The position numbers and the translations under genes are program-made. The notes beneath the pieces are model-generated. The model was not told the DNA's origin, searched no databases, and worked only from the letters and a program-made list of their open reading frames with translations. This document shows positions 1 through 64,000 of a DNA stretch of 64,000 nt, piece after piece. This stretch comes from Spiribacter sp. 1M189. GTDB lineage: Bacteria > Pseudomonadota > Gammaproteobacteria > Nitrococcales > Nitrococcaceae. The stretch is from assembly GCF_040838345.1 (NCBI RefSeq), contig NZ_JBAKFF010000001.1, positions 930,001-994,000 on the forward strand, written 5' to 3'. The first letter of the stretch is position 1. Each line of letters begins with the position of its first letter.

Positions 1-92
1 CCTGCCGCGCCCGGTTCAGGGCGACCCCACTTGCGCTTCATATCGCCGGGCACGACACTCTACCGTCGCTTATTTGCGCCATCGGGGCCCGT

Positions 93-1025
93 ATGCAATC
101 GGTCGTCAACATTGCGCTGCCGTTCTTTGCGCTGATCTTCACCGGCTATCTGGCGGCACGGGGTCGGATGCTGGGTGAGACAACGGTCGCCGGGCTCAAT
201 ACCTTTGTGTTCTATTTTGCGCTGCCGGCGCTGCTACTCATCAAGACCTATGAGGCACCAGCCGCCACCGGGGCGGTGCCCGAACTGCTGGCAAGCTACT
301 ATCTGCCGGGCATCATGCTATTTTTCGTGGCGCTTTTGTTGGGACGTCGACTCTTCCGTCTGCGCCCCGCCGATGCCGCCATTCAGGCCCTGGGTGGCGT
401 GTTCTCCAATGTTGGCTTTATCGGCCTGCCCCTTGTGATCCTGCTCTACGGCAGCGAGGCAGCGCTGCCAGCGGTGCTGATCGTGATGGGCGACACCATC
501 ATCATGCTGGGCCTGGCGACTGCAGTGATCGAGGCCGATCTTGGCAGTGGTCGGCGAAACCGGGCGCTACTTAAGCAGATCAGCGTTGGCGTCATCCGTA
601 ACCCCATTGTGACCGCCGGCCTGATCGGCGTTACCCTCAACCTGATCGCCGTGCCCGTGCCGGAACCTATCCTGCGCTACGGCGGTTTGCTGGCCGACGC
701 CGCTGGACCATGCGCCTTGTTCGCGCTCGGCGCGACCCTGGCGGGGCGCCCAGTCACCGAGGGCGCGCTTGAGACCGGCTATCTGGTGTTGCTTAAACTC
801 TTCATCCACCCGGCGCTGGTCGCGGCCATGGCGGTCTGGGTGTTCGACCTGCCGCCGGTCTGGGCGGCGGTCGCTATTCTGCAGGCAGCGCTGCCCATCG
901 CGGCCAACGTCTATGTGCTCGCCCAACGCTACCAGCGCCGCGCCGAGGCGGTATCCACGGCGATATTCGTCACGACGGCGGTCGCCGTGGTGACCATTTC
1001 GGCACTGGTTAGCTGGCTCGGGTAA
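93..1025 (+). CDS. AEC-family (auxin efflux carrier-like) permease
   Basis: The 310-residue protein is almost entirely hydrophobic, with about ten predicted membrane segments. The N-terminal half carries the pattern FTGYLAARGRML and ALPALLLIKTYE, typical of bacterial AEC permeases, and the C-terminal half has ALPIAANVYVLAQRY, the conserved end motif of this family. AEC proteins are inner-membrane secondary carriers that usually move small organic anions such as malate; the substrate cannot be told from sequence. The full length matches the family norm of about 310 residues. It runs toward the minus-strand tRNA-Pro, so the two converge. The ribosome-binding site before the ATG is poor (a GGGGCCC stretch), so the start is likely but not certain. 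Confidence 0.85.
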   Translation: MQSVVNIALPFFALIFTGYLAARGRMLGETTVAGLNTFVFYFALPALLLIKTYEAPAATGAVPELLASYYLPGIMLFFVALLLGRRLFRLRPADAAIQALGGVFSNVGFIGLPLVILLYGSEAALPAVLIVMGDTIIMLGLATAVIEADLGSGRRNRALLKQISVGVIRNPIVTAGLIGVTLNLIAVPVPEPILRYGGLLADAAGPCALFALGATLAGRPVTEGALETGYLVLLKLFIHPALVAAMAVWVFDLPPVWAAVAILQAALPIAANVYVLAQRYQRRAEAVSTAIFVTTAVAVVTISALVSWLG

Positions 1026-1042
1026 TAAGAGACTGTAAGGAA

Positions 1043-1119
1043 TGGTCGGGGTGAGAGGATTTGAACCTCCGACCACCTGCACCCCATGCAGGTGCGCTAC
1101 CAGGCTGCGCTACACCCCG
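1043..1119 (-). tRNA. tRNA-Pro (anticodon GGG)
   Basis: Read on the minus strand, the 77-nt gene folds into a full cloverleaf. The acceptor stem CGGGGTG pairs with CACCCCG, followed by discriminator A and an encoded CCA. The anticodon stem CCTGC/GCAGG encloses the loop ATGGGGT, which gives anticodon GGG. The T-arm has the usual GGTTCAAATCC. In several gammaproteobacteria, as I recall, a tRNA-Pro directly follows ihfA-merR. Here it is 7.7 kb downstream of merR on the same strand, with the c-di-GMP operon between them. Confidence 0.97.
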
Positions 1120-1132
1120 ACTTGAGATTGGA

Positions 1133-1161
1133 AGGATACACTAGAGCCTTTACGACGCCAA
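1133..1161 (-). promoter_or_regulatory. Candidate sigma-70 promoter of tRNA-Pro
   Basis: On the minus strand, TTGGCG (1161-1156) and TATCCT (1138-1133) are separated by exactly 17 bases, each matching four of six consensus positions. The -10 box ends 13 bases before the tRNA. It would let the tRNA be made independently of the operon upstream. Confidence 0.45.
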
Positions 1162-1182
1162 TATTGCCCGTCCTCCACCGAA

Positions 1183-2385
1183 TCAGGGAGCCTCGGCGTA
1201 GAGCGCCTCGAAACGGTCATTATACTGTCGAAAACCCGCGAGCAGCACCGGATCGAATTTGTTCTCCATCCCCAGCATTTCCTCGACGGTTGCCTCATGA
1301 GACCAGCCGGGTTTGTACGTCCTGGCCGACCGCAGCGCATCGTAGACATCGCATAGGCTCATGATTCTGGCTGCCAGCGGTATCTGTTCGCCCTCAAGCC
1401 CATCCGGATAACCGCCGCCCTGCCAGTTCTCATGGTGACTGCGCGCAATATCGCGGGCCAGCGACATGGTGGGCCGATCCATGCCCTCACTCCGCTCCAT
1501 CATGGTGGTGATGATCTGTGCCCCGAGCACGGTGTGCTTCTTCATTTTCTCGAATTCCGCCGCGGTCAGCTTGCCGGGCTTCTTGAGAATTCCGTCGGAA
1601 ATGGAAATCTTCCCCAGGTCGTGGAGCTTGACCGCATTGGCGAGCTCGTCGACTGAAAAAGTGAGCTCTCGGGCGCGTTCTGTGCCCGCAAGCCATCGGT
1701 ACACCTCGGCCGCGTACAACGACACCCGATCAATATGCTGCCCCGTCTCCGTGTCGTGCGCGAGGGACATCACCGCCACACCGTCGAAGAATTTCTTCCG
1801 AGCCTGCTCCAGACTGTTTCGGTACCACTCGCCCAGCACGCTTGTCCCATAGAACGAGACCATTCCACCAACAGCGATCACCACCCCATGGAACGCCCAG
1901 GTCTTCGGCTGCAGCAGATAGGGCGCACCATTGGCCGGCAGTGGTGCCACTATGTCCGCATTGATCAGGACGATGGAGATCGCAAACAGCCCGAGCTGGA
2001 ACAGGACCAGTGCAATCAGCCGCGTCAGATCGAAGACGATGGAGGCCATGGCGAGTGCGATGAACAGGAAGATTGCACCGATCGAGGCGATACCGGTGTT
2101 CAGCAGCGCCACGGAGCCCATCGCCGTGAAAAGACCATAAAGAACAAGACCAATGCGGGATGGACGCCAACGCGCATGGACGCGCCAGAGCAGGAATATG
2201 CCAATTGCAACGATCCACATCGCGGCGAACTTTGGTTGGAACCCTTCGATGGTGACGCGAATGAACGACAGCACCATCACCAGCCCGGCACCAACGACCA
2301 TCGCAGCCATCACGCGCTTGAGGATCGCCCGCTGGAGGTCGTCGGAGACGAGGTTATCGAGCCTGGCGCCGGGGTACAGCCTCAC
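1183..2385 (-). CDS. Membrane HD-GYP cyclic-di-GMP phosphodiesterase (operon gene 6)
   Basis: The 400-residue protein has about six membrane segments in its first 190 residues and a C-terminal HD-GYP domain. The domain is complete by eye: TGQHIDR, HDLGKISISD, KKHT, HHENWQGGGYP and CDVYDALRSARTYKP, covering the metal-binding His/Asp residues and the GYP signature. It should hydrolyse c-di-GMP at the membrane in response to an unknown signal. The start chosen is GTG at 2385: it overlaps the upstream stop as GTGA and follows GGAGGAA at good spacing. An upstream in-frame extension would run into the preceding gene. It is a clear paralogue of the upstream neighbour, suggesting tandem duplication. 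Confidence 0.9.
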   Translation of the reverse strand: MRLYPGARLDNLVSDDLQRAILKRVMAAMVVGAGLVMVLSFIRVTIEGFQPKFAAMWIVAIGIFLLWRVHARWRPSRIGLVLYGLFTAMGSVALLNTGIASIGAIFLFIALAMASIVFDLTRLIALVLFQLGLFAISIVLINADIVAPLPANGAPYLLQPKTWAFHGVVIAVGGMVSFYGTSVLGEWYRNSLEQARKKFFDGVAVMSLAHDTETGQHIDRVSLYAAEVYRWLAGTERARELTFSVDELANAVKLHDLGKISISDGILKKPGKLTAAEFEKMKKHTVLGAQIITTMMERSEGMDRPTMSLARDIARSHHENWQGGGYPDGLEGEQIPLAARIMSLCDVYDALRSARTYKPGWSHEATVEEMLGMENKFDPVLLAGFRQYNDRFEALYAEAP

Positions 2386-3650
2386 GGCGATTCCTCCACC
2401 CGCATATACCTGCGCCAGACACCATCGAACTTTTGTTGACAAAACATGAAGCTATCCAGAATACGTGGATCGAATTTGTGTCCCATCCGGGCTATCTCAT
2501 CAACCGTATCCTGATGTGACCATGCCGGCTTGTAGGGTCGCTCAGACCGCAGCGCATCGTAGACGTCGCAGATACTGACTATCCTCGCTGCCAGCGGGAT
2601 TTCACGACCAGAAAGACCGTCCGGATAACCCCCACCGGTCCAGTTTTCATGGTGCCAGCGCGCGATATCCCGGGCCAACTCCAGGGTCTCCCGATCCACC
2701 CCCCGACACTTATCGGCGATCTGCTCGATCAAACGCGCACCAACATCGGTATGGGTCTTGATGATCTCGAACTCTTCGGGCGTGAGGCCACCGGGTTTCT
2801 GAAGCACGCTGTCAGGGATCGAAATTTTTCCGAGATCGTGGAGCCGCGAGGCTTTTTTCAGTTTCTCCAAATCGAAATCGGGCGTCCAATCTTCACCATA
2901 GGTACCTTCCGAGAGCAATTCGTAGAGAATTTCTGAATAGTCCTCAATGCGGAAAATATGCTCACCCGTTTCCGTGTCACGAGCGAGCGACATCAGCCCC
3001 AGGCTATGATAGAAATTCTGCCGCGTCCGGTCCGCGATCTCGAAATAGAATCGGACCAGAACAGCCGTGGCATAGACGACCACCACTGATGCAATGCTCA
3101 GCAGAATGGAGTGCAACACCCATATTAGGGGGTTGGTGAGGAACGCCAAGCCAGTGGACGGAACCGGAGTAAGGCGACCCGTTTGAATCAGAAAAGTCAC
3201 ACCCATGAGAAGAATGAATTTAAGCAACACCAGCCCCAGGACATGCTTCAGACGCAGGCCAATGGCGGCCATCGATACCGCCAGCATAAAAAAGACGGGG
3301 CCCATCGAAGCCATTCCCACAACGACGAAGGCCCCAAACGCCATCGCCGTCCAGCTCAGCCATAGCAGCAATGAAATCTGACCGATCGATAGCCAGCTGC
3401 GGAAAAGATACGCGCCGACTGTCAGGCCGCTGGCGACCCAGAGGAAAGCGAACAGTGGCTGCCAGCCCTCCATCACGACCCGGGAAAGCGTCACGATCAG
3501 CAGTGCGAGCGCCGCAATCGTAATGGCCGCCAGAATATTCTGTATGATCTTTCGGCGCAGATCCTCCGCGGCCTCGTTGAACGAAATCCCGCGGATCCCG
3601 ACAAATGCCTCAATATCCGGATTAGGCCGCCCGGGAATCAGTGACCTCAT
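2382..3650 (-). CDS. Membrane HD-GYP cyclic-di-GMP phosphodiesterase (operon gene 5)
   Basis: The 422-residue protein has six predicted membrane segments up to about residue 205, then an HD-GYP domain with TGEHIFR, HDLGKISIPD, IKTHTDVGARL, HHENWTGGGYP and CDVYDALRSERPYKP. All expected metal ligands and GYP are present, so an active c-di-GMP phosphodiesterase is expected. The start is ATG at 3650, overlapping the previous stop as ATGA and preceded by a GGGGAGGGGG ribosome-binding site. The next gene overlaps its end by GTGA. The overlaps on both sides indicate translational coupling within the operon. The membrane region differs more from its paralogue than the catalytic domain does, which is consistent with different input signals. 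Confidence 0.9.
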   Translation of the reverse strand: MRSLIPGRPNPDIEAFVGIRGISFNEAAEDLRRKIIQNILAAITIAALALLIVTLSRVVMEGWQPLFAFLWVASGLTVGAYLFRSWLSIGQISLLLWLSWTAMAFGAFVVVGMASMGPVFFMLAVSMAAIGLRLKHVLGLVLLKFILLMGVTFLIQTGRLTPVPSTGLAFLTNPLIWVLHSILLSIASVVVVYATAVLVRFYFEIADRTRQNFYHSLGLMSLARDTETGEHIFRIEDYSEILYELLSEGTYGEDWTPDFDLEKLKKASRLHDLGKISIPDSVLQKPGGLTPEEFEIIKTHTDVGARLIEQIADKCRGVDRETLELARDIARWHHENWTGGGYPDGLSGREIPLAARIVSICDVYDALRSERPYKPAWSHQDTVDEIARMGHKFDPRILDSFMFCQQKFDGVWRRYMRVEESP

Positions 3651-4753
3651 CCGCCAGCCCCCTCCCCGCATGCAAGCCGCGGGGCGTCGCGGGTCCTCGA
3701 AAAGGCGACGGTGGGGCCGCTTTTCGCCTTCGCACGATAAAGCGCATCATCGGCGGCCTGAAGAAGAGGCTCGGGATCGCAAGGACCATCATGTTCGCAA
3801 TGCGCGAGGCCGACGGAAACACTCACCTCGCAATGACTTCCATTGGAACCGGTGAATGAACGATGACGGAACGCGGCGCTGATCCGTTCGGCGATGCCCG
3901 ATGCCTCAGCCTCTCCCACCCCACCGAGCACAACGGCGAACTCATCGCCCCCCAGCCTCGCCACTCTATCGCGCTGGCGTATCTGCTCACCGACTACCTC
4001 AACGACGAAAAGAAGCACCTCATCGCCAACCGGATGGCCGTAACGATCATTGATCGCCTTGAAGTCATCCACGTCCAGCAGCAGTAGTGCACCACCTGCA
4101 TGGGGTGGATCCTCGGCTATGCGACTAATGAGTTCATTAAAACCGCGTCGATTCAAAACGCCGGTTAGCGGATCCTGAATATCTCTTTCCATGAACTCGT
4201 CAATGAGCCGCGTGCTGATGCGGGAATTATGGCGCACTCCACATAGTATAATGACGAATGCGAACAGCGCCGACGCACCATGCAGATCGCTGGACCGCAC
4301 TACATCATCGGCGAGGAGCGTTTTCGGTTGCACACCGAAAATAATTGGTGCAAACCACTCTAGCGCAGCAATATAAACGATGAGTGCCATACCTGTGGCC
4401 ATCGCCCATTTCCAACCAAGAAAAAGCCCGGACGTTATCAGTGGTGCAATGAGAATCATCAGAAAAGGCGATTGCAATGCGCCGGTCACTGTGATCAGAC
4501 CCGCGGAGGCAAGCGATATACCAATGATCAAAACCCAGCCACTCGCCAGTGGCCGATGTAGCCCGACAAGAGACATTGATACAAGCCCAGAAAGCAACAT
4601 AAGTGTTGTAAATAACTGTGTTATTCCTGGGCTCATCTTATCGAGCACCAACAGCAAGACAAATCCCCCCACTGACATGATAATGGCCCAGTGGGTGAGC
4701 AGATTCGTGCGATTCGCCTCGAGAATGAGTTCCAGACTTCTACGATCCGCCAT
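3647..4753 (-). CDS. Membrane GGDEF diguanylate cyclase (operon gene 4)
   Basis: About six membrane segments fill residues 20-172, followed by a GGDEF domain from about residue 190. Motifs seen are DPLTGVLNRRGF, LLLLDVDDFKAINDRYGHPVG and ARLGGDEFAVVL. The I-site RxxD is present as RQRD, exactly five residues before GGDEF, so product inhibition is expected. The enzyme should make c-di-GMP from two GTP at the inner membrane. ATG 4753 is given as the start; a GTG one codon upstream (4756) is equally possible and no strong ribosome-binding site separates them. It lies ten bases after the beta-barrel gene and overlaps the downstream HD-GYP gene by ATGA. Confidence 0.9.
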   Translation of the reverse strand: MADRRSLELILEANRTNLLTHWAIIMSVGGFVLLLVLDKMSPGITQLFTTLMLLSGLVSMSLVGLHRPLASGWVLIIGISLASAGLITVTGALQSPFLMILIAPLITSGLFLGWKWAMATGMALIVYIAALEWFAPIIFGVQPKTLLADDVVRSSDLHGASALFAFVIILCGVRHNSRISTRLIDEFMERDIQDPLTGVLNRRGFNELISRIAEDPPHAGGALLLLDVDDFKAINDRYGHPVGDEVLLFVVEVVGEQIRQRDRVARLGGDEFAVVLGGVGEAEASGIAERISAAFRHRSFTGSNGSHCEVSVSVGLAHCEHDGPCDPEPLLQAADDALYRAKAKSGPTVAFSRTRDAPRLACGEGAGG

Positions 4754-4762
4754 CACACACCA

Positions 4763-5992
4763 TTATTGCAGCCGCCAGTTCAAAGTCAGGAAAACGCCCT
4801 GCCGCGTGTAGCTTGCCCCAGGGAATGTCGAATCGTTTTTCTTTTTTCGGAGCTCGAGGCCAAGATCGAAATCCGGCGTCAGCGCGCGGACGACATTAAC
4901 GAATCCCATGCGGATGTTGTTCTGGCCGCCATCGGTTACGCCGCCACGATAATCCTTGATCCGATTGAGATAACCGATGGCGAGGCGCATCCGCGGCGTC
5001 AGGCGATGACTCAGCCCTGCCCGATGCGTCGTGCGTTCGGTAACCGCCTGCCGAATCCTGCCCGCACCGAGCTCACTGCCTTCCTCAAATCGATGACGAC
5101 TGCTGAAGCGCAGCCGGGAGCGCTGACTCATGCGAATGGAGAGTCGGGCATCCCAGGACGTGATAGTCCGCGAAGCAAGCCCCGGCGAGTCGAAGTCCTT
5201 CCGGAGCGGTCCGGCCATCACCCTTCCGGATACGCCAGAGGACGGCTTCCAACTGATACCGGCGAGCAGGGCGGTGTCATGACTCGATAGCGAACTGTCG
5301 GCCCATTGATAGCGGAAATCGACATAACGCCCCTCTAGAATCAAACGGGTCGTCTCGGTTGCCTCCCAACCCAGCATCGCCTCGAGTCGGGGGCTGTTGT
5401 AGTCCTCCGACTGCGTGTTGGATCCATTGGCCCCCGGTATCGATGAGGCCGCGGTGCGGTTATTGGCATAACGATTCCAGCGATACCCCATACCGAGTGC
5501 GTACGAACCCGCTCCATCGAAAATCTTCCGCTCGTACGTTCCGCCGAGCGTCGCGACTTCCTGGATATCGCCCTGCTCATCGGCAACGCGATTGTTCTTG
5601 TTCACCGGTCTGGTCCATCGCCGCGCAAGGAGGCTCAGGTTCAGGTTACCGGCGTCGCCCAGCGTCTGGTACCGATCTGCCGAGAGGCGGTGATCCACGC
5701 GGCTGTGATCGCTGGCACGGCTGTAATAGCGAAGGCGGGGGGCATAGCGCATGGAATAGCGTGCCGATGGCGTCCCCGCGCGATAACCGAGCGCCGGGGC
5801 AATCTCAGTCACGCTTGACCCCTTTTCCTCCCCGGAGGGGGCCTGACGTATATTGTCATCATAGCCCTGTGCCGCCCCGAGCCCCCAATGGAATCCGGGC
5901 GGTGGCGCTTCATTCATTCCTGCGCTGACCTGTGCGTTCACGAGCCCCCAGGCGATGGGTATCGCCAGAAACATCAGCTTGCGCTTCATCAT
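4763..5992 (-). CDS. Putative outer-membrane beta-barrel protein (EpsL/BBP2-like; operon gene 3)
   Basis: The 409-residue protein begins with a cleavable signal peptide ending near VNAQVSAG. The rest is a long run of alternating polar/hydrophobic strands rich in Arg, Tyr and Gly (for example YSMRYAPRLRYYSR), ending in aromatic-terminated LTLNWRLQ, a typical barrel end. It resembles outer-membrane barrels found in exopolysaccharide and exosortase loci (EpsL-like), but that match is by general appearance only. Its position inside a c-di-GMP operon suggests a surface or export role controlled together with c-di-GMP levels. ATG overlaps the upstream stop (ATGATGA arrangement), so the start is well supported. 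Confidence 0.7.
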   Translation of the reverse strand: MMKRKLMFLAIPIAWGLVNAQVSAGMNEAPPPGFHWGLGAAQGYDDNIRQAPSGEEKGSSVTEIAPALGYRAGTPSARYSMRYAPRLRYYSRASDHSRVDHRLSADRYQTLGDAGNLNLSLLARRWTRPVNKNNRVADEQGDIQEVATLGGTYERKIFDGAGSYALGMGYRWNRYANNRTAASSIPGANGSNTQSEDYNSPRLEAMLGWEATETTRLILEGRYVDFRYQWADSSLSSHDTALLAGISWKPSSGVSGRVMAGPLRKDFDSPGLASRTITSWDARLSIRMSQRSRLRFSSRHRFEEGSELGAGRIRQAVTERTTHRAGLSHRLTPRMRLAIGYLNRIKDYRGGVTDGGQNNIRMGFVNVVRALTPDFDLGLELRKKKNDSTFPGASYTRQGVFLTLNWRLQ

Positions 5993-8091
5993 CGCCCTTG
6001 CGTTCTTATGTCGCGCTGGATCAACCGCTCAATGTGAGGCTGGCGCTCACTCATCGCCTCCGGCGGCAAGGGTCTTGCGTAGAGAAATCCCTGATGCTCG
6101 CTGACCCCCATATGGAAGAGCTTCCGCGCCTGATTGACGGTCTCCACCCCCTCGGCAACCACCCTCAGGCCGAGTCTCTGCATCATCGTCACCAAGCCTG
6201 CAACGGCCGCCTCGGACCGAGGGTTGGAATCGAGCTCATCGATCAGCTTTTTGTCGAGCTTGACAATGGACACCGGCAGATCCGCGATTCGATCAATATT
6301 GCTCGCTTCACGCCCGAAATCATCGAGCGCCAGCTCAACGGCTTGTGCCGTCAGGCTTTCTGCCTGGTTCTGCAAATGGCTCTGTATCAGTTCACCCGAT
6401 GCGCTGGCTTCGCTAAGCTCGACGACGAGCCGATAACTGAATTCCGAGCGGATCCGTTCAGCCAGGCGGATCAAGCGATTGAGGTTCTCTTCATGGTATA
6501 TGAAGTCAAGGCTCAGATTGAGGCTGATGAATTTTCCAATGTCTTCCGGCAACGCCTTCAACACTCGACAAATATTCGTCTCAATATGGTGAAAGCCATC
6601 CGGATATTCGACGAGTTTCTTATAGTCCTGCAAAAAGACGGGCGGCGCGTGAATGGTCCCATCTGCGGTAACCCAGCGGATCAATGTTTCATACCCCGCC
6701 AGAACACCAGCACTCATGGACACAATCGGCTGAATGAAAAACTGGATTTCGCCGTTTTCCAGTGCAGCCTCTACCGACGCCGCATCAACCAGTTGCCCTC
6801 CGACCATGCGTGCCGCGAAGAAATCCTCGTCGGCGAAGCAACTCCGATTCTTACCCATGCGCTTCGCCGTGCGCATTGCTTCATCAGCCCATCGAAGCGC
6901 GGAATCAATCTCGTCGCCCGGCATGAGCCTCGCGATCCCGCCAGAGACCGTGCATTGAACCGTCGTACCGCATAGCGTCACGTCCCCGGCGGAAATTGAG
7001 TCGCGTATCCTTTCATCCAGATGCTTTGCCGCCGCCCAGCCCGGCCAATCGGTGATAACCGCAAACTCTTCTCCTCCCATCCGCACGGCAATCGCACCAG
7101 GGCCCTTCGTCGCGTCAAGCGTCCGAGCCACGACGCGCAACAGGGCGTCACCGACGGTATGGCCCCAAAGATCGTTGGTACGCTTGAAATCATCAATATC
7201 GTAGGAGAGCAAGGCGATGTCATAGGGGCTCTTGTTCTCCGGGAACAGCCGCTCCAGGATCCTGCGACTGAAAACGCCGGTGAGCGGATCGGTCACGCTC
7301 TGCACTGCAAGTTCCCGGGATCGGTCAAGCAGGTCCGACTGCTGCTGCCTTAACCCCCGCAGGATATAGAATGTCACCAGCAGCCCGCCGGCGATCAGTG
7401 CCAGCATCAGGATGATGAGCCGGACATAATCCTCCCAGCCCGCCAGGCGTGCACTGCGCTCCCGATCCCGTTTCTCAATAATGGCGTCGAGCGCGCCCAG
7501 AACGCCGCCCCGGATCGTGCCGGACGCCCCCGCAAGCGAACGATAGAGCGGCATCCAGTCTGCGGATCGATGTTCAGGCGCCAATGCGTCAAAGCGCATC
7601 GCCCATTCGTCGCGACGCTTCAGAAGCGTTTCCGTGAATTGCGAGAGGGCCGGCCCACCGAGCTGATTGGTGATCGAGGCGACCGCGACACCGATCCGGC
7701 TGTAGAAGATGTCGAACTTCTGCTTCAACTCGGCGAAGTCCTCATCCGACACCCCGCCATCCTTGGCGCGCATCGTGAGGTAATGGTCGAACGTGTTAAT
7801 GAGACGCAGGTAATCTGTCTCGAGCTGGAAGATCGTCCAGCTGTAATTGTCACTACCAATCGACCGGTTCTCTGCGATGTCCTTTTGAACATCAACGGCC
7901 AGATAGACAGCCACCGAAAACAAGGCGACCAACAGGGCCGCAAGCAGCGTCACCGTCAGGCGATCATGGAGCCAGCCAAACCTTGGGCTAACGACCTCAT
8001 CAGTGCCCGCGCGATGAAGATCAACATTGACGCCGGCCGCGCCTGGCGCAGCGGGCACACCAACTGACGGCGCCACCGGATGTTCTGGCAT
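5989..8091 (-). CDS. Membrane GGDEF-EAL protein, DcpA-like (operon gene 2)
   Basis: Of 700 residues, 46-66 and 223-245 are membrane segments enclosing a periplasmic domain of about 155 residues. GGDEF follows (DPLTGVFSRR at 268, SYDIDDFKRTNDLWGH, signature GGEEF at 339-343) and then EAL. The GGDEF lacks an RxxD I-site. The EAL motif reads ETL (468-470) but keeps the key residues: R in TLIRW, N525, E558, D590-D591 (DDFG), K611, E647 and Q667. Both cyclase and phosphodiesterase activity are therefore possible. With the periplasmic pterin-binding-like protein just upstream (seven bases between genes), the layout matches Agrobacterium pruR-dcpA, where a pterin-bound periplasmic protein switches a dual-function DGC/PDE. 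The orthology is inferred, not tested. Confidence 0.85.
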   Translation of the reverse strand: MPEHPVAPSVGVPAAPGAAGVNVDLHRAGTDEVVSPRFGWLHDRLTVTLLAALLVALFSVAVYLAVDVQKDIAENRSIGSDNYSWTIFQLETDYLRLINTFDHYLTMRAKDGGVSDEDFAELKQKFDIFYSRIGVAVASITNQLGGPALSQFTETLLKRRDEWAMRFDALAPEHRSADWMPLYRSLAGASGTIRGGVLGALDAIIEKRDRERSARLAGWEDYVRLIILMLALIAGGLLVTFYILRGLRQQQSDLLDRSRELAVQSVTDPLTGVFSRRILERLFPENKSPYDIALLSYDIDDFKRTNDLWGHTVGDALLRVVARTLDATKGPGAIAVRMGGEEFAVITDWPGWAAAKHLDERIRDSISAGDVTLCGTTVQCTVSGGIARLMPGDEIDSALRWADEAMRTAKRMGKNRSCFADEDFFAARMVGGQLVDAASVEAALENGEIQFFIQPIVSMSAGVLAGYETLIRWVTADGTIHAPPVFLQDYKKLVEYPDGFHHIETNICRVLKALPEDIGKFISLNLSLDFIYHEENLNRLIRLAERIRSEFSYRLVVELSEASASGELIQSHLQNQAESLTAQAVELALDDFGREASNIDRIADLPVSIVKLDKKLIDELDSNPRSEAAVAGLVTMMQRLGLRVVAEGVETVNQARKLFHMGVSEHQGFLYARPLPPEAMSERQPHIERLIQRDIRTQGR

Positions 8092-8098
8092 GCCGTCG

Positions 8099-8584
8099 CT
8101 ACCGATGAATGATGATTTCTTTCAGTTGCCAGACACTGAGACTATAGAACCTTTCCTGCTGGAGTGCCGGGTCGGAATCGAACGGAAACATCAGCCAATA
8201 GGGGCCTTGCTCTCGCACGCTCATCCGCCGACCATCCCGGAGAAAGGCGATGATCGGTGCGTCTTCCATCATGGCGGACATCGGGAATTCAACCTGATAG
8301 TCATTGAGCGCCCGGAGGGTGAGGCCCTCCGGTACCTGCTCGACTACAGAAAGCAGATCCGCCAGCGTTGGGCCCTCAAACGAACTGGTGCCGTCGGTCC
8401 ACGGCGTCGCGGTCTGGAATGAGCGCTGGGGTAATGCAGCCAGCTCCTGATCGTCGAAGCGCTCGACAACTTGGCCCGTCTCGTCGCGGATGACGAGGGT
8501 CGCCGCCGACACCGACGATAGGTAGAGAACGCCGCCAAGCATTATCAATACAAGCCAGCACGGGGAAAATCTCTGCAAGATCAT
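8099..8584 (-). CDS. Periplasmic pterin-binding-like protein, PruR-like (operon gene 1)
   Basis: The 161-residue protein has an N-terminal signal peptide (residues 1-27, ending SSVSAA). The mature part resembles the molybdopterin-binding fold of the sulfite oxidase family, with segments such as SSFEGPTLADLLSVVEQ, LRALNDYQVEFP and YWLMFPFD. The only cysteine is in the signal peptide, so the molybdenum-ligating Cys is absent and enzymatic oxidase activity is unlikely. That is the hallmark of PruR-type pterin sensors that act on a partner cyclase/phosphodiesterase. It is the first gene of the operon, directly before the DcpA-like gene. No pteridine reductase (pruA) lies in this window. Confidence 0.72.
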   Translation of the reverse strand: MILQRFSPCWLVLIMLGGVLYLSSVSAATLVIRDETGQVVERFDDQELAALPQRSFQTATPWTDGTSSFEGPTLADLLSVVEQVPEGLTLRALNDYQVEFPMSAMMEDAPIIAFLRDGRRMSVREQGPYWLMFPFDSDPALQQERFYSLSVWQLKEIIIHR

Positions 8585-8605
8585 AAAATTACCGTGGAAT
8601 TCCTT

Positions 8606-8627
8606 ATTATAGTGAGTGCCCTAGGGC
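8606..8627 (-). promoter_or_regulatory. Candidate promoter of the c-di-GMP operon
   Basis: A perfect TATAAT (minus strand, 8611-8606) lies 21 bases before the first start codon of the operon. A ten-base perfect palindrome GCCCTAGGGC (8618-8627) sits just upstream, in the spacer, and could be an operator. No good -35 hexamer is visible at 17 bases, suggesting an activator-dependent promoter. Confidence 0.4.
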
Positions 8628-8790
8628 CTTGGCGCCGCGATCCTGACCGGAACGCCATGCCCCTTAGCCCTTAATTCGAACTTCACCTATAAGGTATACG
8701 GCAATCAACCTGGGCAGCCAGGAGATGCCCCTGAAAACCCCGTCCTTTCGATCGGTCAGCTTTTGTGTGTTTTGTTCGCTGTGCGACTTT

Positions 8791-8819
8791 TTGGGCCTTC
8801 GCTATATGCGAAAGCCCAA
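8791..8819. repeat. Inverted repeat downstream of merR
   Basis: TTGGGC-C-TTCGC pairs with GCGAA-A-GCCCAA around a TATAT loop, giving an 11-bp stem with one mismatch. On the minus strand it lies 43 bases after the merR stop, where a terminator would be expected, but no T-tract follows on either strand. It may be a 3' end stabiliser or a Rho-dependent pause; the function is open. Confidence 0.4.
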
Positions 8820-8861
8820 TTAACTAACAGCTGAGACGCTTTGGGATTGCTTACGGTGCTT

Positions 8862-9218
8862 TCAGCGCTTGAGCTCGGCGAGGACTGCTTCGAGTTCGCT
8901 GCGCATCTGACGGATCACCTGCTGGCGCTGGTTGGCGTCGTCCTTGGCCGTTTCGCCGGAGAGCTGCTGGCGGGCACCGCCAATGGTAAAGCCCTGCTGA
9001 TAGAGCAGACCCCGGATCTGACGAATGAGAATGACGTCCTGACGCTGGTAATAGCGCCGGTTGCCGCGCCGCTTGACGGGATTGAGCTGCGGGAACTCCT
9101 GCTCCCAGTAGCGCAGCACATGGGGTTTGACCGCGCACAGCTCACTGACCTCACCGATGGTGAAGTAGCGTTTCGCCGGGATCGGCGGCAGCTCGTCGTT
9201 ACTGCTCGCGTCCAGCAT
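8862..9218 (-). CDS. MerR-family transcriptional regulator (pheT-ihfA-linked type)
   Basis: The 118-residue protein starts with a MerR helix-turn-helix: [25 protein letters not shown] followed by the wing [17 protein letters not shown], shown here as adjoining pieces. The C-terminal part is a helix (LAELKR end) suitable for dimerisation. There is no obvious metal-binding Cys pattern. In many gammaproteobacteria this small MerR protein follows ihfA; its target is not known to me. ATG 9218 overlaps the ihfA stop by 20 bases and follows GGAGG closely, indicating co-translation. Confidence 0.88.
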
Positions 9219-9498
9219 AGGCCTCCACCCTCGATTTCAGTTTCTGCCCAGGCCGGAAGGTCACCACCCGCCGCGCAGAGATGGGGATCTCCTCGCCGGT
9301 CTTTGGGTTGCGTCCCGGGCGTTCATTCTTATCCCGCAGATCGAAGTTACCGAATCCGGAAAGCTTGACCGGCGTGCCATCCTCGAGGGCGCTCCGGATT
9401 TCCTCGAAGAAGCTCTCGACAAGTTCCTTGGCCTCACGCTTGTTCAGACCGACTTCTTCGAAAAGCCGCTCGGCCATATCGGCCTTGGTCAACGCCAT
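9199..9498 (-). CDS. ihfA: Integration host factor subunit alpha
   Basis: The 99-residue protein has the complete DNABII/HU-IHF fold. It begins [17 protein letters not shown] and carries [21 protein letters not shown], the beta-arm region with the DNA-intercalating Pro, ending in a KLKSRVE helix. IHF is a heterodimer with the ihfB product encoded at 60048-59743 in this window; it bends DNA sharply for promoter architecture, replication and recombination. It lies seven bases after pheT with a GAGGGAG ribosome-binding site. Confidence 0.98.
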
Positions 9499-9505
9499 TC
9501 GTGCC

Positions 9506-11884
9506 CTACTCCCTCAATTCCGCACCGAGCGACTCGCCCAGTGCGCGAATAACGTCCTGCTGGATGCGATCAACTTCTTCATCGGTAAGAGTGCGGGAAT
9601 AATCCTGCACAATCAATCCCATGGCGAGACTTTTACACCCGTCTTGGACGCCCTTGCCCCGATAGACGTCAAAAAGCTGCAGCGACTGCAGCGACTGCCC
9701 GGCGGCTTTACTGATGCACTCACGCACCGATTCCGCCGTCACCGACTCGGCCACGACCACGGCGAGGTCCCGCCGGATGGCCGGATAGCGCGAGATCGGC
9801 TGGAATGCCGGCAGGGATCGATCCTGGAAGGCGGACTGCTCCAGCTCGAAGAGGTAGACCCCCTTGTCGAGATCCAGATCACGCGCCTGTTGCGGGTGCA
9901 GCGCCCCGACCCAGCCGATTGGCCGGTCATCGAGATAGACCCGCGCCGCCTGCCCCGGATGTAATGCCGGATGGCTCTCCGGCCTGAAGTGGCACCGCCG
10001 CTGGGGTGAGGCGAGCGTGATAAGCGCCTCGACATCGCCCTTGATATCGAAAAAGTCGACCGGCCGACTGGCATCGGCCCAGTGCTGGACATGCGCGGAG
10101 CCGGTCACCACACCGGCAACAACCGGCGTCTGCTCCAGATCTTCAAGCGTGCCACGGAAACGCAGCCCGGCCTCGAACAGCCGGACACGGGCCATCTGCC
10201 GATTTTGATTGTGAATGACCGCGCCAATCAGCCCGGGCCAGAGGGAACTGCGCATCACGCCCATGTCGCTCGATAGCGGGTTGGCCAGCGCGAGCGGCGT
10301 GTGTTCCGGATCCAGCGCCGACTGCAACCCCTCGGAGACGAAGCTGTAGGTGATGGCCTCCTGGTAACCGCGGTCCACCAGCAGCGAACGGATCCGAGCC
10401 AGCGTCACCCGCGACTCGGATTCCGGCGGAATACTCGCGGGCAGCGCCGTGCGTCGCGACGGAAGGCGGTCGTAGCCATGGATACGGGCGATTTCCTCGA
10501 TGAGATCCACCTCGCGGGCAATATCGAAGCGCCAGCTCGGTGCAACGATTTCCCAGTGCTCGCCCTTCTCCTCAGGCACCATGCCAAGGCGGGTAAGCGT
10601 CTCGCGCATCGCCTCCTCATCGATCGCCGTGCCGAGCAGCGCATTGACGCGCGTCGGGCGGACTGTCACCCGCCGCTCCTGCGGCAGATGCACCGCGTCC
10701 ACGGCCTCCGTCACCGGACCGGGTTCTCCCCCTGCATGGGCCAGCAGCAGCGCCGTCGCACGCTCCATCGCCTCGCGACAACGCTCGGGATCAACGCCCC
10801 GCTCGAAGCGATGGGAAGAGTCCGTATGCAGCCCGTATTCCCGGGCCCGTCCGGCGATGGCCGCCGGCGCGAAGAAAGCGGCCTCGAGGAAGATATCGGT
10901 CGTGCCGTCACTGACCGCCGTCGCCTGGCCACCCATCACGCCAGCCAGCGCCACCGGCTTTTGCTCATCGGCGATCACCAGCGTGTCCGCGCCCAGCGAG
11001 ACGGTGTCGCCATTGAGCAACTCAAGACGCTCGCCGGGTCGTGCCTGCCGGACCCGTATACCGCCAACGAGCATCGCCAGATCAAAGGCATGCATGGGCT
11101 GTCCCAGCTCAAGCATGAGGTAATTGGTGATGTCGACCACGATCCCCAGCGGCCGAATGCCCGCCCGGCGCAGGCGCTCAGCGAGCCAGGTAGGGGTCGG
11201 CGCCTGGGTGTTGACGCCATGAACCACCCGGCCGCAGTACCGCGGGCAGTCCGCCGGGCTTTCCAGCGTCACCCCGAGGGTCGCCTCGGTGGTGGCAGGA
11301 ACCTCCTCGATCGCGGGCACGGCCACCGGATTGCGCGTGAGCACGCCGACCTCGCGGGCAACGCCGGCCATGCTCAGGCAGTCGCTGCGGTTGGGCGTGA
11401 GCTCCACCTCGATCACCGGATCGTCCAGATCCAGCCAGTCGCGAAGATCCGCGCCGACCGGGGCCTCGGCGGGAAGCGCCATGAGCCCGGCGCTTTCCTC
11501 CGAAAGCCCCAGCTCCCGCGCCGCGCAGAGCATGCCGAAGGACTTGATACCCCGCAGCTTGGCCGCCTTGATCTTCATGGCCTCGGGCAGCCGGGCCCCG
11601 ACCCGGGCAAAGGGCGCCTTCAGCCCAGCGACGGCGTTCGGTGCGCCACAGACAACGGTTTTCGGTTCATCGGTACCATCGTTCACCTGGCAGACCCGCA
11701 GGCGCTCGGCGTCGGGATGCTGTTCGCATTCGGTGATCTCACCGACGACAACATCGCTGAACGCCGGTGCCGCCGTTTCGACGGCATCCACCTCGAGGCC
11801 TGCCATCGTGAGCCGTTCAGCCAATTCTGAAGTGGCCTCCGGGACCGCCACCCATTCACGTAACCAATGTTCGCTGATTCTCAT
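9506..11884 (-). CDS. pheT: Phenylalanyl-tRNA synthetase beta subunit
   Basis: The 792-residue length matches bacterial PheT. The N-terminal tRNA-binding (EMAP-like) domain shows [15 protein letters not shown]. The B3/B4 editing region and B5 domain follow, with [12 protein letters not shown] and [16 protein letters not shown], and the C-terminal anticodon-binding ferredoxin-like domain ends the protein ([14 protein letters not shown]). It forms the alpha2-beta2 enzyme with PheS, charging tRNA-Phe in the cytosol. ATG 11884 follows an AGGAG site nine bases after the pheS stop. Confidence 0.98.
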
Positions 11885-11893
11885 GCAGCGCTC

Positions 11894-12916
<1,023 letters not shown>

Positions 12917-12933
12917 TCATCCCGTCTGGAGAC

Positions 12934-12964
12934 AAAAAAAGGGGGAAGACAGCGGCCTTCCCCC
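12934..12964 (-). terminator. Rho-independent terminator/attenuator between rplT and pheS
   Basis: On the minus strand an eight-base-pair stem GGGGGAAG/CTTCCCCC with an eight-base loop is followed directly by seven T residues. It lies 24 bases after the rplT stop and 21 bases before the pheS start. In E. coli a comparable position holds the pheM attenuator; here no pheM-like peptide is seen, so it may be a constitutive partial terminator that sets the ribosomal protein:synthetase ratio. Confidence 0.88.
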
Positions 12965-12988
12965 GGCTGGCCGTCCCTGCCGGGACAA

Positions 12989-13345
12989 TCAGGCCAGCGC
13001 CGCCTTGGCGCGCTCGGCGAGCGCAGCAAAACCGGCCTCATCGTGCACGGCCATATCGGCGAGCACCTTGCGATCGATCTCGATCTCAGCCTGCTTGAGG
13101 CCGTTCATGAGCCGGCTGTAGGAAAGCCCGTTCGTGCGGGCGGCCGCGTTGATGCGCTGGATCCACAGCGCGCGGAATTCGCGCTTGCGTACCCGGCGAT
13201 CCCGGTAGGCGTACTGGCCGGCCTTAATGACCGCCTGGTTGGCTACCTTGAACGTCTTCCGACGCGCACCGTAATAGCCTTTCGCCTTGCCGAGGACCTT
13301 CTTGTGGCGGCGGCGTGCAATGACGCCACGCTTTACTCTGGCCAT
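12989..13345 (-). CDS. rplT: 50S ribosomal protein L20
   Basis: The 118-residue basic protein begins [18 protein letters not shown] and contains [20 protein letters not shown], both diagnostic for L20. L20 binds 23S rRNA early in 50S assembly and, in E. coli, also represses its own operon by binding the leader before rpmI. An AGAGGA ribosome-binding site precedes the ATG, 29 bases after rpmI. Confidence 0.99.
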
Positions 13346-13374
13346 CTTCCGAATCCTCTCTGTTCAGTATGATT

Positions 13375-13572
13375 TCAAACGTATGGCAGCAGCCGCCGGA
13401 TGGCCGGCGTGTCCTGCTCCGATACCAGCGTGGTGGCACGCAGCTTCGCCTTCCGCTTCGCATCCTTTTTGGTGAGGATGTGATTGTGGAAAGCATGCGC
13501 CCGCTTGTATCGACCGCTCGCGGTCTTGCGGAAACGCTTGGCGGCGCCACGGTTCGTCTTGATCTTAGGCAT
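13375..13572 (-). CDS. rpmI: 50S ribosomal protein L35
   Basis: The 65-residue protein begins [17 protein letters not shown] and contains [14 protein letters not shown], diagnostic for L35. The start at 13572 is chosen over an in-frame extension to 13626 because the protein begins with the invariant MPKIKT. A GGAGAAA ribosome-binding site lies nine bases before the ATG. Confidence 0.98.
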
Positions 13573-13591
13573 GAACCGTTTCTCCGTTGCC

Positions 13592-13647
13592 ACAAACAAG
13601 AACTCCCGGCGGTGCCGGGAGATCACCCGATGGAGGCCGGAGCCTCC
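13592..13647 (-). promoter_or_regulatory. Two-hairpin leader between infC and rpmI
   Basis: On the minus strand, GGAGGC/GCCTCC (four-base loop, 13647-13632) starts two bases after the infC stop. A second stem CTCCCGGC/GCCGGGAG (three-base loop, 13621-13603) follows, then a T-rich run TTCTTGTTTGT. The second looks like a weak terminator. The pair sits where E. coli has the L20-binding operator controlling rpmI-rplT, so a similar autoregulatory leader is a reasonable inference. Confidence 0.5.
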
Positions 13648-13648
13648 G

Positions 13649-14209
13649 CTATTTCCCCTTCCGGGGAGACATCGTCATCACCATCAACCGGCCTTCCATT
13701 CGGGGGCGCTGATCAACGGTGGCATGATCCTCAAGGTCCTTCTCGACCCGCTCGAGCAGCTCGGCACCCAGCTCCTGATGGGCCATTTCACGGCCGCGGA
13801 ACCGCAGCGTGACCTTGACCTTGTCACCATCCTCCAGAAACTTTTTCAGGTTCCTGAGCTTGACGTCGTAGTCGCCCACGTCCGTTCCGGGCCGGAATTT
13901 CACTTCCTTGACCTGGATCTGCTTCTGCTTTTTCTTGGCGGCCTGCTGCTTCTTCGACTGCTCGAATTTCCATTTTCCGAAATCCATCACCCGGCAGACG
14001 GGCGGATCGGCGTTGGGATCGAGCTCCACGAGATCCAGATTCACGGTCTGTGCCCGCTGTACGGCTTCGGGCGTTTCGACGATGCCGACCTGTTCGCCGT
14101 TTTCGTCGATCAGGCGGACGCGGGGCACCTGGATGTCTTCGTTGATCCGCCGGTTCTCACCGGCGCCGGGCTGCTGGCGACGTGCCCCCGGCTTTCTGCG
14201 TATAGCGAT
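13649..14209 (-). CDS. infC: Translation initiation factor IF-3 with an AUC start codon
   Basis: The frame reads 186 residues from ATC at 14209. The N-terminal part ([19 protein letters not shown]) includes the conserved IF-3 start region that would be lost if translation began at the downstream GTG (14128). The linker and C-terminal domain follow, with [32 protein letters not shown] and [18 protein letters not shown] site in the end of thrS lies eight bases before the ATC, and no ATG/GTG/TTG fits. IF-3 rejects non-canonical starts, so a rare initiator on its own mRNA gives autoregulation; E. coli uses AUU. Confidence 0.9.
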
Positions 14210-14212
14210 GCT

Positions 14213-16138
14213 TCAGTCCTCCACAAGCGTTCGGCCCAGACGCGCCATCTCGCCATCCAGGCGTTCAGCGAATGCCTCAAGCGACATCGCGCCAAGGTCC
14301 TCGCCTGCCCGGGTGCGAACGGCGACCTGGCCCGATTCGCGCTCCTGATCTCCGACGACCACCATATACGGCACCCGTCGAATCGTATGTTCGCGAATCT
14401 TAAAGCCGATCTTCTCGTTCCTCAAGTCGCACTCGGCTCGAAATCCCCGCCCGGTCAGATGCTTCCGCACGCTCTCGGCATAATCGGACTGGCGATCAGT
14501 GATATTGACCACCTGCACCTGCACCGGCGCAAGCCAGACCGGCCAATCACCGCCATAGTGTTCGGTAAGTACACCGATGAAGCGCTCGAAGGATCCGAAA
14601 ATCGCCCGATGCAGCATCACTGGCACCGCGCGGTCACCCGCCTCGGTGACGTATTCGGCATCCAGTCGTCCGGGCATCGAGAAATCGACCTGCATGGTGC
14701 CGCACTGCCAGACCCGATTGAGGCAGTCGCGCATGGACAGCTCGATCTTAGGCCCGTAGAACGCGCCCTCACCCGGATTCAGCGTCCAGTCCATCCCCTT
14801 GGTCTCAAGTGCCTGCTCGAGCGACGCCTCGGCGCGATCCCAGAGCGCGTCCTCGCCGACACGTTTGTCCGGACGGGTTGACAACGCCACCTGGACATCA
14901 TCAAAGCCGAAGTCGCGATAGACACTGAAGGCCAGGTCGAGAAACGCGGCGACCTCGTTCTGGAGCTGATCCTCGGTGCAGAAGATGTGTGCATCGTCCT
15001 GGACGAAATTGCGCACACGCATCAGCCCGTGCAGCGTTCCCGACGGTTCGTTGCGGTGGCAGTTGCCGAACTCCGAGAGCCGTAGCGGCAGGTCGCGGTA
15101 ACTTTTCAGCCCCTGGTTGTACACCTGCACGTGGCAGGGGCAGTTCATGGGCTTGACCGCGTAGTCGCGATGTTCGGAGTGCGTCGTGAACATGTCCTCC
15201 CGGAACTTCTCCCAGTGGCCCGAACGCTCCCAGAGGCTGCGGTCAACCAGCTCCGGCGTGCGGATCTCCTGGTAGCCATGCGCCTCGAGCCGACCCCGCA
15301 GGTAGTCCTGGAGGATGGTGTAGACACGCCAGCCGTTGGGGTGCCAGAACACCATGCCGGGGGACTCGTCCTGGAGGTGGAACAGATCCTGGCTGCGGGC
15401 AATGCGGCGATGATCGCGCTTCTGCGCCTCTTCCAGGAATTTCATGTGCGCTTTGAGCGCCTTGCGGTCGGCAAACGCCGTGCCATAGACCCGCTGCAGC
15501 ATCTCGTTGTTCGCGTCGCCGCGCCAGTAGGCACCAGCCAGCTTGGTGAGCTTGAAGGCCTTCAGAAACCGCGTGTTGGGGACATGCGGCCCGAGGCACA
15601 TGTCGACGTATTCCTGGTGATGGTAGAGCGCCATGGCCTCGACGTCGGCGAGGTTCTCGACCAACTCGACTTTGTAGTTCTCGCCACGCTCGCGGAATAG
15701 CTGAAGGACCTCGTAGCGCGGCGTCACCTGCTTGATGACGTCGTACTCCTGATCAATCAGCTCGGCCATGCGCTGCTCGATCCGTTCCAGGTCCTCCGGA
15801 TGAAAGCCGTCGTCAAAACGGATGTCGTAGTAGAACCCGTCCTCGATGACCGGGCCGATGGCCATCTGTGCCTCGGGGTAAAGCTGCTTGACGGCCTGAC
15901 CGAGCAGGTGGCAGCACGAGTGCCGGATAATATCGACACCCTCGGGATCTTTGGGGGTAATGATCTGCAGCTCGGCATCCGCCTCGATCAGATCACAGGC
16001 ATCGACCAGCTCGCCATTGACCCGTCCGGCAACCGTTGCCTTGGCCAGGCCGGGGCCGATGTCACGGGCAATATCGAGAACGGAGACCGCCTCAGCATAG
16101 TCACGCTGACTGCCGTCGGGAAGGGTTATCTGGGGCAT
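14213..16138 (-). CDS. thrS: Threonyl-tRNA synthetase
   Basis: The 641-residue protein begins with a TGS domain ([14 protein letters not shown]). The editing domain has [13 protein letters not shown] and the class II core has [12 protein letters not shown] (zinc Cys), [16 protein letters not shown]-like segments and [18 protein letters not shown]. The anticodon-binding domain ends the protein. The start at 16138 is preferred because the protein begins at the TGS domain and GTGGAG precedes the ATG; upstream in-frame codons run into the tRNA-Val region. It is the first protein gene of the thrS-infC-rpmI-rplT-pheST-ihfA-merR block. Confidence 0.98.
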
Positions 16139-16200
16139 CGAAAGGCTCCACAGTGGTGACCGATACCAGGGGCCACATGCATTTGTTCGCAGAAAAGGCG

Positions 16201-16277
16201 TGGTAGGCGCGAGTGGATTCGAACCACCGACCCCCACCATGTCAAGGTGGTGCTCTAACCAACTGAGCTACGCGCCT
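16201..16277 (-). tRNA. tRNA-Val (anticodon GAC)
   Basis: On the minus strand the acceptor stem AGGCGCG pairs with CGCGCCT, followed by discriminator A and encoded CCA. The anticodon stem CCACC/GGTGG encloses TTGACAT, giving GAC. The T-arm carries GGTTCGAATCC. It precedes thrS by 62 bases and may be transcribed with it. Confidence 0.97.
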
Positions 16278-16292
16278 GTCGTTGAGAGGGTA

Positions 16293-16321
16293 AGTATAGC
16301 GGGATTGGGCGGCGTTGCCAA
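16293..16321 (-). promoter_or_regulatory. Sigma-70 promoter of tRNA-Val
   Basis: On the minus strand TTGGCA (16321-16316) and TATACT (16298-16293) are separated by exactly 17 bases, each matching five of six consensus positions. The -10 ends 15 bases before the tRNA. The -35 box abuts the stop codon of the relE-type toxin gene. Confidence 0.75.
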
Positions 16322-16624
16322 TTAGCGGATCCCAAGCATGTATGCACGAAGCTGTCGCTCCTCCCGCATCACATAGAGGACCAGAACGTCGCTCTCACCC
16401 TCGCGATAAAAAATGCGACACGGTGGCACCACCAGTTCGCTGTATACCGAGTCAGGGAGCTCCGGAGGGATTCGCTCGGATTGAGGGAAGTCTCCCAAGC
16501 GCTTGGTCTTGTTGAACATTTCTTGGACCAAACGACTTGCGGCAGCAGGACTATCCAGGGCAATATACTCAGCGATGGCATCCAGCCCCTGAAGGGCAGG
16601 CTCCGTCCAGACTACTTCAGCCAT
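16322..16624 (-). CDS. RelE/ParE-family toxin
   Basis: The 100-residue protein has the small RelE/ParE fold pattern: TEPALQGLDAIAEYIALDSP at the N-terminus and VPPCRIFYREGESDVLVLYVMREER over the central strands, here named in part. It is the toxin of a type II module; family members either cleave mRNA on the ribosome or poison gyrase, and the sequence alone does not decide. Its ATG overlaps the end of the antitoxin gene by 13 bases, a usual arrangement for coupled synthesis. Confidence 0.88.
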   Translation of the reverse strand: MAEVVWTEPALQGLDAIAEYIALDSPAAASRLVQEMFNKTKRLGDFPQSERIPPELPDSVYSELVVPPCRIFYREGESDVLVLYVMREERQLRAYMLGIR

Positions 16625-16869
16625 TTAGCCATTTTTTCCGTGGCCTCACTCTGGCTGTACGTTCTTCCCTCAAGTACCGCACGCTCTCCCCTTGAGAGCC
16701 CCTCAAGCAGTTCCAGTCGGCGCTGCATGAACTCGTAATCCTGCACATCGACAAGGTACGCTGATGGCTGGCCGTGCTCGGTGATCAGGACCGGCTCTTT
16801 GGACCCGTGCAGCTCAGCCAGGATCTTTGTCGCTTGGCGCTTGAGGTTCGTAACAAGTTCAACTTTCAC
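16612..16869 (-). CDS. Phd/YefM-family antitoxin
   Basis: The 85-residue protein begins MKVELVTNLKRQATKILAEL and includes EPVLITEHGQPSAYLVDVQD, the typical Phd/YefM DNA-binding domain. The C-terminal part (YSQSEATEKMAKWLK) would wrap the toxin. Such antitoxins repress their own promoter, conditionally with the toxin; a palindrome overlapping the promoter lies directly upstream (16893-16914). Confidence 0.9.
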   Translation of the reverse strand: MKVELVTNLKRQATKILAELHGSKEPVLITEHGQPSAYLVDVQDYEFMQRRLELLEGLSRGERAVLEGRTYSQSEATEKMAKWLK

Positions 16870-16892
16870 GGGATGACCCTCAATCAGGCTAA

Positions 16893-16928
16893 AAGTGACA
16901 CTATAGTATCACTTCCCGGGCGGGACAA
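16893..16928 (-). promoter_or_regulatory. Promoter and palindromic operator of the Phd/RelE pair
   Basis: On the minus strand TTGTCC (16928-16923) and TATAGT (16905-16900) are 17 bases apart. A 22-base palindrome with one mismatched pair (AAGTGA-N-ACTATAGT-N-TCACTT, 16893-16914) covers the -10 box. This is the expected layout for antitoxin autorepression. Confidence 0.7.
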
Positions 16929-16960
16929 TCGGCCAATTTACTTGTCGCGACCGGCCAACA

Positions 16961-18688
16961 TCATTGCCGGCGGATAGCTTCAGAGAGCAGCCGCAGGCCG
17001 ACCTCACTGATCCGCTCATCGGATTCGCGGGCCCGCACGACGAGCTCGATGGGTCCGAGCGGCACACGATCGCCGATCTCCGGTCGCGGCAGCTTGCGTT
17101 GCATGTAATCGCCGACGCTAAGCCCCGCCCCGGCCGGGTCGATCACCGCACCATAGGCGTCCACCAGCGTGGCCACCGGCGCGGTGGGCGCAATGGCGAA
17201 GTCGCCGAAGGCCGCGCTATTGGTACGGCTCTCCTCTGCGGAGGCAGCGAACAAATGATCAAGCGCCGAGGCATAGCGCGGCGACATAAAGATGTAGACG
17301 TAATCATCGGGCTGCAGTCGCCCTGCCTTGCGGAAATGCATTGAGCGGCCTTCCCGCAGCACCAGCGCCGGCCGTGCCCATCGCGGCAGCCGGGCCCCAC
17401 CCACCACCGGGCTGCCTGGCATGACGTGGTAGACGACGAGTTCGTGATGGGCGCCACCCGGCAGTTCCAGCTCGATCTTCTCGACCGGCCCCAGGCGCTG
17501 CGGGACGATCATGCCGAGCCAGCGCGCCACCGGCTTGATCGTCCAGCCCTGCACGAGCATCGAGGTCAGCACCATGATGAACGCCGCGTTGAAGAAGAGC
17601 TGCGAGTTCTGAAGCCCGCCCAGGAAGGGCAGGATCGCGAGCAGAATCGACACCGCCCCGCGCAGCCCAACCCAAGAGATGAACGTCACCTCGCGCAGCG
17701 AAAACCGAAACGGCAACAGACACAGCCCCACCGTAAGCGGGCGAGCGACGAACATCAGGAAAAGGCCGAGGCCGACGGCCTGTATCGCGATATCGGGGAA
17801 TTCCGAAGGCGTCGCGAGGAGCCCGAGGACGAGGAACATCAGGATCTGGGCAAGCCAGGTCATCCCGTCCTGGAATCGCCGCAGCTCGGTTCGCTGGGGC
17901 ACCGCCCGGTTGCCAGCCACGAGCCCGGCGACATAAGCGGCGATGAACCCACTCCCACCCAACTGCGCGGTGGCGGCGAACACAAGCAGCGCACCCACCA
18001 GAACGAACACCGGATACACGCCGGCATCCAGCTCGATCGCGTTCATGAGCCGATGCAGCAGGTAGCCACCTCCCAACCCCAAAGCGATACCAAGCCCCAT
18101 CTGCAGGCCAAACCCGATGAGAAGCGAGGTGGTAAATCCGCCCAGTCCGCTTTGCTGCGCCACCAGCTCGACGAGCGTTGCCGCGAGGAAGATCGCGATG
18201 GGGTCATTGGAGCCTGACTCGACGCCCAACGTGCCCCGAACGCGGCTCCGCAGCGTAATACCGCCGGCCCGCAGCAAAAAGAAGACGGCTGCGGCATCCG
18301 TCGAGCTGATCAACGCACCGAGCAGCAGCGCCTGCGGCCAGGTGAGGTCAAACAGGCAATGGGCCGCCACCCCGAGCAGTCCCGTCGTCAGCACGACCCC
18401 CACCGTAGCCAGGGTGATGGCGGGAGCCGCAACCCGGCGAAAGGCCGCGATACGGGTACCAAAGCCTGCATCGAAAAGGATGACGGCAAGGGCGATACTG
18501 CCGATGAGATAGGCGCCCTGCTGATCATCATAGGCCAGCCCGAGGCCATCCTCGCCGGCGATCAGCCCGATCAGCAAAAAGACCAGCAGCAAGGGCGCGC
18601 CGAAGCGAAAGGCCAGCACACTGGTCAGGATGGACACCAGCACCAGCGACGCACCGATCAGGACGAGCGGTGCCAGCCAATCAATCAT
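16961..18688 (-). CDS. nhaP2: CPA1-family potassium/proton antiporter
   Basis: The 575-residue protein has about twelve membrane segments carrying the cation/proton antiporter core: LIGLIAGEDGLGL, ILFDAGFGT, SSTDAAAVFFLL and GVESGSNDPIAIFLA. A hydrophilic C-terminal region of about 180 residues has TrkA-C-like and CorC/HlyC-associated features (RVPLGPIELVVRAR). This architecture and length match NhaP2/CvrA, which exports K+ in exchange for protons. ATG 18688 is taken rather than the upstream TTG because GAGG is seven bases before it. A role in osmotic or pH balance would suit a halophile. Confidence 0.88.
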   Translation of the reverse strand: MIDWLAPLVLIGASLVLVSILTSVLAFRFGAPLLLVFLLIGLIAGEDGLGLAYDDQQGAYLIGSIALAVILFDAGFGTRIAAFRRVAAPAITLATVGVVLTTGLLGVAAHCLFDLTWPQALLLGALISSTDAAAVFFLLRAGGITLRSRVRGTLGVESGSNDPIAIFLAATLVELVAQQSGLGGFTTSLLIGFGLQMGLGIALGLGGGYLLHRLMNAIELDAGVYPVFVLVGALLVFAATAQLGGSGFIAAYVAGLVAGNRAVPQRTELRRFQDGMTWLAQILMFLVLGLLATPSEFPDIAIQAVGLGLFLMFVARPLTVGLCLLPFRFSLREVTFISWVGLRGAVSILLAILPFLGGLQNSQLFFNAAFIMVLTSMLVQGWTIKPVARWLGMIVPQRLGPVEKIELELPGGAHHELVVYHVMPGSPVVGGARLPRWARPALVLREGRSMHFRKAGRLQPDDYVYIFMSPRYASALDHLFAASAEESRTNSAAFGDFAIAPTAPVATLVDAYGAVIDPAGAGLSVGDYMQRKLPRPEIGDRVPLGPIELVVRARESDERISEVGLRLLSEAIRRQ

Positions 18689-18912
18689 GCATAGACCTCG
18701 AAGCAATCGTGGGATCGCCTGGCGCGCCAGCCGACTGCTCGGCCGCCACGGATGCGCCCGGCGAATTACGCGCCCTGCTTAACGTAGCCGATTCGCCCTC
18801 GCGGAGAAACCGCGGGACGCCGCCAGACGTCAATCGGGCAATCCGAATGACAATGCAAGAGACGGCGGCTGAGACCATCCGCGCGCTGAGAGAAGAAGAC
18901 GACCGCCGATAA
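18670..18912 (+). other. Short open frame before the PIN toxin; doubtful antitoxin
   Basis: An open frame of 80 codons ends in TAATG, overlapping the start of the PIN gene, as an antitoxin gene would. Its C-terminal part (ETAAETIRALREEDDRR) could be a helical antitoxin tail. The first half, however, overlaps the start of the divergent antiporter gene and resembles no VapB-type DNA-binding domain. An internal ATG at 18847 would leave only 21 residues and has no ribosome-binding site. It may be a decayed antitoxin or just coupling sequence. Confidence 0.25.
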
Positions 18913-19322
18913 TGCTCTACGCTGATACGAGCGCTGTTCTACCGTTTTACCGGGCTGAGAGGAATAGTGCCGCTGTCGAGGCGATTTTCATGGAGAATGC
19001 CGGGCAAATCGGACTCAGCCCGCTCGTGCGCGTGGAGGCGGCCTCGGCCATCGCCCGTTGGCACCGCACCGGCGAGATCACCGCATCACAGGCCCGACGG
19101 ATCGAGTCCGCGCTGCAAGCCGATATCGCGGCTGACCGCTATCGACACGTACCGCTGCCGGGCGACGTTTTTGAACAGGCGCTGCAGTGGCTATCGCTGC
19201 GTGAGACGAGATTACGAACTCTGGATGCCCTCCACCTGGCAGCGGCAGCCCAACAGGAAGCTTGCCTGCTGACCGCGGACCAGAAACTGGCGGAGGCAGC
19301 GCATGCTCGATGTGGTGTGTGA
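18912..19322 (+). CDS. PIN-domain protein (VapC-like toxin)
   Basis: The 136-residue protein has the PIN acidic residues in order: LYADTSAVL (Asp5), LVRVEAASA (Glu), LRTLDALHLAAA (Asp) and LTADQKLAEAA (Asp). It should be a Mg-dependent ribonuclease, in most cases the toxin of a VapBC pair. The ATG overlaps the stop of the preceding short frame (TAATG). No recognisable VapB gene precedes it, so it is either orphaned or has an unfamiliar antitoxin. Confidence 0.82.
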   Translation: MLYADTSAVLPFYRAERNSAAVEAIFMENAGQIGLSPLVRVEAASAIARWHRTGEITASQARRIESALQADIAADRYRHVPLPGDVFEQALQWLSLRETRLRTLDALHLAAAAQQEACLLTADQKLAEAAHARCGV

Positions 19323-19382
19323 GACACTCGAGTCCATCGCCAACGCTCGCTGAGCCCCCGATTCGCCAGCCCGAGGCAAAAC

Positions 19383-20030
19383 CTAGCCGGATACGCCACG
19401 CTGACTACCCGACCGATCCAGTTTTGCGGTCCACCATGCGATAACAGGCGTCAGCACTACCGTGGGGCCAAGCCAGACCAGGATGGATGGCAAATGGCCC
19501 AGGTTGACCACCGCGGTGGCAGTCAGGGTGGCAATCGTCCCGGCAAGCATGCGGCTTAGATGGCGGGCTATCCTCGGCGTACCAGCAATCGGGCCACGCT
19601 TCCAATGCCGCCAGTCGCCTAACGACAGCGTAACGCCGATCATTCCGAATACGATCAAGACGATGGATGGGTGGAATTCACCGGTGCTAAGAATGAAGAG
19701 GCCCCAGCCAATCATGCCCGTGCCGATGAGCGCCATCCCCAACCCAGCCGCTCGGTCGAGCTTGCCGTCGGCACCGCTGCGCACCATGGCAGCACGCCAA
19801 CCCGTGAAAACGAGATAGAGCGTAAACAGGCTTATCGCCAGCAGGAAGGCATTAAAACGCAGCAACCCGAGGACAATGGCGCTGACGCCGACCGCCAGCA
19901 TGGCCAGCGCGTAGATTCTTCCAAACCGCCTGTGGGCGCTGGCGCCCTTTCGACTGAAAATAGCGACCCCGGCGGAGGCGAGTGCGATCGCGCCCGCCGT
20001 AATGTGCGTAAACAGTATGATATTGAACAT
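19383..20030 (-). CDS. DUF2306-like integral membrane protein
   Basis: The 215-residue protein begins MFNIILFTHITAGAIALAS and continues with a GASAHRRFGRIYALAML segment, the pattern of DUF2306-type proteins (a His in TM1 and HRRxGR after it). About seven membrane segments are predicted. The conserved histidines could bind haem or metal, but the function is unknown. ATG 20030 is chosen because the upstream in-frame extension is polar and unlike the family; there is no clear ribosome-binding site. Confidence 0.6.
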   Translation of the reverse strand: MFNIILFTHITAGAIALASAGVAIFSRKGASAHRRFGRIYALAMLAVGVSAIVLGLLRFNAFLLAISLFTLYLVFTGWRAAMVRSGADGKLDRAAGLGMALIGTGMIGWGLFILSTGEFHPSIVLIVFGMIGVTLSLGDWRHWKRGPIAGTPRIARHLSRMLAGTIATLTATAVVNLGHLPSILVWLGPTVVLTPVIAWWTAKLDRSGSQRGVSG

Positions 20031-20167
20031 GAGTATCAGCACTGGACCTGACTCCCGGTGACAAACCAACGGCATCGCCAAACTAATCGGGGAGAAAAGA
20101 TCGTGACGAGGGAAAATGCGCGAATGGGGACATCATTACGCGGACGAGGGGCTTGGTGTCGTTGACG

Positions 20168-20968
20168 ATGCGTGAACGCCTAATGGCCACGCTACCGTAC
20201 CTGGTATTGCCTCTGGGCAGCGGTTTAGTCCTTGGCGTGATCGGCCCTTTCGGCACTTATGAGCGCCTGCCCCTGCAGCTGAGAGTGCCTTACTGGGTGA
20301 TCGTCTTTTCACTCAATTGGCTGATTGCTGATGCGCTCATCCGCCGTGTCGAACGGATGTTCAATCATCACCGACGCGGTAGCGCCCTGTTCACCCCTCT
20401 GGCCGGAGCGCTGCTTGCCGCGCCACCCGCGACTGGCCTCGTCGCCCTGGCCAATGCGGTCTCCGGCATTGGCTGGCCGGAGAATATCGTGCGCCTGGCC
20501 GGCCAGGTTCTGTTCCTGCTCATCGCAGTATCCATCGCGGCTTTCCAGTGGCGGAGAATCCTTGCTCAAGGCTCCGATGACAAAATCGGTGAACCACCAG
20601 AGACGCCGACGGACGAGAGCGATCACCCTGACCCGACGATCCGCATAGATGATTCGGGCGTCAAAATGTTCATGGCGCGACTCACCGATTCATGCGGTGA
20701 GTATCCGCTGTGTCTTCAAATGCAGGACCACTACTTGATCACCTATCGCGAGGCGTCGTCTGAGATGATTCTGTGCCGAATGGAGGATGCCGCCCGCGAA
20801 CTCGAGTGCCTCGGTCGGCGGGTGCATCGATCCTGGTGGGTTGCGGAACGCGCAATCGAGGCGGTCGAGCGCGATGGAAATCGCATTTGCTTGCGGCTGA
20901 TCAATGGGCTTCGAGTTCCAGTTGGCCGCTCGTTCCGCCATTCCCTGAAGGACGCGGGCTGGGTCTGA
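20168..20968 (+). CDS. Membrane-anchored LytTR-domain transcription regulator
   Basis: The 266-residue protein has about four membrane segments in residues 5-125, a charged linker, and a C-terminal LytTR DNA-binding domain (residues about 165-266: LCLQMQDHYLITYRE, RRVHRSWWVAERAIEAVER, RLINGLRVPVGRSFR). No receiver domain is present, so it is a one-component membrane regulator of unknown signal. A TTG at 20162 is better spaced from the GAGGGG motif than ATG 20168, and the true start is uncertain by two codons. It stands alone between the DUF2306 gene and the FMN reductase gene. Confidence 0.78.
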   Translation: MRERLMATLPYLVLPLGSGLVLGVIGPFGTYERLPLQLRVPYWVIVFSLNWLIADALIRRVERMFNHHRRGSALFTPLAGALLAAPPATGLVALANAVSGIGWPENIVRLAGQVLFLLIAVSIAAFQWRRILAQGSDDKIGEPPETPTDESDHPDPTIRIDDSGVKMFMARLTDSCGEYPLCLQMQDHYLITYREASSEMILCRMEDAARELECLGRRVHRSWWVAERAIEAVERDGNRICLRLINGLRVPVGRSFRHSLKDAGWV

Positions 20969-21046
20969 ATGCAGTGGCGCTGGCACCAACTGGTACGATC
21001 TGACCGCGTGTACTGCCATTTTTTTTAAAGCTGGAGTCTTAGCATC

Positions 21047-21634
21047 ATGACCAATGCGCCATCCCTGATCTTCTTTGCGGGCAGCGCCCGTGAGGATTCG
21101 GTGAACAAGAAAATTGCCCGTGTCGCCGCCAGGATGGCGGAAGCGGCCGGTGCCGATGCCACTTTCATCGATCTGCGCGATTACCCCATGCCGCTTTACG
21201 ACGGTGATCTGGAAAGCCGGGATGGCCTGCCCGAGGCAGCGGTGGAGCTGAAAGCCCTGTTCCGCGACAGTGACGGATTATTCGTTGCTTCGCCCGAGTA
21301 CAACAGCTCTCTGCCACCGCTTTTGAAGAACACCATCGACTGGGTATCGCGACGAGCCTCGGCGGATGAACCACCGCTGGTTGCCTATAAAGGCAAGGTG
21401 GCGGCGATTGCTGCTGGCTCTCCAGGCGGATTGGGTGGTCTGCGGGGGCTCGTGCCGCTTCGCATGCTGCTCGGCAACCTCGGCATGCATGTCGTGCCCC
21501 AACAGCTCGCCATCTCGGGCGCCGCGACTGCGTTTGATGACGATGGCCAATTGATGGAGCCCGACCGTAAGGCTGCGCTGGAGGGCGTGGTCAAGCAATT
21601 TGTCGAGACAGCGCAGGCGCTCAAGCCAGGCTGA
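21047..21634 (+). CDS. NAD(P)H-dependent FMN reductase family protein
   Basis: The 195-residue flavodoxin-like protein starts with [20 protein letters not shown] (phosphate-binding loop for FMN) and has [21 protein letters not shown] and [14 protein letters not shown], all characteristic of the NADPH-dependent FMN reductase family (azoreductase/ChrR-like). It should reduce FMN or quinones in the cytosol. It precedes the lactate utilisation genes by 193 bases, and a perfect hairpin (21679-21696) lies in the gap, so it is probably a separate unit. Confidence 0.88.
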
Positions 21635-21678
21635 GCCATCCGTCAGCGCCCCCGCACGGGTCGCGTTGATGCCGGCAT

Positions 21679-21696
21679 CATGCGGACTACCGCATG
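21679..21696. repeat. Perfect short hairpin between FMN reductase and lldP
   Basis: CATGCGG and CCGCATG form a perfect seven-base-pair stem around ACTA, 45 bases after the FMN reductase stop. No T-tract follows. It could be a regulator site for the lactate genes or a weak 3' end. Confidence 0.35.
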
Positions 21697-21827
21697 TCCT
21701 GCAGGGCAATGGACTTTGCAGCGCTGATAAAAAATATTCAGACTATCGCGCCACTGTTCAGGTCACCATTCCGACGAGCCCCGCTTGGGCGCGACACCAC
21801 ATTCAGCATTGGGGAGGAGAGAACGCC

Positions 21828-23657
21828 GTGTCCCTTTGGCTCATTGTGCTCATGGCGCTGTTGCCGCTGGCGACGGTCGCCGTTTTCCTTGTCATACTGC
21901 GCTGGCCCGCCAAATATGCCATGCCCCTTGCCTACGCAGTCGCCGTGGCTGTCGCCCTGGGTTTCTGGGGCACTGATCTGAACATTGTCGCTGGGGCCTC
22001 GGTCAACGGGGTCGTCATCGCGCTGAATATCCTGTTCATCGTCTTCGGTGCCATCCTGCTCCTCTACACGCTGCGTGAGAGCGGCGCCATCGAAGTCATC
22101 CAGCGGGGCTTTGAGGATATCTCGCCGGATCGTCGTATCCAGGCGATCATCGTGGCCTGGCTGTTTGGCGCACTGATCGAGGGCGCCTCGGGATTCGGGA
22201 CGCCGGCGGCCATCGCTGCCCCGCTCCTCGTGGCCCTCGGCTTTCCTGCAATGGCCGCCGTTGTCTCGGCGATGATCATCCAGTCGACACCGGTCTCCTT
22301 CGGCGCGATTGGCACCCCGATCATCGTTGGCGTCAACGCGGGCCTGTCGGACCAGTCGGTCACCGACCGAATGGTCGAGGCCGCCGGCATTCCCTACGCC
22401 GAGTATCTGGACCAGATCGGCATGCAGGTGGCGATGCTGCACGGCCTCGTCGGTGTCTTCATTCCGCTGATCATGGTGGGGATGCTGACGCGGTTTTTCG
22501 GCGAGAAACGCTCCTTCATCGAGGGTCTGCGCGCCTGGCCGTTTGCGCTGTTCGCGGGCATCGTTTTCGTGGTGCCCTACTACACGGTCGCGGCTTTGCT
22601 CGGCCCGGAGTTTCCGGCACTGATCGGCGGCCTGATCGGTATTGCGATCGTCATACCGGCTGCCCGCCGCGGCTGGTTCATGCCAAAGGACACTTTCGAC
22701 TTCGAGCCCCGGGATCGCTGGCAGCCGGAGTGGATCAGCGCGCTCCAGGACGCCTCGGGGCCCACGCGTGACGGGAGCAAGCCACTGTCCCAGTTCCAGG
22801 CTTGGCTGCCCTACATCATCGTGGCGGGTCTGCTGGTCATCACGCGAGTGATACCCCCGGTCACGGATGCCCTGCGATCGGATGCCGTGACGCTGTCCAT
22901 TCCCGATATTTTCGGATCCGGTATCAGCGCCGCATCCCAGCCCCTCTATCTGCCGGGCTTCGTGCTGCTCGTGACCTCATTGATCACGTATTTCCTTCAT
23001 CAGATGTGGCACCACGGCAACTATCGCCGCGCCTGGACAACCGCCGGCAGGACCATCGTTGCCGCCGGCTCGGCGCTGATCTTCGCGGTGCCGATGGTCC
23101 AGGTCTTCATCAACTCTGCGCCCGACGGTCACGACACCGTGGCTGCGATCCAGGCTTCCCTGGCGAATGGCGTGACGTTGGGGACACTGGATCAGATTGC
23201 CAGCATGCCGGAGATGCTCGCCCAGGGCGTCGCCGCGCTGACCGGTCAGCTCTGGCCACTCTTCGCGCCCACCGTGGGCGGGCTGGGCGCTTTCCTCGCC
23301 GGCAGCAACACGATCAGCAACATGATGTTCTCGTTCTTCCAGATCTCCACGGCGGAGCAGATCGGCCTCGGCTCGTTCGGCGCCTCCATGGTGGTGTCCT
23401 TGCAGGCGGTTGGTGGCGCCGGTGGCAATATGGTGACGGTGCATAACGTGGTTGCCGCCTCCGCCACGGTGGGACTGCTCGGCCGCGAGGGCGACGTCAT
23501 CCGCAAGACGCTCATCCCGATGGCCTATTACATGATCGCCGCCGGTCTACTGGGAATGGCCATCATTAACGGTGGTCTAAATGCCTGGTATGCCGGTTGG
23601 GTCGGCTTCCTGGCCGTCGCGCTGGTGTTCATGCTCACCAATCGAGGGAGGAAATAG
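21828..23657 (+). CDS. lldP: L-lactate permease (LctP family)
   Basis: The 609-residue protein has some fourteen membrane segments and the LctP signatures [34 protein letters not shown] and [13 protein letters not shown] (given in part). It imports lactate, possibly also glycolate, with protons. The start is GTG 21828, eight bases after GGGGAGGAGA; longer in-frame upstream sequence is unlike the family. It is followed two bases later by the lactate dehydrogenase gene, giving an uptake-oxidation operon. Confidence 0.93.
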
Positions 23658-23659
23658 CG

Positions 23660-24826
23660 ATGGCCGTGATCACCTGCATTGATGATCTCAAGCGCCTTTA
23701 CAAGCGCCGTGTCCCGAAGATGTTCTACGACTACTGCGAGACCGGCAGTTGGAGCGAACAGACCTTTCAGGAGAATACGAGCGACTTCCGCTCGATCTAC
23801 TTCCGCCAGCGCGTCGCCATCGACATGACCCGGCGCACGACGGCGGCCCGCATGCTGGGTCAAGAAGTGAGCATGCCGGTTGCCCTGGCGCCGGTGGGGC
23901 TGACGGGGATGCAGCATGCCGATGGCGAGATACTGGCGGCACAGGCGGCCGAGGAGTTCGGGGTGCCCTTCACGCTCTCCACGCTGTCGATCTGCTCCAT
24001 CGAGGATGTCGCGGCGAAGACCACCAAGCCCTTCTGGTTTCAGGTCTACACGCTCTCCGATGACGATTTCATGCGCCGGCTCATGGAACGCGCCCGGGCG
24101 GCGAACTGCTCGGCAATCGTCATCACACTGGATCTCCAGGTCCAGGGCCAGCGCCACAAGGACCTCAAGAATGGCCTGAGCGCACCGCCCAAGCTCACCA
24201 TCAAGTCAATCGCCAACCTCGCCACCAAGCTCTCCTGGGGCGTGGAAATGCTCGGCGCCACCCGGAGGACCTTCGGCAATGTGGTGGGTCATGCGAGCGG
24301 CGTCACCGATTCCCGTTCGCTGTCGTCATGGACCGCCGAGGCCTTCGACCACTCCCTCGACTGGGATCGGGTCAAAGAGCTCATGGACATGTGGGGCGGC
24401 AAGGTGGTCCTCAAGGGCATCATGAACCGCGAGGACGCGGAGCGTGCCGCCGAACTGGGTGCCGACGCCATCGTCGTCTCCAACCACGGAGGTCGTCAGC
24501 TGGATGGTGCACTCAGCAGCATCCGGGCGCTCCCCGATATCCTTGAGGCGGTGGGTGATCGCTTGGAGGTCTACTTCGACAGTGGCGTGCGCTCCGGCCA
24601 GGATATCCTCAAGGCCCTCGCGCTGGGTGCCGATGGTGTCATGATCGGCCGCGCCTGGGTCTACGGACTCGGCGCCATGGGCAAGGAGGGCGTCACCAAG
24701 TCGCTGGAAGTGCTCCACAAGGAGCTCGATACCACCATGGCGCTCTGTGGCCATCGCGACATCAATCAGGTCGGCCGCGATATCCTGCACGTCCCCCGGG
24801 ATTTTGGCGGACGCTGGGCCGAATGA
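23660..24826 (+). CDS. lldD: FMN-dependent L-lactate dehydrogenase / alpha-hydroxy-acid oxidase
   Basis: The 388-residue TIM-barrel protein has the family markers FYDYCETGSWSEQTFQEN, MPVALAPVGLTGM, TLSTLSICSIEDVA, VVLKGIM (FMN lysine) and VVSNHGGRQLDG (catalytic His and substrate Arg), plus YFDSGVRSGQDILKALALG near the end. It oxidises L-lactate to pyruvate at the inner membrane, passing electrons to quinone. GGGAGGAAATAGCG precedes the ATG, overlapping the permease stop region. Related family members oxidise glycolate or mandelate, but the permease next door favours lactate. Confidence 0.92.
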   Translation: MAVITCIDDLKRLYKRRVPKMFYDYCETGSWSEQTFQENTSDFRSIYFRQRVAIDMTRRTTAARMLGQEVSMPVALAPVGLTGMQHADGEILAAQAAEEFGVPFTLSTLSICSIEDVAAKTTKPFWFQVYTLSDDDFMRRLMERARAANCSAIVITLDLQVQGQRHKDLKNGLSAPPKLTIKSIANLATKLSWGVEMLGATRRTFGNVVGHASGVTDSRSLSSWTAEAFDHSLDWDRVKELMDMWGGKVVLKGIMNREDAERAAELGADAIVVSNHGGRQLDGALSSIRALPDILEAVGDRLEVYFDSGVRSGQDILKALALGADGVMIGRAWVYGLGAMGKEGVTKSLEVLHKELDTTMALCGHRDINQVGRDILHVPRDFGGRWAE

Positions 24827-24836
24827 GAGGTAGCGC

Positions 24837-24902
24837 ATGCATGAATTCGGAATGATGGGGCCGATGGGCTGGGTTATGTCTGTCCTTGCAATTCTCCTGT
24901 GA
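24837..24902 (+). CDS. Possible 21-residue membrane peptide
   Basis: Ten bases after lldD, a GAGAGGTAGCGC ribosome-binding site leads into an ATG and a 21-codon frame. The product is Met/Gly-rich then hydrophobic (MHEFGMMGPMGWVMSVLAIL, one Leu more). It looks like the start of small Met/Gly-rich membrane proteins with a C-terminal SHOCT segment, but stops after one short helix. It overlaps the 3' end of the convergent glycosyltransferase gene by 29 bases, so it could be a truncated remnant or a genuine small protein. Confidence 0.35.
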   Translation: MHEFGMMGPMGWVMSVLAILL

Positions 24903-25563
24903 GCCAGTCGCTAAGCCGCGTTTGGGAGAGCGACGGAGCCGAGAGCGCAGCCAGTTCCGTCCGTAGCGCCTCGAGGTCATCAAAGGTATCCGTATCGGTC
25001 CTCCGCGGCAGGAATTCCACGGGGACTCCGCCGCCACGGATTCCGCCGACCAGGTCATTCAGCGTTGTCGCCTCGCTGTAGGCAACGCCAGTCCAGCGCT
25101 CTGGGGCGAGCGGAATACCGGCGGCGAACAGGTAAAATCCCCCGTCCAGCGCCGGGCCGATCACACAGGCACCCGGTCGCCTCTCGAGCCGTTCAATTGC
25201 CTCAGCAACGGCCGCCGGCGTCAGCTGCGGGCTGTCCGTACCCATCAGGATCACCGCATCATGGGACTTCGCAAGCGCCGAGTAGACCGTATGCAAACGC
25301 TCTCCCAGAGGCCCCTCTCCCGTCCAGATCGCCGGAAATGCCCGCCATTGCCCCAGATGGACCGCCTGCGGTTCGGCGACGGCCCAGTGCGGACGTAACG
25401 CCAGCGGGTAGCGCTCCGCAAGGGTACCAACCGTCTCCGCCACCGCGGCGACGCTGAGTCGGTAGAACGCCTGCGCATTCGATAGACCGATATCCCGGGC
25501 AAGACGCGTCTTGACCGGCGATAGACCGGTGGTTTTCGCGAAAACGGCGACCGCGACTTTCAT
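24874..25563 (-). CDS. TIGR04282-type glycosyltransferase/nucleotidyltransferase-like protein (DUF2064)
   Basis: The 229-residue protein begins MKVAVAVFAKTTGLSPVKTR and contains VILMGTDSPQLTPAAVAEA and GPALDGGFYLFA, the markers of the DUF2064/TIGR04282 family (GT-A-like fold). Databases tie the family to arsenosugar biosynthesis by co-occurrence; the reaction is not established here and no arsenic gene is present. The start at 25563 overlaps the upstream stop as ATGA. It is the last gene of a three-gene operon with a GT2 enzyme and a nucleoside phosphorylase. Confidence 0.85.
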   Translation of the reverse strand: MKVAVAVFAKTTGLSPVKTRLARDIGLSNAQAFYRLSVAAVAETVGTLAERYPLALRPHWAVAEPQAVHLGQWRAFPAIWTGEGPLGERLHTVYSALAKSHDAVILMGTDSPQLTPAAVAEAIERLERRPGACVIGPALDGGFYLFAAGIPLAPERWTGVAYSEATTLNDLVGGIRGGGVPVEFLPRRTDTDTFDDLEALRTELAALSAPSLSQTRLSDWLTGELQGQT

Positions 25564-26249
25564 CCCGCCCGCCGCCTTCGCAGGCGCTTCCATTCCGGCC
25601 AGGCCTGCCTGAGCCAGATGGACTGGTGGTGCAGCGTGGTCCGCAGCCACCCATGCCGCACATATTTCCGCGCACTGGTATAAATGATCTCGCCCACGGG
25701 CACCACATCGATGCCCTCCTGGCGGGCCCGCCAGACAAAGACATGGTCCTCGCCGTACGGCAGATCCTCGCGGAAACCACCGAGCGCCTCGAACCGCTCG
25801 CGCGCGATGCAGAATCCCTGATCACCGAAGGGCACCTTCAGCCACCGTGAGCGAAGGTTCGCCCCCAGGCTGCTCAGCGACATCAACCATGGCGATCCGT
25901 CGCGGAAGGCGAGATCGAGATAGAACAGCCCGCCCGGTTCTCTATCGATCGCCTGCTGGAGCGCCTCCATGCTGCCCGGCGTCAGGCGGGAGTCCGCATG
26001 CAGGAACCAGAGGTAATCGCCGCGGGAGGACCGGGCGCCTGCGTTCATCTGCGGCCCCCGCCCCGGCGTGGCCTGCAGGGACCGGACACGCTTGCCGTGG
26101 AGGGGCCCGATGGATTCGTCGAGGCCATCCCCCGCCGAGCTCACGAGGATGACCTCAAGAGGCCCCGGCAGACCGGCGATATCGTCCAGCAGCGTTTGCC
26201 ACTGGTCCTCGCCCGGTGCCACAGGAATGATGATGGAGAAACGCCGCAT
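25560..26249 (-). CDS. TIGR04283-type family 2 glycosyltransferase
   Basis: The 229-residue GT-A protein begins MRRFSIIIPVAPGEDQWQTL. It has GRGPQMNAGARSSRGDYLWFLHADSRL, with the HAD in place of a DxD metal motif, and PFGDQGFCIARE plus LPYGEDHVFVWRAR near the end (each named in part). It would transfer a sugar from a nucleotide or phosphate donor to a small acceptor in the cytosol. ATG 26249 lies two bases after the phosphorylase stop. TIGR04282 and TIGR04283 proteins commonly come as a pair, as here. Confidence 0.87.
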   Translation of the reverse strand: MRRFSIIIPVAPGEDQWQTLLDDIAGLPGPLEVILVSSAGDGLDESIGPLHGKRVRSLQATPGRGPQMNAGARSSRGDYLWFLHADSRLTPGSMEALQQAIDREPGGLFYLDLAFRDGSPWLMSLSSLGANLRSRWLKVPFGDQGFCIARERFEALGGFREDLPYGEDHVFVWRARQEGIDVVPVGEIIYTSARKYVRHGWLRTTLHHQSIWLRQAWPEWKRLRRRRAG

Positions 26250-26251
26250 CA

Positions 26252-27097
26252 CTACTGCCTGAGCACGTCGAGCCATTCACGTTTCGCCTCGGGGATCTTG
26301 TCGTCCGGAGTCAGCAATGCGGTGGACAGCGTCTCGCGATAGGCCGGGTCGACCGGCGGGAGCGGCGTATCCAGCAAGGCCAGCAGGAGCGTCTTGGCAT
26401 TCTCGACAGACCCGCCATATCGCGCGATGACGTCGGCCACGCTGACATGCTGCGACGGATCATCCATCCAGCAGTCATAGTCCGTGACGATGCCGATGGT
26501 GGCATAGGCGAGCTGCGCCTCACGGGCGAGGAATACCTCCGGGATATTCGTCATGCCCACCAGATCGCATCCGGCCATGCGCAGGAAATGGCTCTCCGCC
26601 CGCGTACCAAGGCGTGGCCCGTCGACGCAGGCATAGGTCTTGCCCGTCTGCAGCGCGAAGCCGCACTGCTCTGCCCAATGGCTGATCCAGGCCGTAAGGT
26701 CAGGACAGGTGGGATCCGCCGTTGAGACATGGGCCGCTACGCCATCTCCGAAGAAGGTCTTCTCCCGCGGGCCTTTGACGAAGTCGAAGTATTGATCCGG
26801 GATGACGAACTCGCCCGGTGAGATATCCGCTCGCAGGCTGCCGGTGGCTGAAAAACCGATGATCTGCCGGGCCCCGAGTTTCTTCAGGGCGAAGATATTG
26901 GCGCGGTAATTGATCTCATGGGGCAACAGACCGTGATGCCGGCCGTGGCGTGGCAGAAAAAGGACCGTCCGATCCTTGAAAGCCGCCCTGACGACGGGCG
27001 CGGAAGGCGGACCGAAGGGGGTGTCCACGGCTACCTCCTCAAGGACCTTTAGGCCATCGATCTGATAGATCCCCGTGCCACCAATGATCGCTAGCAT
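26252..27097 (-). CDS. S-methyl-5'-thioadenosine/5'-deoxynucleoside phosphorylase
   Basis: The 281-residue protein begins MLAIIGGTGIYQIDGL and carries FLPRHGRHHGLLPHEINYRAN, GFSATGSLRADISPGEFVIPDQ, CVDGPRLGTRAESHFLR and GMTNIPEVFLAREAQL-type motifs (named in part) of the MTAP/PNP family. It should phosphorolyse methylthioadenosine, giving the base and 5-methylthioribose-1-phosphate. Family members also accept 5'-deoxyadenosine, the by-product of radical SAM enzymes such as the one encoded 2.3 kb away. ATG 27097 follows GAGGAG; a TATAAA box lies 30 bases upstream. Confidence 0.88.
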   Translation of the reverse strand: MLAIIGGTGIYQIDGLKVLEEVAVDTPFGPPSAPVVRAAFKDRTVLFLPRHGRHHGLLPHEINYRANIFALKKLGARQIIGFSATGSLRADISPGEFVIPDQYFDFVKGPREKTFFGDGVAAHVSTADPTCPDLTAWISHWAEQCGFALQTGKTYACVDGPRLGTRAESHFLRMAGCDLVGMTNIPEVFLAREAQLAYATIGIVTDYDCWMDDPSQHVSVADVIARYGGSVENAKTLLLALLDTPLPPVDPAYRETLSTALLTPDDKIPEAKREWLDVLRQ

Positions 27098-27126
27098 GTG
27101 CCAATCACTCCTCACTTTTTCTGCCC

Positions 27127-27132
27127 TTTATA
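27127..27132 (-). promoter_or_regulatory. Candidate -10 box for the phosphorylase/glycosyltransferase operon
   Basis: TATAAA on the minus strand lies 30 bases before the phosphorylase start. The -35 region at 17-18 bases (TCCCGC/TTCCCG) is weak. Confidence 0.35.
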
Positions 27133-27227
27133 CTGGCAGCGGATGGCGCGCGGGAATACGGGTTATTGCGGATGCGCTCCGCCGCCCCGCCAGCGACGAT
27201 ATATCGGGTTCATGAGAGAGGTGCACC

Positions 27228-28655
27228 ATGCCCGAAGAACATGATCTCGTCATCATCGGCGGTGGTGTCGGCGGTCTGGTCACGGCAAGCGTTGCCGGGC
27301 AGCTCGGACTCGATGTGGTCCTGATCGAGCGCGAGCCGGCCCTCGGCGGCGATTGCCTCCACTATGGCTGCGTCCCGAGCAAGACGCTCATCCGGAGTGC
27401 GGGGGTTGCCCATACCGTCAGGCGCGCCGGTGACTTCGGGATTGATACCTCGCCCGGCGCATCCGATCTCGGCGCCGTAATGGATCGCGTAAAAGCGGTC
27501 ATTGCGCGAATCCAGCATCATGACGACCCGGACCGCTTCCGTGGCTACGGCGTCGATGTCCGGTTTGGGGAGGCGGCATTCCAGGACGCGCACACGGTGA
27601 CGATCAAGGGGGAGAGAATCCGGGGTCGCCGCTTCGTGATCGCCACCGGATCGCGGCCGGCGGTACCACCCATACCCGGCATCGAAAGCGTCCCCTACCT
27701 CACCAACGAGACCATTTTCTCGGAGCGTCAACTGCCCGCCCGACTCGCCGTGGTGGGTAGTGGCCCCATTGGTACCGAGCTTGCCCAGGCCTTCGCACGC
27801 CTCGGCAGCCGAGTCACGCTGATCGAGGCAGGCCCGCGCCTTTTGCCCAAGGATGATCCCGTCCTGACCGCGCAGCTTCAGGAACACCTCTTAGGCGAGG
27901 GTGTCGAGGTTCGGGTTAATACCCGGGTTGCCAGTGCAGAGACCGCCGGCGATGCGGCGGTGCTCGAACTCGACCACGATACGGCGTGCGAGGCGCGGAC
28001 TTTCGACCGTGTACTGATCGCGACGGGGCGCGTGGCCAACACCGAGTCCATCAACCCACAGGCCGCCGGCCTGACGCTGGATCGCGATGGTACGCTCGAA
28101 GTCGATAACCGGTTGCGGACCAGCCAGCGACATATCTACGCGGTGGGCGACTGCGCAGGCCCTTACCCGTTCACCCACATGGCGGAGTACCAGGCCGGCA
28201 TTGTCATCAGCAACGCGATATTCCGCCTGCCACGAAAGGCGAACTATGCCGTTGTGCCCTGGGTCACCTACACCGATCCGGAACTGGCCCAGGTTGGCAT
28301 GACCACCACTGCGGCGGATGCAGCGGGCCTGGATTACGAGCGCGCGACGTTTCCCCTGGCGGATGTCGATCGGGCGATCGCGGAGGGCGAAACGACCGGT
28401 GAACTGCGACTCCTCATCCACAATGGACGCATTATCGGCGCCAGTCTGCTGGCACCCCACGCTGGCGAGATCATCCACGAACTCGCGCTGGCCATCACCG
28501 AGCGTGTCCCGCTTCGACGGCTCGCCGGCATGATTCACGCCTACCCCACCCTTGCCCAGATCGGCAAACGCGCCGCCGGGGGTTACTATGCCCCAAAGCT
28601 GTTCTCGGCGCGGACACGCAGGCTGGTCAGATGGATCAATCGACTGCTGCCGTAG
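27228..28655 (+). CDS. FAD-dependent pyridine nucleotide-disulfide oxidoreductase (mercuric reductase-like)
   Basis: The 475-residue protein has the FAD-binding loop VIIGGGVGGLV, the redox disulfide GGDCLHYGCVPSK (Cys43/Cys48), an NAD-binding loop VVGSGPIGTELAQAF, the second FAD motif IYAVGDCAG, and the C-terminal dimer interface with IHAYPTLAQIGKRAAGGYY. It lacks both the N-terminal metal-binding domain and the C-terminal vicinal Cys pair of true MerA, so mercury reduction is not supported. It is probably a thiol/disulfide or dihydrolipoamide-type enzyme. It overlaps the VTT gene by 25 bases; the two are commonly adjacent. Confidence 0.85.
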   Translation: MPEEHDLVIIGGGVGGLVTASVAGQLGLDVVLIEREPALGGDCLHYGCVPSKTLIRSAGVAHTVRRAGDFGIDTSPGASDLGAVMDRVKAVIARIQHHDDPDRFRGYGVDVRFGEAAFQDAHTVTIKGERIRGRRFVIATGSRPAVPPIPGIESVPYLTNETIFSERQLPARLAVVGSGPIGTELAQAFARLGSRVTLIEAGPRLLPKDDPVLTAQLQEHLLGEGVEVRVNTRVASAETAGDAAVLELDHDTACEARTFDRVLIATGRVANTESINPQAAGLTLDRDGTLEVDNRLRTSQRHIYAVGDCAGPYPFTHMAEYQAGIVISNAIFRLPRKANYAVVPWVTYTDPELAQVGMTTTAADAAGLDYERATFPLADVDRAIAEGETTGELRLLIHNGRIIGASLLAPHAGEIIHELALAITERVPLRRLAGMIHAYPTLAQIGKRAAGGYYAPKLFSARTRRLVRWINRLLP

Positions 28656-29353
28656 GTCGCGGCCTGCGATGGACCATTCTCGCCGGCATGTTGATTGCGA
28701 TCGGTGTCGGCGTGCTGACCCGCGATCAAATCAACCGTGAGGCCATCATGAGCTGGCTGGCAAGCCTCGGCCCATGGGCAGGGCTCGCCTTCGTGGCCGC
28801 CTACGCCATCGGGGCGGTTGCCTTTCTGCCGGGGCTCGTCTTCACGATCGCCGGCGGCGCGCTGTTCGGCCCGGTCTGGGGTACCTTCTACAGCCTCATC
28901 GGCGCCACGCTTGGTGCGACACTTGCCTTTCTTGCTGCACGGCATGGAATGGGCGACTGGGTTGCCCGGCGGACCGGACGCCGGCTGGAGAGACTGCAGG
29001 CGGGGATTGATCGAGAGGGCTGGCGCTTCGTGGCGCTGATGCGCCTGGTGCCGCTAGTCCCTTTTAACCTGCTCAATTACGCGCTGGGACTGACGCGCAT
29101 CCGTCTGCGCACTTACGTGGGCACGACACTCCTTGCAATGACACCCGGCGCATTCGCCTATGTATGGGTGGGACATGCCGGCCGGCAGGCAATTGCTGGT
29201 GGTGGCAATGTCATTCAAAGTGGACTCATTGCGGTCGCCCTGATCGCTTCCATGGCCTTTCTGCCCCGTCTGGTGCGCGCCTTTCGCACCCCTGCACCGA
29301 CGGCTGACGCGCCCGGCCACCGACAGAGCCGACCGAGTGAAAACGATCAATGA
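28631..29353 (+). CDS. TVP38/TMEM64 (VTT-domain) membrane protein
   Basis: The 240-residue protein has about five membrane segments. The VTT/SNARE-associated core contains FLPGLVFTIAGGALFGPVWG, LGATLAFLAARHGMGDWV and RLVPLVPFNLLNYALGLT. DedA/TMEM64 relatives act as lipid scramblases or envelope-homeostasis proteins. It is co-transcribed with the disulfide oxidoreductase, and its end overlaps the upstream region of the radical SAM gene. Confidence 0.87.
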   Translation: MDQSTAAVGRGLRWTILAGMLIAIGVGVLTRDQINREAIMSWLASLGPWAGLAFVAAYAIGAVAFLPGLVFTIAGGALFGPVWGTFYSLIGATLGATLAFLAARHGMGDWVARRTGRRLERLQAGIDREGWRFVALMRLVPLVPFNLLNYALGLTRIRLRTYVGTTLLAMTPGAFAYVWVGHAGRQAIAGGGNVIQSGLIAVALIASMAFLPRLVRAFRTPAPTADAPGHRQSRPSENDQ

Positions 29354-29366
29354 GGCGACCCAACCG

Positions 29367-30329
29367 ATGAGCCAGCCCGCCGAGACCCGAAACTATTTCC
29401 TGGATCCCACCAAGTTCCGGAATCCCGAGCAAACAGCCAGTGGCGAAACCCGGGCCCATGTCACGCTGAAAAAGCTCGAGACGCTCTGGATCAACACGGG
29501 CACGCTCTGTAATCTCACCTGCCGCAATTGTTATATCGAGTCGTCACCCAGCAACGACCGCCTCGAGTACATCCGTCATGCCGAGGTCACGGCTTATCTG
29601 GATGAAATCGCGCAGGAAGGGCTCGGCACACACACCATTGCCTTCACCGGCGGCGAACCCTTTCTCAACCCCGACATGCTGGCCATTCTCGAGACTACGC
29701 TCGCCAGGGGATTTGACGTCCTCGTCCTGACCAATGCGACACGACCCATGCTGCGCCCACGGATCAAGCGGGGTCTGCTCGCCTTGAACGAGGACCACGG
29801 CGAACGTCTCACCCTGCGCGTCTCCATTGATCATTTCGACCCGGCCTGGCACGAACACGAGCGCGGTGCCGAGACCTTCGAGCCGGTCATCGAGGGCCTG
29901 CAGTGGCTGACGACCAACGGCTTCAACATCGATATTGCCGGCCGTCTGTTTGCCGGTGATGACGAGGCAACCATGCGGGCAGGCTATGCCGCGCTCTTCG
30001 CGGCGCGTGGCATCCAGCTCGATGCCCAGGCGCCGAACAAGCTTGTGCTGTTCCCGGAGATGGACGCCCGGCTCGATGTGCCGGAGATCACGACGGGCTG
30101 CTGGGACAAGCTCGGCACTCACCCGGATGCGATGATGTGCGCAAGCTCGCGGATGATCGTCAAGCGCAAGGGGGCTGAACAGCCCAGTGTCATCGCCTGC
30201 ACCCTGCTGCCCTACGACGAGCGATTCGAACTGGGCCATCGTCTGTCCGATGCGCAGCAGACCGTCGCGCTCAACCACCCACACTGCGCGCAGTTCTGCG
30301 TCCTGGGCGGCGCCAGCTGTAGCGGATGA
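29367..30329 (+). CDS. Cys-rich radical SAM protein with a C-terminal auxiliary-cluster region
   Basis: The 320-residue protein has the radical SAM motif CNLTCRNCYIE (CxxxCxxC, Cys48/52/55), the SAM-contact motif AFTGGEPFLNPDML and a TIM-barrel-like core. Beyond it lie single Cys in TGCWDK, MMCASSR and VIACTLL, then HCAQFCVLGGASCSG at the very end, consistent with SPASM/Twitch-like extra Fe-S clusters. It is not the DUF3641-containing ArsS type. Substrate unknown. The start is uncertain: ATG 29367 has GAGG upstream, while GTG 29337 in the same frame adds ten residues. It lies between the VTT and hydrolase-OsmC genes. Confidence 0.85.
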   Translation: MSQPAETRNYFLDPTKFRNPEQTASGETRAHVTLKKLETLWINTGTLCNLTCRNCYIESSPSNDRLEYIRHAEVTAYLDEIAQEGLGTHTIAFTGGEPFLNPDMLAILETTLARGFDVLVLTNATRPMLRPRIKRGLLALNEDHGERLTLRVSIDHFDPAWHEHERGAETFEPVIEGLQWLTTNGFNIDIAGRLFAGDDEATMRAGYAALFAARGIQLDAQAPNKLVLFPEMDARLDVPEITTGCWDKLGTHPDAMMCASSRMIVKRKGAEQPSVIACTLLPYDERFELGHRLSDAQQTVALNHPHCAQFCVLGGASCSG

Positions 30330-30343
30330 TGAAGGCAGAGCCA

Positions 30344-31573
30344 ATGGACACCAGAAAAATCACGTTCGAGGGACACAGCGGCCACACACTCAATGCCCGG
30401 CTCGATCTGCCGGATGGGCCGATACGAGCGGCCGCGCTGTTTGCGCACTGTTTCACCTGCTCGAAGGACATTCCGGCGGCGCGGCGTATCGCCGGACGAC
30501 TGGCCGCCCAGGGCATCGCCGTGCTGCGCTTCGATTTCACCGGACTGGGTCATTCCGAGGGCGAGTTCGAGAACACGAATTTCACCTCAAACGTCGAGGA
30601 CCTGCGGCTGGCCGCTGACTACCTGCGGGAGAACGTGGCCACACCGCAACTGCTGATCGGTCATTCGCTGGGCGGTTCAGCGGTGATCAAAGCGGCACCG
30701 CAGATCGATGGCGTGCGCGCCGTCGTCACCATCGGCGCGCCGGCCGATCCGGGCCATGTCTCGAAGAATTTCGCCGAACAGCTTGATGTGATCCGGGAAC
30801 ACGGCGAAGCCCAGGTGGATCTGGCGGGACGGCCATTCACCATTCGCCGACAGTTTCTGGATGACATCACCGAGGCCAGACTGGACGAGGCAATGAAACA
30901 GCTGCACGCGGCGCTGCTGGTGCTCCACTCGCCGCAGGATACGATCGTCGGCATCCGCAACGCCGCCGAAATCTTCCAGGGGGCCATGCACCCGAAGAGC
31001 TTCATCACGCTGGACGATGCCGATCATCTGATGACGCGGTCTGAGGATGCCGACTATGCGGCCGATGTCATCGGCGCCTGGTCGACGCGTTATATCCAGC
31101 TGGCCGATGAAGCGCCACCCGCGGGGGCACCCGAGGGCGTTACCCGGGTCTCGGAGGTCAGTCCAACGGGCTTTCGGCAGGACATCAATGTGTCGGGCAA
31201 GCACATGCTGACCGCCGATGAACCCGTCAAGCTGGGTGGCACAGACCGCGGCCCGTCACCCTACCAACTCGTGGCGGCCGGTCTGGGTGCCTGCACCAGC
31301 ATGACCATCCGTATGTTCGCCCGGCGGAAGAACATCCCGCTGGAGCATGTCTACACCGACGTGACCCACGACAAGGAACACCGCAGCGACTGCGAGCACT
31401 GTGGCGAGAAAGGCGCTCGCCTCGATGTCTTTCATCGCCGGATCCATCTCGCCGGCGAACTCAGCGCCGAGGACCGCCAGCGGCTGCTGGAAATCGCCGA
31501 CAAGTGCCCCGTGCATCGGACCCTCGAGTCCGAAATCGTGGTCGAAACCGTGCTGACGGACGGCCGGGATTGA
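30344..31573 (+). CDS. Alpha/beta hydrolase fused to an OsmC-like domain
   Basis: Residues 1-255 of 409 form an alpha/beta hydrolase: ALFAHCFTCSKD, RFDFTGLGHSEGEF, LLIGHSLGGSAV (nucleophile Ser in GHSLGG), LHSPQDTIVG and DDADHLMTR for the Asp/His. Residues 270-409 form an OsmC domain: VSGKHMLTADEPVKLGG, GLGACTSMTIRMFA and DKCPVHRTLE, the two peroxidatic Cys. This two-domain architecture is known and conserved, with an undefined substrate. ATG 30344 follows GAAGG with eight-base spacing, 14 bases after the radical SAM stop. Confidence 0.92.
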   Translation: MDTRKITFEGHSGHTLNARLDLPDGPIRAAALFAHCFTCSKDIPAARRIAGRLAAQGIAVLRFDFTGLGHSEGEFENTNFTSNVEDLRLAADYLRENVATPQLLIGHSLGGSAVIKAAPQIDGVRAVVTIGAPADPGHVSKNFAEQLDVIREHGEAQVDLAGRPFTIRRQFLDDITEARLDEAMKQLHAALLVLHSPQDTIVGIRNAAEIFQGAMHPKSFITLDDADHLMTRSEDADYAADVIGAWSTRYIQLADEAPPAGAPEGVTRVSEVSPTGFRQDINVSGKHMLTADEPVKLGGTDRGPSPYQLVAAGLGACTSMTIRMFARRKNIPLEHVYTDVTHDKEHRSDCEHCGEKGARLDVFHRRIHLAGELSAEDRQRLLEIADKCPVHRTLESEIVVETVLTDGRD

Positions 31574-31574
31574 T

Positions 31575-32048
31575 CTAGCCCGTCTGCTCCAACAGAGGCA
31601 GATGCCGCTTCTGGTCCTCCGCTAGCTCCACATCATGGACGACGAGAATCGGCTGATCGGCGTGACGGACGAGCCATTCGGTGGCCGAGCCATGCAGGAA
31701 CTGCTGCAACCCGGTGCGGCTCCTCGTGCCCATGGCGATGAGGTCCGCCTCCCACTGCTTTGCATGCTCGCTGATCGTCTCGGCGGCGCTGCCCACCGCC
31801 ACGGCCATCTCCTCGTCATCGCGCTTCCAGCGCTCGAGCCGTGCGAAGGCCTCCTGCTCCGCCTTGTTCCGCTCATCCCTTGCATGCGTTGGATTGATCG
31901 CCGGATTGGCCGTTGCCGAGGCGATATCGCTGGGATTGACGACATACAGCAGCCGCACGGTGGCTTGAGGATGATAGTCCCGGGTCACCGCAAGCGCCCG
32001 CGCCGAGGCCGTGGTGAAATTAACGGGGACAAGAATTCGCTGGAGCAT
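31575..32048 (-). CDS. Universal stress protein (UspA family)
   Basis: The 157-residue protein begins MLQRILVPVNFTTASARAL and ends with the UspA nucleotide-binding part: ADLIAMGTRSRTGLQQFLHGSATEWLVRHADQPILVV (named in part), matching G-x2-G-x9-G(S/T). It probably binds ATP and acts as a cytosolic stress protein. It converges on the hydrolase-OsmC gene with one base between stop codons and no terminator. Confidence 0.92.
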   Translation of the reverse strand: MLQRILVPVNFTTASARALAVTRDYHPQATVRLLYVVNPSDIASATANPAINPTHARDERNKAEQEAFARLERWKRDDEEMAVAVGSAAETISEHAKQWEADLIAMGTRSRTGLQQFLHGSATEWLVRHADQPILVVHDVELAEDQKRHLPLLEQTG

Positions 32049-32292
32049 CTGACCTCAGCCTGAAAGGAAATGGGGCGTCATGTTAGCCGAATTTCAGGAT
32101 GTCGGATAATGATGCCTGAGCTCGGATGACAAGACGCCCATCGACCCGCGCCAGGTTGCCGCGATGCAGCAAAGCAAGTAATTTGTGCAAGCTTCGCGTG
32201 GAGCATCAGGGATCCTGTTGCAGCACAGACGCCGAATGCAGCCTCCCGGCTTGAGCCCGACTGAATAATCCGCGCCAGCGGACAGGCAGGAA

Positions 32293-33789
32293 ATGCAACC
32301 CGATACATTGAAGCGCTACGGTGCCGCGCTACACCGTTCCTGGTTTTTCAACTGGCGCGGTGACCTGATCGCCGGCATGGTGGTCGCCTTGGCGCTCATT
32401 CCCGAGGCCATCGCATTTTCCGTGATTGCCGGTGTGGATCCCGCCCTAGGGCTCTACGCCTCATTCTGCATGGCGGTGGTCATCGCGTTCACCGGCGGCC
32501 GTCCCGGCATGATCTCCGCCGCCACGGGCGCGATGGCCCTGGTGATGATCACGCTGGTTGCGGAACACGGGGTGGAGTATCTCTTCGCCGCCACCATCCT
32601 GACCGGCGTGCTGCAGATCGTATTCGGGTGGCTCCGGCTCGCGCGCTACATGATGTTCATCCCGCGCACCGTGATGCAGGGATTCGTCAACGCCCTGGCG
32701 ATCCTCATCTTCCTCGCACAGATCCCCCACTTCGTCGGACACGGGATCCCCACCTACCTGATGGTGGCCGCCGGGCTCGCGATCCTTTATCTGTTCCCTT
32801 ACATCAATCGCTCGATCCCCCCGGCGCTCGTCGCCATTGTGGCACTGACGGCCGCGGCCTATTTCCTTGGCAACCCCTTCAACTCAGTCGGTGACATGGG
32901 TGATCTGCCATCGGGCATGCCGATGTTCGGTCTGCCGACGGTGCCGTTCACGCTGGAGACCCTCCAGATCATCCTGCCGACGGCACTGGCCCTGACCATC
33001 GTCGGCCTGCTGGAATCGCTGCTCACCGCTTCCATCGTCGATGATCTGACCGACACGCCAAGCAAGAAAAACCGCGAGTGCAATGGCCAGGGGGTCGGTA
33101 ATATCGTCTGCGGGCTGTTCGGCGGCATGGCCTCATGCGCCATGATCGGGCAGTCGATCATTAACGTGAAATCGGGTGGCCGGGGGCGGCTCTCCAGCCT
33201 CGCGGCAGGCATCTACCTGCTGTTTTTCATTCTGGTCCTCGGCGACCTGGTCTCCATGATCCCGATGCCCGCGCTGGTCTCGGTGATGATCATGGTGTCC
33301 ATCGGCACGTTCGACTGGAGCACCTTCTCAATGCTGCGGAAAATGCCGCGCAGTGATGCCTTCGTCCTGATCGTGACGGTCGTCACCGTGGTGGTCACCC
33401 ACGATCTTTCCAAGGGCGTATTCGCCGGTGTCCTGCTGAGCGCGGTCTTTTTCGTCCGCAAACTCGCCCGCCAGATCGAGGTCACCGCCCGGGACAGCGA
33501 TGACGGAGGACATCGGACATACGACGTCCGCGGTGTGCTCTTTTTCGTGGCGGTCGATAATTTCCTCGCCGGCTTTGACTATGGCGCGGGCGTTCCCCGG
33601 GTCACCATCGACCTGACCCACGCCACGCTCTGGGACAGCTCGGCCGTCGGCGCCGTCGACCGTGTCGTCGGCAAGCTGCGTCGCAACGGCGTCGAAGTCG
33701 CGGTGCGGCATCCCGAAGGACAGGGCGCCCACCTGATGGACGAGTTATCCGCCTACGATGATCCCGGCGCGAGTTCGGTGGGACACTGA
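32293..33789 (+). CDS. SulP-family anion transporter with STAS domain
   Basis: The 498-residue protein has about eleven membrane segments and SulP markers: LIAGMVVALALIPEAIAFS, GVDPALGLYASF, GGRPGMISAATGAMALV and VGLLESLLTA, with a C-terminal STAS domain (VTIDLTHATLWDSSAVGAVDR). SulP proteins carry sulfate, bicarbonate or other anions. The shortness and the segment DTPSKKNRECNGQGVGNI fit the group often annotated as bicarbonate or sulfate permeases; substrate not determined. The 244-base gap upstream (32049-32292) shows no structure I can name. Confidence 0.9.
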   Translation: MQPDTLKRYGAALHRSWFFNWRGDLIAGMVVALALIPEAIAFSVIAGVDPALGLYASFCMAVVIAFTGGRPGMISAATGAMALVMITLVAEHGVEYLFAATILTGVLQIVFGWLRLARYMMFIPRTVMQGFVNALAILIFLAQIPHFVGHGIPTYLMVAAGLAILYLFPYINRSIPPALVAIVALTAAAYFLGNPFNSVGDMGDLPSGMPMFGLPTVPFTLETLQIILPTALALTIVGLLESLLTASIVDDLTDTPSKKNRECNGQGVGNIVCGLFGGMASCAMIGQSIINVKSGGRGRLSSLAAGIYLLFFILVLGDLVSMIPMPALVSVMIMVSIGTFDWSTFSMLRKMPRSDAFVLIVTVVTVVVTHDLSKGVFAGVLLSAVFFVRKLARQIEVTARDSDDGGHRTYDVRGVLFFVAVDNFLAGFDYGAGVPRVTIDLTHATLWDSSAVGAVDRVVGKLRRNGVEVAVRHPEGQGAHLMDELSAYDDPGASSVGH

Positions 33790-33817
33790 CGCGGCCGGAT
33801 AGACCCGGGGATCACAT

Positions 33818-34564
33818 ATGGCAATCGAAGTCTCGCTGCTCACGGTTTTTATTGCGGCCCTGATCACGGCCATCACCACGGGCCTGGGGGCATTCCCGCT
33901 GATGTTCGCCGATCGCGTCAGCACGCGCTGGCTGGCGGTTGGTGCGGCAATGGCCGGCGGGCTCATGTTTGCCGCCAGTTTCAGCCTGATCACCGAGGGC
34001 AACAGCATCAATGGATGGCGTACCCTGATCGGCATCGCCAGCGGGCTTGTCCTCGTGGTGCTCTCTGACCGCCTGATGGATCATCTCGATACGCCCGACA
34101 TCGGTGAGTTGCGGGGCGCGAACGCCCGCAAGGCCATCATGATCGTCGGGGTGATGACCATCCATTCTTTCGCCGAGGGGGTCGGAGTCGGAGTCGCTTA
34201 TGGCGGCGGGGAGCAGCTCGGTGTCTTCATTACGGCAGCGATCGCGATCCACAATATCCCGGAAGGCCTCGCGATCGCCCTGGTACTCGTCCCTCGTGGC
34301 GTTCCGGTCTGGCAGGCGGCCGGATGGTCGATTTTCTCCAGTCTCCCCCAGCCCCTCATGGCCATTCCCGCCTATCTCGCCGTGTCCGCCTTCGAACCGT
34401 TCCTGCCCATTGGTCTCGGCCTGGCTGCCGGCGCCATGATCTGGATGGTATTCGCCGAGATGATGCCCGATGCGAACAGGGACCTGTCAGCCTCGGCGGT
34501 GGGTATCGTCGTTGTCCTCGCCTTCATGGGCATGTCCGCCCTACAGATCATGCTGCCGCATTGA
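33818..34564 (+). CDS. ZIP-family metal transporter
   Basis: The 248-residue protein has eight predicted membrane segments with the metal-site motifs MTIHSFAEGVGVGVAYGGG (TM4) and AIHNIPEGLAIALVL (TM5). ZIP carriers bring Zn, Fe or Mn into the cytosol. It follows the SulP gene by 28 bases on the same strand, so the two are probably co-transcribed. Confidence 0.92.
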   Translation: MAIEVSLLTVFIAALITAITTGLGAFPLMFADRVSTRWLAVGAAMAGGLMFAASFSLITEGNSINGWRTLIGIASGLVLVVLSDRLMDHLDTPDIGELRGANARKAIMIVGVMTIHSFAEGVGVGVAYGGGEQLGVFITAAIAIHNIPEGLAIALVLVPRGVPVWQAAGWSIFSSLPQPLMAIPAYLAVSAFEPFLPIGLGLAAGAMIWMVFAEMMPDANRDLSASAVGIVVVLAFMGMSALQIMLPH

Positions 34565-34605
34565 TGGCGTTGCCGCTATCCCGTTAATTGGCCGGCACGG
34601 ATGCC

Positions 34606-35799
34606 TTATAGCGCCTCGCTGCCGGCCTCCATCGCCTCGAAGGTGACGATTTGCTCGCGGCCCGATGCCTTGGCGCGGTAGACCGCCTGATCCGCATGCC
34701 GCAGGAGCTGATCACCCTGCAGCGGCATGTCGGCATCGAAGTGCGCGACGCCGATACTGCCGGACACATTGACGATGGCACCGACCCCACGCAGCGGGAT
34801 CGGTTCGCTGATCGCAGCCAGAATACGGTCGAAGATCGCGCCATCATCCGCGCTCTCACGGATGACCAGGACGAATTCGTCCCCGCCGAGGCGGGCGATC
34901 GTATCCTCGGCGCGGAGGTGATTGCTGAGCCGTCGCGCGATAACGCAGAGCACCTCGTCACCGGCCTCATGCCCGTAGCGGTCGTTCACCGGCTTGAACC
35001 AGTCCAGATCGAGCATGCCCACCGAGAAATGCTCGCCAGTGCGGGTCGCGTGGGCAATCGCCTGATGTAGACGATCGGCAAGCAGCCGGCGATTGGGCAG
35101 TCCCGTCAGCGTGTCGTAACTCGCCAGACGTCTGAGTTCATCCTCGTAGCGCAGCCGCTCGCTGATGTCGTGGACGACGGCGATATGGCGCACCGTGCCG
35201 CGTTCCTGATTACGCACGGTGGAGACGAACGCCTCAGCGGCGTCACATCCATGCACCGCGCGCAGTCGATCCGAGACGAACGGAAAAGAGAAATTGCCCT
35301 CCGCATCCGATCGGAACTGATACAGAACGCCCGGGACGCTGTTGGCATGCATCCGGAACTGGCCGTACCAGGCGCGCTCCGCTTCCGTCAGTCGATGCCT
35401 GGCGGTGTCGTCCACATGCGTGCCGCGCACCCAGTGCGGCTTGCCATCCGAGGTGCGACTGATCACGCGCCCGCGGTCGTAAACCCAGACCCAGTGGCCG
35501 TCACGGTGGCGCATCCTCACCACCGCGGCGTAGTAGTCGCTTTCGCCCCGGAAATGACGTTCCAGCCGGCGCTGCCGGGAGTAAAGGAAGCCAAGCAGCG
35601 CGAAGAGGGAAAGCCCGACGAGACCCGCTACGGCAACATTCACAATCGGCAGGCGGTAGGCCGGGACACCGAGGCTGAGCGACTGGCCCCCGGGGCCCGC
35701 CGCGGTCGCCGTAGTCGAGCCGATGGCGAACAGCGTTAACAGCGAGACGATGTAGCGGCGGAGGCGCGCCTCCATGCCGGTCGAAACCAACTGGCGCAT
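34606..35799 (-). CDS. Membrane PAS-GGDEF diguanylate cyclase with shortened PAS domains
   Basis: The 397-residue protein has a membrane segment at about 53-73 and two incomplete PAS segments. Residues 80-135 hold only the C-terminal half of a PAS domain (RMRHRDGHWVWVYDRGRV). Residues 150-213 hold the N-terminal half of another (SVPGVLYQF, FPFVSDRLR) joined directly to its final strand (IAVVHDISERL). GGDEF follows: SYDTLTGLPNRR, MLDLDWFKPVNDRYGH, GGDEF at 305-309 and I-site RAED at 296-299. It should be an active, product-inhibited cyclase. ATG 35775 is an alternative start. Confidence 0.85.
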   Translation of the reverse strand: MRQLVSTGMEARLRRYIVSLLTLFAIGSTTATAAGPGGQSLSLGVPAYRLPIVNVAVAGLVGLSLFALLGFLYSRQRRLERHFRGESDYYAAVVRMRHRDGHWVWVYDRGRVISRTSDGKPHWVRGTHVDDTARHRLTEAERAWYGQFRMHANSVPGVLYQFRSDAEGNFSFPFVSDRLRAVHGCDAAEAFVSTVRNQERGTVRHIAVVHDISERLRYEDELRRLASYDTLTGLPNRRLLADRLHQAIAHATRTGEHFSVGMLDLDWFKPVNDRYGHEAGDEVLCVIARRLSNHLRAEDTIARLGGDEFVLVIRESADDGAIFDRILAAISEPIPLRGVGAIVNVSGSIGVAHFDADMPLQGDQLLRHADQAVYRAKASGREQIVTFEAMEAGSEAL

Positions 35800-35834
35800 C
35801 AGAGTCAGAAAAACGTCATGCTTGGAAACCCGCC

Positions 35835-35876
35835 GGATAATAGCGCTTCAGCCGCCTGGCAGGGCGCGAATTATCC
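35835..35876. repeat. Inverted repeat between the GGDEF and HD-GYP genes
   Basis: GGATAAT and ATTATCC, each flanked inside by GCGC, face each other across 28 bases in the 105-base gap. On the minus strand it lies between the HD-GYP stop and the GGDEF start. There is no T-tract, so an operator or processing site is as likely as a terminator. Confidence 0.3.
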
Positions 35877-35904
35877 CCGAATCTCAGGCATTTCGAGCCA
35901 GCGG

Positions 35905-36969
35905 TCAGTTTCGATATAGGCGTCTCACTGCCCGGGTATGCGGTAGGTTGAGGAGCAGTGCATCGACGCACGAGCCATCCAGCCGACCGACCTCCACCAG
36001 GCGCTGCAGCTCCTGGATCGCCTCGTCCTCGCTCCAGGCGGGCTTGTAGATCCGTTCGGAAATGAGGGCGTCGAATACATCCGCGACGGCGGTAATGCGC
36101 CCTTCCATCGAGATCTCATCGCCGGAGAGCCCGAGGGGATAGCCACTTCCGTCAAGCCGTTCGTGATGCTCGCCGACAATACGTGACAGGCACTCGAAGC
36201 GTTGCGGGGAAAACGCACATAGCGCATTGAGGTCGTCGACCAAGGAGAGCCCGACCTCCACATGCTTTTGCATCACGCGGCGCTCATCCTCATTCAAGAC
36301 ATCAGGTTTCAGAAGAACCGCATCAGGAATGGCGATTTTGCCGATGTCATGCAGGGGCGCGAGCAGATAGATATCCTGCACGCGCTCATCCTCGAGGCGC
36401 CTCTTCCGCCCCAGCTCGGACGCGATGAGGCGGCAGTAAGCCCCCATGCGCGAGAGGTGGTCGGCCGTCTCAGAGTCCCGCAGGCGGGTGATCCGCTCCA
36501 GAATCCTGACAGGTAGCTCACTGCTGACGATCGCATCGGCAATGAGCGCGGCATAGGCTTCCAGATCCTCGCGCACTGAGGCCGGAAACGCCTCCGGCAG
36601 GAAACTGTTGTAGAAAGTGAAACCGAGGAATTGCCCACGCTTGTACATGGGCACGGTGACGGAGGCCTGGTAGTTCTCGTCCAGCAGCCAGCGGGAGTGC
36701 CGACGGTCCCGGTCCAGGGACTCCTGTAGAAACGGCAGATATCGCGTCTGCCCCGTCTGCGCAATACGGGAGAGAGAAGCACTATCGGATAAATGGAATT
36801 GGTAGCCTTTCAGCGGCCTCCCCTGCAAAGTGCTGTCCACATAGGTCGTGAGCTCGTCACTTTCCGCATCGTAAAGCGCACAGGCGATCCGATTGACTTC
36901 CGGAATGGCCGCAATGACCCGCGAATGAATGCGCGCGAGCTGCTCGCTGATGCTGGAGAGCTGGTCCAA
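35905..36969 (-). CDS. GAF/HD-GYP cyclic-di-GMP phosphodiesterase
   Basis: The 354-residue soluble protein has a GAF-like domain at about 5-150 (ACALYDAESDELTTYVDS, VTVPMYKRGQFLGFTFYNS) and HD-GYP from about 165: SETADHLSRM, LHDIGKIAIPD, MQKHVEVG, GEHHERLDGSGYP and ADVFDALISERIYKPAW. All metal ligands and GYP are present. It should degrade c-di-GMP under control of a small molecule or redox signal at the GAF domain. It is divergent from the TackOD1-GT2 operon across 189 bases, opposing the GGDEF enzyme downstream. Confidence 0.9.
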   Translation of the reverse strand: MDQLSSISEQLARIHSRVIAAIPEVNRIACALYDAESDELTTYVDSTLQGRPLKGYQFHLSDSASLSRIAQTGQTRYLPFLQESLDRDRRHSRWLLDENYQASVTVPMYKRGQFLGFTFYNSFLPEAFPASVREDLEAYAALIADAIVSSELPVRILERITRLRDSETADHLSRMGAYCRLIASELGRKRRLEDERVQDIYLLAPLHDIGKIAIPDAVLLKPDVLNEDERRVMQKHVEVGLSLVDDLNALCAFSPQRFECLSRIVGEHHERLDGSGYPLGLSGDEISMEGRITAVADVFDALISERIYKPAWSEDEAIQELQRLVEVGRLDGSCVDALLLNLPHTRAVRRLYRN

Positions 36970-37158
36970 GGATCCCCCATTTCACCCGGTTGTCCGGGTC
37001 CTGCTGGTCCGACCCGCCGATAGCTGATTATATTACCAGCTCATTATTTCGCTGCATTCGGTGGACCTTTCACCCAAACGGCGCATTGTCGCTCTCTCCC
37101 TCTGCTCCTACCGTCTCGTTGCACTCACCGCAACAAGCCCACGGAGCGACCCGAACCC

Positions 37159-38517
37159 ATGCATTTCAGCAGCGAGCGGCCAGGATCGAATCTCGTCGTC
37201 ATCGGCGATGATCAACTCGATGGACTGATCATCACGGGACTGACGGGAGAGGCCTTGCTGGAGGCCGCGCGCGCCCAGCGTGGCGATCCCCGCCATGCCT
37301 ATTATCCGTTGTTTGCGCTGCCGTCGGGCCCACCGCCGGACGGTACGCATGGCGCCGAGCTGGCGATGCTTCTGGACGGTATCGTCAATGACGAGGCCGA
37401 AGCCGCCTCCATGGCCGCCGAACACTGGCGCGAGGTCGATGGCCAGCATGCACTGCCGGCATCAACGCCGGAGGCACGGCTGATCAGCTACCTCGCGCTG
37501 CGGCCGTCCCGCCCTCTGGCACCATTGCGTGACTGGCGCAGCCCCACCGTCTACCGCTTCCCCCTCCTGGCCGCGCTGGGCGCCGGTGAAAGCGGCGAGA
37601 GCCTGTCGGTACTGGCCGCCCGAGGACTGCTGGTCCGACGCGAGCTCGTCGAGCGGCTGCGTCTTTGCCCGGGTTGCGGCGGCGCCCATCTGCTGTTCGT
37701 CGATACCTGCCCGAACTGCGCACGGATCGATATCGCCGCCGATGAATCCATCCATTGCTTCCGTTGCGGTCATGTCGAGAGCCAGGGGCGGTTCATGTCG
37801 GATGGCAGTCTGCAATGCCCCAACTGCCGAGCGCGTCTGCGCCATATCGGCACAGACTATGACCGGCCGCTTGAGCACTACCTGTGCCGCCGCTGCGGAG
37901 ACCGCTTCACGGAGCCGGATGTCGTGGCCCGATGCAGCATCTGCAGCCATGAATGCCATCCGGAAATGCTGACGACGCGCGAGGCCGGCACGTACCAGCT
38001 CACCGAATACGGACGGATGAGCGCCCTGGACGGCAGCGCCGGTCGGGTGTTCGAGCGCTTCGATGCCGATCGCTATCTCAACCCCGAGCGCTTTGAGCAT
38101 CTACTCGACTGGCAGATGGGAATCACCCGGGCGCACTCCGACTGCCGGTTTGCCCTGGTACTCATCCAACTGCGTTGGCCGGCACCGGCGCAGTCGGCGC
38201 AAGGCCGGGCGCAGGCCCGTGTCCTGGTCCGGGAGTTCGCGGAACGACTGCCGGAGTTCCTGCGCGAGGCCGATATCTGCGCGCGAACCCGGGAGCCCGA
38301 TTTCTGGATCCTGATGCCGCAGGCGGATTCACGGGAGGCGAAAGTCATCCTCGATCGGCTGCAGAGTGCGATCCGCGACGAGGGAACACCACGCGAGGCC
38401 GGACTGAGCCTCTCAGCGCGTGTGCTGCGCTCGTCCGATCTGCGCGGCCTCGGTAAGGATGCGCGGTCCGTCATGGACCAGGTGCTTCGAGCATCCGAAG
38501 GCACAGCGAATGCTTGA
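37159..38517 (+). CDS. TackOD1-like zinc-ribbon protein with a degenerate GGDEF domain
   Basis: The 452-residue protein has a mixed N-terminal part (1-165). Three zinc-ribbon-like Cys sets follow (C170/C173 with C184/C187, C200/C203 with C220/C223, C243/C246 with C259/C262), typical of TackOD1 (Thaumarchaeal output domain 1) proteins. Residues about 295-450 look like a GGDEF fold with the signature replaced by REPDF (FLREADICARTREPDFWILMP in outline) and metal-binding residues lost, so no cyclase activity is expected. It may sense c-di-GMP or control the synthase encoded just after it (8-base overlap). There is no membrane segment. Confidence 0.7.
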   Translation: MHFSSERPGSNLVVIGDDQLDGLIITGLTGEALLEAARAQRGDPRHAYYPLFALPSGPPPDGTHGAELAMLLDGIVNDEAEAASMAAEHWREVDGQHALPASTPEARLISYLALRPSRPLAPLRDWRSPTVYRFPLLAALGAGESGESLSVLAARGLLVRRELVERLRLCPGCGGAHLLFVDTCPNCARIDIAADESIHCFRCGHVESQGRFMSDGSLQCPNCRARLRHIGTDYDRPLEHYLCRRCGDRFTEPDVVARCSICSHECHPEMLTTREAGTYQLTEYGRMSALDGSAGRVFERFDADRYLNPERFEHLLDWQMGITRAHSDCRFALVLIQLRWPAPAQSAQGRAQARVLVREFAERLPEFLREADICARTREPDFWILMPQADSREAKVILDRLQSAIRDEGTPREAGLSLSARVLRSSDLRGLGKDARSVMDQVLRASEGTANA

Positions 38518-39808
38518 AGCCTCTGTTCAAGCCGCCTTGATGATGGCGTCCCAGCAACCGGTCTTTCCCATGGTGCTGATCCTGGAGCTGCCGCTCTACG
38601 CACTGATCATCGCCGGCATCATTCGCTATCGTCTGATCCATCGGCGGGCCCATCGACAGCCGCGGCTGCATGCGCCGCCGGTGAGCTGCGTGATCACCTG
38701 CTACAGCGAGGGCCCGGCGGTCCAGAACACCATCCGCAGCCTCGCCAGCCAGATCTACCCCGGGTCCATCGAGATTCTCGCCGTTGTCGATGGAGCTTCG
38801 GCCAACCGCGAGACGTGGCAGGCGCTGCAGGCCATGAAGTCGGAGCTGGCCCGGTCGCCAAAACGTACGCTGAAGATCCTGCCCAAATGGCACCGCGGCG
38901 GACGAGTCTCTTCGATGAATGCCGGCCTGCAGCTCAGTCGCGGTGAGATCGTCATGGCGCTGGATGGTGATACCAGCTTCGACAATGACATGGTCGCCGA
39001 GGCGGTGTCGCGTATGGCCGACCCGGCCATGCTGGCGCTCACTGGCACGCTGCGGGTCCGCAATCGCAGAGCCAGTCTATGGACCCGATTCCAGGCGCTG
39101 GAGTATCTGGTGGGGCTGATCGCCACCCGAACCGGGCTCGGCTCATTCAATCTCCTCAACAACGTCTCGGGCGCATTCGGCGTCTTCCGCCGGGATGTCC
39201 TCACCCGCATGGGGGGCTGGGAGTGCGGCACCGCCGAGGATCTCGACATGACGATGCGCCTGAAACGCTATGGTCACCGCCGTCGCGATCGGCGTATCGG
39301 CTTTGAGCCCTACGCCATCGGTCATACCGATGCACCGTCCGGCTTCCGCGAGCTCCTCAAGCAACGCCTGCGCTGGGACGGTGATCTGTTCTATATCTAC
39401 GCCCGCAAGCACCGTGGCGCCTTCGCACCCGGCATCATGGGCTGGCCGAATCTCATCGCCACCCTCTGGTATGGGCTGCTCCACCAGATCGTCCTGCCCT
39501 TTGTCATCGTGATCTATCTGATCTGGATTGTCATGACACGGCCTGCCGAGCAGGTAATGGCAGGGCTGATCCTCATCTATGGCCTGTATCTGCTGATTTC
39601 GCTGGTCATGACCGTTATCGCCATTGCCATGCTCTCGGAGCGGCGTGGCGAGGACCTGCCACTGCTCCTCCTGCTGCCACTGTTCCCGCTCTACCGAGGG
39701 GGAATGCGGTTGTGGTCAACCGTGGCCATCCTCGCCGAGATCGTCCTCGAGACCCACAAGGACTCCAGCATGGCGCCCTGGTGGATCCTGAAAAGGAGCC
39801 GATACTGA
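38510..39808 (+). CDS. Processive family 2 glycosyltransferase (cellulose/hyaluronan synthase-like)
   Basis: The 432-residue membrane enzyme has one N-terminal segment (20-40) and about four C-terminal segments (from 320). The GT-A domain has Asp94 (AVVDGAS), DGD at 152-154, GTAEDLD (Asp244) and QRLRW at 285-289, the D,D,D,Q(Q/R)xRW set of processive beta-glycan synthases. Such enzymes polymerise and extrude the chain across the inner membrane. No PilZ domain is present. ATG 38510 overlaps the TackOD1 gene by eight bases and follows GAAGG. It shares one base with the TolC-like gene. Confidence 0.87.
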   Translation: MLEASVQAALMMASQQPVFPMVLILELPLYALIIAGIIRYRLIHRRAHRQPRLHAPPVSCVITCYSEGPAVQNTIRSLASQIYPGSIEILAVVDGASANRETWQALQAMKSELARSPKRTLKILPKWHRGGRVSSMNAGLQLSRGEIVMALDGDTSFDNDMVAEAVSRMADPAMLALTGTLRVRNRRASLWTRFQALEYLVGLIATRTGLGSFNLLNNVSGAFGVFRRDVLTRMGGWECGTAEDLDMTMRLKRYGHRRRDRRIGFEPYAIGHTDAPSGFRELLKQRLRWDGDLFYIYARKHRGAFAPGIMGWPNLIATLWYGLLHQIVLPFVIVIYLIWIVMTRPAEQVMAGLILIYGLYLLISLVMTVIAIAMLSERRGEDLPLLLLLPLFPLYRGGMRLWSTVAILAEIVLETHKDSSMAPWWILKRSRY

Positions 39809-41130
39809 TGCGTTTCGTCCTCTCTCTCACCCTCTCTCTAACCGTCGTGGCCCCGTCGCTCTCCAGCGTCTTCGCAATGGATGGAGAGCCGCCGCTCGAG
39901 CGCACGGCACTCGCCGCCTCCGTGCACACCTCGCCCCGGGTACAGGCCGCGCGCGCCGAAGCGGATGTCATCGAGCAGCAGCGCCGGCAACTAGCAGCCG
40001 AGGGCGGCTGGCGTGCCTTTGGCGCCCTGTCGGGCGCCGCCGTCAATGAGATCGAAGGCAATAACGGCAACCGACGATACGACCGTCTGCAGGGGAACAT
40101 CGGCGTCAGTCGCCCCCTGCTCGGCAGCAGGACGGCGCAGCGGAAAGCCCTGCTCACGCTTGAAAGACAGCGTTTACGCGCGGAGGGAATAAGCGGTGAG
40201 GTCGCCGAGGACGTAGGTAACGAATTGCGCGAATCCTATGCGAAATACTGGATCAATGATCGCCGCTACCGGCTGGCATCAGCCTGGCAGCAGACACTGT
40301 CGGAGCGCCTTGAAGGGCTTCGATCCCAGGTTGGTACCACCCTTCGCGCCTCGGAGTTTGCCGAGGCGCGTTCGGCTCTGCGCATCGCGCGGGAAAACCG
40401 GCAACGGGCGCGCAATGATCGGCAAATGCAGCTGAATACACTGCAGGCCCTGCTGGGCGAGAGCGTCAGCGCCTTCGACCCTCGCTGGCCGGTGGAGAAT
40501 GGGATCTGCCGGCGTGAGGGAGTACTCCTCGAGGCAGCGCTGGCCGCCGACCCGATCAGCGACAGCGCCCGCCAGGAACTGGCATTACTGCTGGAACGCG
40601 GCGCTAGCGGGCTCACCGATGAGGTCCAGTCGGACCTGGTGCTGACCCATACCCAGACTGTTGAGGACTGGGACGAAAACGGCGATGAGACGAGCGTAGG
40701 GCTCACGGCGGAAATCCCGCTCAGCCTGGGTCAGGCACGTGATGCGCGGCGAAATCTGCGCAACGCGGAAGTCCTTCAGGTCCAGCGTCGGATTGAGGCC
40801 AACCGGCAGGCACTGCGCGGGCGTATCGGGATGGCCATGGCGGCGCTGCGCAACACCACTCAGGCCCGGCAGGCCGCCGATGAGCGTCTGGACCAGGCCC
40901 GCGACGACTGGAATGAAGAGCGACGTCGACTGCAGTCCGGTCTGACACGCAGCCCGATGCCAGCTCTGCGCGCTGCGATCCGCTGGTATCAGATCGCCGA
41001 GGAGCGGCTCGATCGCGAGGCCGAATGGCTGCTCGCCCGCGCACCGCTGGAGCGATTCGAAACACCCGGCTGCCGCACACCGCGGCCGGGCGCAATGGAC
41101 ATGCCGCGCGAGGAGATCCCGACGTCATGA
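39808..41130 (+). CDS. TolC-like outer-membrane efflux protein
   Basis: The 440-residue protein has a signal peptide (MRFVLSLTLSLTVVAPSLSS onward, cleavage near VFAM). It then has long alpha-helical stretches rich in Arg, Gln and Glu with TolC-type heptads (ASVHTSPRVQAARAEADVIE, GVSRPLLGSRTAQRKALL), plus short barrel-like segments (SVGLTAEIPLSLGQARDARR). TolC proteins form a trimeric outer-membrane channel with a periplasmic tunnel. It is placed between a GT2 synthase and an HlyD-like adaptor, so polysaccharide export is the likeliest cargo. GGAG precedes the ATG by ten bases. Confidence 0.8.
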   Translation: MRFVLSLTLSLTVVAPSLSSVFAMDGEPPLERTALAASVHTSPRVQAARAEADVIEQQRRQLAAEGGWRAFGALSGAAVNEIEGNNGNRRYDRLQGNIGVSRPLLGSRTAQRKALLTLERQRLRAEGISGEVAEDVGNELRESYAKYWINDRRYRLASAWQQTLSERLEGLRSQVGTTLRASEFAEARSALRIARENRQRARNDRQMQLNTLQALLGESVSAFDPRWPVENGICRREGVLLEAALAADPISDSARQELALLLERGASGLTDEVQSDLVLTHTQTVEDWDENGDETSVGLTAEIPLSLGQARDARRNLRNAEVLQVQRRIEANRQALRGRIGMAMAALRNTTQARQAADERLDQARDDWNEERRRLQSGLTRSPMPALRAAIRWYQIAEERLDREAEWLLARAPLERFETPGCRTPRPGAMDMPREEIPTS

Positions 41131-42263
41131 GAGTTCAGTTCACCGGCCAGGGCACGCGTCGAATCGGGAGCGGTATTCCCGTCCAGTACGGCGCTGCCCG
41201 GCGTCCGACACCGCGGGTGCGTTGGCTGCTCGTCATACTCGTCGTCTCGAGCCCACTGATTTATCTGGCATGGATGATCCTGCGGGGCGGCCTCATGGTG
41301 GACGCGAGCGGCGTGCTCTCCTACGAAACGACCCGCGCCGGCGCCATGGTGAGCGGCGTTGTCCGGGAGGTGCTTGTCGAAGAGAACGACAGCGTCAGGG
41401 CCGGACAGCCTCTGATCCGCATGGAGAATCCGGAAATCCAGGGGCGGATCCGCCATCTACGCCAGGAACTCGAGCGGATCCGGGCAGACAAGGCCCGGAC
41501 GCGTAATCAGGCACAACGCAGCCTCACGATCGCACGCGACGAAATCGCCGCCCTGGAGACCTTGCTGGATGATCAGACGGAATGGTTGCAGCAGGTCAGG
41601 ACCCTGTCCCGCGGGGGCGCCATCACGGGACGCGAACAGTACGAGGTGGCGGCCCGACTGCAGGAGACGCGTCGTCGTCTGATGGAGGCAAGGGAACGCG
41701 CGCTCGAGGCGGAGCGGGCCTTGCAGCAGGGGGACGCCAGCCTGCGCGAGCGGGAGCGGCAGCTGCGCCTGTCACTGGATATCGCACGGACTAATCAAAC
41801 CTTTCTCGATATCCGTGCCGATGTGGACGGCGATGTTGTCGAAGTCGAGGTCAGACCCGGCGACACGGTGGGCCCTGGGACAACCCTGCTGACCATGACC
41901 CGACCCTCCGTTCCCGAGCTGACCGCCTACCTGCGCCCCGCCGATGGCGCCTTTGTGCAAGCCGGCGGCATCGTCCAGGTTCGCCTCCCGGACGGAAGCC
42001 GCCTACTGGGCGAGGTGATCGGCCGGCCGCGACTGACCGGCCGGGTGCCAGCGACCATGCGACAGCTCATCCAGGACGCGGAAGCCGCGCTGATGGTGCG
42101 CATCGGCCTGAACGAGACGGTGCCGGAGCCCATGGCGGTGCATGGCCTGCCGGTTTCCGTCGAGTTCGCAAGCGGCCTTGATGTGGCGCTCACGCGCCTC
42201 GATCTGATGCCGGCCATGGAGGGTGCGGTGACCGCCATCGCCCAGAGCCGCGAGACGCAATAA
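41127..42263 (+). CDS. HlyD-like membrane fusion/adaptor protein
   Basis: The 378-residue protein has one membrane segment (about 32-51), then a biotinyl-lipoyl half (GAMVSGVVREVLVEENDSVRAGQPL in outline), a coiled coil at about 105-210 and the second lipoyl half (DIRADVDGDVVEVEVRPGDTVGPG in outline), followed by beta-barrel segments. This is the membrane fusion protein that joins an inner-membrane machine to a TolC channel. ATG overlaps the TolC-like stop as ATGA. No ABC, MFS or RND pump is in the operon; the GT2 synthase is the only inner-membrane partner. Confidence 0.88.
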   Translation: MRVQFTGQGTRRIGSGIPVQYGAARRPTPRVRWLLVILVVSSPLIYLAWMILRGGLMVDASGVLSYETTRAGAMVSGVVREVLVEENDSVRAGQPLIRMENPEIQGRIRHLRQELERIRADKARTRNQAQRSLTIARDEIAALETLLDDQTEWLQQVRTLSRGGAITGREQYEVAARLQETRRRLMEARERALEAERALQQGDASLRERERQLRLSLDIARTNQTFLDIRADVDGDVVEVEVRPGDTVGPGTTLLTMTRPSVPELTAYLRPADGAFVQAGGIVQVRLPDGSRLLGEVIGRPRLTGRVPATMRQLIQDAEAALMVRIGLNETVPEPMAVHGLPVSVEFASGLDVALTRLDLMPAMEGAVTAIAQSRETQ

Positions 42264-42269
42264 TCCCGC

Positions 42270-44303
42270 TCAGGCGGTATCCCGATCCGGTTCACCCAGC
42301 GCATGGCGCTGCAGACGCTTGATCTCGTCTCGCAGCTTGCCGGCCTCCTCGAACTCAAGGTTGCGGGCGTGCTGGTGCATCTGCTGCTCGAGCGCCTTGA
42401 TCCGCTTGACCGCCTGAGCAGTGGTAAGGTCGGCATAGGCGCGCGCGGCTTCCGCCACCTCGGCATAGTGCTCGGCGGTGTCGGGTGCGCTGGCACCGCC
42501 CCGCTCCATGACATCGGCGATCGCCTTGCGGATACCCTGCGGCGTGATGCCGTGGGCCTCGTTGTGGGCCATCTGTTTCTCCCGCCGGCGCTCGGTCTCG
42601 TCGATCGCCCGGCGCATGGAGTCGGTGATCTGATCAGCGTAGAGGATGGCCCGGCCGTTGACGTTGCGCGCTGCCCGGCCGATGGTCTGGATCAGTGAAC
42701 GCTCGGCACGCAGGAAGCCCTCCTTGTCCGCGTCCAGAATAGCGACCAAAGAAACCTCTGGAATATCAAGCCCTTCTCGCAACAGATTAATGCCAACCAG
42801 CACATCGAACTCGCCCAACCGCAGGTCACGGATGATCTCGGTGCGCTCCACGGTATCGATATCGGAGTGCAGATAGCGCACCCGCACACCGTTTTCTGAC
42901 AGATACTCGGTGAGGTCTTCCGCCATACGCTTGGTCAGCGTAGTGACCAGCACGCGCTCGCCTGCCTGACTGCGTTCGGTGATCTCGCCCAGCACGTCAT
43001 CCACCTGCGTTCCGGCCGGGCGGACCTCCACAGCCGGATCCACCAGACCGGTGGGTCGCACGACCTGCTCCGCCACCGTGGCGGCGTGTTTCTGCTCGTA
43101 CGGACCCGGCGTGGCCGAGACGTAAATGCGCTGCGGGGCGATTTCGTCGAATTCTTCGAATTTCAACGGCCGATTGTCCAGCGCCGAGGGCAGTCGGAAA
43201 CCGTACTCCACCAGGGTCTCCTTACGCGCGCGGTCGCCGCGGTACATGCCGCCAACCTGCGAAACCGTCACATGCGACTCGTCGATGAACAGAATGGCGT
43301 CGTCCGGCACGTAATCGAAGAGACATGGTGGCGGCTCCCCCGGGCCACGCCCGGAGAGATAGCGCGAGTAGTTCTCGATCCCATTGCAGTAGCCCAGTTC
43401 CTGCATCATCTCCAGGTCAAAGCGGGTGCGCTGCTCCAGCCGCTGCGCCTCGAGCAACCGGCCGGCGCCCTGCAGCTGCTCGAGCCGTTCCTTGAGCTCG
43501 ACCTTGATCTTTTCCACGGCGCTCAGCACCGTTTCACGCGGCGTAACGTAATGCGATTTCGGATAGACCGTCAGGCGTGGAACCCGACGCAGTACCTCCC
43601 CGGTGAGCGGGTCGAACCAGGCAAGGCTCTCGATCTCGTCATCGAAGAGCTCGACCCGCACCGCCTCATCCTCGGACTCCGCGGGGAAGATATCGATGAC
43701 ATCCCCGCGGGCACGGTAGGTCCCCCGGGAGAAATCATAGTCGTTGCGGGCGTACTGCAGCTGGGCGAGCCGGCGAAGGATGCGACGCTGATCGACCTGT
43801 TCGCCCTGCTGGAGATGCAGCACCATTTCCAGATAGGCGGTCGGATCGCCAAGGCCATAGATGGACGAGACCGAGGCGACGATGATCGTATCGCGCCGCT
43901 CGATGATGGCCTTGGTCGCCGACAGCCGCATCTGCTCGATATGCTCGTTGACCGAGGCATCCTTCTCGATGAAGGTGTCGGAGGATGGCACGTAGGCCTC
44001 GGGCTGATAGTAATCGTAGTAGGAGACGAAGTACTCCACGGCGTTGTTCGGGAAGAACGCCTTCATTTCCCCGTATAGCTGTGCCGCCAGCGTCTTGTTC
44101 GGCGCAAGAATCACCGCGGGCCGCTGCTCCCGGGCGATCAGGCTCGCCATGGTGAAGGTCTTGCCGGACCCGGTCACGCCGAGCAGGGTCTGGTGCGGGT
44201 GGCCCGCCTGCAGACTGGCCGCCAGCGACTCGATCGCGGCGGGCTGATCGCCCGCGGGCTCGAATTCGCTTTCGATCTGAAAACGCAGTGTCTGATCCGT
44301 CAT
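42270..44303 (-). CDS. uvrB: Excinuclease ABC subunit B
   Basis: The 677-residue protein has Walker [34 protein letters not shown]-type beta-hairpin region, [19 protein letters not shown]-type helicase motif [21 protein letters not shown] and a C-terminal UVR domain ([20 protein letters not shown]), each named in part. It is the damage-verifying helicase-like subunit of nucleotide excision repair. It is divergent from the aminotransferase gene and converges on the HlyD-like gene with six bases between stops. Confidence 0.98.
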
Positions 44304-44368
44304 GGCAATGCAGGTCCGATGGTGTTTCGCGTATCATTCACGCCAAACAACAGAAGTGGAGGCGATCC

Positions 44369-45559
44369 TTGGATATTCAACTTTCCGAGCGCGTGGAACG
44401 CGTCAAGCCCTCGCCCACGATGGCCGTCACCGCCCGCGCCGCGGAGATGCGCGCCGCCGGGCATGACATCATCGGCCTCGGGGCCGGCGAGCCCGATTTC
44501 GATACGCCCGAGCATATCAGCGAAGCGGCCATCCAGGCGATCCGCAACGGCCAGACCCGTTATACCCCGGTGGACGGCACCCCGGCGCTCAAGCAGGCCA
44601 TTCAGGCCAAATTCGAGCGCGATAACGGCCTTGCCTACGAGGCCAACCAGATCCTGGTTTCCTCAGGCGCCAAGCAGAGCCTCTACAACCTGTTCACCGC
44701 CGTGCTGAATGCCGGTGACGAGGTGGTGATTCCCGCCCCCTACTGGGTGTCATATCCGGATATGGCCCTGCTGGCCGACGGCGTGCCCCGCATCGTCGAG
44801 GCGGACCAGTCGCAGCGTTTCAAGATCACGCCGGCGCAACTCGACGCGGCCATTACCGAGCGCACCCGCATCGTGGTGCTCAACAGCCCCTCCAACCCCA
44901 CCGGCAGCGCCTATAGCCGGGCGGAATTCGAGGCTCTGGGCGAGGTCCTTCGCCGGCATCCGCAGGTGCTGATCGCAAGCGACGATATCTACGAGCATAT
45001 CCTCTGGACCGACGAGCCGTTCAGCAACATCGCCATGGTCTGTCCGGATCTCGTCGACCGCACGGTGGTGGTCAACGGGGTTTCCAAGGCGTACGCCATG
45101 ACCGGCTGGCGGATCGGCTATGCCGCGGGCCCCGCCCGCGTCATCGGCGCCATGAAGAAAATCCAGTCGCAGAGCACCTCCAACGCCAGCTCCATCTCGC
45201 AGGCCGCCTCGGTGGCGGCACTGGACGGCGATCAGGGCGTCATTGCGCCGATGGTCAAGGCCTTCCGCGAGCGCCATGACTATGTCGTCGAGCGCCTGAA
45301 CGCCATGCGGGGTGTCTGCTGCATTGCCGGTGACGGGACCTTCTACGCCTATCCGGATGTCAGTGAGGCAATCGACAGCATCGAAGGCGTCAGCACGGAT
45401 ACAGAGCTCGCGGAGTACCTGATCGGCGAGGCCAACGTGGCACTCGTCCCCGGCACGGCCTTCGGCCTCCCCGGCCATGCCCGCATTTCCTATGCCACCA
45501 GCATGGACAACCTGCAGAAGGCCATGGACCGGCTCGAGGGCGTGTTCAGGCGCGACTGA
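44369..45559 (+). CDS. Class I pyridoxal-phosphate aminotransferase (aspartate aminotransferase type)
   Basis: The 396-residue protein has GLGAGEPDFDTPEHI, YTPVDGTPALKQAI, SSGAKQSLYNL, LNSPSNPTGSAYSRAEFEAL (PLP region), SDDIYEHI and GVSKAYAMTGWRIGYAAGP with the Schiff-base Lys. This is the pattern of bacterial type Ib aspartate/prephenate aminotransferases. The start is TTG 44369, six bases after GGAGG; the in-frame sequence upstream of it is not conserved in type. It transaminates aspartate/oxaloacetate or aromatic precursors in the cytosol. Confidence 0.92.
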   Translation: MDIQLSERVERVKPSPTMAVTARAAEMRAAGHDIIGLGAGEPDFDTPEHISEAAIQAIRNGQTRYTPVDGTPALKQAIQAKFERDNGLAYEANQILVSSGAKQSLYNLFTAVLNAGDEVVIPAPYWVSYPDMALLADGVPRIVEADQSQRFKITPAQLDAAITERTRIVVLNSPSNPTGSAYSRAEFEALGEVLRRHPQVLIASDDIYEHILWTDEPFSNIAMVCPDLVDRTVVVNGVSKAYAMTGWRIGYAAGPARVIGAMKKIQSQSTSNASSISQAASVAALDGDQGVIAPMVKAFRERHDYVVERLNAMRGVCCIAGDGTFYAYPDVSEAIDSIEGVSTDTELAEYLIGEANVALVPGTAFGLPGHARISYATSMDNLQKAMDRLEGVFRRD

Positions 45560-45571
45560 ACGGCCCTGCCA

Positions 45572-45613
45572 TCACGCCGTGCCGGTTGACGGCACGGCGT
45601 GAGGCGCTAAACT
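45572..45613 (+). promoter_or_regulatory. Promoter of tRNA-Asn embedded in a strong hairpin
   Basis: TTGACG (45586-45591) and TAAACT (45608-45613) are 16 bases apart, ending 23 bases before tRNA-Asn. The -35 box starts in the loop of a perfect 12-bp palindrome (45572-45602, TCACGCCGTGCC and its complement around GGTTGAC). The palindrome sits 12 bases after the aminotransferase stop and may also act as its 3' end, but no T-tract follows. Confidence 0.5.
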
Positions 45614-45636
45614 ACGCGCTTCGACAAAAAGGCGAT

Positions 45637-45711
45637 TCCCCGGTAGCTCAGCGGTAGAGCGAGTGACTGTTAATCACTGGGTCGGCGGTTCGAATCCGTC
45701 CCGGGGAGCCA
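45637..45711 (+). tRNA. tRNA-Asn (anticodon GTT)
   Basis: The 75-nt cloverleaf has acceptor TCCCCGG/CCGGGGA, discriminator G and encoded CCA. The anticodon stem AGTGA/TCACT encloses CTGTTAA, giving GTT. The D-loop and T-arm (GGTTCGAATCC) are normal. Confidence 0.97.
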
Positions 45712-45738
45712 CTCATCCGTCGATCCCCCACCTCAGCC

Positions 45739-46308
45739 CTACGGCACCACCCACCGACCGGCCCAACCATCCGATCGCTCGAATCTGGCGCGGCGATGAT
45801 CGCGGCCCAGATGAAGAATGTCCATCTCTTGGAGCCTGATCTCAAGGACAGCAAATGCGTCCGGCTCAGGCCATTTCCGGTAGGCAAGCGCGTCATCAAG
45901 GACATTACCCGGCGCCGGATCGCGGCCATAGCAATCCCGGGCATGATCCGGGAGGCGCCCCCAGACCGCCCGGACAGACTCGCCCGAGAGGACCGATACA
46001 TCCCCCTGTAGCCGAATCTGCAGATGGGCTGCGGAATCCCAGAAATGCACGCCGGCGACCGGGTTCGCCTGCACTTCCTTTACCTTGTCCGAGTGCCGGT
46101 CCGTGTAGATCCTCAGACAGGCGTCCGTGCGGTCCGCGGCGCGCAGCACGACGGTACGCGCCTGCGGCCTGCCGCTCGCGTCCACCGTAACGAGCGTGGG
46201 ATGACGCCCCGCAGCGCGACGATCCGCCACCCCGCGCCCGAGGCGCTTCCAGGCCTGATCATGCAGCCCCGGCAGCGACGTCGCCCAGTTGTGCGATTCG
46301 GGGTTCAC
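45739..46308 (-). CDS. Pyridoxamine 5'-phosphate oxidase-like flavin-binding protein
   Basis: The 189-residue protein has a split-barrel FMN-binding pattern: HPTLVTVDASGRPQARTVVLR, IYTDRHSDKVKEVQANP and HFWDSAAHLQIRLQGD. It also ends like PNPOx proteins (FAVLEIRLQEMDILHL). It is shorter than PdxH (about 215) and lacks its C-terminal signature, so it is called PNPOx-like rather than pdxH. The start is GTG 46308, two bases after the potD-type stop, so it is the last gene of the polyamine transporter operon. Confidence 0.8.
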   Translation of the reverse strand: MNPESHNWATSLPGLHDQAWKRLGRGVADRRAAGRHPTLVTVDASGRPQARTVVLRAADRTDACLRIYTDRHSDKVKEVQANPVAGVHFWDSAAHLQIRLQGDVSVLSGESVRAVWGRLPDHARDCYGRDPAPGNVLDDALAYRKWPEPDAFAVLEIRLQEMDILHLGRDHRRARFERSDGWAGRWVVP

Positions 46309-46310
46309 CG

Positions 46311-47384
46311 CTACCGCGACTCCACCTCACGCCAGACCTGCTGCAGGAACTGCAGGTCGTCTCCCTTCAGGCTCGGTATGAAGGTGAGCGATTCCATCTC
46401 GGCATCGGTCGGAGTGATCGGCGGCTGCTGCAGGACCTCGTCGAGCATGGGCAGAGCGGACGCGTTGGGGCTCGAGTAGTAGTTCCAGTTCGACAGCTGA
46501 GCACCTACCTCCGCACGCAGGATATAGTCGATGAATGCGTGCGCCAGGGCCGGATTGGGGGCCTCGGCGGGGATCATCATATTGTCCACCCAGACCTCGG
46601 CGCCCTCTTCCGGGATGACGTATTCGATGTTCTCGAACCCCTCGGGATCCTCCGACTTGAAGAACAGGTAATCACCGTTGAAGGTCATCCCCGCGGCCAC
46701 GGAGCCCCGGACGAGCTGCTGGAGTACCGGTGTCCCCTGGATGAAACCGGCGAAGTTGTCCCGCTGTTTGGTCTCGAGCACCAGGCGTGCCGCCTCCTCC
46801 AGTGCGTCCCGACCGGTGCAGTCGTAGCCATGGCCCAGCCAGGCACAGGCCGCACCGAGGGTGACCTGGGCGTCCTCGGGCAGCGCAAACGGCGCATCCG
46901 GGTTGACTTCGGGGTCAAACAGGACCGACCAGCTGGCCGGCACATCGCCGAGCGCATCACGGTCATATACCAGCCCGGTCGTGCCCCACTGGTACGCCAC
47001 GGAATACTGGTTGCCCGGATCGAAATCCGGATCGATGAACGTCCCCATGAGGTTATCGAGATTGTCGAGGCGCTCATGATCCAGCGGCTGGACCAGGCCG
47101 CTCTCCACGAGACGGGGCACATAGTAATTCGACGGCACGACGATGTCGTACTGGCTGACGCCACCGGCCTGCAGCTTGGCAAACATCTCGCCGTTGGAAT
47201 TGAAGTAGTTCTCCACCACCTCAACGCCGTATTCGTCCTCGAAACCCTCGATGATCGCCGGGTCCATGTACTGCGACCAGTTGAAAAGCGACAGGGTCTC
47301 CCCCTCGAACTGGGCTGCGGCCTGCCCGGCCCCGACAGCGAGTGCGAGCGCGATTGCCGGTACCCCGATCCTGCGATGCGTCAT
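46311..47384 (-). CDS. potD: Polyamine ABC transporter periplasmic binding protein
   Basis: The 357-residue protein has a signal peptide ending near AGQAAAQ and PotD-type segments: LSLFNWSQYMDPAIIEGFE, YDIVVPSNYYVPRLVESGLVQ, YSVAYQWGTTGLVYD and FIDYILRAEVGAQLSNW. It should bind spermidine or putrescine in the periplasm for the PotABC importer encoded upstream in the same operon. ATG overlaps the permease stop as ATGA. Confidence 0.9.
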   Translation of the reverse strand: MTHRRIGVPAIALALAVGAGQAAAQFEGETLSLFNWSQYMDPAIIEGFEDEYGVEVVENYFNSNGEMFAKLQAGGVSQYDIVVPSNYYVPRLVESGLVQPLDHERLDNLDNLMGTFIDPDFDPGNQYSVAYQWGTTGLVYDRDALGDVPASWSVLFDPEVNPDAPFALPEDAQVTLGAACAWLGHGYDCTGRDALEEAARLVLETKQRDNFAGFIQGTPVLQQLVRGSVAAGMTFNGDYLFFKSEDPEGFENIEYVIPEEGAEVWVDNMMIPAEAPNPALAHAFIDYILRAEVGAQLSNWNYYSSPNASALPMLDEVLQQPPITPTDAEMESLTFIPSLKGDDLQFLQQVWREVESR

Positions 47385-48208
47385 GCCTTTGTTCCCCCTT
47401 TGGATTGTTTTCCCCCGGATGCCCCGTGCTGGGCCAGCAGGCTGAAAAGTGCCACCACGAAAACGCTGCCGATCATCAGCGTGGCGATGGCGTTCACCTC
47501 GGGGGTGACGCCCTTCTTGATGGCACTCCAGATATAGATGGGCAGTGTGGTGCTCTGCGGGCCCGCGGTAAAGAAGCTGATGACGAAATCATCGATGGAC
47601 AGCGTCAGCGCCAGCAGAAAACTCGACAGGATCGCCGGACGCAGCACCGGCAGCAGAAAGAACCGGGCCCGCTGCCACGGCCCTGCGTAGAGATCGTGAC
47701 AGGCCTCGAACAGCTGCGGATCCAGCGACAGCAGACGCGCATTGACCAGCAAAGCCACAAACGGCACCTGGAAAGTGACATGGGCGATCACCATGGTGCC
47801 CAGACCCGGCGAGAGAATGCCGAGTCGTTCATTGATGGCGACGAAAAAGGTCATCTCGGCAATGCCGAAGACGATATCCGGCATGATCACCGGCAGGTAG
47901 ATGAGCCAGATCAGCCAGCTCAACCGACCGAGCCGGTAGCGATAGAATCCATATCCGAGCAGACCGCCAATCAGCACGGCGATGAGCGTCGAGACCAGCG
48001 CCAGCACCACCGTGTTCGTCAATGCCGAGACGATGGCCTCGTTGCGGAAAAGCCGCTCGTACCACTGCAGCGAGAAGCCGGCAAAGCGCGCCGACGAATT
48101 GATGCTGTTGAACGAGAAGAAGACCACCACCGCGAGCGGCGCATACAGGAACACCAGCAGCACGATCCAGAAGGCCCGCAGGGCATACTCGAGGCCACCC
48201 CGCCTCAC
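47381..48208 (-). CDS. potC: Polyamine ABC transporter permease PotC
   Basis: The 275-residue protein has six membrane segments and the ABC-permease EAA loop (FEACHDLYAGPWQRARFFLLP). It opens with FLYAPLAVVVFFSFN and has LTLSIDDFVISFFTAGPQ, both characteristic of PotC. The start is GTG 48208, overlapping the potB stop as GTGA. Confidence 0.93.
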   Translation of the reverse strand: MRRGGLEYALRAFWIVLLVFLYAPLAVVVFFSFNSINSSARFAGFSLQWYERLFRNEAIVSALTNTVVLALVSTLIAVLIGGLLGYGFYRYRLGRLSWLIWLIYLPVIMPDIVFGIAEMTFFVAINERLGILSPGLGTMVIAHVTFQVPFVALLVNARLLSLDPQLFEACHDLYAGPWQRARFFLLPVLRPAILSSFLLALTLSIDDFVISFFTAGPQSTTLPIYIWSAIKKGVTPEVNAIATLMIGSVFVVALFSLLAQHGASGGKQSKGGTKA

Positions 48209-49095
48209 AGCACGACCTCTCGATCACCGCCCAGGCGCCGGCCGAGATCCCGCAGGACCTTCAGGCCGATGAGCGTCACCGCGATCATGATGATGGCGCC
48301 GGCAGCCCCCAGCGGCCAGTTGCTCGCCTGGGCGAACTGCCGGGCCACGAGGTTGCCGATCATGGTTGCCTTGCCGCCACCGAGGAGTTCGGTGACGACA
48401 TACATCCCGAATGCCGGGATCGCCACCAGCACGGTGCCGGCCATCAACCCGGGCAGCGTCTGCGGGAAGACCGCATGGCGAAACACCGCCACCGGGCTGG
48501 CGAACAGGTCCTTTGCCGCCTCCACCTGCTCGGTGTCCAGGCGCTCGAAGGCGGCATAGAGCGGCAGCACCATGAACGGGAGAAAATTGTAGACGAGCCC
48601 GACGATGACGGCGAACTGCGAGGGGAAGAGGCCCATCTGCGGCGCCGTGAGACCGAGCAGCGCGGCGAAATCGGACACCGGTGTTCCGGGTGCGAAGATA
48701 TTCATCCAGCCCACCGAACGGATCACCTGATTGGTCCAGGACGGCACCACGATGACCAGCAACATCAACGGCCGCCAGCGGGCCGGTCGGGTGCTGATGT
48801 AGTAGGCCGCGGGATAGGCCAGGAGAATGACCAGTGCGGTGGCGAGCAGCGTCTGCCAGACGGACCGGATCAGCGTATAGAGATTACCCGGGCTCCAGCC
48901 CAGAAAACCGAATCCGGCAAGCTCGCGGAACGATTGCAGGCTGAGCGGCAGTGTCGGCAATCCATAGGGACCATTGGTGAGAAACGCCATGCCCACCAGA
49001 TAGGCACTGGGCAGTACCAGAAACACCAGAATGCAAAGGGCGCCCGGGGCAATGGTGATGAGCATATGAGCGGTTTCGCGGCGCAAAGCGGACAA
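48205..49095 (-). CDS. potB: Polyamine ABC transporter permease PotB
   Basis: The 296-residue protein has six membrane segments, PSWTNQVIRSVGWMNIFAPG and the EAA loop (VEAAKDLFASPVAVFRHAVFP in outline) as in PotB/PotH. A TTG start at 49095 lies nine bases after GAGG, which itself overlaps the potA stop; ATG 49065 is an alternative without such a site. Confidence 0.92.
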   Translation of the reverse strand: MSALRRETAHMLITIAPGALCILVFLVLPSAYLVGMAFLTNGPYGLPTLPLSLQSFRELAGFGFLGWSPGNLYTLIRSVWQTLLATALVILLAYPAAYYISTRPARWRPLMLLVIVVPSWTNQVIRSVGWMNIFAPGTPVSDFAALLGLTAPQMGLFPSQFAVIVGLVYNFLPFMVLPLYAAFERLDTEQVEAAKDLFASPVAVFRHAVFPQTLPGLMAGTVLVAIPAFGMYVVTELLGGGKATMIGNLVARQFAQASNWPLGAAGAIIMIAVTLIGLKVLRDLGRRLGGDREVVL

Positions 49096-49106
49096 TCTGA
49101 CCAGCC

Positions 49107-50171
49107 TCAGCCCGCGAGGGTTGCCGTGCCGCGATCGGAGACGCCGACCTCGACCGTATCACCGACTTCATGGGCACGCTGGCCCCGATTTGCGCAGCTG
49201 GCCATGAGCTGGACCTCGCCACAGTCGAGTCGGTAATCCGTTGTCCCCCCTCGATAGAGCCGCTCACGGACCCGGGCGGTGAACCGATTCGGCGATTGTG
49301 CCGCCTCGCTATCCAGGCGGATGGCTTCCGGTCGCAGCAGCAGGTGGCTGCCCGCGCCAAAATCACCATCCAGGCGCCCGATGGCCGTATCGACGCCCGC
49401 GGCGTCGCGCTGACGGATGGGGACAAAGTTCTCATGGCCCATGAACCGGGCGACGAACAGATCCGCCGGCGCCTCGTAGACGCCCTGTGGCGTGTCCACC
49501 TGCGCGATGCGCCCGGCGTTGAGCACGGCAATGCGATCGCTCATGACCATGGCCTCCTCCTGGTCATGGGTCACAAAAACGAACGTCATGCCCAGTCGCC
49601 GTTGCAGGCGCTTGAGCTCGAGCTGCAGATGGGCACGGAGGCCTGCATCGAGGGCTGACAGCGGCTCATCGAGCAGCAGCACATCGGGTTCGTTGACGAG
49701 GGCCCGCGCAAGAGCGACGCGCTGACGCTGACCACCCGAGAGCTGGGCGACATCGCGCTCCAGGAGCGCCCCGATCCCCGTCAGCTCGGCGATCGCCTGC
49801 GAACGCTCGGCGATCTCTGCGCCGGGCACGCCCTGCATCTCCAGTCCGAACCCGATGTTCTGGCGCACATTCCGATGGGGAAACAGCGCGTACGACTGAA
49901 AAACGGTGTTGACGCTTCGACGATGGGGTGGGACGCCGGCCATCGACCAGCCACCAATCTCGATTCGACCGGTGTCCGGCTGCTCCAGGCCGGCGAGCAC
50001 CCGCAACAGCGTCGTCTTCCCGCAGCCCGAGGGGCCGAGCAGCGTGAAGAACTCCCCCGCCTCGACGTCGAGGGTGACGGCATCCAGCGCCGGCACACCG
50101 CGCTCAAAGCTTTTGGTAACAGCCTCGATCCGAATGGAAGAGGCCGTCCGCGCCAATGCATGACCGGTCAT
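49107..50171 (-). CDS. potA: Polyamine ABC transporter ATP-binding protein PotA
   Basis: The 354-residue ATPase has Walker A GPSGCGKTTLLR, Q-loop TVFQSYALFPH, signature LSGGQRQRVALARAL, Walker B VLLLDEPLSALD and His-switch VTHDQEEAM, then a C-terminal TOBE/OB domain (GHENFVPIRQRD). ATG 50171 follows GGAGG by eight bases; two upstream Met codons are too close to that site. It is the first gene of potA-potB-potC-potD plus the PNPOx-like gene. Confidence 0.94.
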   Translation of the reverse strand: MTGHALARTASSIRIEAVTKSFERGVPALDAVTLDVEAGEFFTLLGPSGCGKTTLLRVLAGLEQPDTGRIEIGGWSMAGVPPHRRSVNTVFQSYALFPHRNVRQNIGFGLEMQGVPGAEIAERSQAIAELTGIGALLERDVAQLSGGQRQRVALARALVNEPDVLLLDEPLSALDAGLRAHLQLELKRLQRRLGMTFVFVTHDQEEAMVMSDRIAVLNAGRIAQVDTPQGVYEAPADLFVARFMGHENFVPIRQRDAAGVDTAIGRLDGDFGAGSHLLLRPEAIRLDSEAAQSPNRFTARVRERLYRGGTTDYRLDCGEVQLMASCANRGQRAHEVGDTVEVGVSDRGTATLAG

Positions 50172-50250
50172 GCGCATCGCCTCCCGGCGGTGGTGCATGT
50201 ATTAGCCGGCCAGTATACCGAAAGACGGGAAGCATTGGCGTTCGCGGGAC

Positions 50251-50715
50251 TTATCCGCCGAGATCCCCGCGAACCTCGGTCTGATAGCTCCACATATGCC
50301 GCATCAACCGCTGCATGAGCGCATCACGCTGCTCCAGATGCCGTAAGCGCTGGGCCTCGCTGAGGTTGGCAGCGGGCTCGGGCAGGTTATCCAGCCGGGT
50401 CATTGCCTGGTCAAGTTGCTGGCGATACCGATTGAGCAGGCGCTCCCGCTCGGCACTGTCCTCGGTCTGGTGCAGGCGGTCGCGCAGGCGATCCATGTCA
50501 TGTAGACGATCCTGATCCATGAGTCGGTCGCGATCGCCCGTGCCGTCCGCCTGGTGCTCGCGCAGGCGGTCACGATCGGTATCTCCGGCTCCATCGCTAC
50601 CGCTGCTACCGCCCTTCCCCTGCGCATTGGCTATGGCCGGGAGCCCGGCCTGACTGCCGAGCATGAGCATCGTAAGTCCGGCGAGGACCCGCCGGCGGCT
50701 TTGTCGCGTCGTCAT
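50251..50715 (-). CDS. Exported low-complexity Asp/Arg-rich protein of unknown function
   Basis: The 154-residue protein has an N-terminal export signal with RQSRRRVLAG before a hydrophobic stretch ending AIANAQG (Sec, or possibly Tat because of the paired Arg). The middle part is a low-complexity run of Asp-Arg-Leu units (DRDRLREHQ, DRDRLMDQDRLHDMDRLRDR), followed by a helical Arg/Gln-rich end (residues 85-154). A periplasmic helical or coiled-coil protein is likely. I recognise no family. It lies between potA and the ArsR gene with its own ribosome-binding site (AGGAGGG). Confidence 0.6.
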   Translation of the reverse strand: MTTRQSRRRVLAGLTMLMLGSQAGLPAIANAQGKGGSSGSDGAGDTDRDRLREHQADGTGDRDRLMDQDRLHDMDRLRDRLHQTEDSAERERLLNRYRQQLDQAMTRLDNLPEPAANLSEAQRLRHLEQRDALMQRLMRHMWSYQTEVRGDLGG

Positions 50716-50794
50716 GGGAACGCCCTCCTAAAGCGTGGAAAGAGGGCTTCAGCGTGCATCAGGCCAGGACAGCACTGGAATCGGAAGATAGCGC

Positions 50795-51130
50795 TTACGT
50801 CTGGGGGAGAAGGGACTGTTCATGCTGCAGCCGTTTGCGGGCACCGGAGCAGACGATATCGCAGAGCTCAAAGATAAAAGGCGCGGTGATGCCGAAATAG
50901 GCGCGATTACCCTCCTGCCGCCGCCCGACCAGGCCATTGGCGCGCAGGAGGCCGAGATGCTTGGAGACGTTGGAAGGGCTCGCACCCGTCAGTTCCGCGA
51001 TTTCGCCGACGGTATGTTCGCCGGTCTGCAGGCAGTGCAGTATCCGCAGCCGCTGGGCATCGCTCAGCACACGGAAATACTGCGCGATGAGCTCCATCGA
51101 TTCCGGTGTTTGATGCTCGCTGCCAGCCAT
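50795..51130 (-). CDS. ArsR-family transcriptional regulator with Cys in helix 2 and near the C-terminus
   Basis: The 111-residue winged-helix protein has SDAQRLRILHCLQTGEHTVGE and TGASPSNVSKHLGLLRANGLV (recognition helix), each named in part, then a wing with RRQEGNRAYFGI. Cys33 (RILHC) and Cys90/Cys94 (ELCDIVC) are placed much like the reactive pair of persulfide sensors BigR/SqrR/YgaV; the ArsR metal motif ELCVCD is absent. It is divergent from the RND operon across an AT-rich palindrome and probably represses it. ATG 51130 follows GGAGGG. Confidence 0.85.
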   Translation of the reverse strand: MAGSEHQTPESMELIAQYFRVLSDAQRLRILHCLQTGEHTVGEIAELTGASPSNVSKHLGLLRANGLVGRRQEGNRAYFGITAPFIFELCDIVCSGARKRLQHEQSLLPQT

Positions 51131-51198
51131 GACCGCCCTCCTGCGCCTGCATAACGCTAACGTCAGGGTTGCAAGCATAAACGAAAAACGTACTGTTT

Positions 51199-51224
51199 AC
51201 TATATGACTATATAGGAATATAGT
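51199..51224. promoter_or_regulatory. AT-rich palindrome, candidate operator between arsR-type gene and RND operon
   Basis: ACTATAT and ATATAGT are inverted around GACTATATAGGA, itself containing CTATATAG. The 26-base element is 69 bases before the arsR-type start and 29 bases before the RND start, where a divergent operator would lie. Confidence 0.55.
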
Positions 51225-51252
51225 GAAACGCTCACTTGGGTCAGGAGACGAC

Positions 51253-53853
51253 ATGGGTCGCCGTATCGCCAGTCTCGCCATGGATCACCCCCGGATCGTC
51301 TTCCTGGGGACATTGCTGCTCACCCTGCTGGGTACGGCCCTGATCCCCCTCATACAGATCGATACCGACCCGGAGAACATGCTGCCCGCGGATCAGGAAG
51401 ACCGCGTGCGGCACAACGCCATCAAAGAGCAGTTCAATCTGCATGACATGATCGTCGTCGGTGTCGTCAACGAATCCGGGGACGAGGGTGTGTTCAACCC
51501 GCGCTCGCTTGGCGCGATTCATTCGCTGAGCAAGGAGATTGCCGAGATCGACGGCGTCATCCGGCGCGATCTGCTGTCCCTGGCGACGGTGGACAATATC
51601 GAACAGGCCGGCCCCGGCACCATCCGCTTTGAGTGGATGATGAACACGCCGCCGGAGACCGAGACCGAAGCCCGGGCGATCCGTGATGCCACCCTTGACC
51701 TACCCCTCTTCCGCGACACGCTGATCTCCGGAGATGGCGAAGCAACGGCGATCTACGTCCCCATTGAGGCGAAGGACCAGAGCCATCGCATCGCCGGCGA
51801 GATTGAAGATCTGATCGCCGGACTCGACACCAATGATGAATTCCATATCACCGGCTTGCCGGTGGCGGAAGACACCTTCGGCGTCGAGATGTTCATCCAG
51901 ATGGCCATTTCCGCGCCCCTTGCGGCGCTGGTCATCTTTGCCCTGATGTGGTGGTTCTTCCGCTCGGTGACGCTGGTCGTGGCGCCCATGCTGATGGCCT
52001 TCGCGGTGGTGCTGACCACCATGGGAGCGCTCATCGGGATGGGCTTCACCGTCCATATCATGAGCTCAATGATCCCCATCTTTCTGATGCCCATCGCCGT
52101 GGTGGATTCGGTCCACATCATCTCGGAGTTCGCCGACCGCTACCGCCCGGAGCGTGGCGCGAGGGAGACCATGGCCGAGGTGATGGACCATCTGTTCACG
52201 CCCATGCTCTACACCTCGATCACCTCCGGCATCGGCTTCGCGTCGCTCGCCTTCACCCCGATTCCACCGGTACAGGTCTTCGGCCTGTTCGTCGGGGCCG
52301 GCATCGTGCTGGCGTTCATCCTCACGGTGATTTTCATCCCGGCCTACGCGGTGCGTCTCAAGCCAGAGCGGCTGGAGGCCCTGCGTGCCGCGGGCAGCCG
52401 CCGCCCCCCGGATGACACCCCCCTCGCCCGTGGGCTGACGCGCCTGGGAGGCTTTGCCGTCGGCCGGGCGAATCTGGTGGTCAGCATCTTCGCCATCGCA
52501 CTGGTCATCGGCGGTTATGGCATCAGCCAGATCACGGTGAACGACAACCCCGTGCGCTGGTTCCAGTCGGACCATCGCATCCGGGTCGCCGATCGCGTGC
52601 TCAACGAGCATTTCGCCGGCACTTACAGCGCCTATCTCCGACTCGAATCGGCGCAGGCAGAGGACGCTCCGCAACGCTTTCGGACGCAGTCCCGGCAGAT
52701 CATCGATCAGGCCCGCGCCGACGGCGCGCGGATAGGCGATACCTGGACGCAGCTGCGGGAACAGGCGGCACGCGATGCCGACGGCTTCCGTGCGCTGCTC
52801 GAGACGCTGAGCCTGGAGGTCGAGGATCAGCTGTTCACCGCGGACGATGCCGCCTATCCGTGGTGGGAGGAACTTCTCACGCTGATCGATGAGACCCGGG
52901 GCGAGCTCAACACCTTCCAGCGCCCCGAGATGCTGCGCTACATCGCCGATTTCCAGGCCGCCCTGGCGGAGAGCCCGGAAGTCGGCAAGGTCAATACCGT
53001 CTCGGACCTTGTCCGCACGGTCTATCGCGAGCTGCGCAGCGGCGACGCCGGGGACTATCGCATCCCGGATTCCCGGCAGGCGGTGGCGCAGACCATCCTC
53101 AGCTTCCAGGGCTCGCATCGCCCCCATGACCTCTGGCGAATGGTCACCCCGGATTATCAGGCGGCCAACCTCTGGCTTCAGCTCTCCAGCGGTGACAACC
53201 AGGACATGCAGGCAGTGATCGACCGAGCCAATACGTATGTCGAGCGTAACCCGCTGCCGGAGGGCGTGAGCATGAGCTGGGGCGGGCTCAACTACATCAA
53301 CGTGGTCTGGCAGGACGCCATGGTCAAGGGCATGGCGCAGAGTCTGGCCATTGCCTGGGTGATGGTGGCGCTGATGATGCTGGTGCTGTTCCGCTCGGTC
53401 GTCTTCGGACTGCTGGCCATGGTGCCGCTCACCGTAAGCATCGCGCTGATCTACGGCGTGGTCGGCCTGATCGGCAAGTACTACGACATGCCCATCGCGG
53501 TGCTGTCCTCGCTCACCCTCGGCCTGTCCGTGGACTTTGCCATCCATTTCATCGAGCGCAGCCGCGAGAACTATCGGCGCACGGGGAACTTCGCCGAGAG
53601 CATGCGTCTGATGTTCAAGGAGCCGGCGCGGGCCATCAGCCGCAACGCCATCGTCATTGCGGTCGGCTTCCTGCCGCTGCTGGCCGCACCGCTGGTGCCC
53701 TACAACACGGTGGGGATTTTCCTGGCCAGCATCATGGCGGCGTCGGCCATCGCATCGGTGGTTCTGCTGCCCGCCATCATGAAACTCGGTCAACGCCGGA
53801 TCATGCCCGACCGGACCACCGCATCCACGCAATCCACTGGAGAGGCGTCATGA
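51253..53853 (+). CDS. RND-superfamily (MMPL/HpnN-like) inner-membrane transporter
   Basis: The 866-residue protein has twelve membrane segments in two sets of six with two large periplasmic loops (about 45-215 and 445-690). Repeated RND features are IPIFLMPIAVVDSVHIISEF in the first half and SSLTLGLSVDFAIHFIERSR in the second, each with the acidic TM4-type residue. It belongs to the MMPL/patched-like branch that moves lipids or hydrophobic compounds. ATG 51253 follows CAGGAG. It overlaps the LolA-like gene as ATGA, and the beta-barrel gene follows. Confidence 0.88.
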   Translation: MGRRIASLAMDHPRIVFLGTLLLTLLGTALIPLIQIDTDPENMLPADQEDRVRHNAIKEQFNLHDMIVVGVVNESGDEGVFNPRSLGAIHSLSKEIAEIDGVIRRDLLSLATVDNIEQAGPGTIRFEWMMNTPPETETEARAIRDATLDLPLFRDTLISGDGEATAIYVPIEAKDQSHRIAGEIEDLIAGLDTNDEFHITGLPVAEDTFGVEMFIQMAISAPLAALVIFALMWWFFRSVTLVVAPMLMAFAVVLTTMGALIGMGFTVHIMSSMIPIFLMPIAVVDSVHIISEFADRYRPERGARETMAEVMDHLFTPMLYTSITSGIGFASLAFTPIPPVQVFGLFVGAGIVLAFILTVIFIPAYAVRLKPERLEALRAAGSRRPPDDTPLARGLTRLGGFAVGRANLVVSIFAIALVIGGYGISQITVNDNPVRWFQSDHRIRVADRVLNEHFAGTYSAYLRLESAQAEDAPQRFRTQSRQIIDQARADGARIGDTWTQLREQAARDADGFRALLETLSLEVEDQLFTADDAAYPWWEELLTLIDETRGELNTFQRPEMLRYIADFQAALAESPEVGKVNTVSDLVRTVYRELRSGDAGDYRIPDSRQAVAQTILSFQGSHRPHDLWRMVTPDYQAANLWLQLSSGDNQDMQAVIDRANTYVERNPLPEGVSMSWGGLNYINVVWQDAMVKGMAQSLAIAWVMVALMMLVLFRSVVFGLLAMVPLTVSIALIYGVVGLIGKYYDMPIAVLSSLTLGLSVDFAIHFIERSRENYRRTGNFAESMRLMFKEPARAISRNAIVIAVGFLPLLAAPLVPYNTVGIFLASIMAASAIASVVLLPAIMKLGQRRIMPDRTTASTQSTGEAS

Positions 53854-54647
53854 AACATTTTCTGCCCCTGACCTGGCTGGTCGTCGCCGGCCTCGTGGCA
53901 GGCACGGCAAGTGCCCAGATGACTGACCCGGAACAGATCGTCGAGGAGGCGAACATCGCCTCCTACTACGCCGGCGACGATGGTCGTTCCGCCGCTCGCA
54001 TGCTGATCGTCGATGGCAACGACAACCGGCAGCGCCGGCAATTCACCCTGCTCCGCAAGGACGTAGTCGAAGGCGGTGATCAACGCTATCTGGTGGTCTT
54101 CAGCCGACCGGCGGATATCCGAGGCACGGTCTTTCGGGTGGAGAAGCATGTTGGCGAGTCCGATGACCGCTGGCTCTACCTGCCGGCACTGGATCTGGTC
54201 AAGCGCATTGCCGCCGGCGACAAGCGGACGAGCTTCGTCGGCTCGCACTTCTTCTATGAGGATATCTCCGGCCGGGGTACCGAGGAGGATGAACACACCC
54301 TGATCGATACGACGGACGAGTATTACGTCATCGAGAGCACGCCGAAGGATCCGGATCAGGTGGAATTCGCCCGCTACCGGACCTGGATCGACCGGGAAAC
54401 GATGCTGCCCATGCGCACGGAGTACCAGCGCGATGCCGGCGAGGTGTATCGCCGCATGGAGGTCACCGAGGTGGAAACCATCGACGGCTACCCGACCGGG
54501 ACCGAGGTGCGCATGGAAGACCTGGATTCCGGCGGCTACACCGTCACCCAGTTCCGGTTCTCGGAATACGATGTCGGCCTGCCGGACCGCATCTTCAGCG
54601 AGCGCTCGCTGCGCAACCCGCCGCGGGACTGGCTGCGCCGGGACTGA
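53850..54647 (+). CDS. Periplasmic LolA-like lipoprotein-sorting-type protein
   Basis: The 265-residue protein has a signal peptide (cleavage near GTASAQ). A LolA/LppX-like half-barrel pattern follows: RMLIVDGNDNRQRRQFTLL, LVVFSRPADIRGTVFRVEK, DDRWLYLPALDLVKRIAAGD and MPMRTEYQRDAGEVYRRMEV. This is the family regularly coded next to MMPL-type RND genes. It probably ferries a lipid across the periplasm between the pump and the barrel. Confidence 0.87.
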   Translation: MKHFLPLTWLVVAGLVAGTASAQMTDPEQIVEEANIASYYAGDDGRSAARMLIVDGNDNRQRRQFTLLRKDVVEGGDQRYLVVFSRPADIRGTVFRVEKHVGESDDRWLYLPALDLVKRIAAGDKRTSFVGSHFFYEDISGRGTEEDEHTLIDTTDEYYVIESTPKDPDQVEFARYRTWIDRETMLPMRTEYQRDAGEVYRRMEVTEVETIDGYPTGTEVRMEDLDSGGYTVTQFRFSEYDVGLPDRIFSERSLRNPPRDWLRRD

Positions 54648-54650
54648 GCC

Positions 54651-56006
54651 ATGAAACCGCTCGATCGCATGACGAGGGACTGGAGCGGCGGGTGCTGGCG
54701 CAGCGTCCTGACGGCACTGCTCGTGATCGCCGTCCTCTCCCCGCTGAAGGCCCAGGAGAGCGCGGAGGCCGAGGATCCCTGGGGGGATGAAGCCTGGGGT
54801 GACGATCCATGGACCGGAGAGAAGGCAGGCTGGCAATGGTATGGCTTTATCGACGGCGCCACTGCCTCACGCATCCATGACGATCCCGCGGTGGGTGACG
54901 ACTACACGCTGAACGAGACTCGACTGCAGCTGGAGGGTGAGCGTCCGATTGGTGATTACACAGCCACGGTCAAGGCGGATGTCTGGATCGACGGCGTCGA
55001 GGATGGTGTGCGTGGTGACCTGCGTGAGGCGGCTTTGGCGGGTCGGCTCACCGAACGGATGGATATCGACGTTGGCCGCCAGATTCTGACCTGGGGCACC
55101 GGAGACCTCGTATTCCTTAACGACCTCTTCCCCAAGGACTATGTCTCGTTTTTCAGCGGACGTGACGATGAATACCTGAAGGCGCCCGCGGACGCCCTCA
55201 GGCTCTCCTGGTTCGGCGACGTCAACGTGGACTTCGTCTGGATGCCGCGGGCCGCGCCCAATCGGTACATCACCGGTGAGCGGCTCTCCTACTTCAGCGT
55301 TGTGGAGGGCCGACGCGTCGCCGCGCCACCAGAAATCGACCCCCGCGAGCGCGACAGCCTCGGCCGGGACAGCGAAGTCGCACTGCGCGTTTACCAGACC
55401 ATTGATAGCGTGGAGTATGCCGGATATGCCTATCACGGCTACGACAACCAGCCGAGTGCTGTCGACCCGTCGACGGGCGAGGCCTATTCCCCGCGTCTAA
55501 CCTCGCTGGGCGCCAGTCTGCGCCGCCCCGTACTCGGTGGCATCGGCAACCTGGAGACGGCCTATTACTCTGGCGAGGACAGCAGCGGCGACGATCCCAA
55601 TCTGCCCAACGACCAGTGGCGCTTCCTGGGTGGGTTCGAGAACGAGCCTTTTGCGGATTTCACCCTCGGCTGGCAGTACCTGCTGGAGTGGACCCGGGAC
55701 CACGATGCACTGGTCGCCAATCTGCCGGCGGCTCAACGCCCCTATGCACCGGACGAGTACCGGCATCTGCTGACCAACCGGATCACCTGGCAGCTGCTGC
55801 GCCAGGATCTGACCCTGTCGCTGTTTACCTTCTATTCGCCGTCGGATGCCGACTACTACCTCCGTCCGAGAGCGATCTACCGCTTCAGCGACCAGCTGAC
55901 CGGGACCGCGGGTGGAAACCTGTTCGGCGGGGCGGACGACTGGACGTTCCACACGCAGCTTGAAGACAACAGCAATCTTTATCTTCGACTTCGCTACAGC
56001 TTCTAG
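54651..56006 (+). CDS. Outer-membrane beta-barrel protein of the RND operon
   Basis: The 451-residue protein has a signal peptide ending near PLKAQE, then an acidic Trp-rich linker (EDPWGDEAWGDDPW). A beta-barrel body follows with aromatic-flanked strands (WQWYGFIDGATAS, VGRQILTWGTGDLVFLNDLF) and a C-terminal Phe (LYLRLRYSF), the classic signal for the Bam machinery. The GRQxLxWGxGD segment is seen in DUF1302-type and phosphate-porin-like barrels. It is likely the outer-membrane acceptor of the RND/LolA-like route. Confidence 0.8.
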   Translation: MKPLDRMTRDWSGGCWRSVLTALLVIAVLSPLKAQESAEAEDPWGDEAWGDDPWTGEKAGWQWYGFIDGATASRIHDDPAVGDDYTLNETRLQLEGERPIGDYTATVKADVWIDGVEDGVRGDLREAALAGRLTERMDIDVGRQILTWGTGDLVFLNDLFPKDYVSFFSGRDDEYLKAPADALRLSWFGDVNVDFVWMPRAAPNRYITGERLSYFSVVEGRRVAAPPEIDPRERDSLGRDSEVALRVYQTIDSVEYAGYAYHGYDNQPSAVDPSTGEAYSPRLTSLGASLRRPVLGGIGNLETAYYSGEDSSGDDPNLPNDQWRFLGGFENEPFADFTLGWQYLLEWTRDHDALVANLPAAQRPYAPDEYRHLLTNRITWQLLRQDLTLSLFTFYSPSDADYYLRPRAIYRFSDQLTGTAGGNLFGGADDWTFHTQLEDNSNLYLRLRYSF

Positions 56007-56017
56007 GAGGGCTGGTC

Positions 56018-56233
56018 ATGACCGTGAACGAGGGACTTCGGGCAATGGCGGGATTCTTTGTGCTCCTCAGCCTCGCGCTGGGCACATGGGTCCATCCAGG
56101 ATGGTATCTGTTCACCGCATTCGTGGGCTTCAACCTGCTGCAGTCGGCGTTCACGCGGTGGTGCCCTGCGATGGCCATTCTCAAGCGCATCGGGTTTCGC
56201 GAAGAGGCGCCTCGAGAGAAGGTCTCCGCCTGA
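56018..56233 (+). CDS. DUF2892 (YgaP-type transmembrane) small protein
   Basis: The 71-residue protein has MTVNEGLRAMAGFFVLLSLA and LFTAFVGFNLLQSAFTRWCP, the two-helix DUF2892 pattern that forms the membrane part of YgaP. Unlike YgaP there is no rhodanese domain. The Trp-Cys-Pro after helix 2 is conserved in the family. AGGAGGG starts four bases after the barrel stop, so it belongs to the operon. Confidence 0.85.
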   Translation: MTVNEGLRAMAGFFVLLSLALGTWVHPGWYLFTAFVGFNLLQSAFTRWCPAMAILKRIGFREEAPREKVSA

Positions 56234-56282
56234 GGCCCGACAGAGCACCTTCGCCGTCAGGGGTGGCCGCTTGGGCCCGCCC

Positions 56283-57161
56283 CTAGCCTGTGCGCTGGCG
56301 AAGGTACGCGGCGAAGGCCTCGCCGAAGTCCGGGTGCTTCACGCCGTATTCGACCGTGGCCTGGAGATAACCGAGCTTATCGCCGCAGTCGTAGCGCATG
56401 CCTTCGAACTCGTAGGCAAACACCGGTTCATCCCGCATCAGTGCGGCAATCGCATCCGTGAGCTGTATCTCACCACCCGCCCCTGGCCGGGTCTGGCGGA
56501 GCTTGTTGAAGATGCTGCCATTGAGGATGTAACGCCCGACGACGCCGAGGTTTGACGGAGCCTGCTCCGGCTTGGGTTTCTCGACAATGGCATTCAGCCG
56601 GCCAAGACGCTCACTCACCGGTTCCACGTCGACAACGCCGTAGCGATCAGTATGCGCCTCGGGTACGCGCTGCACGCCGAGGATGCTCGCCACCTGCTCG
56701 TCGTAGCGCCTGACCATCTGGGCGAGGCAGCCATCCCCGTCGCCGTCATCGATGAGATCGTCGGCGAGGATCACCGCGAAGGGTTCATCACCCACGGCCG
56801 GTTCGGCACAGAGCACCGCATGACCGAGTCCCAGTGCTTCCGACTGGCGGATGTAGATGCAGGCCACATGGGGCGGGATGATGTTGCGGACGGCCTCCAG
56901 CCGCTCAAGCTTGCCCGACTCCTCGAGTTCAGTCTCGAGCTCATAGGCCTTGTCAAAGTGATCCGGAATGCTTCGCTTGTTGCGTCCATTCACGAATATC
57001 AGCGTCTCGATCCCGGCCTTCACCGCCTCCTCGGCGGCATACTGTATCAGTGGCTTATCCACCACCGGCAACATTTCCTTTGGATTGGCTTTTGTTGCTG
57101 GCAGGAACCGAGTACCCAGTCCGGCGACCGGGAAGACGGCCTTGCGGATTCTTTTTGCCAT
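56283..57161 (-). CDS. galU: UTP-glucose-1-phosphate uridylyltransferase
   Basis: The 292-residue protein has [20 protein letters not shown], the nucleotide-binding signature, and [36 protein letters not shown] and [17 protein letters not shown]. It makes UDP-glucose, the donor for cell-envelope glycans, and could feed the GT2 synthase of 38510-39808. The ATG is eleven bases after GGGAG. The 89-base gap toward the ComEA-like gene holds no obvious terminator. Confidence 0.97.
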
Positions 57162-57250
57162 CTGCCGTGATACTCCCTTAAGCGGTGCTCTCCTTGACGC
57201 TCAAGCGTAAAGCAAGGTGGGGGCCATGTCAGGCGCCCCACCCAAACCGC

Positions 57251-57517
57251 CTAGTCGAGCGTGACCTGCTCTCGCATGGCCTCGAGCGTCGCCTCACCGA
57301 TGCCGTTGACGCGGGTCATCGTCTCGATGTTCTCGAACGGCCCATTGACCTCGCGATCCTCGACAATCGCCTGCGCCGTCGCCGGGCCGACACCCTTGAT
57401 GCGTTGGAGCTGATCGATGTTCGCCTCGTTGACGTTCACGGTCTCTGCGCTTGCCATCGCCATGGTGGCGTAGAGACCCAGGCCGAGCAGCCCGCCAAAG
57501 GGGATGAGTGACTTCAT
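57251..57517 (-). CDS. ComEA-like helix-hairpin-helix protein
   Basis: The 88-residue protein has a signal peptide (MKSLIPFGGLLGLGLYATMA, cleavage near ASAE) and one HhH domain pair: VNEANIDQLQRIKGVGPATAQ and IETMTRVNGIGEATLEAM. Short ComEA-like proteins bind DNA in the periplasm and assist uptake in competent species. ATG 57517 has GGGAG at seven-base spacing, better than the in-frame ATG at 57532. Confidence 0.88.
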   Translation of the reverse strand: MKSLIPFGGLLGLGLYATMAMASAETVNVNEANIDQLQRIKGVGPATAQAIVEDREVNGPFENIETMTRVNGIGEATLEAMREQVTLD

Positions 57518-57567
57518 GACATACTCCCTCATTGCTAGAAATGGCATGTGAGAGCGTAGTGCCGTGA

Positions 57568-58281
57568 TCACTCCCCTGCTGTGACCCGCATCTCATCCAG
57601 AATCATCTCCACCGCACCGGCCGGATCCGCCGATCGGGTAATGGGCCGACCCACCACGAGATCCGTCGCGCCGGCGGCAATGGCGAAAGCCGGCGTCTTT
57701 ATGCGTCGCTGGTCATCCAGCGCGGCACCGACGGGCCGAACCCCCGGCGTGATCCGACGGAATGATTCGCCGCAGTGGTCGCGGACGAGGGCGGCCTCCT
57801 GCGGCGAGCAGACCACACCGTCCAGGCCAGCACGCGTGGCCAGCGCCGCCAGCCGACCGACCGCCTCCGCCGGCGTGCCCTGCAGCCCGATCGCCTGCAG
57901 GGTTGTCTCATCATGGCTCGTCAGCACCGTCACCGCGGTCAGCAATGGCCTGCGTGCCGGTGTTTCATCGACGGCCGCGCGGGCTGCCGCCAGCATGGCC
58001 GGCCCTCCGAGTGCATGGACGTTAACCATCCAGACGCCAAGGTCCGCCGCTGCGCGGCAGGCCGACGCCACCGTGTTGGGGATGTCATGGAACTTGAGAT
58101 CAAGAAAGACATCCCAGCCTGCATCCGCCCATTCCCGCACCAGCGAAGGCCCAGCACGGACGAATAGCTCCTTGCCCACCTTCAGTCGACAGCTCCCGGG
58201 CGCCAGACGGTTCACCAGCGATCGGGCCGAAACATCGCTATCGAAGTCCAGTGCCACGATCAGGCTCGGCGTTGCGTTCAT
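57568..58281 (-). CDS. pyrF: Orotidine 5'-phosphate decarboxylase
   Basis: The 237-residue TIM-barrel protein has LIVALDFDS, VGKELFVRAGP, FLDLKFHDIPNTV (catalytic Asp-Lys-Asp), TAVTVLTSHDE and TPGVRP, matching PyrF. It makes UMP in de novo pyrimidine synthesis. ATG 58281 overlaps the lapB stop as ATGA and is preceded by GGAGGGG. Confidence 0.97.
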   Translation of the reverse strand: MNATPSLIVALDFDSDVSARSLVNRLAPGSCRLKVGKELFVRAGPSLVREWADAGWDVFLDLKFHDIPNTVASACRAAADLGVWMVNVHALGGPAMLAAARAAVDETPARRPLLTAVTVLTSHDETTLQAIGLQGTPAEAVGRLAALATRAGLDGVVCSPQEAALVRDHCGESFRRITPGVRPVGAALDDQRRIKTPAFAIAAGATDLVVGRPITRSADPAGAVEMILDEMRVTAGE

Positions 58282-59450
58282 TCCCCCTCCAGGCCGCGAC
58301 GCGGCTTGATGCTGGCCCAAGCCCGACAGCCCGGACACTGCCAGTGGAGCTGCCGTGCCTCGAATCCACATTTAACACATCGATAAGGCAGCCGATCGCC
58401 GAGCAACGCCTGGAAAAGCTCCCGGAGCACCTTGAGATCCCGCTGGCGGCGGCGGTCCGGATCGTCGTCGCTGATATTGAGTTCGATGAGACGATCAAGC
58501 CCACGTATCGAGGGGCGCTCCCTGAGCTGCGCGGCGAGGAACTCGACCGCCGCCTTGCGCCCGTCACGCGACTCGATGCACTCACTGAGTTTCATGATCA
58601 CGGACACCCCGGGGTAGCGGTTGAGCAGACGGTAGAGTTCCGCGGTGAACTGACTCCGATCTCCGACTGCCTGATAGCATGCTTCAAGCCGTGGCAGGAC
58701 CTCGGGGATGTAATCGACGTCCTGGCTTTCGACTCGCTGACAGGCCTTGATGGCAGCCCGCCAGCGGTTCTCCTGCTGTTCCAGGTCGCATTTGAGCAGC
58801 GACGCGCGGACGCACCGCCGGTCATATCCCAGCGCACGCCGGAGGGTCTGCCGGATGTCACCGGAATCCGCATGATCCCGCGCCATTTGCTCGGCCTGCT
58901 CGCAGGCAAACTGTGCCATCTCCGGCCCATAGTCGCCGGCGCTGATGCGTTGCAGGCGCTGGGCGATCTCGATCGCTGACTCCCACTCACGCTCCTGTTG
59001 GTAAATATCCAGCAGCGACTGAAGGGCCGTCTTGCGGTATTCGCTGAACTCCAGCGCCTCCAGGAACAGGGTCTCGGCACGATCCAGCAGACCCGCGGCC
59101 AGATAGTCACGGGCGAGTTCCAGCAGCGCCGCCGCACGCTGCTCCTGCGCGAGAGAGGGTCGGGCGATGAGATTCTGATGGATGCGGACCGCACGATCCG
59201 CCTCCCCCCGGCGACGAAAAAGGTTGCCGAGGGTGAGATGGGTCTCGACGGTATCCTCGTCCAGCTCGACCATGCGCGTGAAGACCTCGATCGCGCGGTC
59301 GGGCTGCTCGTTAAGCAGGTAATTGAGTCCCTGGAAGTAGTCACGCGGGAGGGTTCGCTGACGGCGGGCGTTGCCCTTCGCCGAGCGATGTCCGACCCAC
59401 CAGCCGGACAGGGCTGCTAACGGAAGCAGCAGCCAGAGGAGGTACCACAT
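58278..59450 (-). CDS. lapB: Lipopolysaccharide assembly protein LapB (YciM)
   Basis: The 390-residue protein has one N-terminal membrane segment, then about nine tetratricopeptide-like repeats (RGEADRAVRIHQNL, LDRAETLFLEALEFSEY), and a C-terminal rubredoxin-type metal site (YRCVKCGFEARQLHW and CPGC). LapB tethers FtsH to LpxC and so balances lipopolysaccharide against phospholipid synthesis. It is in the usual lapA-lapB-pyrF order. Confidence 0.95.
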   Translation of the reverse strand: MWYLLWLLLPLAALSGWWVGHRSAKGNARRQRTLPRDYFQGLNYLLNEQPDRAIEVFTRMVELDEDTVETHLTLGNLFRRRGEADRAVRIHQNLIARPSLAQEQRAAALLELARDYLAAGLLDRAETLFLEALEFSEYRKTALQSLLDIYQQEREWESAIEIAQRLQRISAGDYGPEMAQFACEQAEQMARDHADSGDIRQTLRRALGYDRRCVRASLLKCDLEQQENRWRAAIKACQRVESQDVDYIPEVLPRLEACYQAVGDRSQFTAELYRLLNRYPGVSVIMKLSECIESRDGRKAAVEFLAAQLRERPSIRGLDRLIELNISDDDPDRRRQRDLKVLRELFQALLGDRLPYRCVKCGFEARQLHWQCPGCRAWASIKPRRGLEGE

Positions 59451-59452
59451 GG

Positions 59453-59746
59453 TCAGGGCGTGTTCCGAATCGGCAATTTGCGCAATTCGGAGAGTTCCTC
59501 GCGGGACGCTGCGACCTCACGCCGCAAACGTGTCAGCTGCCAGCGCTGGCGCATGAGGATGCCCGTAGCGGCCGCCAGCCCGATGATCACGCCGATGGTA
59601 AAGGCGATCACCAGCCACAGAGCGACCGGCAGTTTGAGCTGGCCAAGATAGAAGTCCAGCGCGACCGGGGTCGGGTTGAGCATGGCAAAGCTCAGCCCCG
59701 CCGCCACGACGATCAGTGCGAATATCAAGCCAATCAGCCGCTTCAT
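59453..59746 (-). CDS. lapA: Lipopolysaccharide assembly protein LapA (DUF1049)
   Basis: The 97-residue protein has two membrane segments ([20 protein letters not shown] and [17 protein letters not shown]) with the LapA pattern [20 protein letters not shown] between them, and a short coiled-coil tail. It partners LapB. ATG overlaps the ihfB stop as ATGA. Confidence 0.93.
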
Positions 59747-60048
59747 GCGTCCTCCGCATTGCCGCGCCGACCCTCGTCCACGCGTTCACGCATCTGCTTG
59801 CCTGGCTTGAAGTGCGGCACATGCTTGCCCGGGAGCGAGACCGGTTCTCCCGTCTTGGGGTTACGGCCGATGCGCGGTGGCCGATGGTGCAGAGAGAAGC
59901 TGCCAAAACCGCGGATCTCGATCCGCTCGCCGCTGGCCAGGGACTCGCTCATCTGCTCAAGCAGCGTCTTCACGGCCAGCTCGACATCGCGCTGGGCGAG
60001 ATGCTGCTGATTCGCCGAGATCAGTTCAATCAGTTCCGACTTCGTCAT
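59743..60048 (-). CDS. ihfB: Integration host factor subunit beta
   Basis: The 101-residue DNABII protein begins [19 protein letters not shown] and has [20 protein letters not shown] with the intercalating Pro, ending [13 protein letters not shown]. It partners the ihfA product. The family norm favours ATG 60048. A TTG nine bases upstream (60057) is better spaced from the GAGGTG site, so the start is slightly uncertain. Confidence 0.97.
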
Positions 60049-60122
60049 GGACGGCAATCCATCACCTCAAGATCGACCACGACCGGACGTCACCTGCCCG
60101 GCCGTGGTCTATTGCGGACGTC

Positions 60123-61805
60123 TCAGTCCCCGTCACCCCGATCGGCCATCTGCTCCTTGAGCAGATCGCCCAGGGTGGTGGTACCGGCCGTACCGGTGCT
60201 GCCGTAGCCCTCGACGGCCTCGCGCTCGTCCTGCTGATCCTTGGCACGGACCGACAGGCTGATCATGCGATTGCGGCGGTCGACGGCCATGAACTTGGCC
60301 TCGACTTCGTCACCCTCGCTGACCACGTTGCGCGCGTCCTCAACCCGCTCGCGGGCCAGGTCGGCGGACCGGACGTAGCCCTGGACCTCATCGCCAAGAT
60401 CGACCACGACGCCCTTGGCATCCACCTCAGCGGCCGTCCCGGTGACAACCGTGCCCTTGGGATGATTGGCCACCCACTGGGAGACCGGATCCTGCGCGAG
60501 CTGCTTGACACCAAGGCTGATGCGCTCGCGCTCGGGGTCAACGGACAACACGACCGCCTCGACTTCCTCACCCTTGTGGAAGTCGCGGATGGCCTCTTCA
60601 CCGGCATCACTCCAGGAGAGATCCGAAAGGTGAACGAGCCCATCAATGCCACCCTCGAGGCCGACGAAGATGCCAAAGTCGGTGATCGACTTGATGGCTC
60701 CGGTCACGCGGTCGCCCTTGTTGTGGGTGGCGGCGAACTCATCCCAGGGGTTGGGCTGGCACTGCTTCATGCCCAGGGAGATCCGACGGCGCTCCTCATC
60801 GATATCGAGGATCATCACCTCGACCTCGTCGCCGATGGATACCATCTTGGCCGGATTGACGTTCTTGTTCGTCCAGTCCATTTCGGAGACGTGGACAAGG
60901 CCTTCAACGCCTTCCTCGATCTCCACGAAGGAGCCGTAGTCGGTGATGTTGGTGACCTTGCCAACCACGCGGCTACCTTCGGGGTAGCGTGCGGCAATGG
61001 CCTCCCACGGATCCTCTCCGAGCTGCTTGAGCCCCAGGGAGACGCGGTTGCGCTCACGATCGAACTTGAGCACCTTGACGTCGATTTCCTGGCCGACATC
61101 CACCACCTCGGACGGATGCTTGACACGCCGCCACGCCATATCGGTGATATGCAGCAGGCCATCGATGCCGCCGAGATCGACGAATGCGCCATAGTCGGTG
61201 AGGTTCTTGACGATGCCCTTGAGCGTCTGACCCTCCTGGAGCTTCTCCAGCAGCGCCTCGCGCTCGGCACTGTATTCCTCTTCCACCACCGCGCGGCGTG
61301 ACACCACGACATTATTGCGACGGGCGTCGAGCTTGATCACCTTGAACTCGAGGTCCTTGCCTTCTAGGTATGTGGTGTCGCGCACGGGGCGGATATCCAC
61401 GAGCGAGCCAGGCAGGAAGGCACGGATGTGACCGAGGTCCACCGTGAATCCACCCTTGACCTTGCCGCTGATCTGACCGGTGACCGTCTCGCTGCCCTCG
61501 TAGGCGGCCTCAAGCACGCGCCAGGCTCGCGCCCGCTTGGCCTTCTCGCGGGACAAGCGGGTCTCACCGCTGCCGTCCTCGACCGCATCCAGGGCCACTT
61601 CCACATCGTCGCCGATGTTCACCTCGACGGTCCCTTCCTCGTCGGTGAACTGGCGCAACGGGATGACCGCCTCGGATTTCAGTCCGGCATTGACGATGAC
61701 GTCCTCACCATCAATCGCCACGACCTGGGCGGTGACAATGGAGCCCGGCCGCATGTCGGTCTGCGCAAGGCTCTCTTCAAAAAGTTCTGCAAAGCTTTCG
61801 CTCAT
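60123..61805 (-). CDS. rpsA: 30S ribosomal protein S1
   Basis: The 560-residue protein has six S1 (OB-fold) domains; the later repeats show motifs such as [38 protein letters not shown] and [20 protein letters not shown]. It begins [13 protein letters not shown] as in other S1 proteins. It binds mRNA leaders at the 30S subunit. ATG 61805 is chosen because the upstream in-frame part is unlike the family. The 83-base gap toward cmk is the likely promoter site. Confidence 0.98.
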
Positions 61806-61888
61806 GGGATGATTTGATCCGGGATCAGGAAAACGATCCAGTTGGTTGCTTGAACACAAGATGCCGCCACCGGCAGCACCCCCCTTTT

Positions 61889-62566
61889 TCAGAGCCGGGC
61901 CTCGACCCGCTCCATGACCGCGTTGACCACCGCCTCAACAGACAGCTCCGTGGTGTCGATGGTCACTGCGTCCTCTGCCGGCCTGAGCGGCGCCACACTG
62001 CGCTGGGTATCGCGCTCGTCCCGCGCCCTCAGCTCCTGCAAAAGATCCGCCAGATTAGCAGCAACACCCTGCTCCATCAACTGCTTATGGCGCCGCCGGG
62101 CGCGTTCTCCGGCGCTCGCCGTCAGAAATATCTTCACTGGTGCATCCGGGAAAACGACCGTTCCCATATCGCGGCCGTCGGCCACCAGGCCGGGAGGCTG
62201 GCGGAATTCCCGCTGGCGATCGAGCAGCGCCTGGCGGACAGCCGGGACGGCGGCCAGAACAGACGCCCGCTCGCCGCAGGCTTCCGCACGGATTGCGTCA
62301 CTTACGACCTCGCCATCGAGTACGACTTCACCGGCGTCGCCACCCTCGGTGGGGAAGCGAATATCCAGTGCCTCCGCGAGCGCCACCAAGCGGTCGATGT
62401 CGCTGGACCCGACATCAGCCCGCAGAGAAGCGAGCGCCAGAAGCCGATAGATGGCGCCGCTGTCGAGCAGATGCCAGCCCAACCGCTCCGCCAATGCCCG
62501 CGCGATGGTGCCCTTCCCGGCGCCGCCCGGGCCGTCGATTGTGACCACGCCGGCCGGCGCACTCAT
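61889..62566 (-). CDS. cmk: Cytidylate kinase
   Basis: The 225-residue protein has the P-loop [54 protein letters not shown] and [16 protein letters not shown]. It phosphorylates CMP and dCMP. ATG overlaps the aroA stop as ATGA, giving the conserved aroA-cmk-rpsA order. Confidence 0.97.
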
Positions 62567-63891
62567 GCGGCTCTCTCCTCGGCGCGAATGGCCAGACCGG
62601 CGCGATGCGCCAGCTCAACGAAGCCGGGGAACGAGGTGTCCACCTCGGCGCAGTCATCAATGGTAACGGGACCGTCCGCGGCCAGCGCCGCCATGGCGAA
62701 GGACATGGCAATGCGATGATCACCATAGGCCTTGACATGCCCTCCTCGCAGTTGTCCTCCCACGATGCGGATCCCATCGGGCTGCGGATAGACCTCGATG
62801 CCCAGTTTGGCGAGCCCCTCCGCCATAACAGCGATCCGGTCGCTCTCCTTGACGCGCAACTCCTCGGCACCGCGCAGCACCGTCTCACCATGCGCACAGG
62901 CAGCCGCCACAAAGATGGCCGGGAATTCGTCGATGGCGAGCGGCACCAACTCCGGCGGGATGTCGATTCCCTGCAGCGGCGCAGGCTCCACGGTGAGTTT
63001 CCCGACCGGCTCACCCGCATCGGTATGCCGGGCATCGATATCAATCGATGCCCCCATGCGCTGGAGGATCTCGATTACCCCGGTGCGGGTGGGATTAAGC
63101 CCGACATTGGTGAATGTCACCGAGGCCTGCGAGGCGATCGAGGCACCCACCAGGAAAAACGCCGCTGACGAGATATCACCGGGGACGGCGACTTCGCCAC
63201 CCGTCAGGGAGGCGCCGCCGGTAATCCGCACCCGCGGGCCTTTCACATCAACGGGCACGCCGAAGGCGGTGAGCATGCGCTCGGTGTGATCTCGGGTCAC
63301 GGCCGGCTCAATCACGCAGGTCTCGCCCTCGGCGTAGAGGCCAGCGAGCAACAACGCCGATTTGACCTGGGCACTGGCCATGGGCATCTCGTAGTCAATG
63401 CCCCGCAGACCCGGCACAGGCTCGATCCGCAGGGGTGCGGTGCCGTTCGATGCGGTGCCGATTCGTGCACCCATACGTGTGAGCGGATCGGTGACCCGGC
63501 GCATCGGCCGCCGCATCAGCGAGGCATCGCCCACCAGCTCGCTCACGAAGGGTTGTCCGGCCAGAAGGCCGCTGAAAAGGCGCATGGAGGTCCCCGAGTT
63601 ACCCAGATCAAGCGGTGAATCCGCGGCCTGCAGCCCGTGCAGCCCCACCCCCTGGATCCTCAAACGGCCATCCTCAGGCCCCTCGATCCGCACGCCGAGC
63701 GCCCGCATGGCGGCCAGCGTGGCCATGGCGTCGTCCCCCTCGAGAAACCCCTCGACCCGGGTCTCGCCCTCGGCAATGGAGCCCAGCATCACCGAGCGGT
63801 GGGAAATGGACTTGTCCCCAGGCACCTGCACGTCGCCGTGCAGCGCCCCGCCCGGCTCCACGATGAACCGTCGGCCAACCTTCAAAGGCAT
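62563..63891 (-). CDS. aroA: 3-phosphoshikimate 1-carboxyvinyltransferase (EPSP synthase)
   Basis: The 442-residue protein has VPGDKSISHRSVMLGSIAEG, LGNSGTSMRLFSGLLAGQP, ASAQVKSALLLAGLYAEGE and KAYGDHRIAMSFAMAAL. The LGNSGTSMRLF form, with Ala in the following segment, is of the class II type (CP4-like) often less sensitive to glyphosate. It makes EPSP in the shikimate pathway. ATG 63891 begins a normal-length protein; the frame extends upstream without family-like sequence. Confidence 0.96.
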   Translation of the reverse strand: MPLKVGRRFIVEPGGALHGDVQVPGDKSISHRSVMLGSIAEGETRVEGFLEGDDAMATLAAMRALGVRIEGPEDGRLRIQGVGLHGLQAADSPLDLGNSGTSMRLFSGLLAGQPFVSELVGDASLMRRPMRRVTDPLTRMGARIGTASNGTAPLRIEPVPGLRGIDYEMPMASAQVKSALLLAGLYAEGETCVIEPAVTRDHTERMLTAFGVPVDVKGPRVRITGGASLTGGEVAVPGDISSAAFFLVGASIASQASVTFTNVGLNPTRTGVIEILQRMGASIDIDARHTDAGEPVGKLTVEPAPLQGIDIPPELVPLAIDEFPAIFVAAACAHGETVLRGAEELRVKESDRIAVMAEGLAKLGIEVYPQPDGIRIVGGQLRGGHVKAYGDHRIAMSFAMAALAADGPVTIDDCAEVDTSFPGFVELAHRAGLAIRAEERAA

Positions 63892-63910
63892 CACATCGTC
63901 TCCGTTGTGC

Positions 63911-64000
63911 TTAGCGCTCGAACCAGTGCAGATGAGCATCGCGGGTCTGCTTTGCGCTTCGGAAGATCGCCTCGAGCCCCTCGGCATCGGCAGCCTCGAC
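63911..64000 (-). CDS. tyrA: C-terminal end of a probable prephenate dehydrogenase (partial)
   Basis: Thirty codons read through from the window edge to a TAA at 63911. The tail is acidic then helical (GLEAIFRSAKQTRDAHLHWF), which resembles the end of TyrA proteins. Position directly before aroA-cmk-rpsA, where tyrA lies in many gammaproteobacteria, supports this. With so little sequence the call rests mainly on gene order. Confidence 0.5.
   Translation of the reverse strand, partial: VEAADAEGLEAIFRSAKQTRDAHLHWFER

Follow-up and report, generated by a model that had tools for sequence, protein, structure and literature searches.

Hyaluronan and cellulose synthases thread their polymer across their own membrane part. 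For cyanobacterial cellulose, a conduit of the synthase XcsA, the HlyD-like XcsB and TolC has been proposed since 2018 (Maeda 2018, cited in PMC12430437). PMC12430437 describes the tripartite model as lacking experimental validation, and its genes as not lying in one operon. The Sinorhizobium synthase BgsA carries its c-di-GMP binding site on a C-terminal tail of about 139 aa (PMC5567048). In PelD and BcsE, a dead GGDEF domain serves as the c-di-GMP receptor (PMC8461298), and NfrB of E. coli is served locally by DgcJ (PMC8669469). The function of the TackOD1 domain was called obscure when it was named; in archaea it is a response-regulator output domain (REC-TackOD1), and its cysteine arrangement resembles an insert domain of PriA (PMC5847659). 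A literature search, with subscription journals and preprints outside its scope, returned nothing on TackOD1 by name beyond that paper, and no paper pairing TackOD1 with a glycosyltransferase.

The locus described here lies in a 64,000-nt stretch of Spiribacter sp. 1M189 (the window), in a genome of 1.95 Mb in three contigs that has one TackOD1 and no second GT2 copy of this type. Gene calls and Pfam placed four genes, all on the + strand, at 37159-42263. The first (37159..38517) encodes a TackOD1-GGDEF protein of 452 aa (Pfam TackOD1, E = 7.8e-58; GGDEF, 2.8e-6), and the second (38510..39808) a predicted processive-type GT2 membrane synthase of 432 aa (Glyco_trans_2_3, 1.8e-20). They are followed by a TolC-family outer-membrane factor (OMF) of 440 aa, the predicted exit channel (39808..41130; OEP, 8.4e-13), and an HlyD-like periplasmic adaptor of 378 aa (41127..42263; HlyD_3, 1.7e-11). 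The three junctions overlap by 8, 1 and 4 bases, in order: the GT2 ATG at 38510 precedes the end of the first gene at 38517, the OMF ATG at 39808 overlaps the GT2 stop (39806-39808), and ATGA at 41127-41130 is common to the OMF stop and the HlyD ATG. This suggested translational coupling of the four genes. The first-pass annotation had described four overlapping genes with these domains and no pump, and both statements were borne out, with no ABC, RND or MFS pump within the cluster. Promoter and terminator scans at the locus gave no excess above chance, and a PHROGs search gave no match.

A GT2, an HlyD-like adaptor and a TolC-like channel without a pump make up an Xcs-type gene content, for which assembly into a conduit is predicted. 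The dedicated channel had been thought to go beyond known systems. It does not, as the XcsA-XcsB-TolC conduit had already been proposed (PMC12430437). Xcs is also activated by c-di-GMP, but XcsA is a cellulose synthase with PilZ, TackOD1 is absent, and the genes are scattered in Thermosynechococcus. The OMF matched OEP with 49 bits in two stretches; at the genome-level profile search both repeats were over the cut-off, the first barely. It has an N-terminal hydrophobic segment (3-23) and a signal peptide. The HlyD-like protein has a single hydrophobic segment (30-54), which gives it one membrane helix near the N-terminus, and a long hairpin, at the tip of which a strict RLS-type docking motif was not seen in all rows.

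Other described systems are alike in part. Alg8/Alg44 (alginate) also combine a GT2 with an HlyD-fold partner under c-di-GMP control, but Alg44 carries PilZ and the HlyD part in one polypeptide, whereas the window encodes receptor and adaptor separately. NfrB/NfrA/YbcH (E. coli N4 glycan) likewise stand for a GT2-based, c-di-GMP-controlled secreted glycan with its own outer-membrane protein. There, however, the GT2 carries an MshEN receptor as a fusion, HlyD and TolC are lacking, and NfrB forms a long separate branch in the tree.

The GT2 contains D94, DxD (152-154), (T/A)ED (243-244) and QRxRW (285-289). D94, D152/D154, D244 and Q285/R286/R288/W289 were invariant in 39/39 rows of the alignment, and E243 was kept in 35/39. 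Membrane helices before and after the catalytic part were indicated by the AF2 model (pLDDT 84) and by hydrophobicity. From the motifs and flanking helices we infer a processive-type polysaccharide synthase, with polymerization and translocation as predicted activities. The nearest polysaccharide-synthase fold of the model was that of Chlorella virus hyaluronan synthase (Z 30.6, 375 residues, rmsd 2.9 A), and then that of BcsA (Z 25.7). The top single match was PcManGT (Z 32.4), the PDB title of which says only mannosyltransferase.

The nearest NCBIfam family was TIGR03937 (PgaC/IcaA), at 128.5 bits versus a cut-off of 422.3. In the tree, the TackOD1-linked GT2s lay apart from BcsA, BgsA and NfrB, with weakly supported basal forks and with PgaC and NfrB as long branches. 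The GT2 stands closer to PgaC and hyaluronan synthase than to BgsA. The link to BgsA drawn in the first-pass annotation did not survive this comparison. BgsA grouped with BcsA (100/99), apart from the window GT2 clade, and blastp between BgsA and the window GT2 gave 25 bits only. The GT2 ends about 19 residues past the last long predicted helix, at 413 in the AF2 model. Homology to BgsA was therefore ruled out by the tree grouping and the lack of a BgsA-like C-terminal tail. The mixed-linkage glucan system BgsA/BgsB is still alike in its GT2 with an HlyD-like partner and in post-translational c-di-GMP activation without PilZ, but its HlyD gene comes first, it has no TackOD1, and no linked OMF has been described.

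Identity with the PNAG synthase was rejected, as the TIGR03937 score was below the cut-off and the partners are TackOD1, HlyD and OMF instead of PgaA/B/D. PgaC/PgaD is of similar size and has a separate c-di-GMP regulatory partner, but PgaC shares only 31% identity over 238 residues, and the PgaA porin, PgaB deacetylase and PgaD are missing from the window. Identity with cellulose synthase was rejected on a poor match to the CelA model (21.5 bits) and the lack of PilZ in the protein and the genome.

In the protein encoded upstream of the GT2, the TackOD1 domain (PF18551) covers residues about 102-281 and is of the CXXC zinc-ribbon type (195.6 bits versus a cut-off of 32). The Cys pairs 170/173, 184/187, 220/223, 243/246 and 259/262, together with His199/Cys203, were present in 38-40 of the 39-40 rows. 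The GGDEF half follows at about residues 304-452. The AF2 model (pLDDT 82) matched a GGDEF fold with Z 15.7 over 143 residues (rmsd 3.1). The signature is replaced by REPDF in the window, confirming the degenerate GGDEF noted earlier, and no row of the alignment kept GG(D/E)EF. On the other hand, the I-site RxxD, which the first-pass annotation did not mention, is intact in the window (READ, 369-372). R369 was found in 33/37 rows and D372 in 36/37, and of the 145 columns of this half they ranked third and first in conservation, with the active site decayed. D372 alone may be structural, leaving R369 as the informative residue. R369, D372 and an Arg or Lys at position 400 occurred together in 30/37 rows; we take position 400 to be the secondary I-site Arg, placed by the spacing in PleD, as a lead rather than as a test.

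We interpreted the GGDEF half as a catalytically dead, putative c-di-GMP receptor. Control of this kind would not be new, as had been supposed, since receptors of the PelD/BcsE type likewise combine loss of catalysis with a conserved I-site (PMC8461298). Both PelD and BcsE also regulate a polysaccharide synthase, but PelD has transmembrane helices and GAF and acts with a GT4 (PelF), BcsE has another N-terminal part, and neither has TackOD1. This suggested that proteins labelled 'diguanylate cyclase' in RefSeq (as in L080 and L083) are receptors instead.

The I-site is broken in four members: L002 (GDR), L046 (EET), L017 and L049. Control by c-di-GMP cannot be universal, because a few members, the closest relative L002 among them, no longer have the I-site Arg. 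Parts of the genus may be losing this control, as R369 is replaced by Gly in L002 and by Glu in L046. Some TackOD1 partners lack any recognizable GGDEF, and in Palleronia and Roseibium a REC-TackOD1 protein lies beside the same GT2, and genes for a histidine kinase or Hpt lie nearby. With REC in place of GGDEF, TackOD1 appears to be the output that stays the same while the sensor input varies, and this matches the archaeal REC-TackOD1 design. The broken I-sites, and the partners in which only TackOD1 is constant, would also fit the same exporter with a TackOD1-GGDEF protein that serves as a scaffold or as a zinc/redox-responsive subunit, its GGDEF half a dimerization remnant and its inputs lineage-specific. 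We consider this unlikely: a remnant would not favor ligand residues, and both R369 and D372 belong to the top three columns in conservation, even if D372 could be structural.

To return to the cassette as a whole, a scan with the GT2 as query gave 16 loci, from beta-, gamma- and former deltaproteobacterial groups, a Planctomycetota MAG and a MAG labelled Bacillota. A TackOD1 gene lay directly upstream of the GT2 in 16/16. Genomes were also counted by a Pfam TackOD1 search in which the GT2 was not used as query. TackOD1 was above the cut-off in 11/59 close relatives and in 15/398 phylum-wide genomes, the Spiribacter genome being included in both. The GT2 adjoined it in 10/11 loci of the close relatives (window included), in 15/15 of the phylum sample (window excluded) and in 13/13 plasmid records with TackOD1, for some of these from matching coordinates only. 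The exception, L055 of the genus, has a 192-aa TackOD1 without a GT2 beside it. Gene order kept so far beyond the genus is not due to chance, and the cassette is a real, widespread and recurrent module.

The four-gene set as a whole was less constant. The check for it in other genomes, proposed in the first-pass annotation, recovered TackOD1, the GT2 and nearly always a linked HlyD, but a profile-recognized OMF was linked in only about half of the related sets. Where present, the OMF is often about 700 aa, versus 440 aa in the window. The outer-membrane part seems exchangeable, because TPR and AMIN-domain proteins lie close to HlyD in the branch of L068 and L069. Among named relatives, an uncultured Ectothiorhodospiraceae MAG (L002) is closest, with 92% in the GT2. 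The genus has at least three separate GT2 lineages (the window type, L054/L056 and L027/L057), which suggests horizontal gain. One set lies on a 29-kb mobilizable plasmid.

Neighbors were surveyed by Pfam scans of about 30 genes and by the annotation of plasmid loci. A separate pump or polymerase in homologous sets had been named beforehand as speaking against the synthase-driven reading; none recurred in 45 or more loci, whether an ABC, RND or MFS transporter among the scanned or annotated neighbors or a second polymerase in the sets. Near L056, an ABC ATPase is separated from the set by another gene, and other sets do not share it. Naming the sugar from neighbors was given up, as GH16 (L012), galE (two Rhodobacterales sets) and an alpha-amylase near another set were too scattered. 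In the Phyllobacterium set L089, an undecaprenyl-phosphate glucose phosphotransferase follows; two related sets do not have it. This enzyme would suit a lipid-linked route, in which the product of the GT2 would be a short glycan, lipid-linked or capped (a glycolipid, or one sugar unit within a larger pathway), and HlyD and OMF would export it or serve another pump. PcManGT as the top fold match points the same way, as does the usual belonging of TolC-family channels to pumps. Such a route is quite improbable: all processive motifs including QRxRW are invariant (39/39), and recurrent acceptor-lipid enzymes or a flippase, like a pump, were absent from the sets among the scanned neighbors.

The novelty lies in the pairing of TackOD1, whose function is obscure, with one GT2 clade, and in the sensor swap between a degenerate GGDEF and a phospho-receiver. 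The resemblance to the PriA insert domain (PMC5847659) and the role of archaeal TackOD1 as a response-regulator output could instead mean that the protein binds DNA or RNA via its zinc ribbons and acts on operon expression, not on the enzyme. We regard this as very unlikely, since the TackOD1 gene is coupled to the GT2 and adjoins it in almost every locus, and Pfam found no helix-turn-helix in the window protein. Whether TackOD1 is a general output domain, exerting allosteric control over one GT2 clade with interchangeable inputs (dead GGDEF, REC) in an undescribed family of mobile, pump-less tripartite exporters, we hold to be an even call.

Our reading of the cassette is that it probably encodes a c-di-GMP-controlled, synthase-dependent exopolysaccharide machine in which the synthase also translocates the polymer. 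Going by motifs and fold, the inner-membrane GT2 would polymerize a nucleotide sugar and thread the chain through its own membrane part. The HlyD-like adaptor would span the periplasm and the TolC-like factor would be the exit; sets without a linked channel gene may borrow a housekeeping channel. The soluble TackOD1-GGDEF protein would be the regulatory subunit, binding c-di-GMP at the I-site of its dead GGDEF. Conservation, constant pairing and sensor swapping suggest that TackOD1 would relay this state to the GT2. Points against the reading as a whole are the I-site losses, L055 without a GT2, the unlinked channels, the L089 phosphotransferase, the PcManGT match and the non-conserved cyclase and HD-GYP genes described below. 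The module gives TackOD1 a testable role and would represent a candidate exopolysaccharide family over several proteobacterial classes and beyond. Its compact operon offers a place to test the GT2-HlyD-TolC conduit model, itself unvalidated.

PilZ was not found in the cluster, as annotated before, nor in the whole genome, which has eight other GGDEF domains. Two signaling genes precede the cassette on the - strand. A GAF and HD-GYP-type protein, a possible c-di-GMP phosphodiesterase, is encoded divergently at 35905..36969 (Pfam HD_5, 2.6e-32), and a PAS-GGDEF protein with an intact LGGDEF (LRAEDTIARLGGDEF), a possible local diguanylate cyclase, at 34606..35799 (Pfam GGDEF, 2.8e-43). The 3.2-kb block holding both (33.8-36.97 kb) has no counterpart at the sister locus of L002, where SulP lies directly before the cassette. 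The two genes were therefore ruled out as part of the module. Local service of the cassette by a cyclase, as for NfrB, is possible but not conserved. In L064 and L017, GGDEF/EAL genes lie close upstream of the set.

The three-gene block of ZIP-like, PAS-GGDEF and GAF-HD-GYP genes in the window (33765-36972) was compared with the sister locus L002, from an uncultured Ectothiorhodospiraceae MAG. The sequences flanking the block on both sides were 86% identical between the two, and none of the block was present between the SulP gene and the cassette in L002.

Immediately 3' of the cassette in L004, two genes (6669-10798) encoded a PilZ-HlyD protein, arranged like Alg44, and a GT2 whose C-terminal domain was pectate-lyase-like. 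Just upstream of the TackOD1 cassette in L049 were an HlyD gene and a second GT2 (together 10238-13650); this GT2 resembled BgsA and carried a C-terminal PilZ. In L012 the GH16-family glycosidase gene (10310-11221) after the HlyD gene weakly hinted at a beta-glucan product.

REC-TackOD1 proteins adjoined the same GT2 type in L087 (protein at 4074-5771) and L088 (3891-5771), and histidine kinase or Hpt genes lay close by. These loci are a predicted phosphorelay version of the module. Among the TackOD1 loci compared, only L055 (8974-11762) lacked the synthase; its TackOD1 protein was solitary and 192 aa long. A GGDEF protein gene lay two genes upstream of it.

All four cassette genes were also found on a small mobilizable plasmid of Aeromonas caviae (L080; NZ_AP024139.1, 29 kb). 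Its TackOD1 protein was labelled 'diguanylate cyclase', yet the active site is missing from related proteins. The L014 cassette, with its outer-membrane factor, was on a contig labelled Bacillota, which was probably mis-binned or from a two-membrane member of that phylum.
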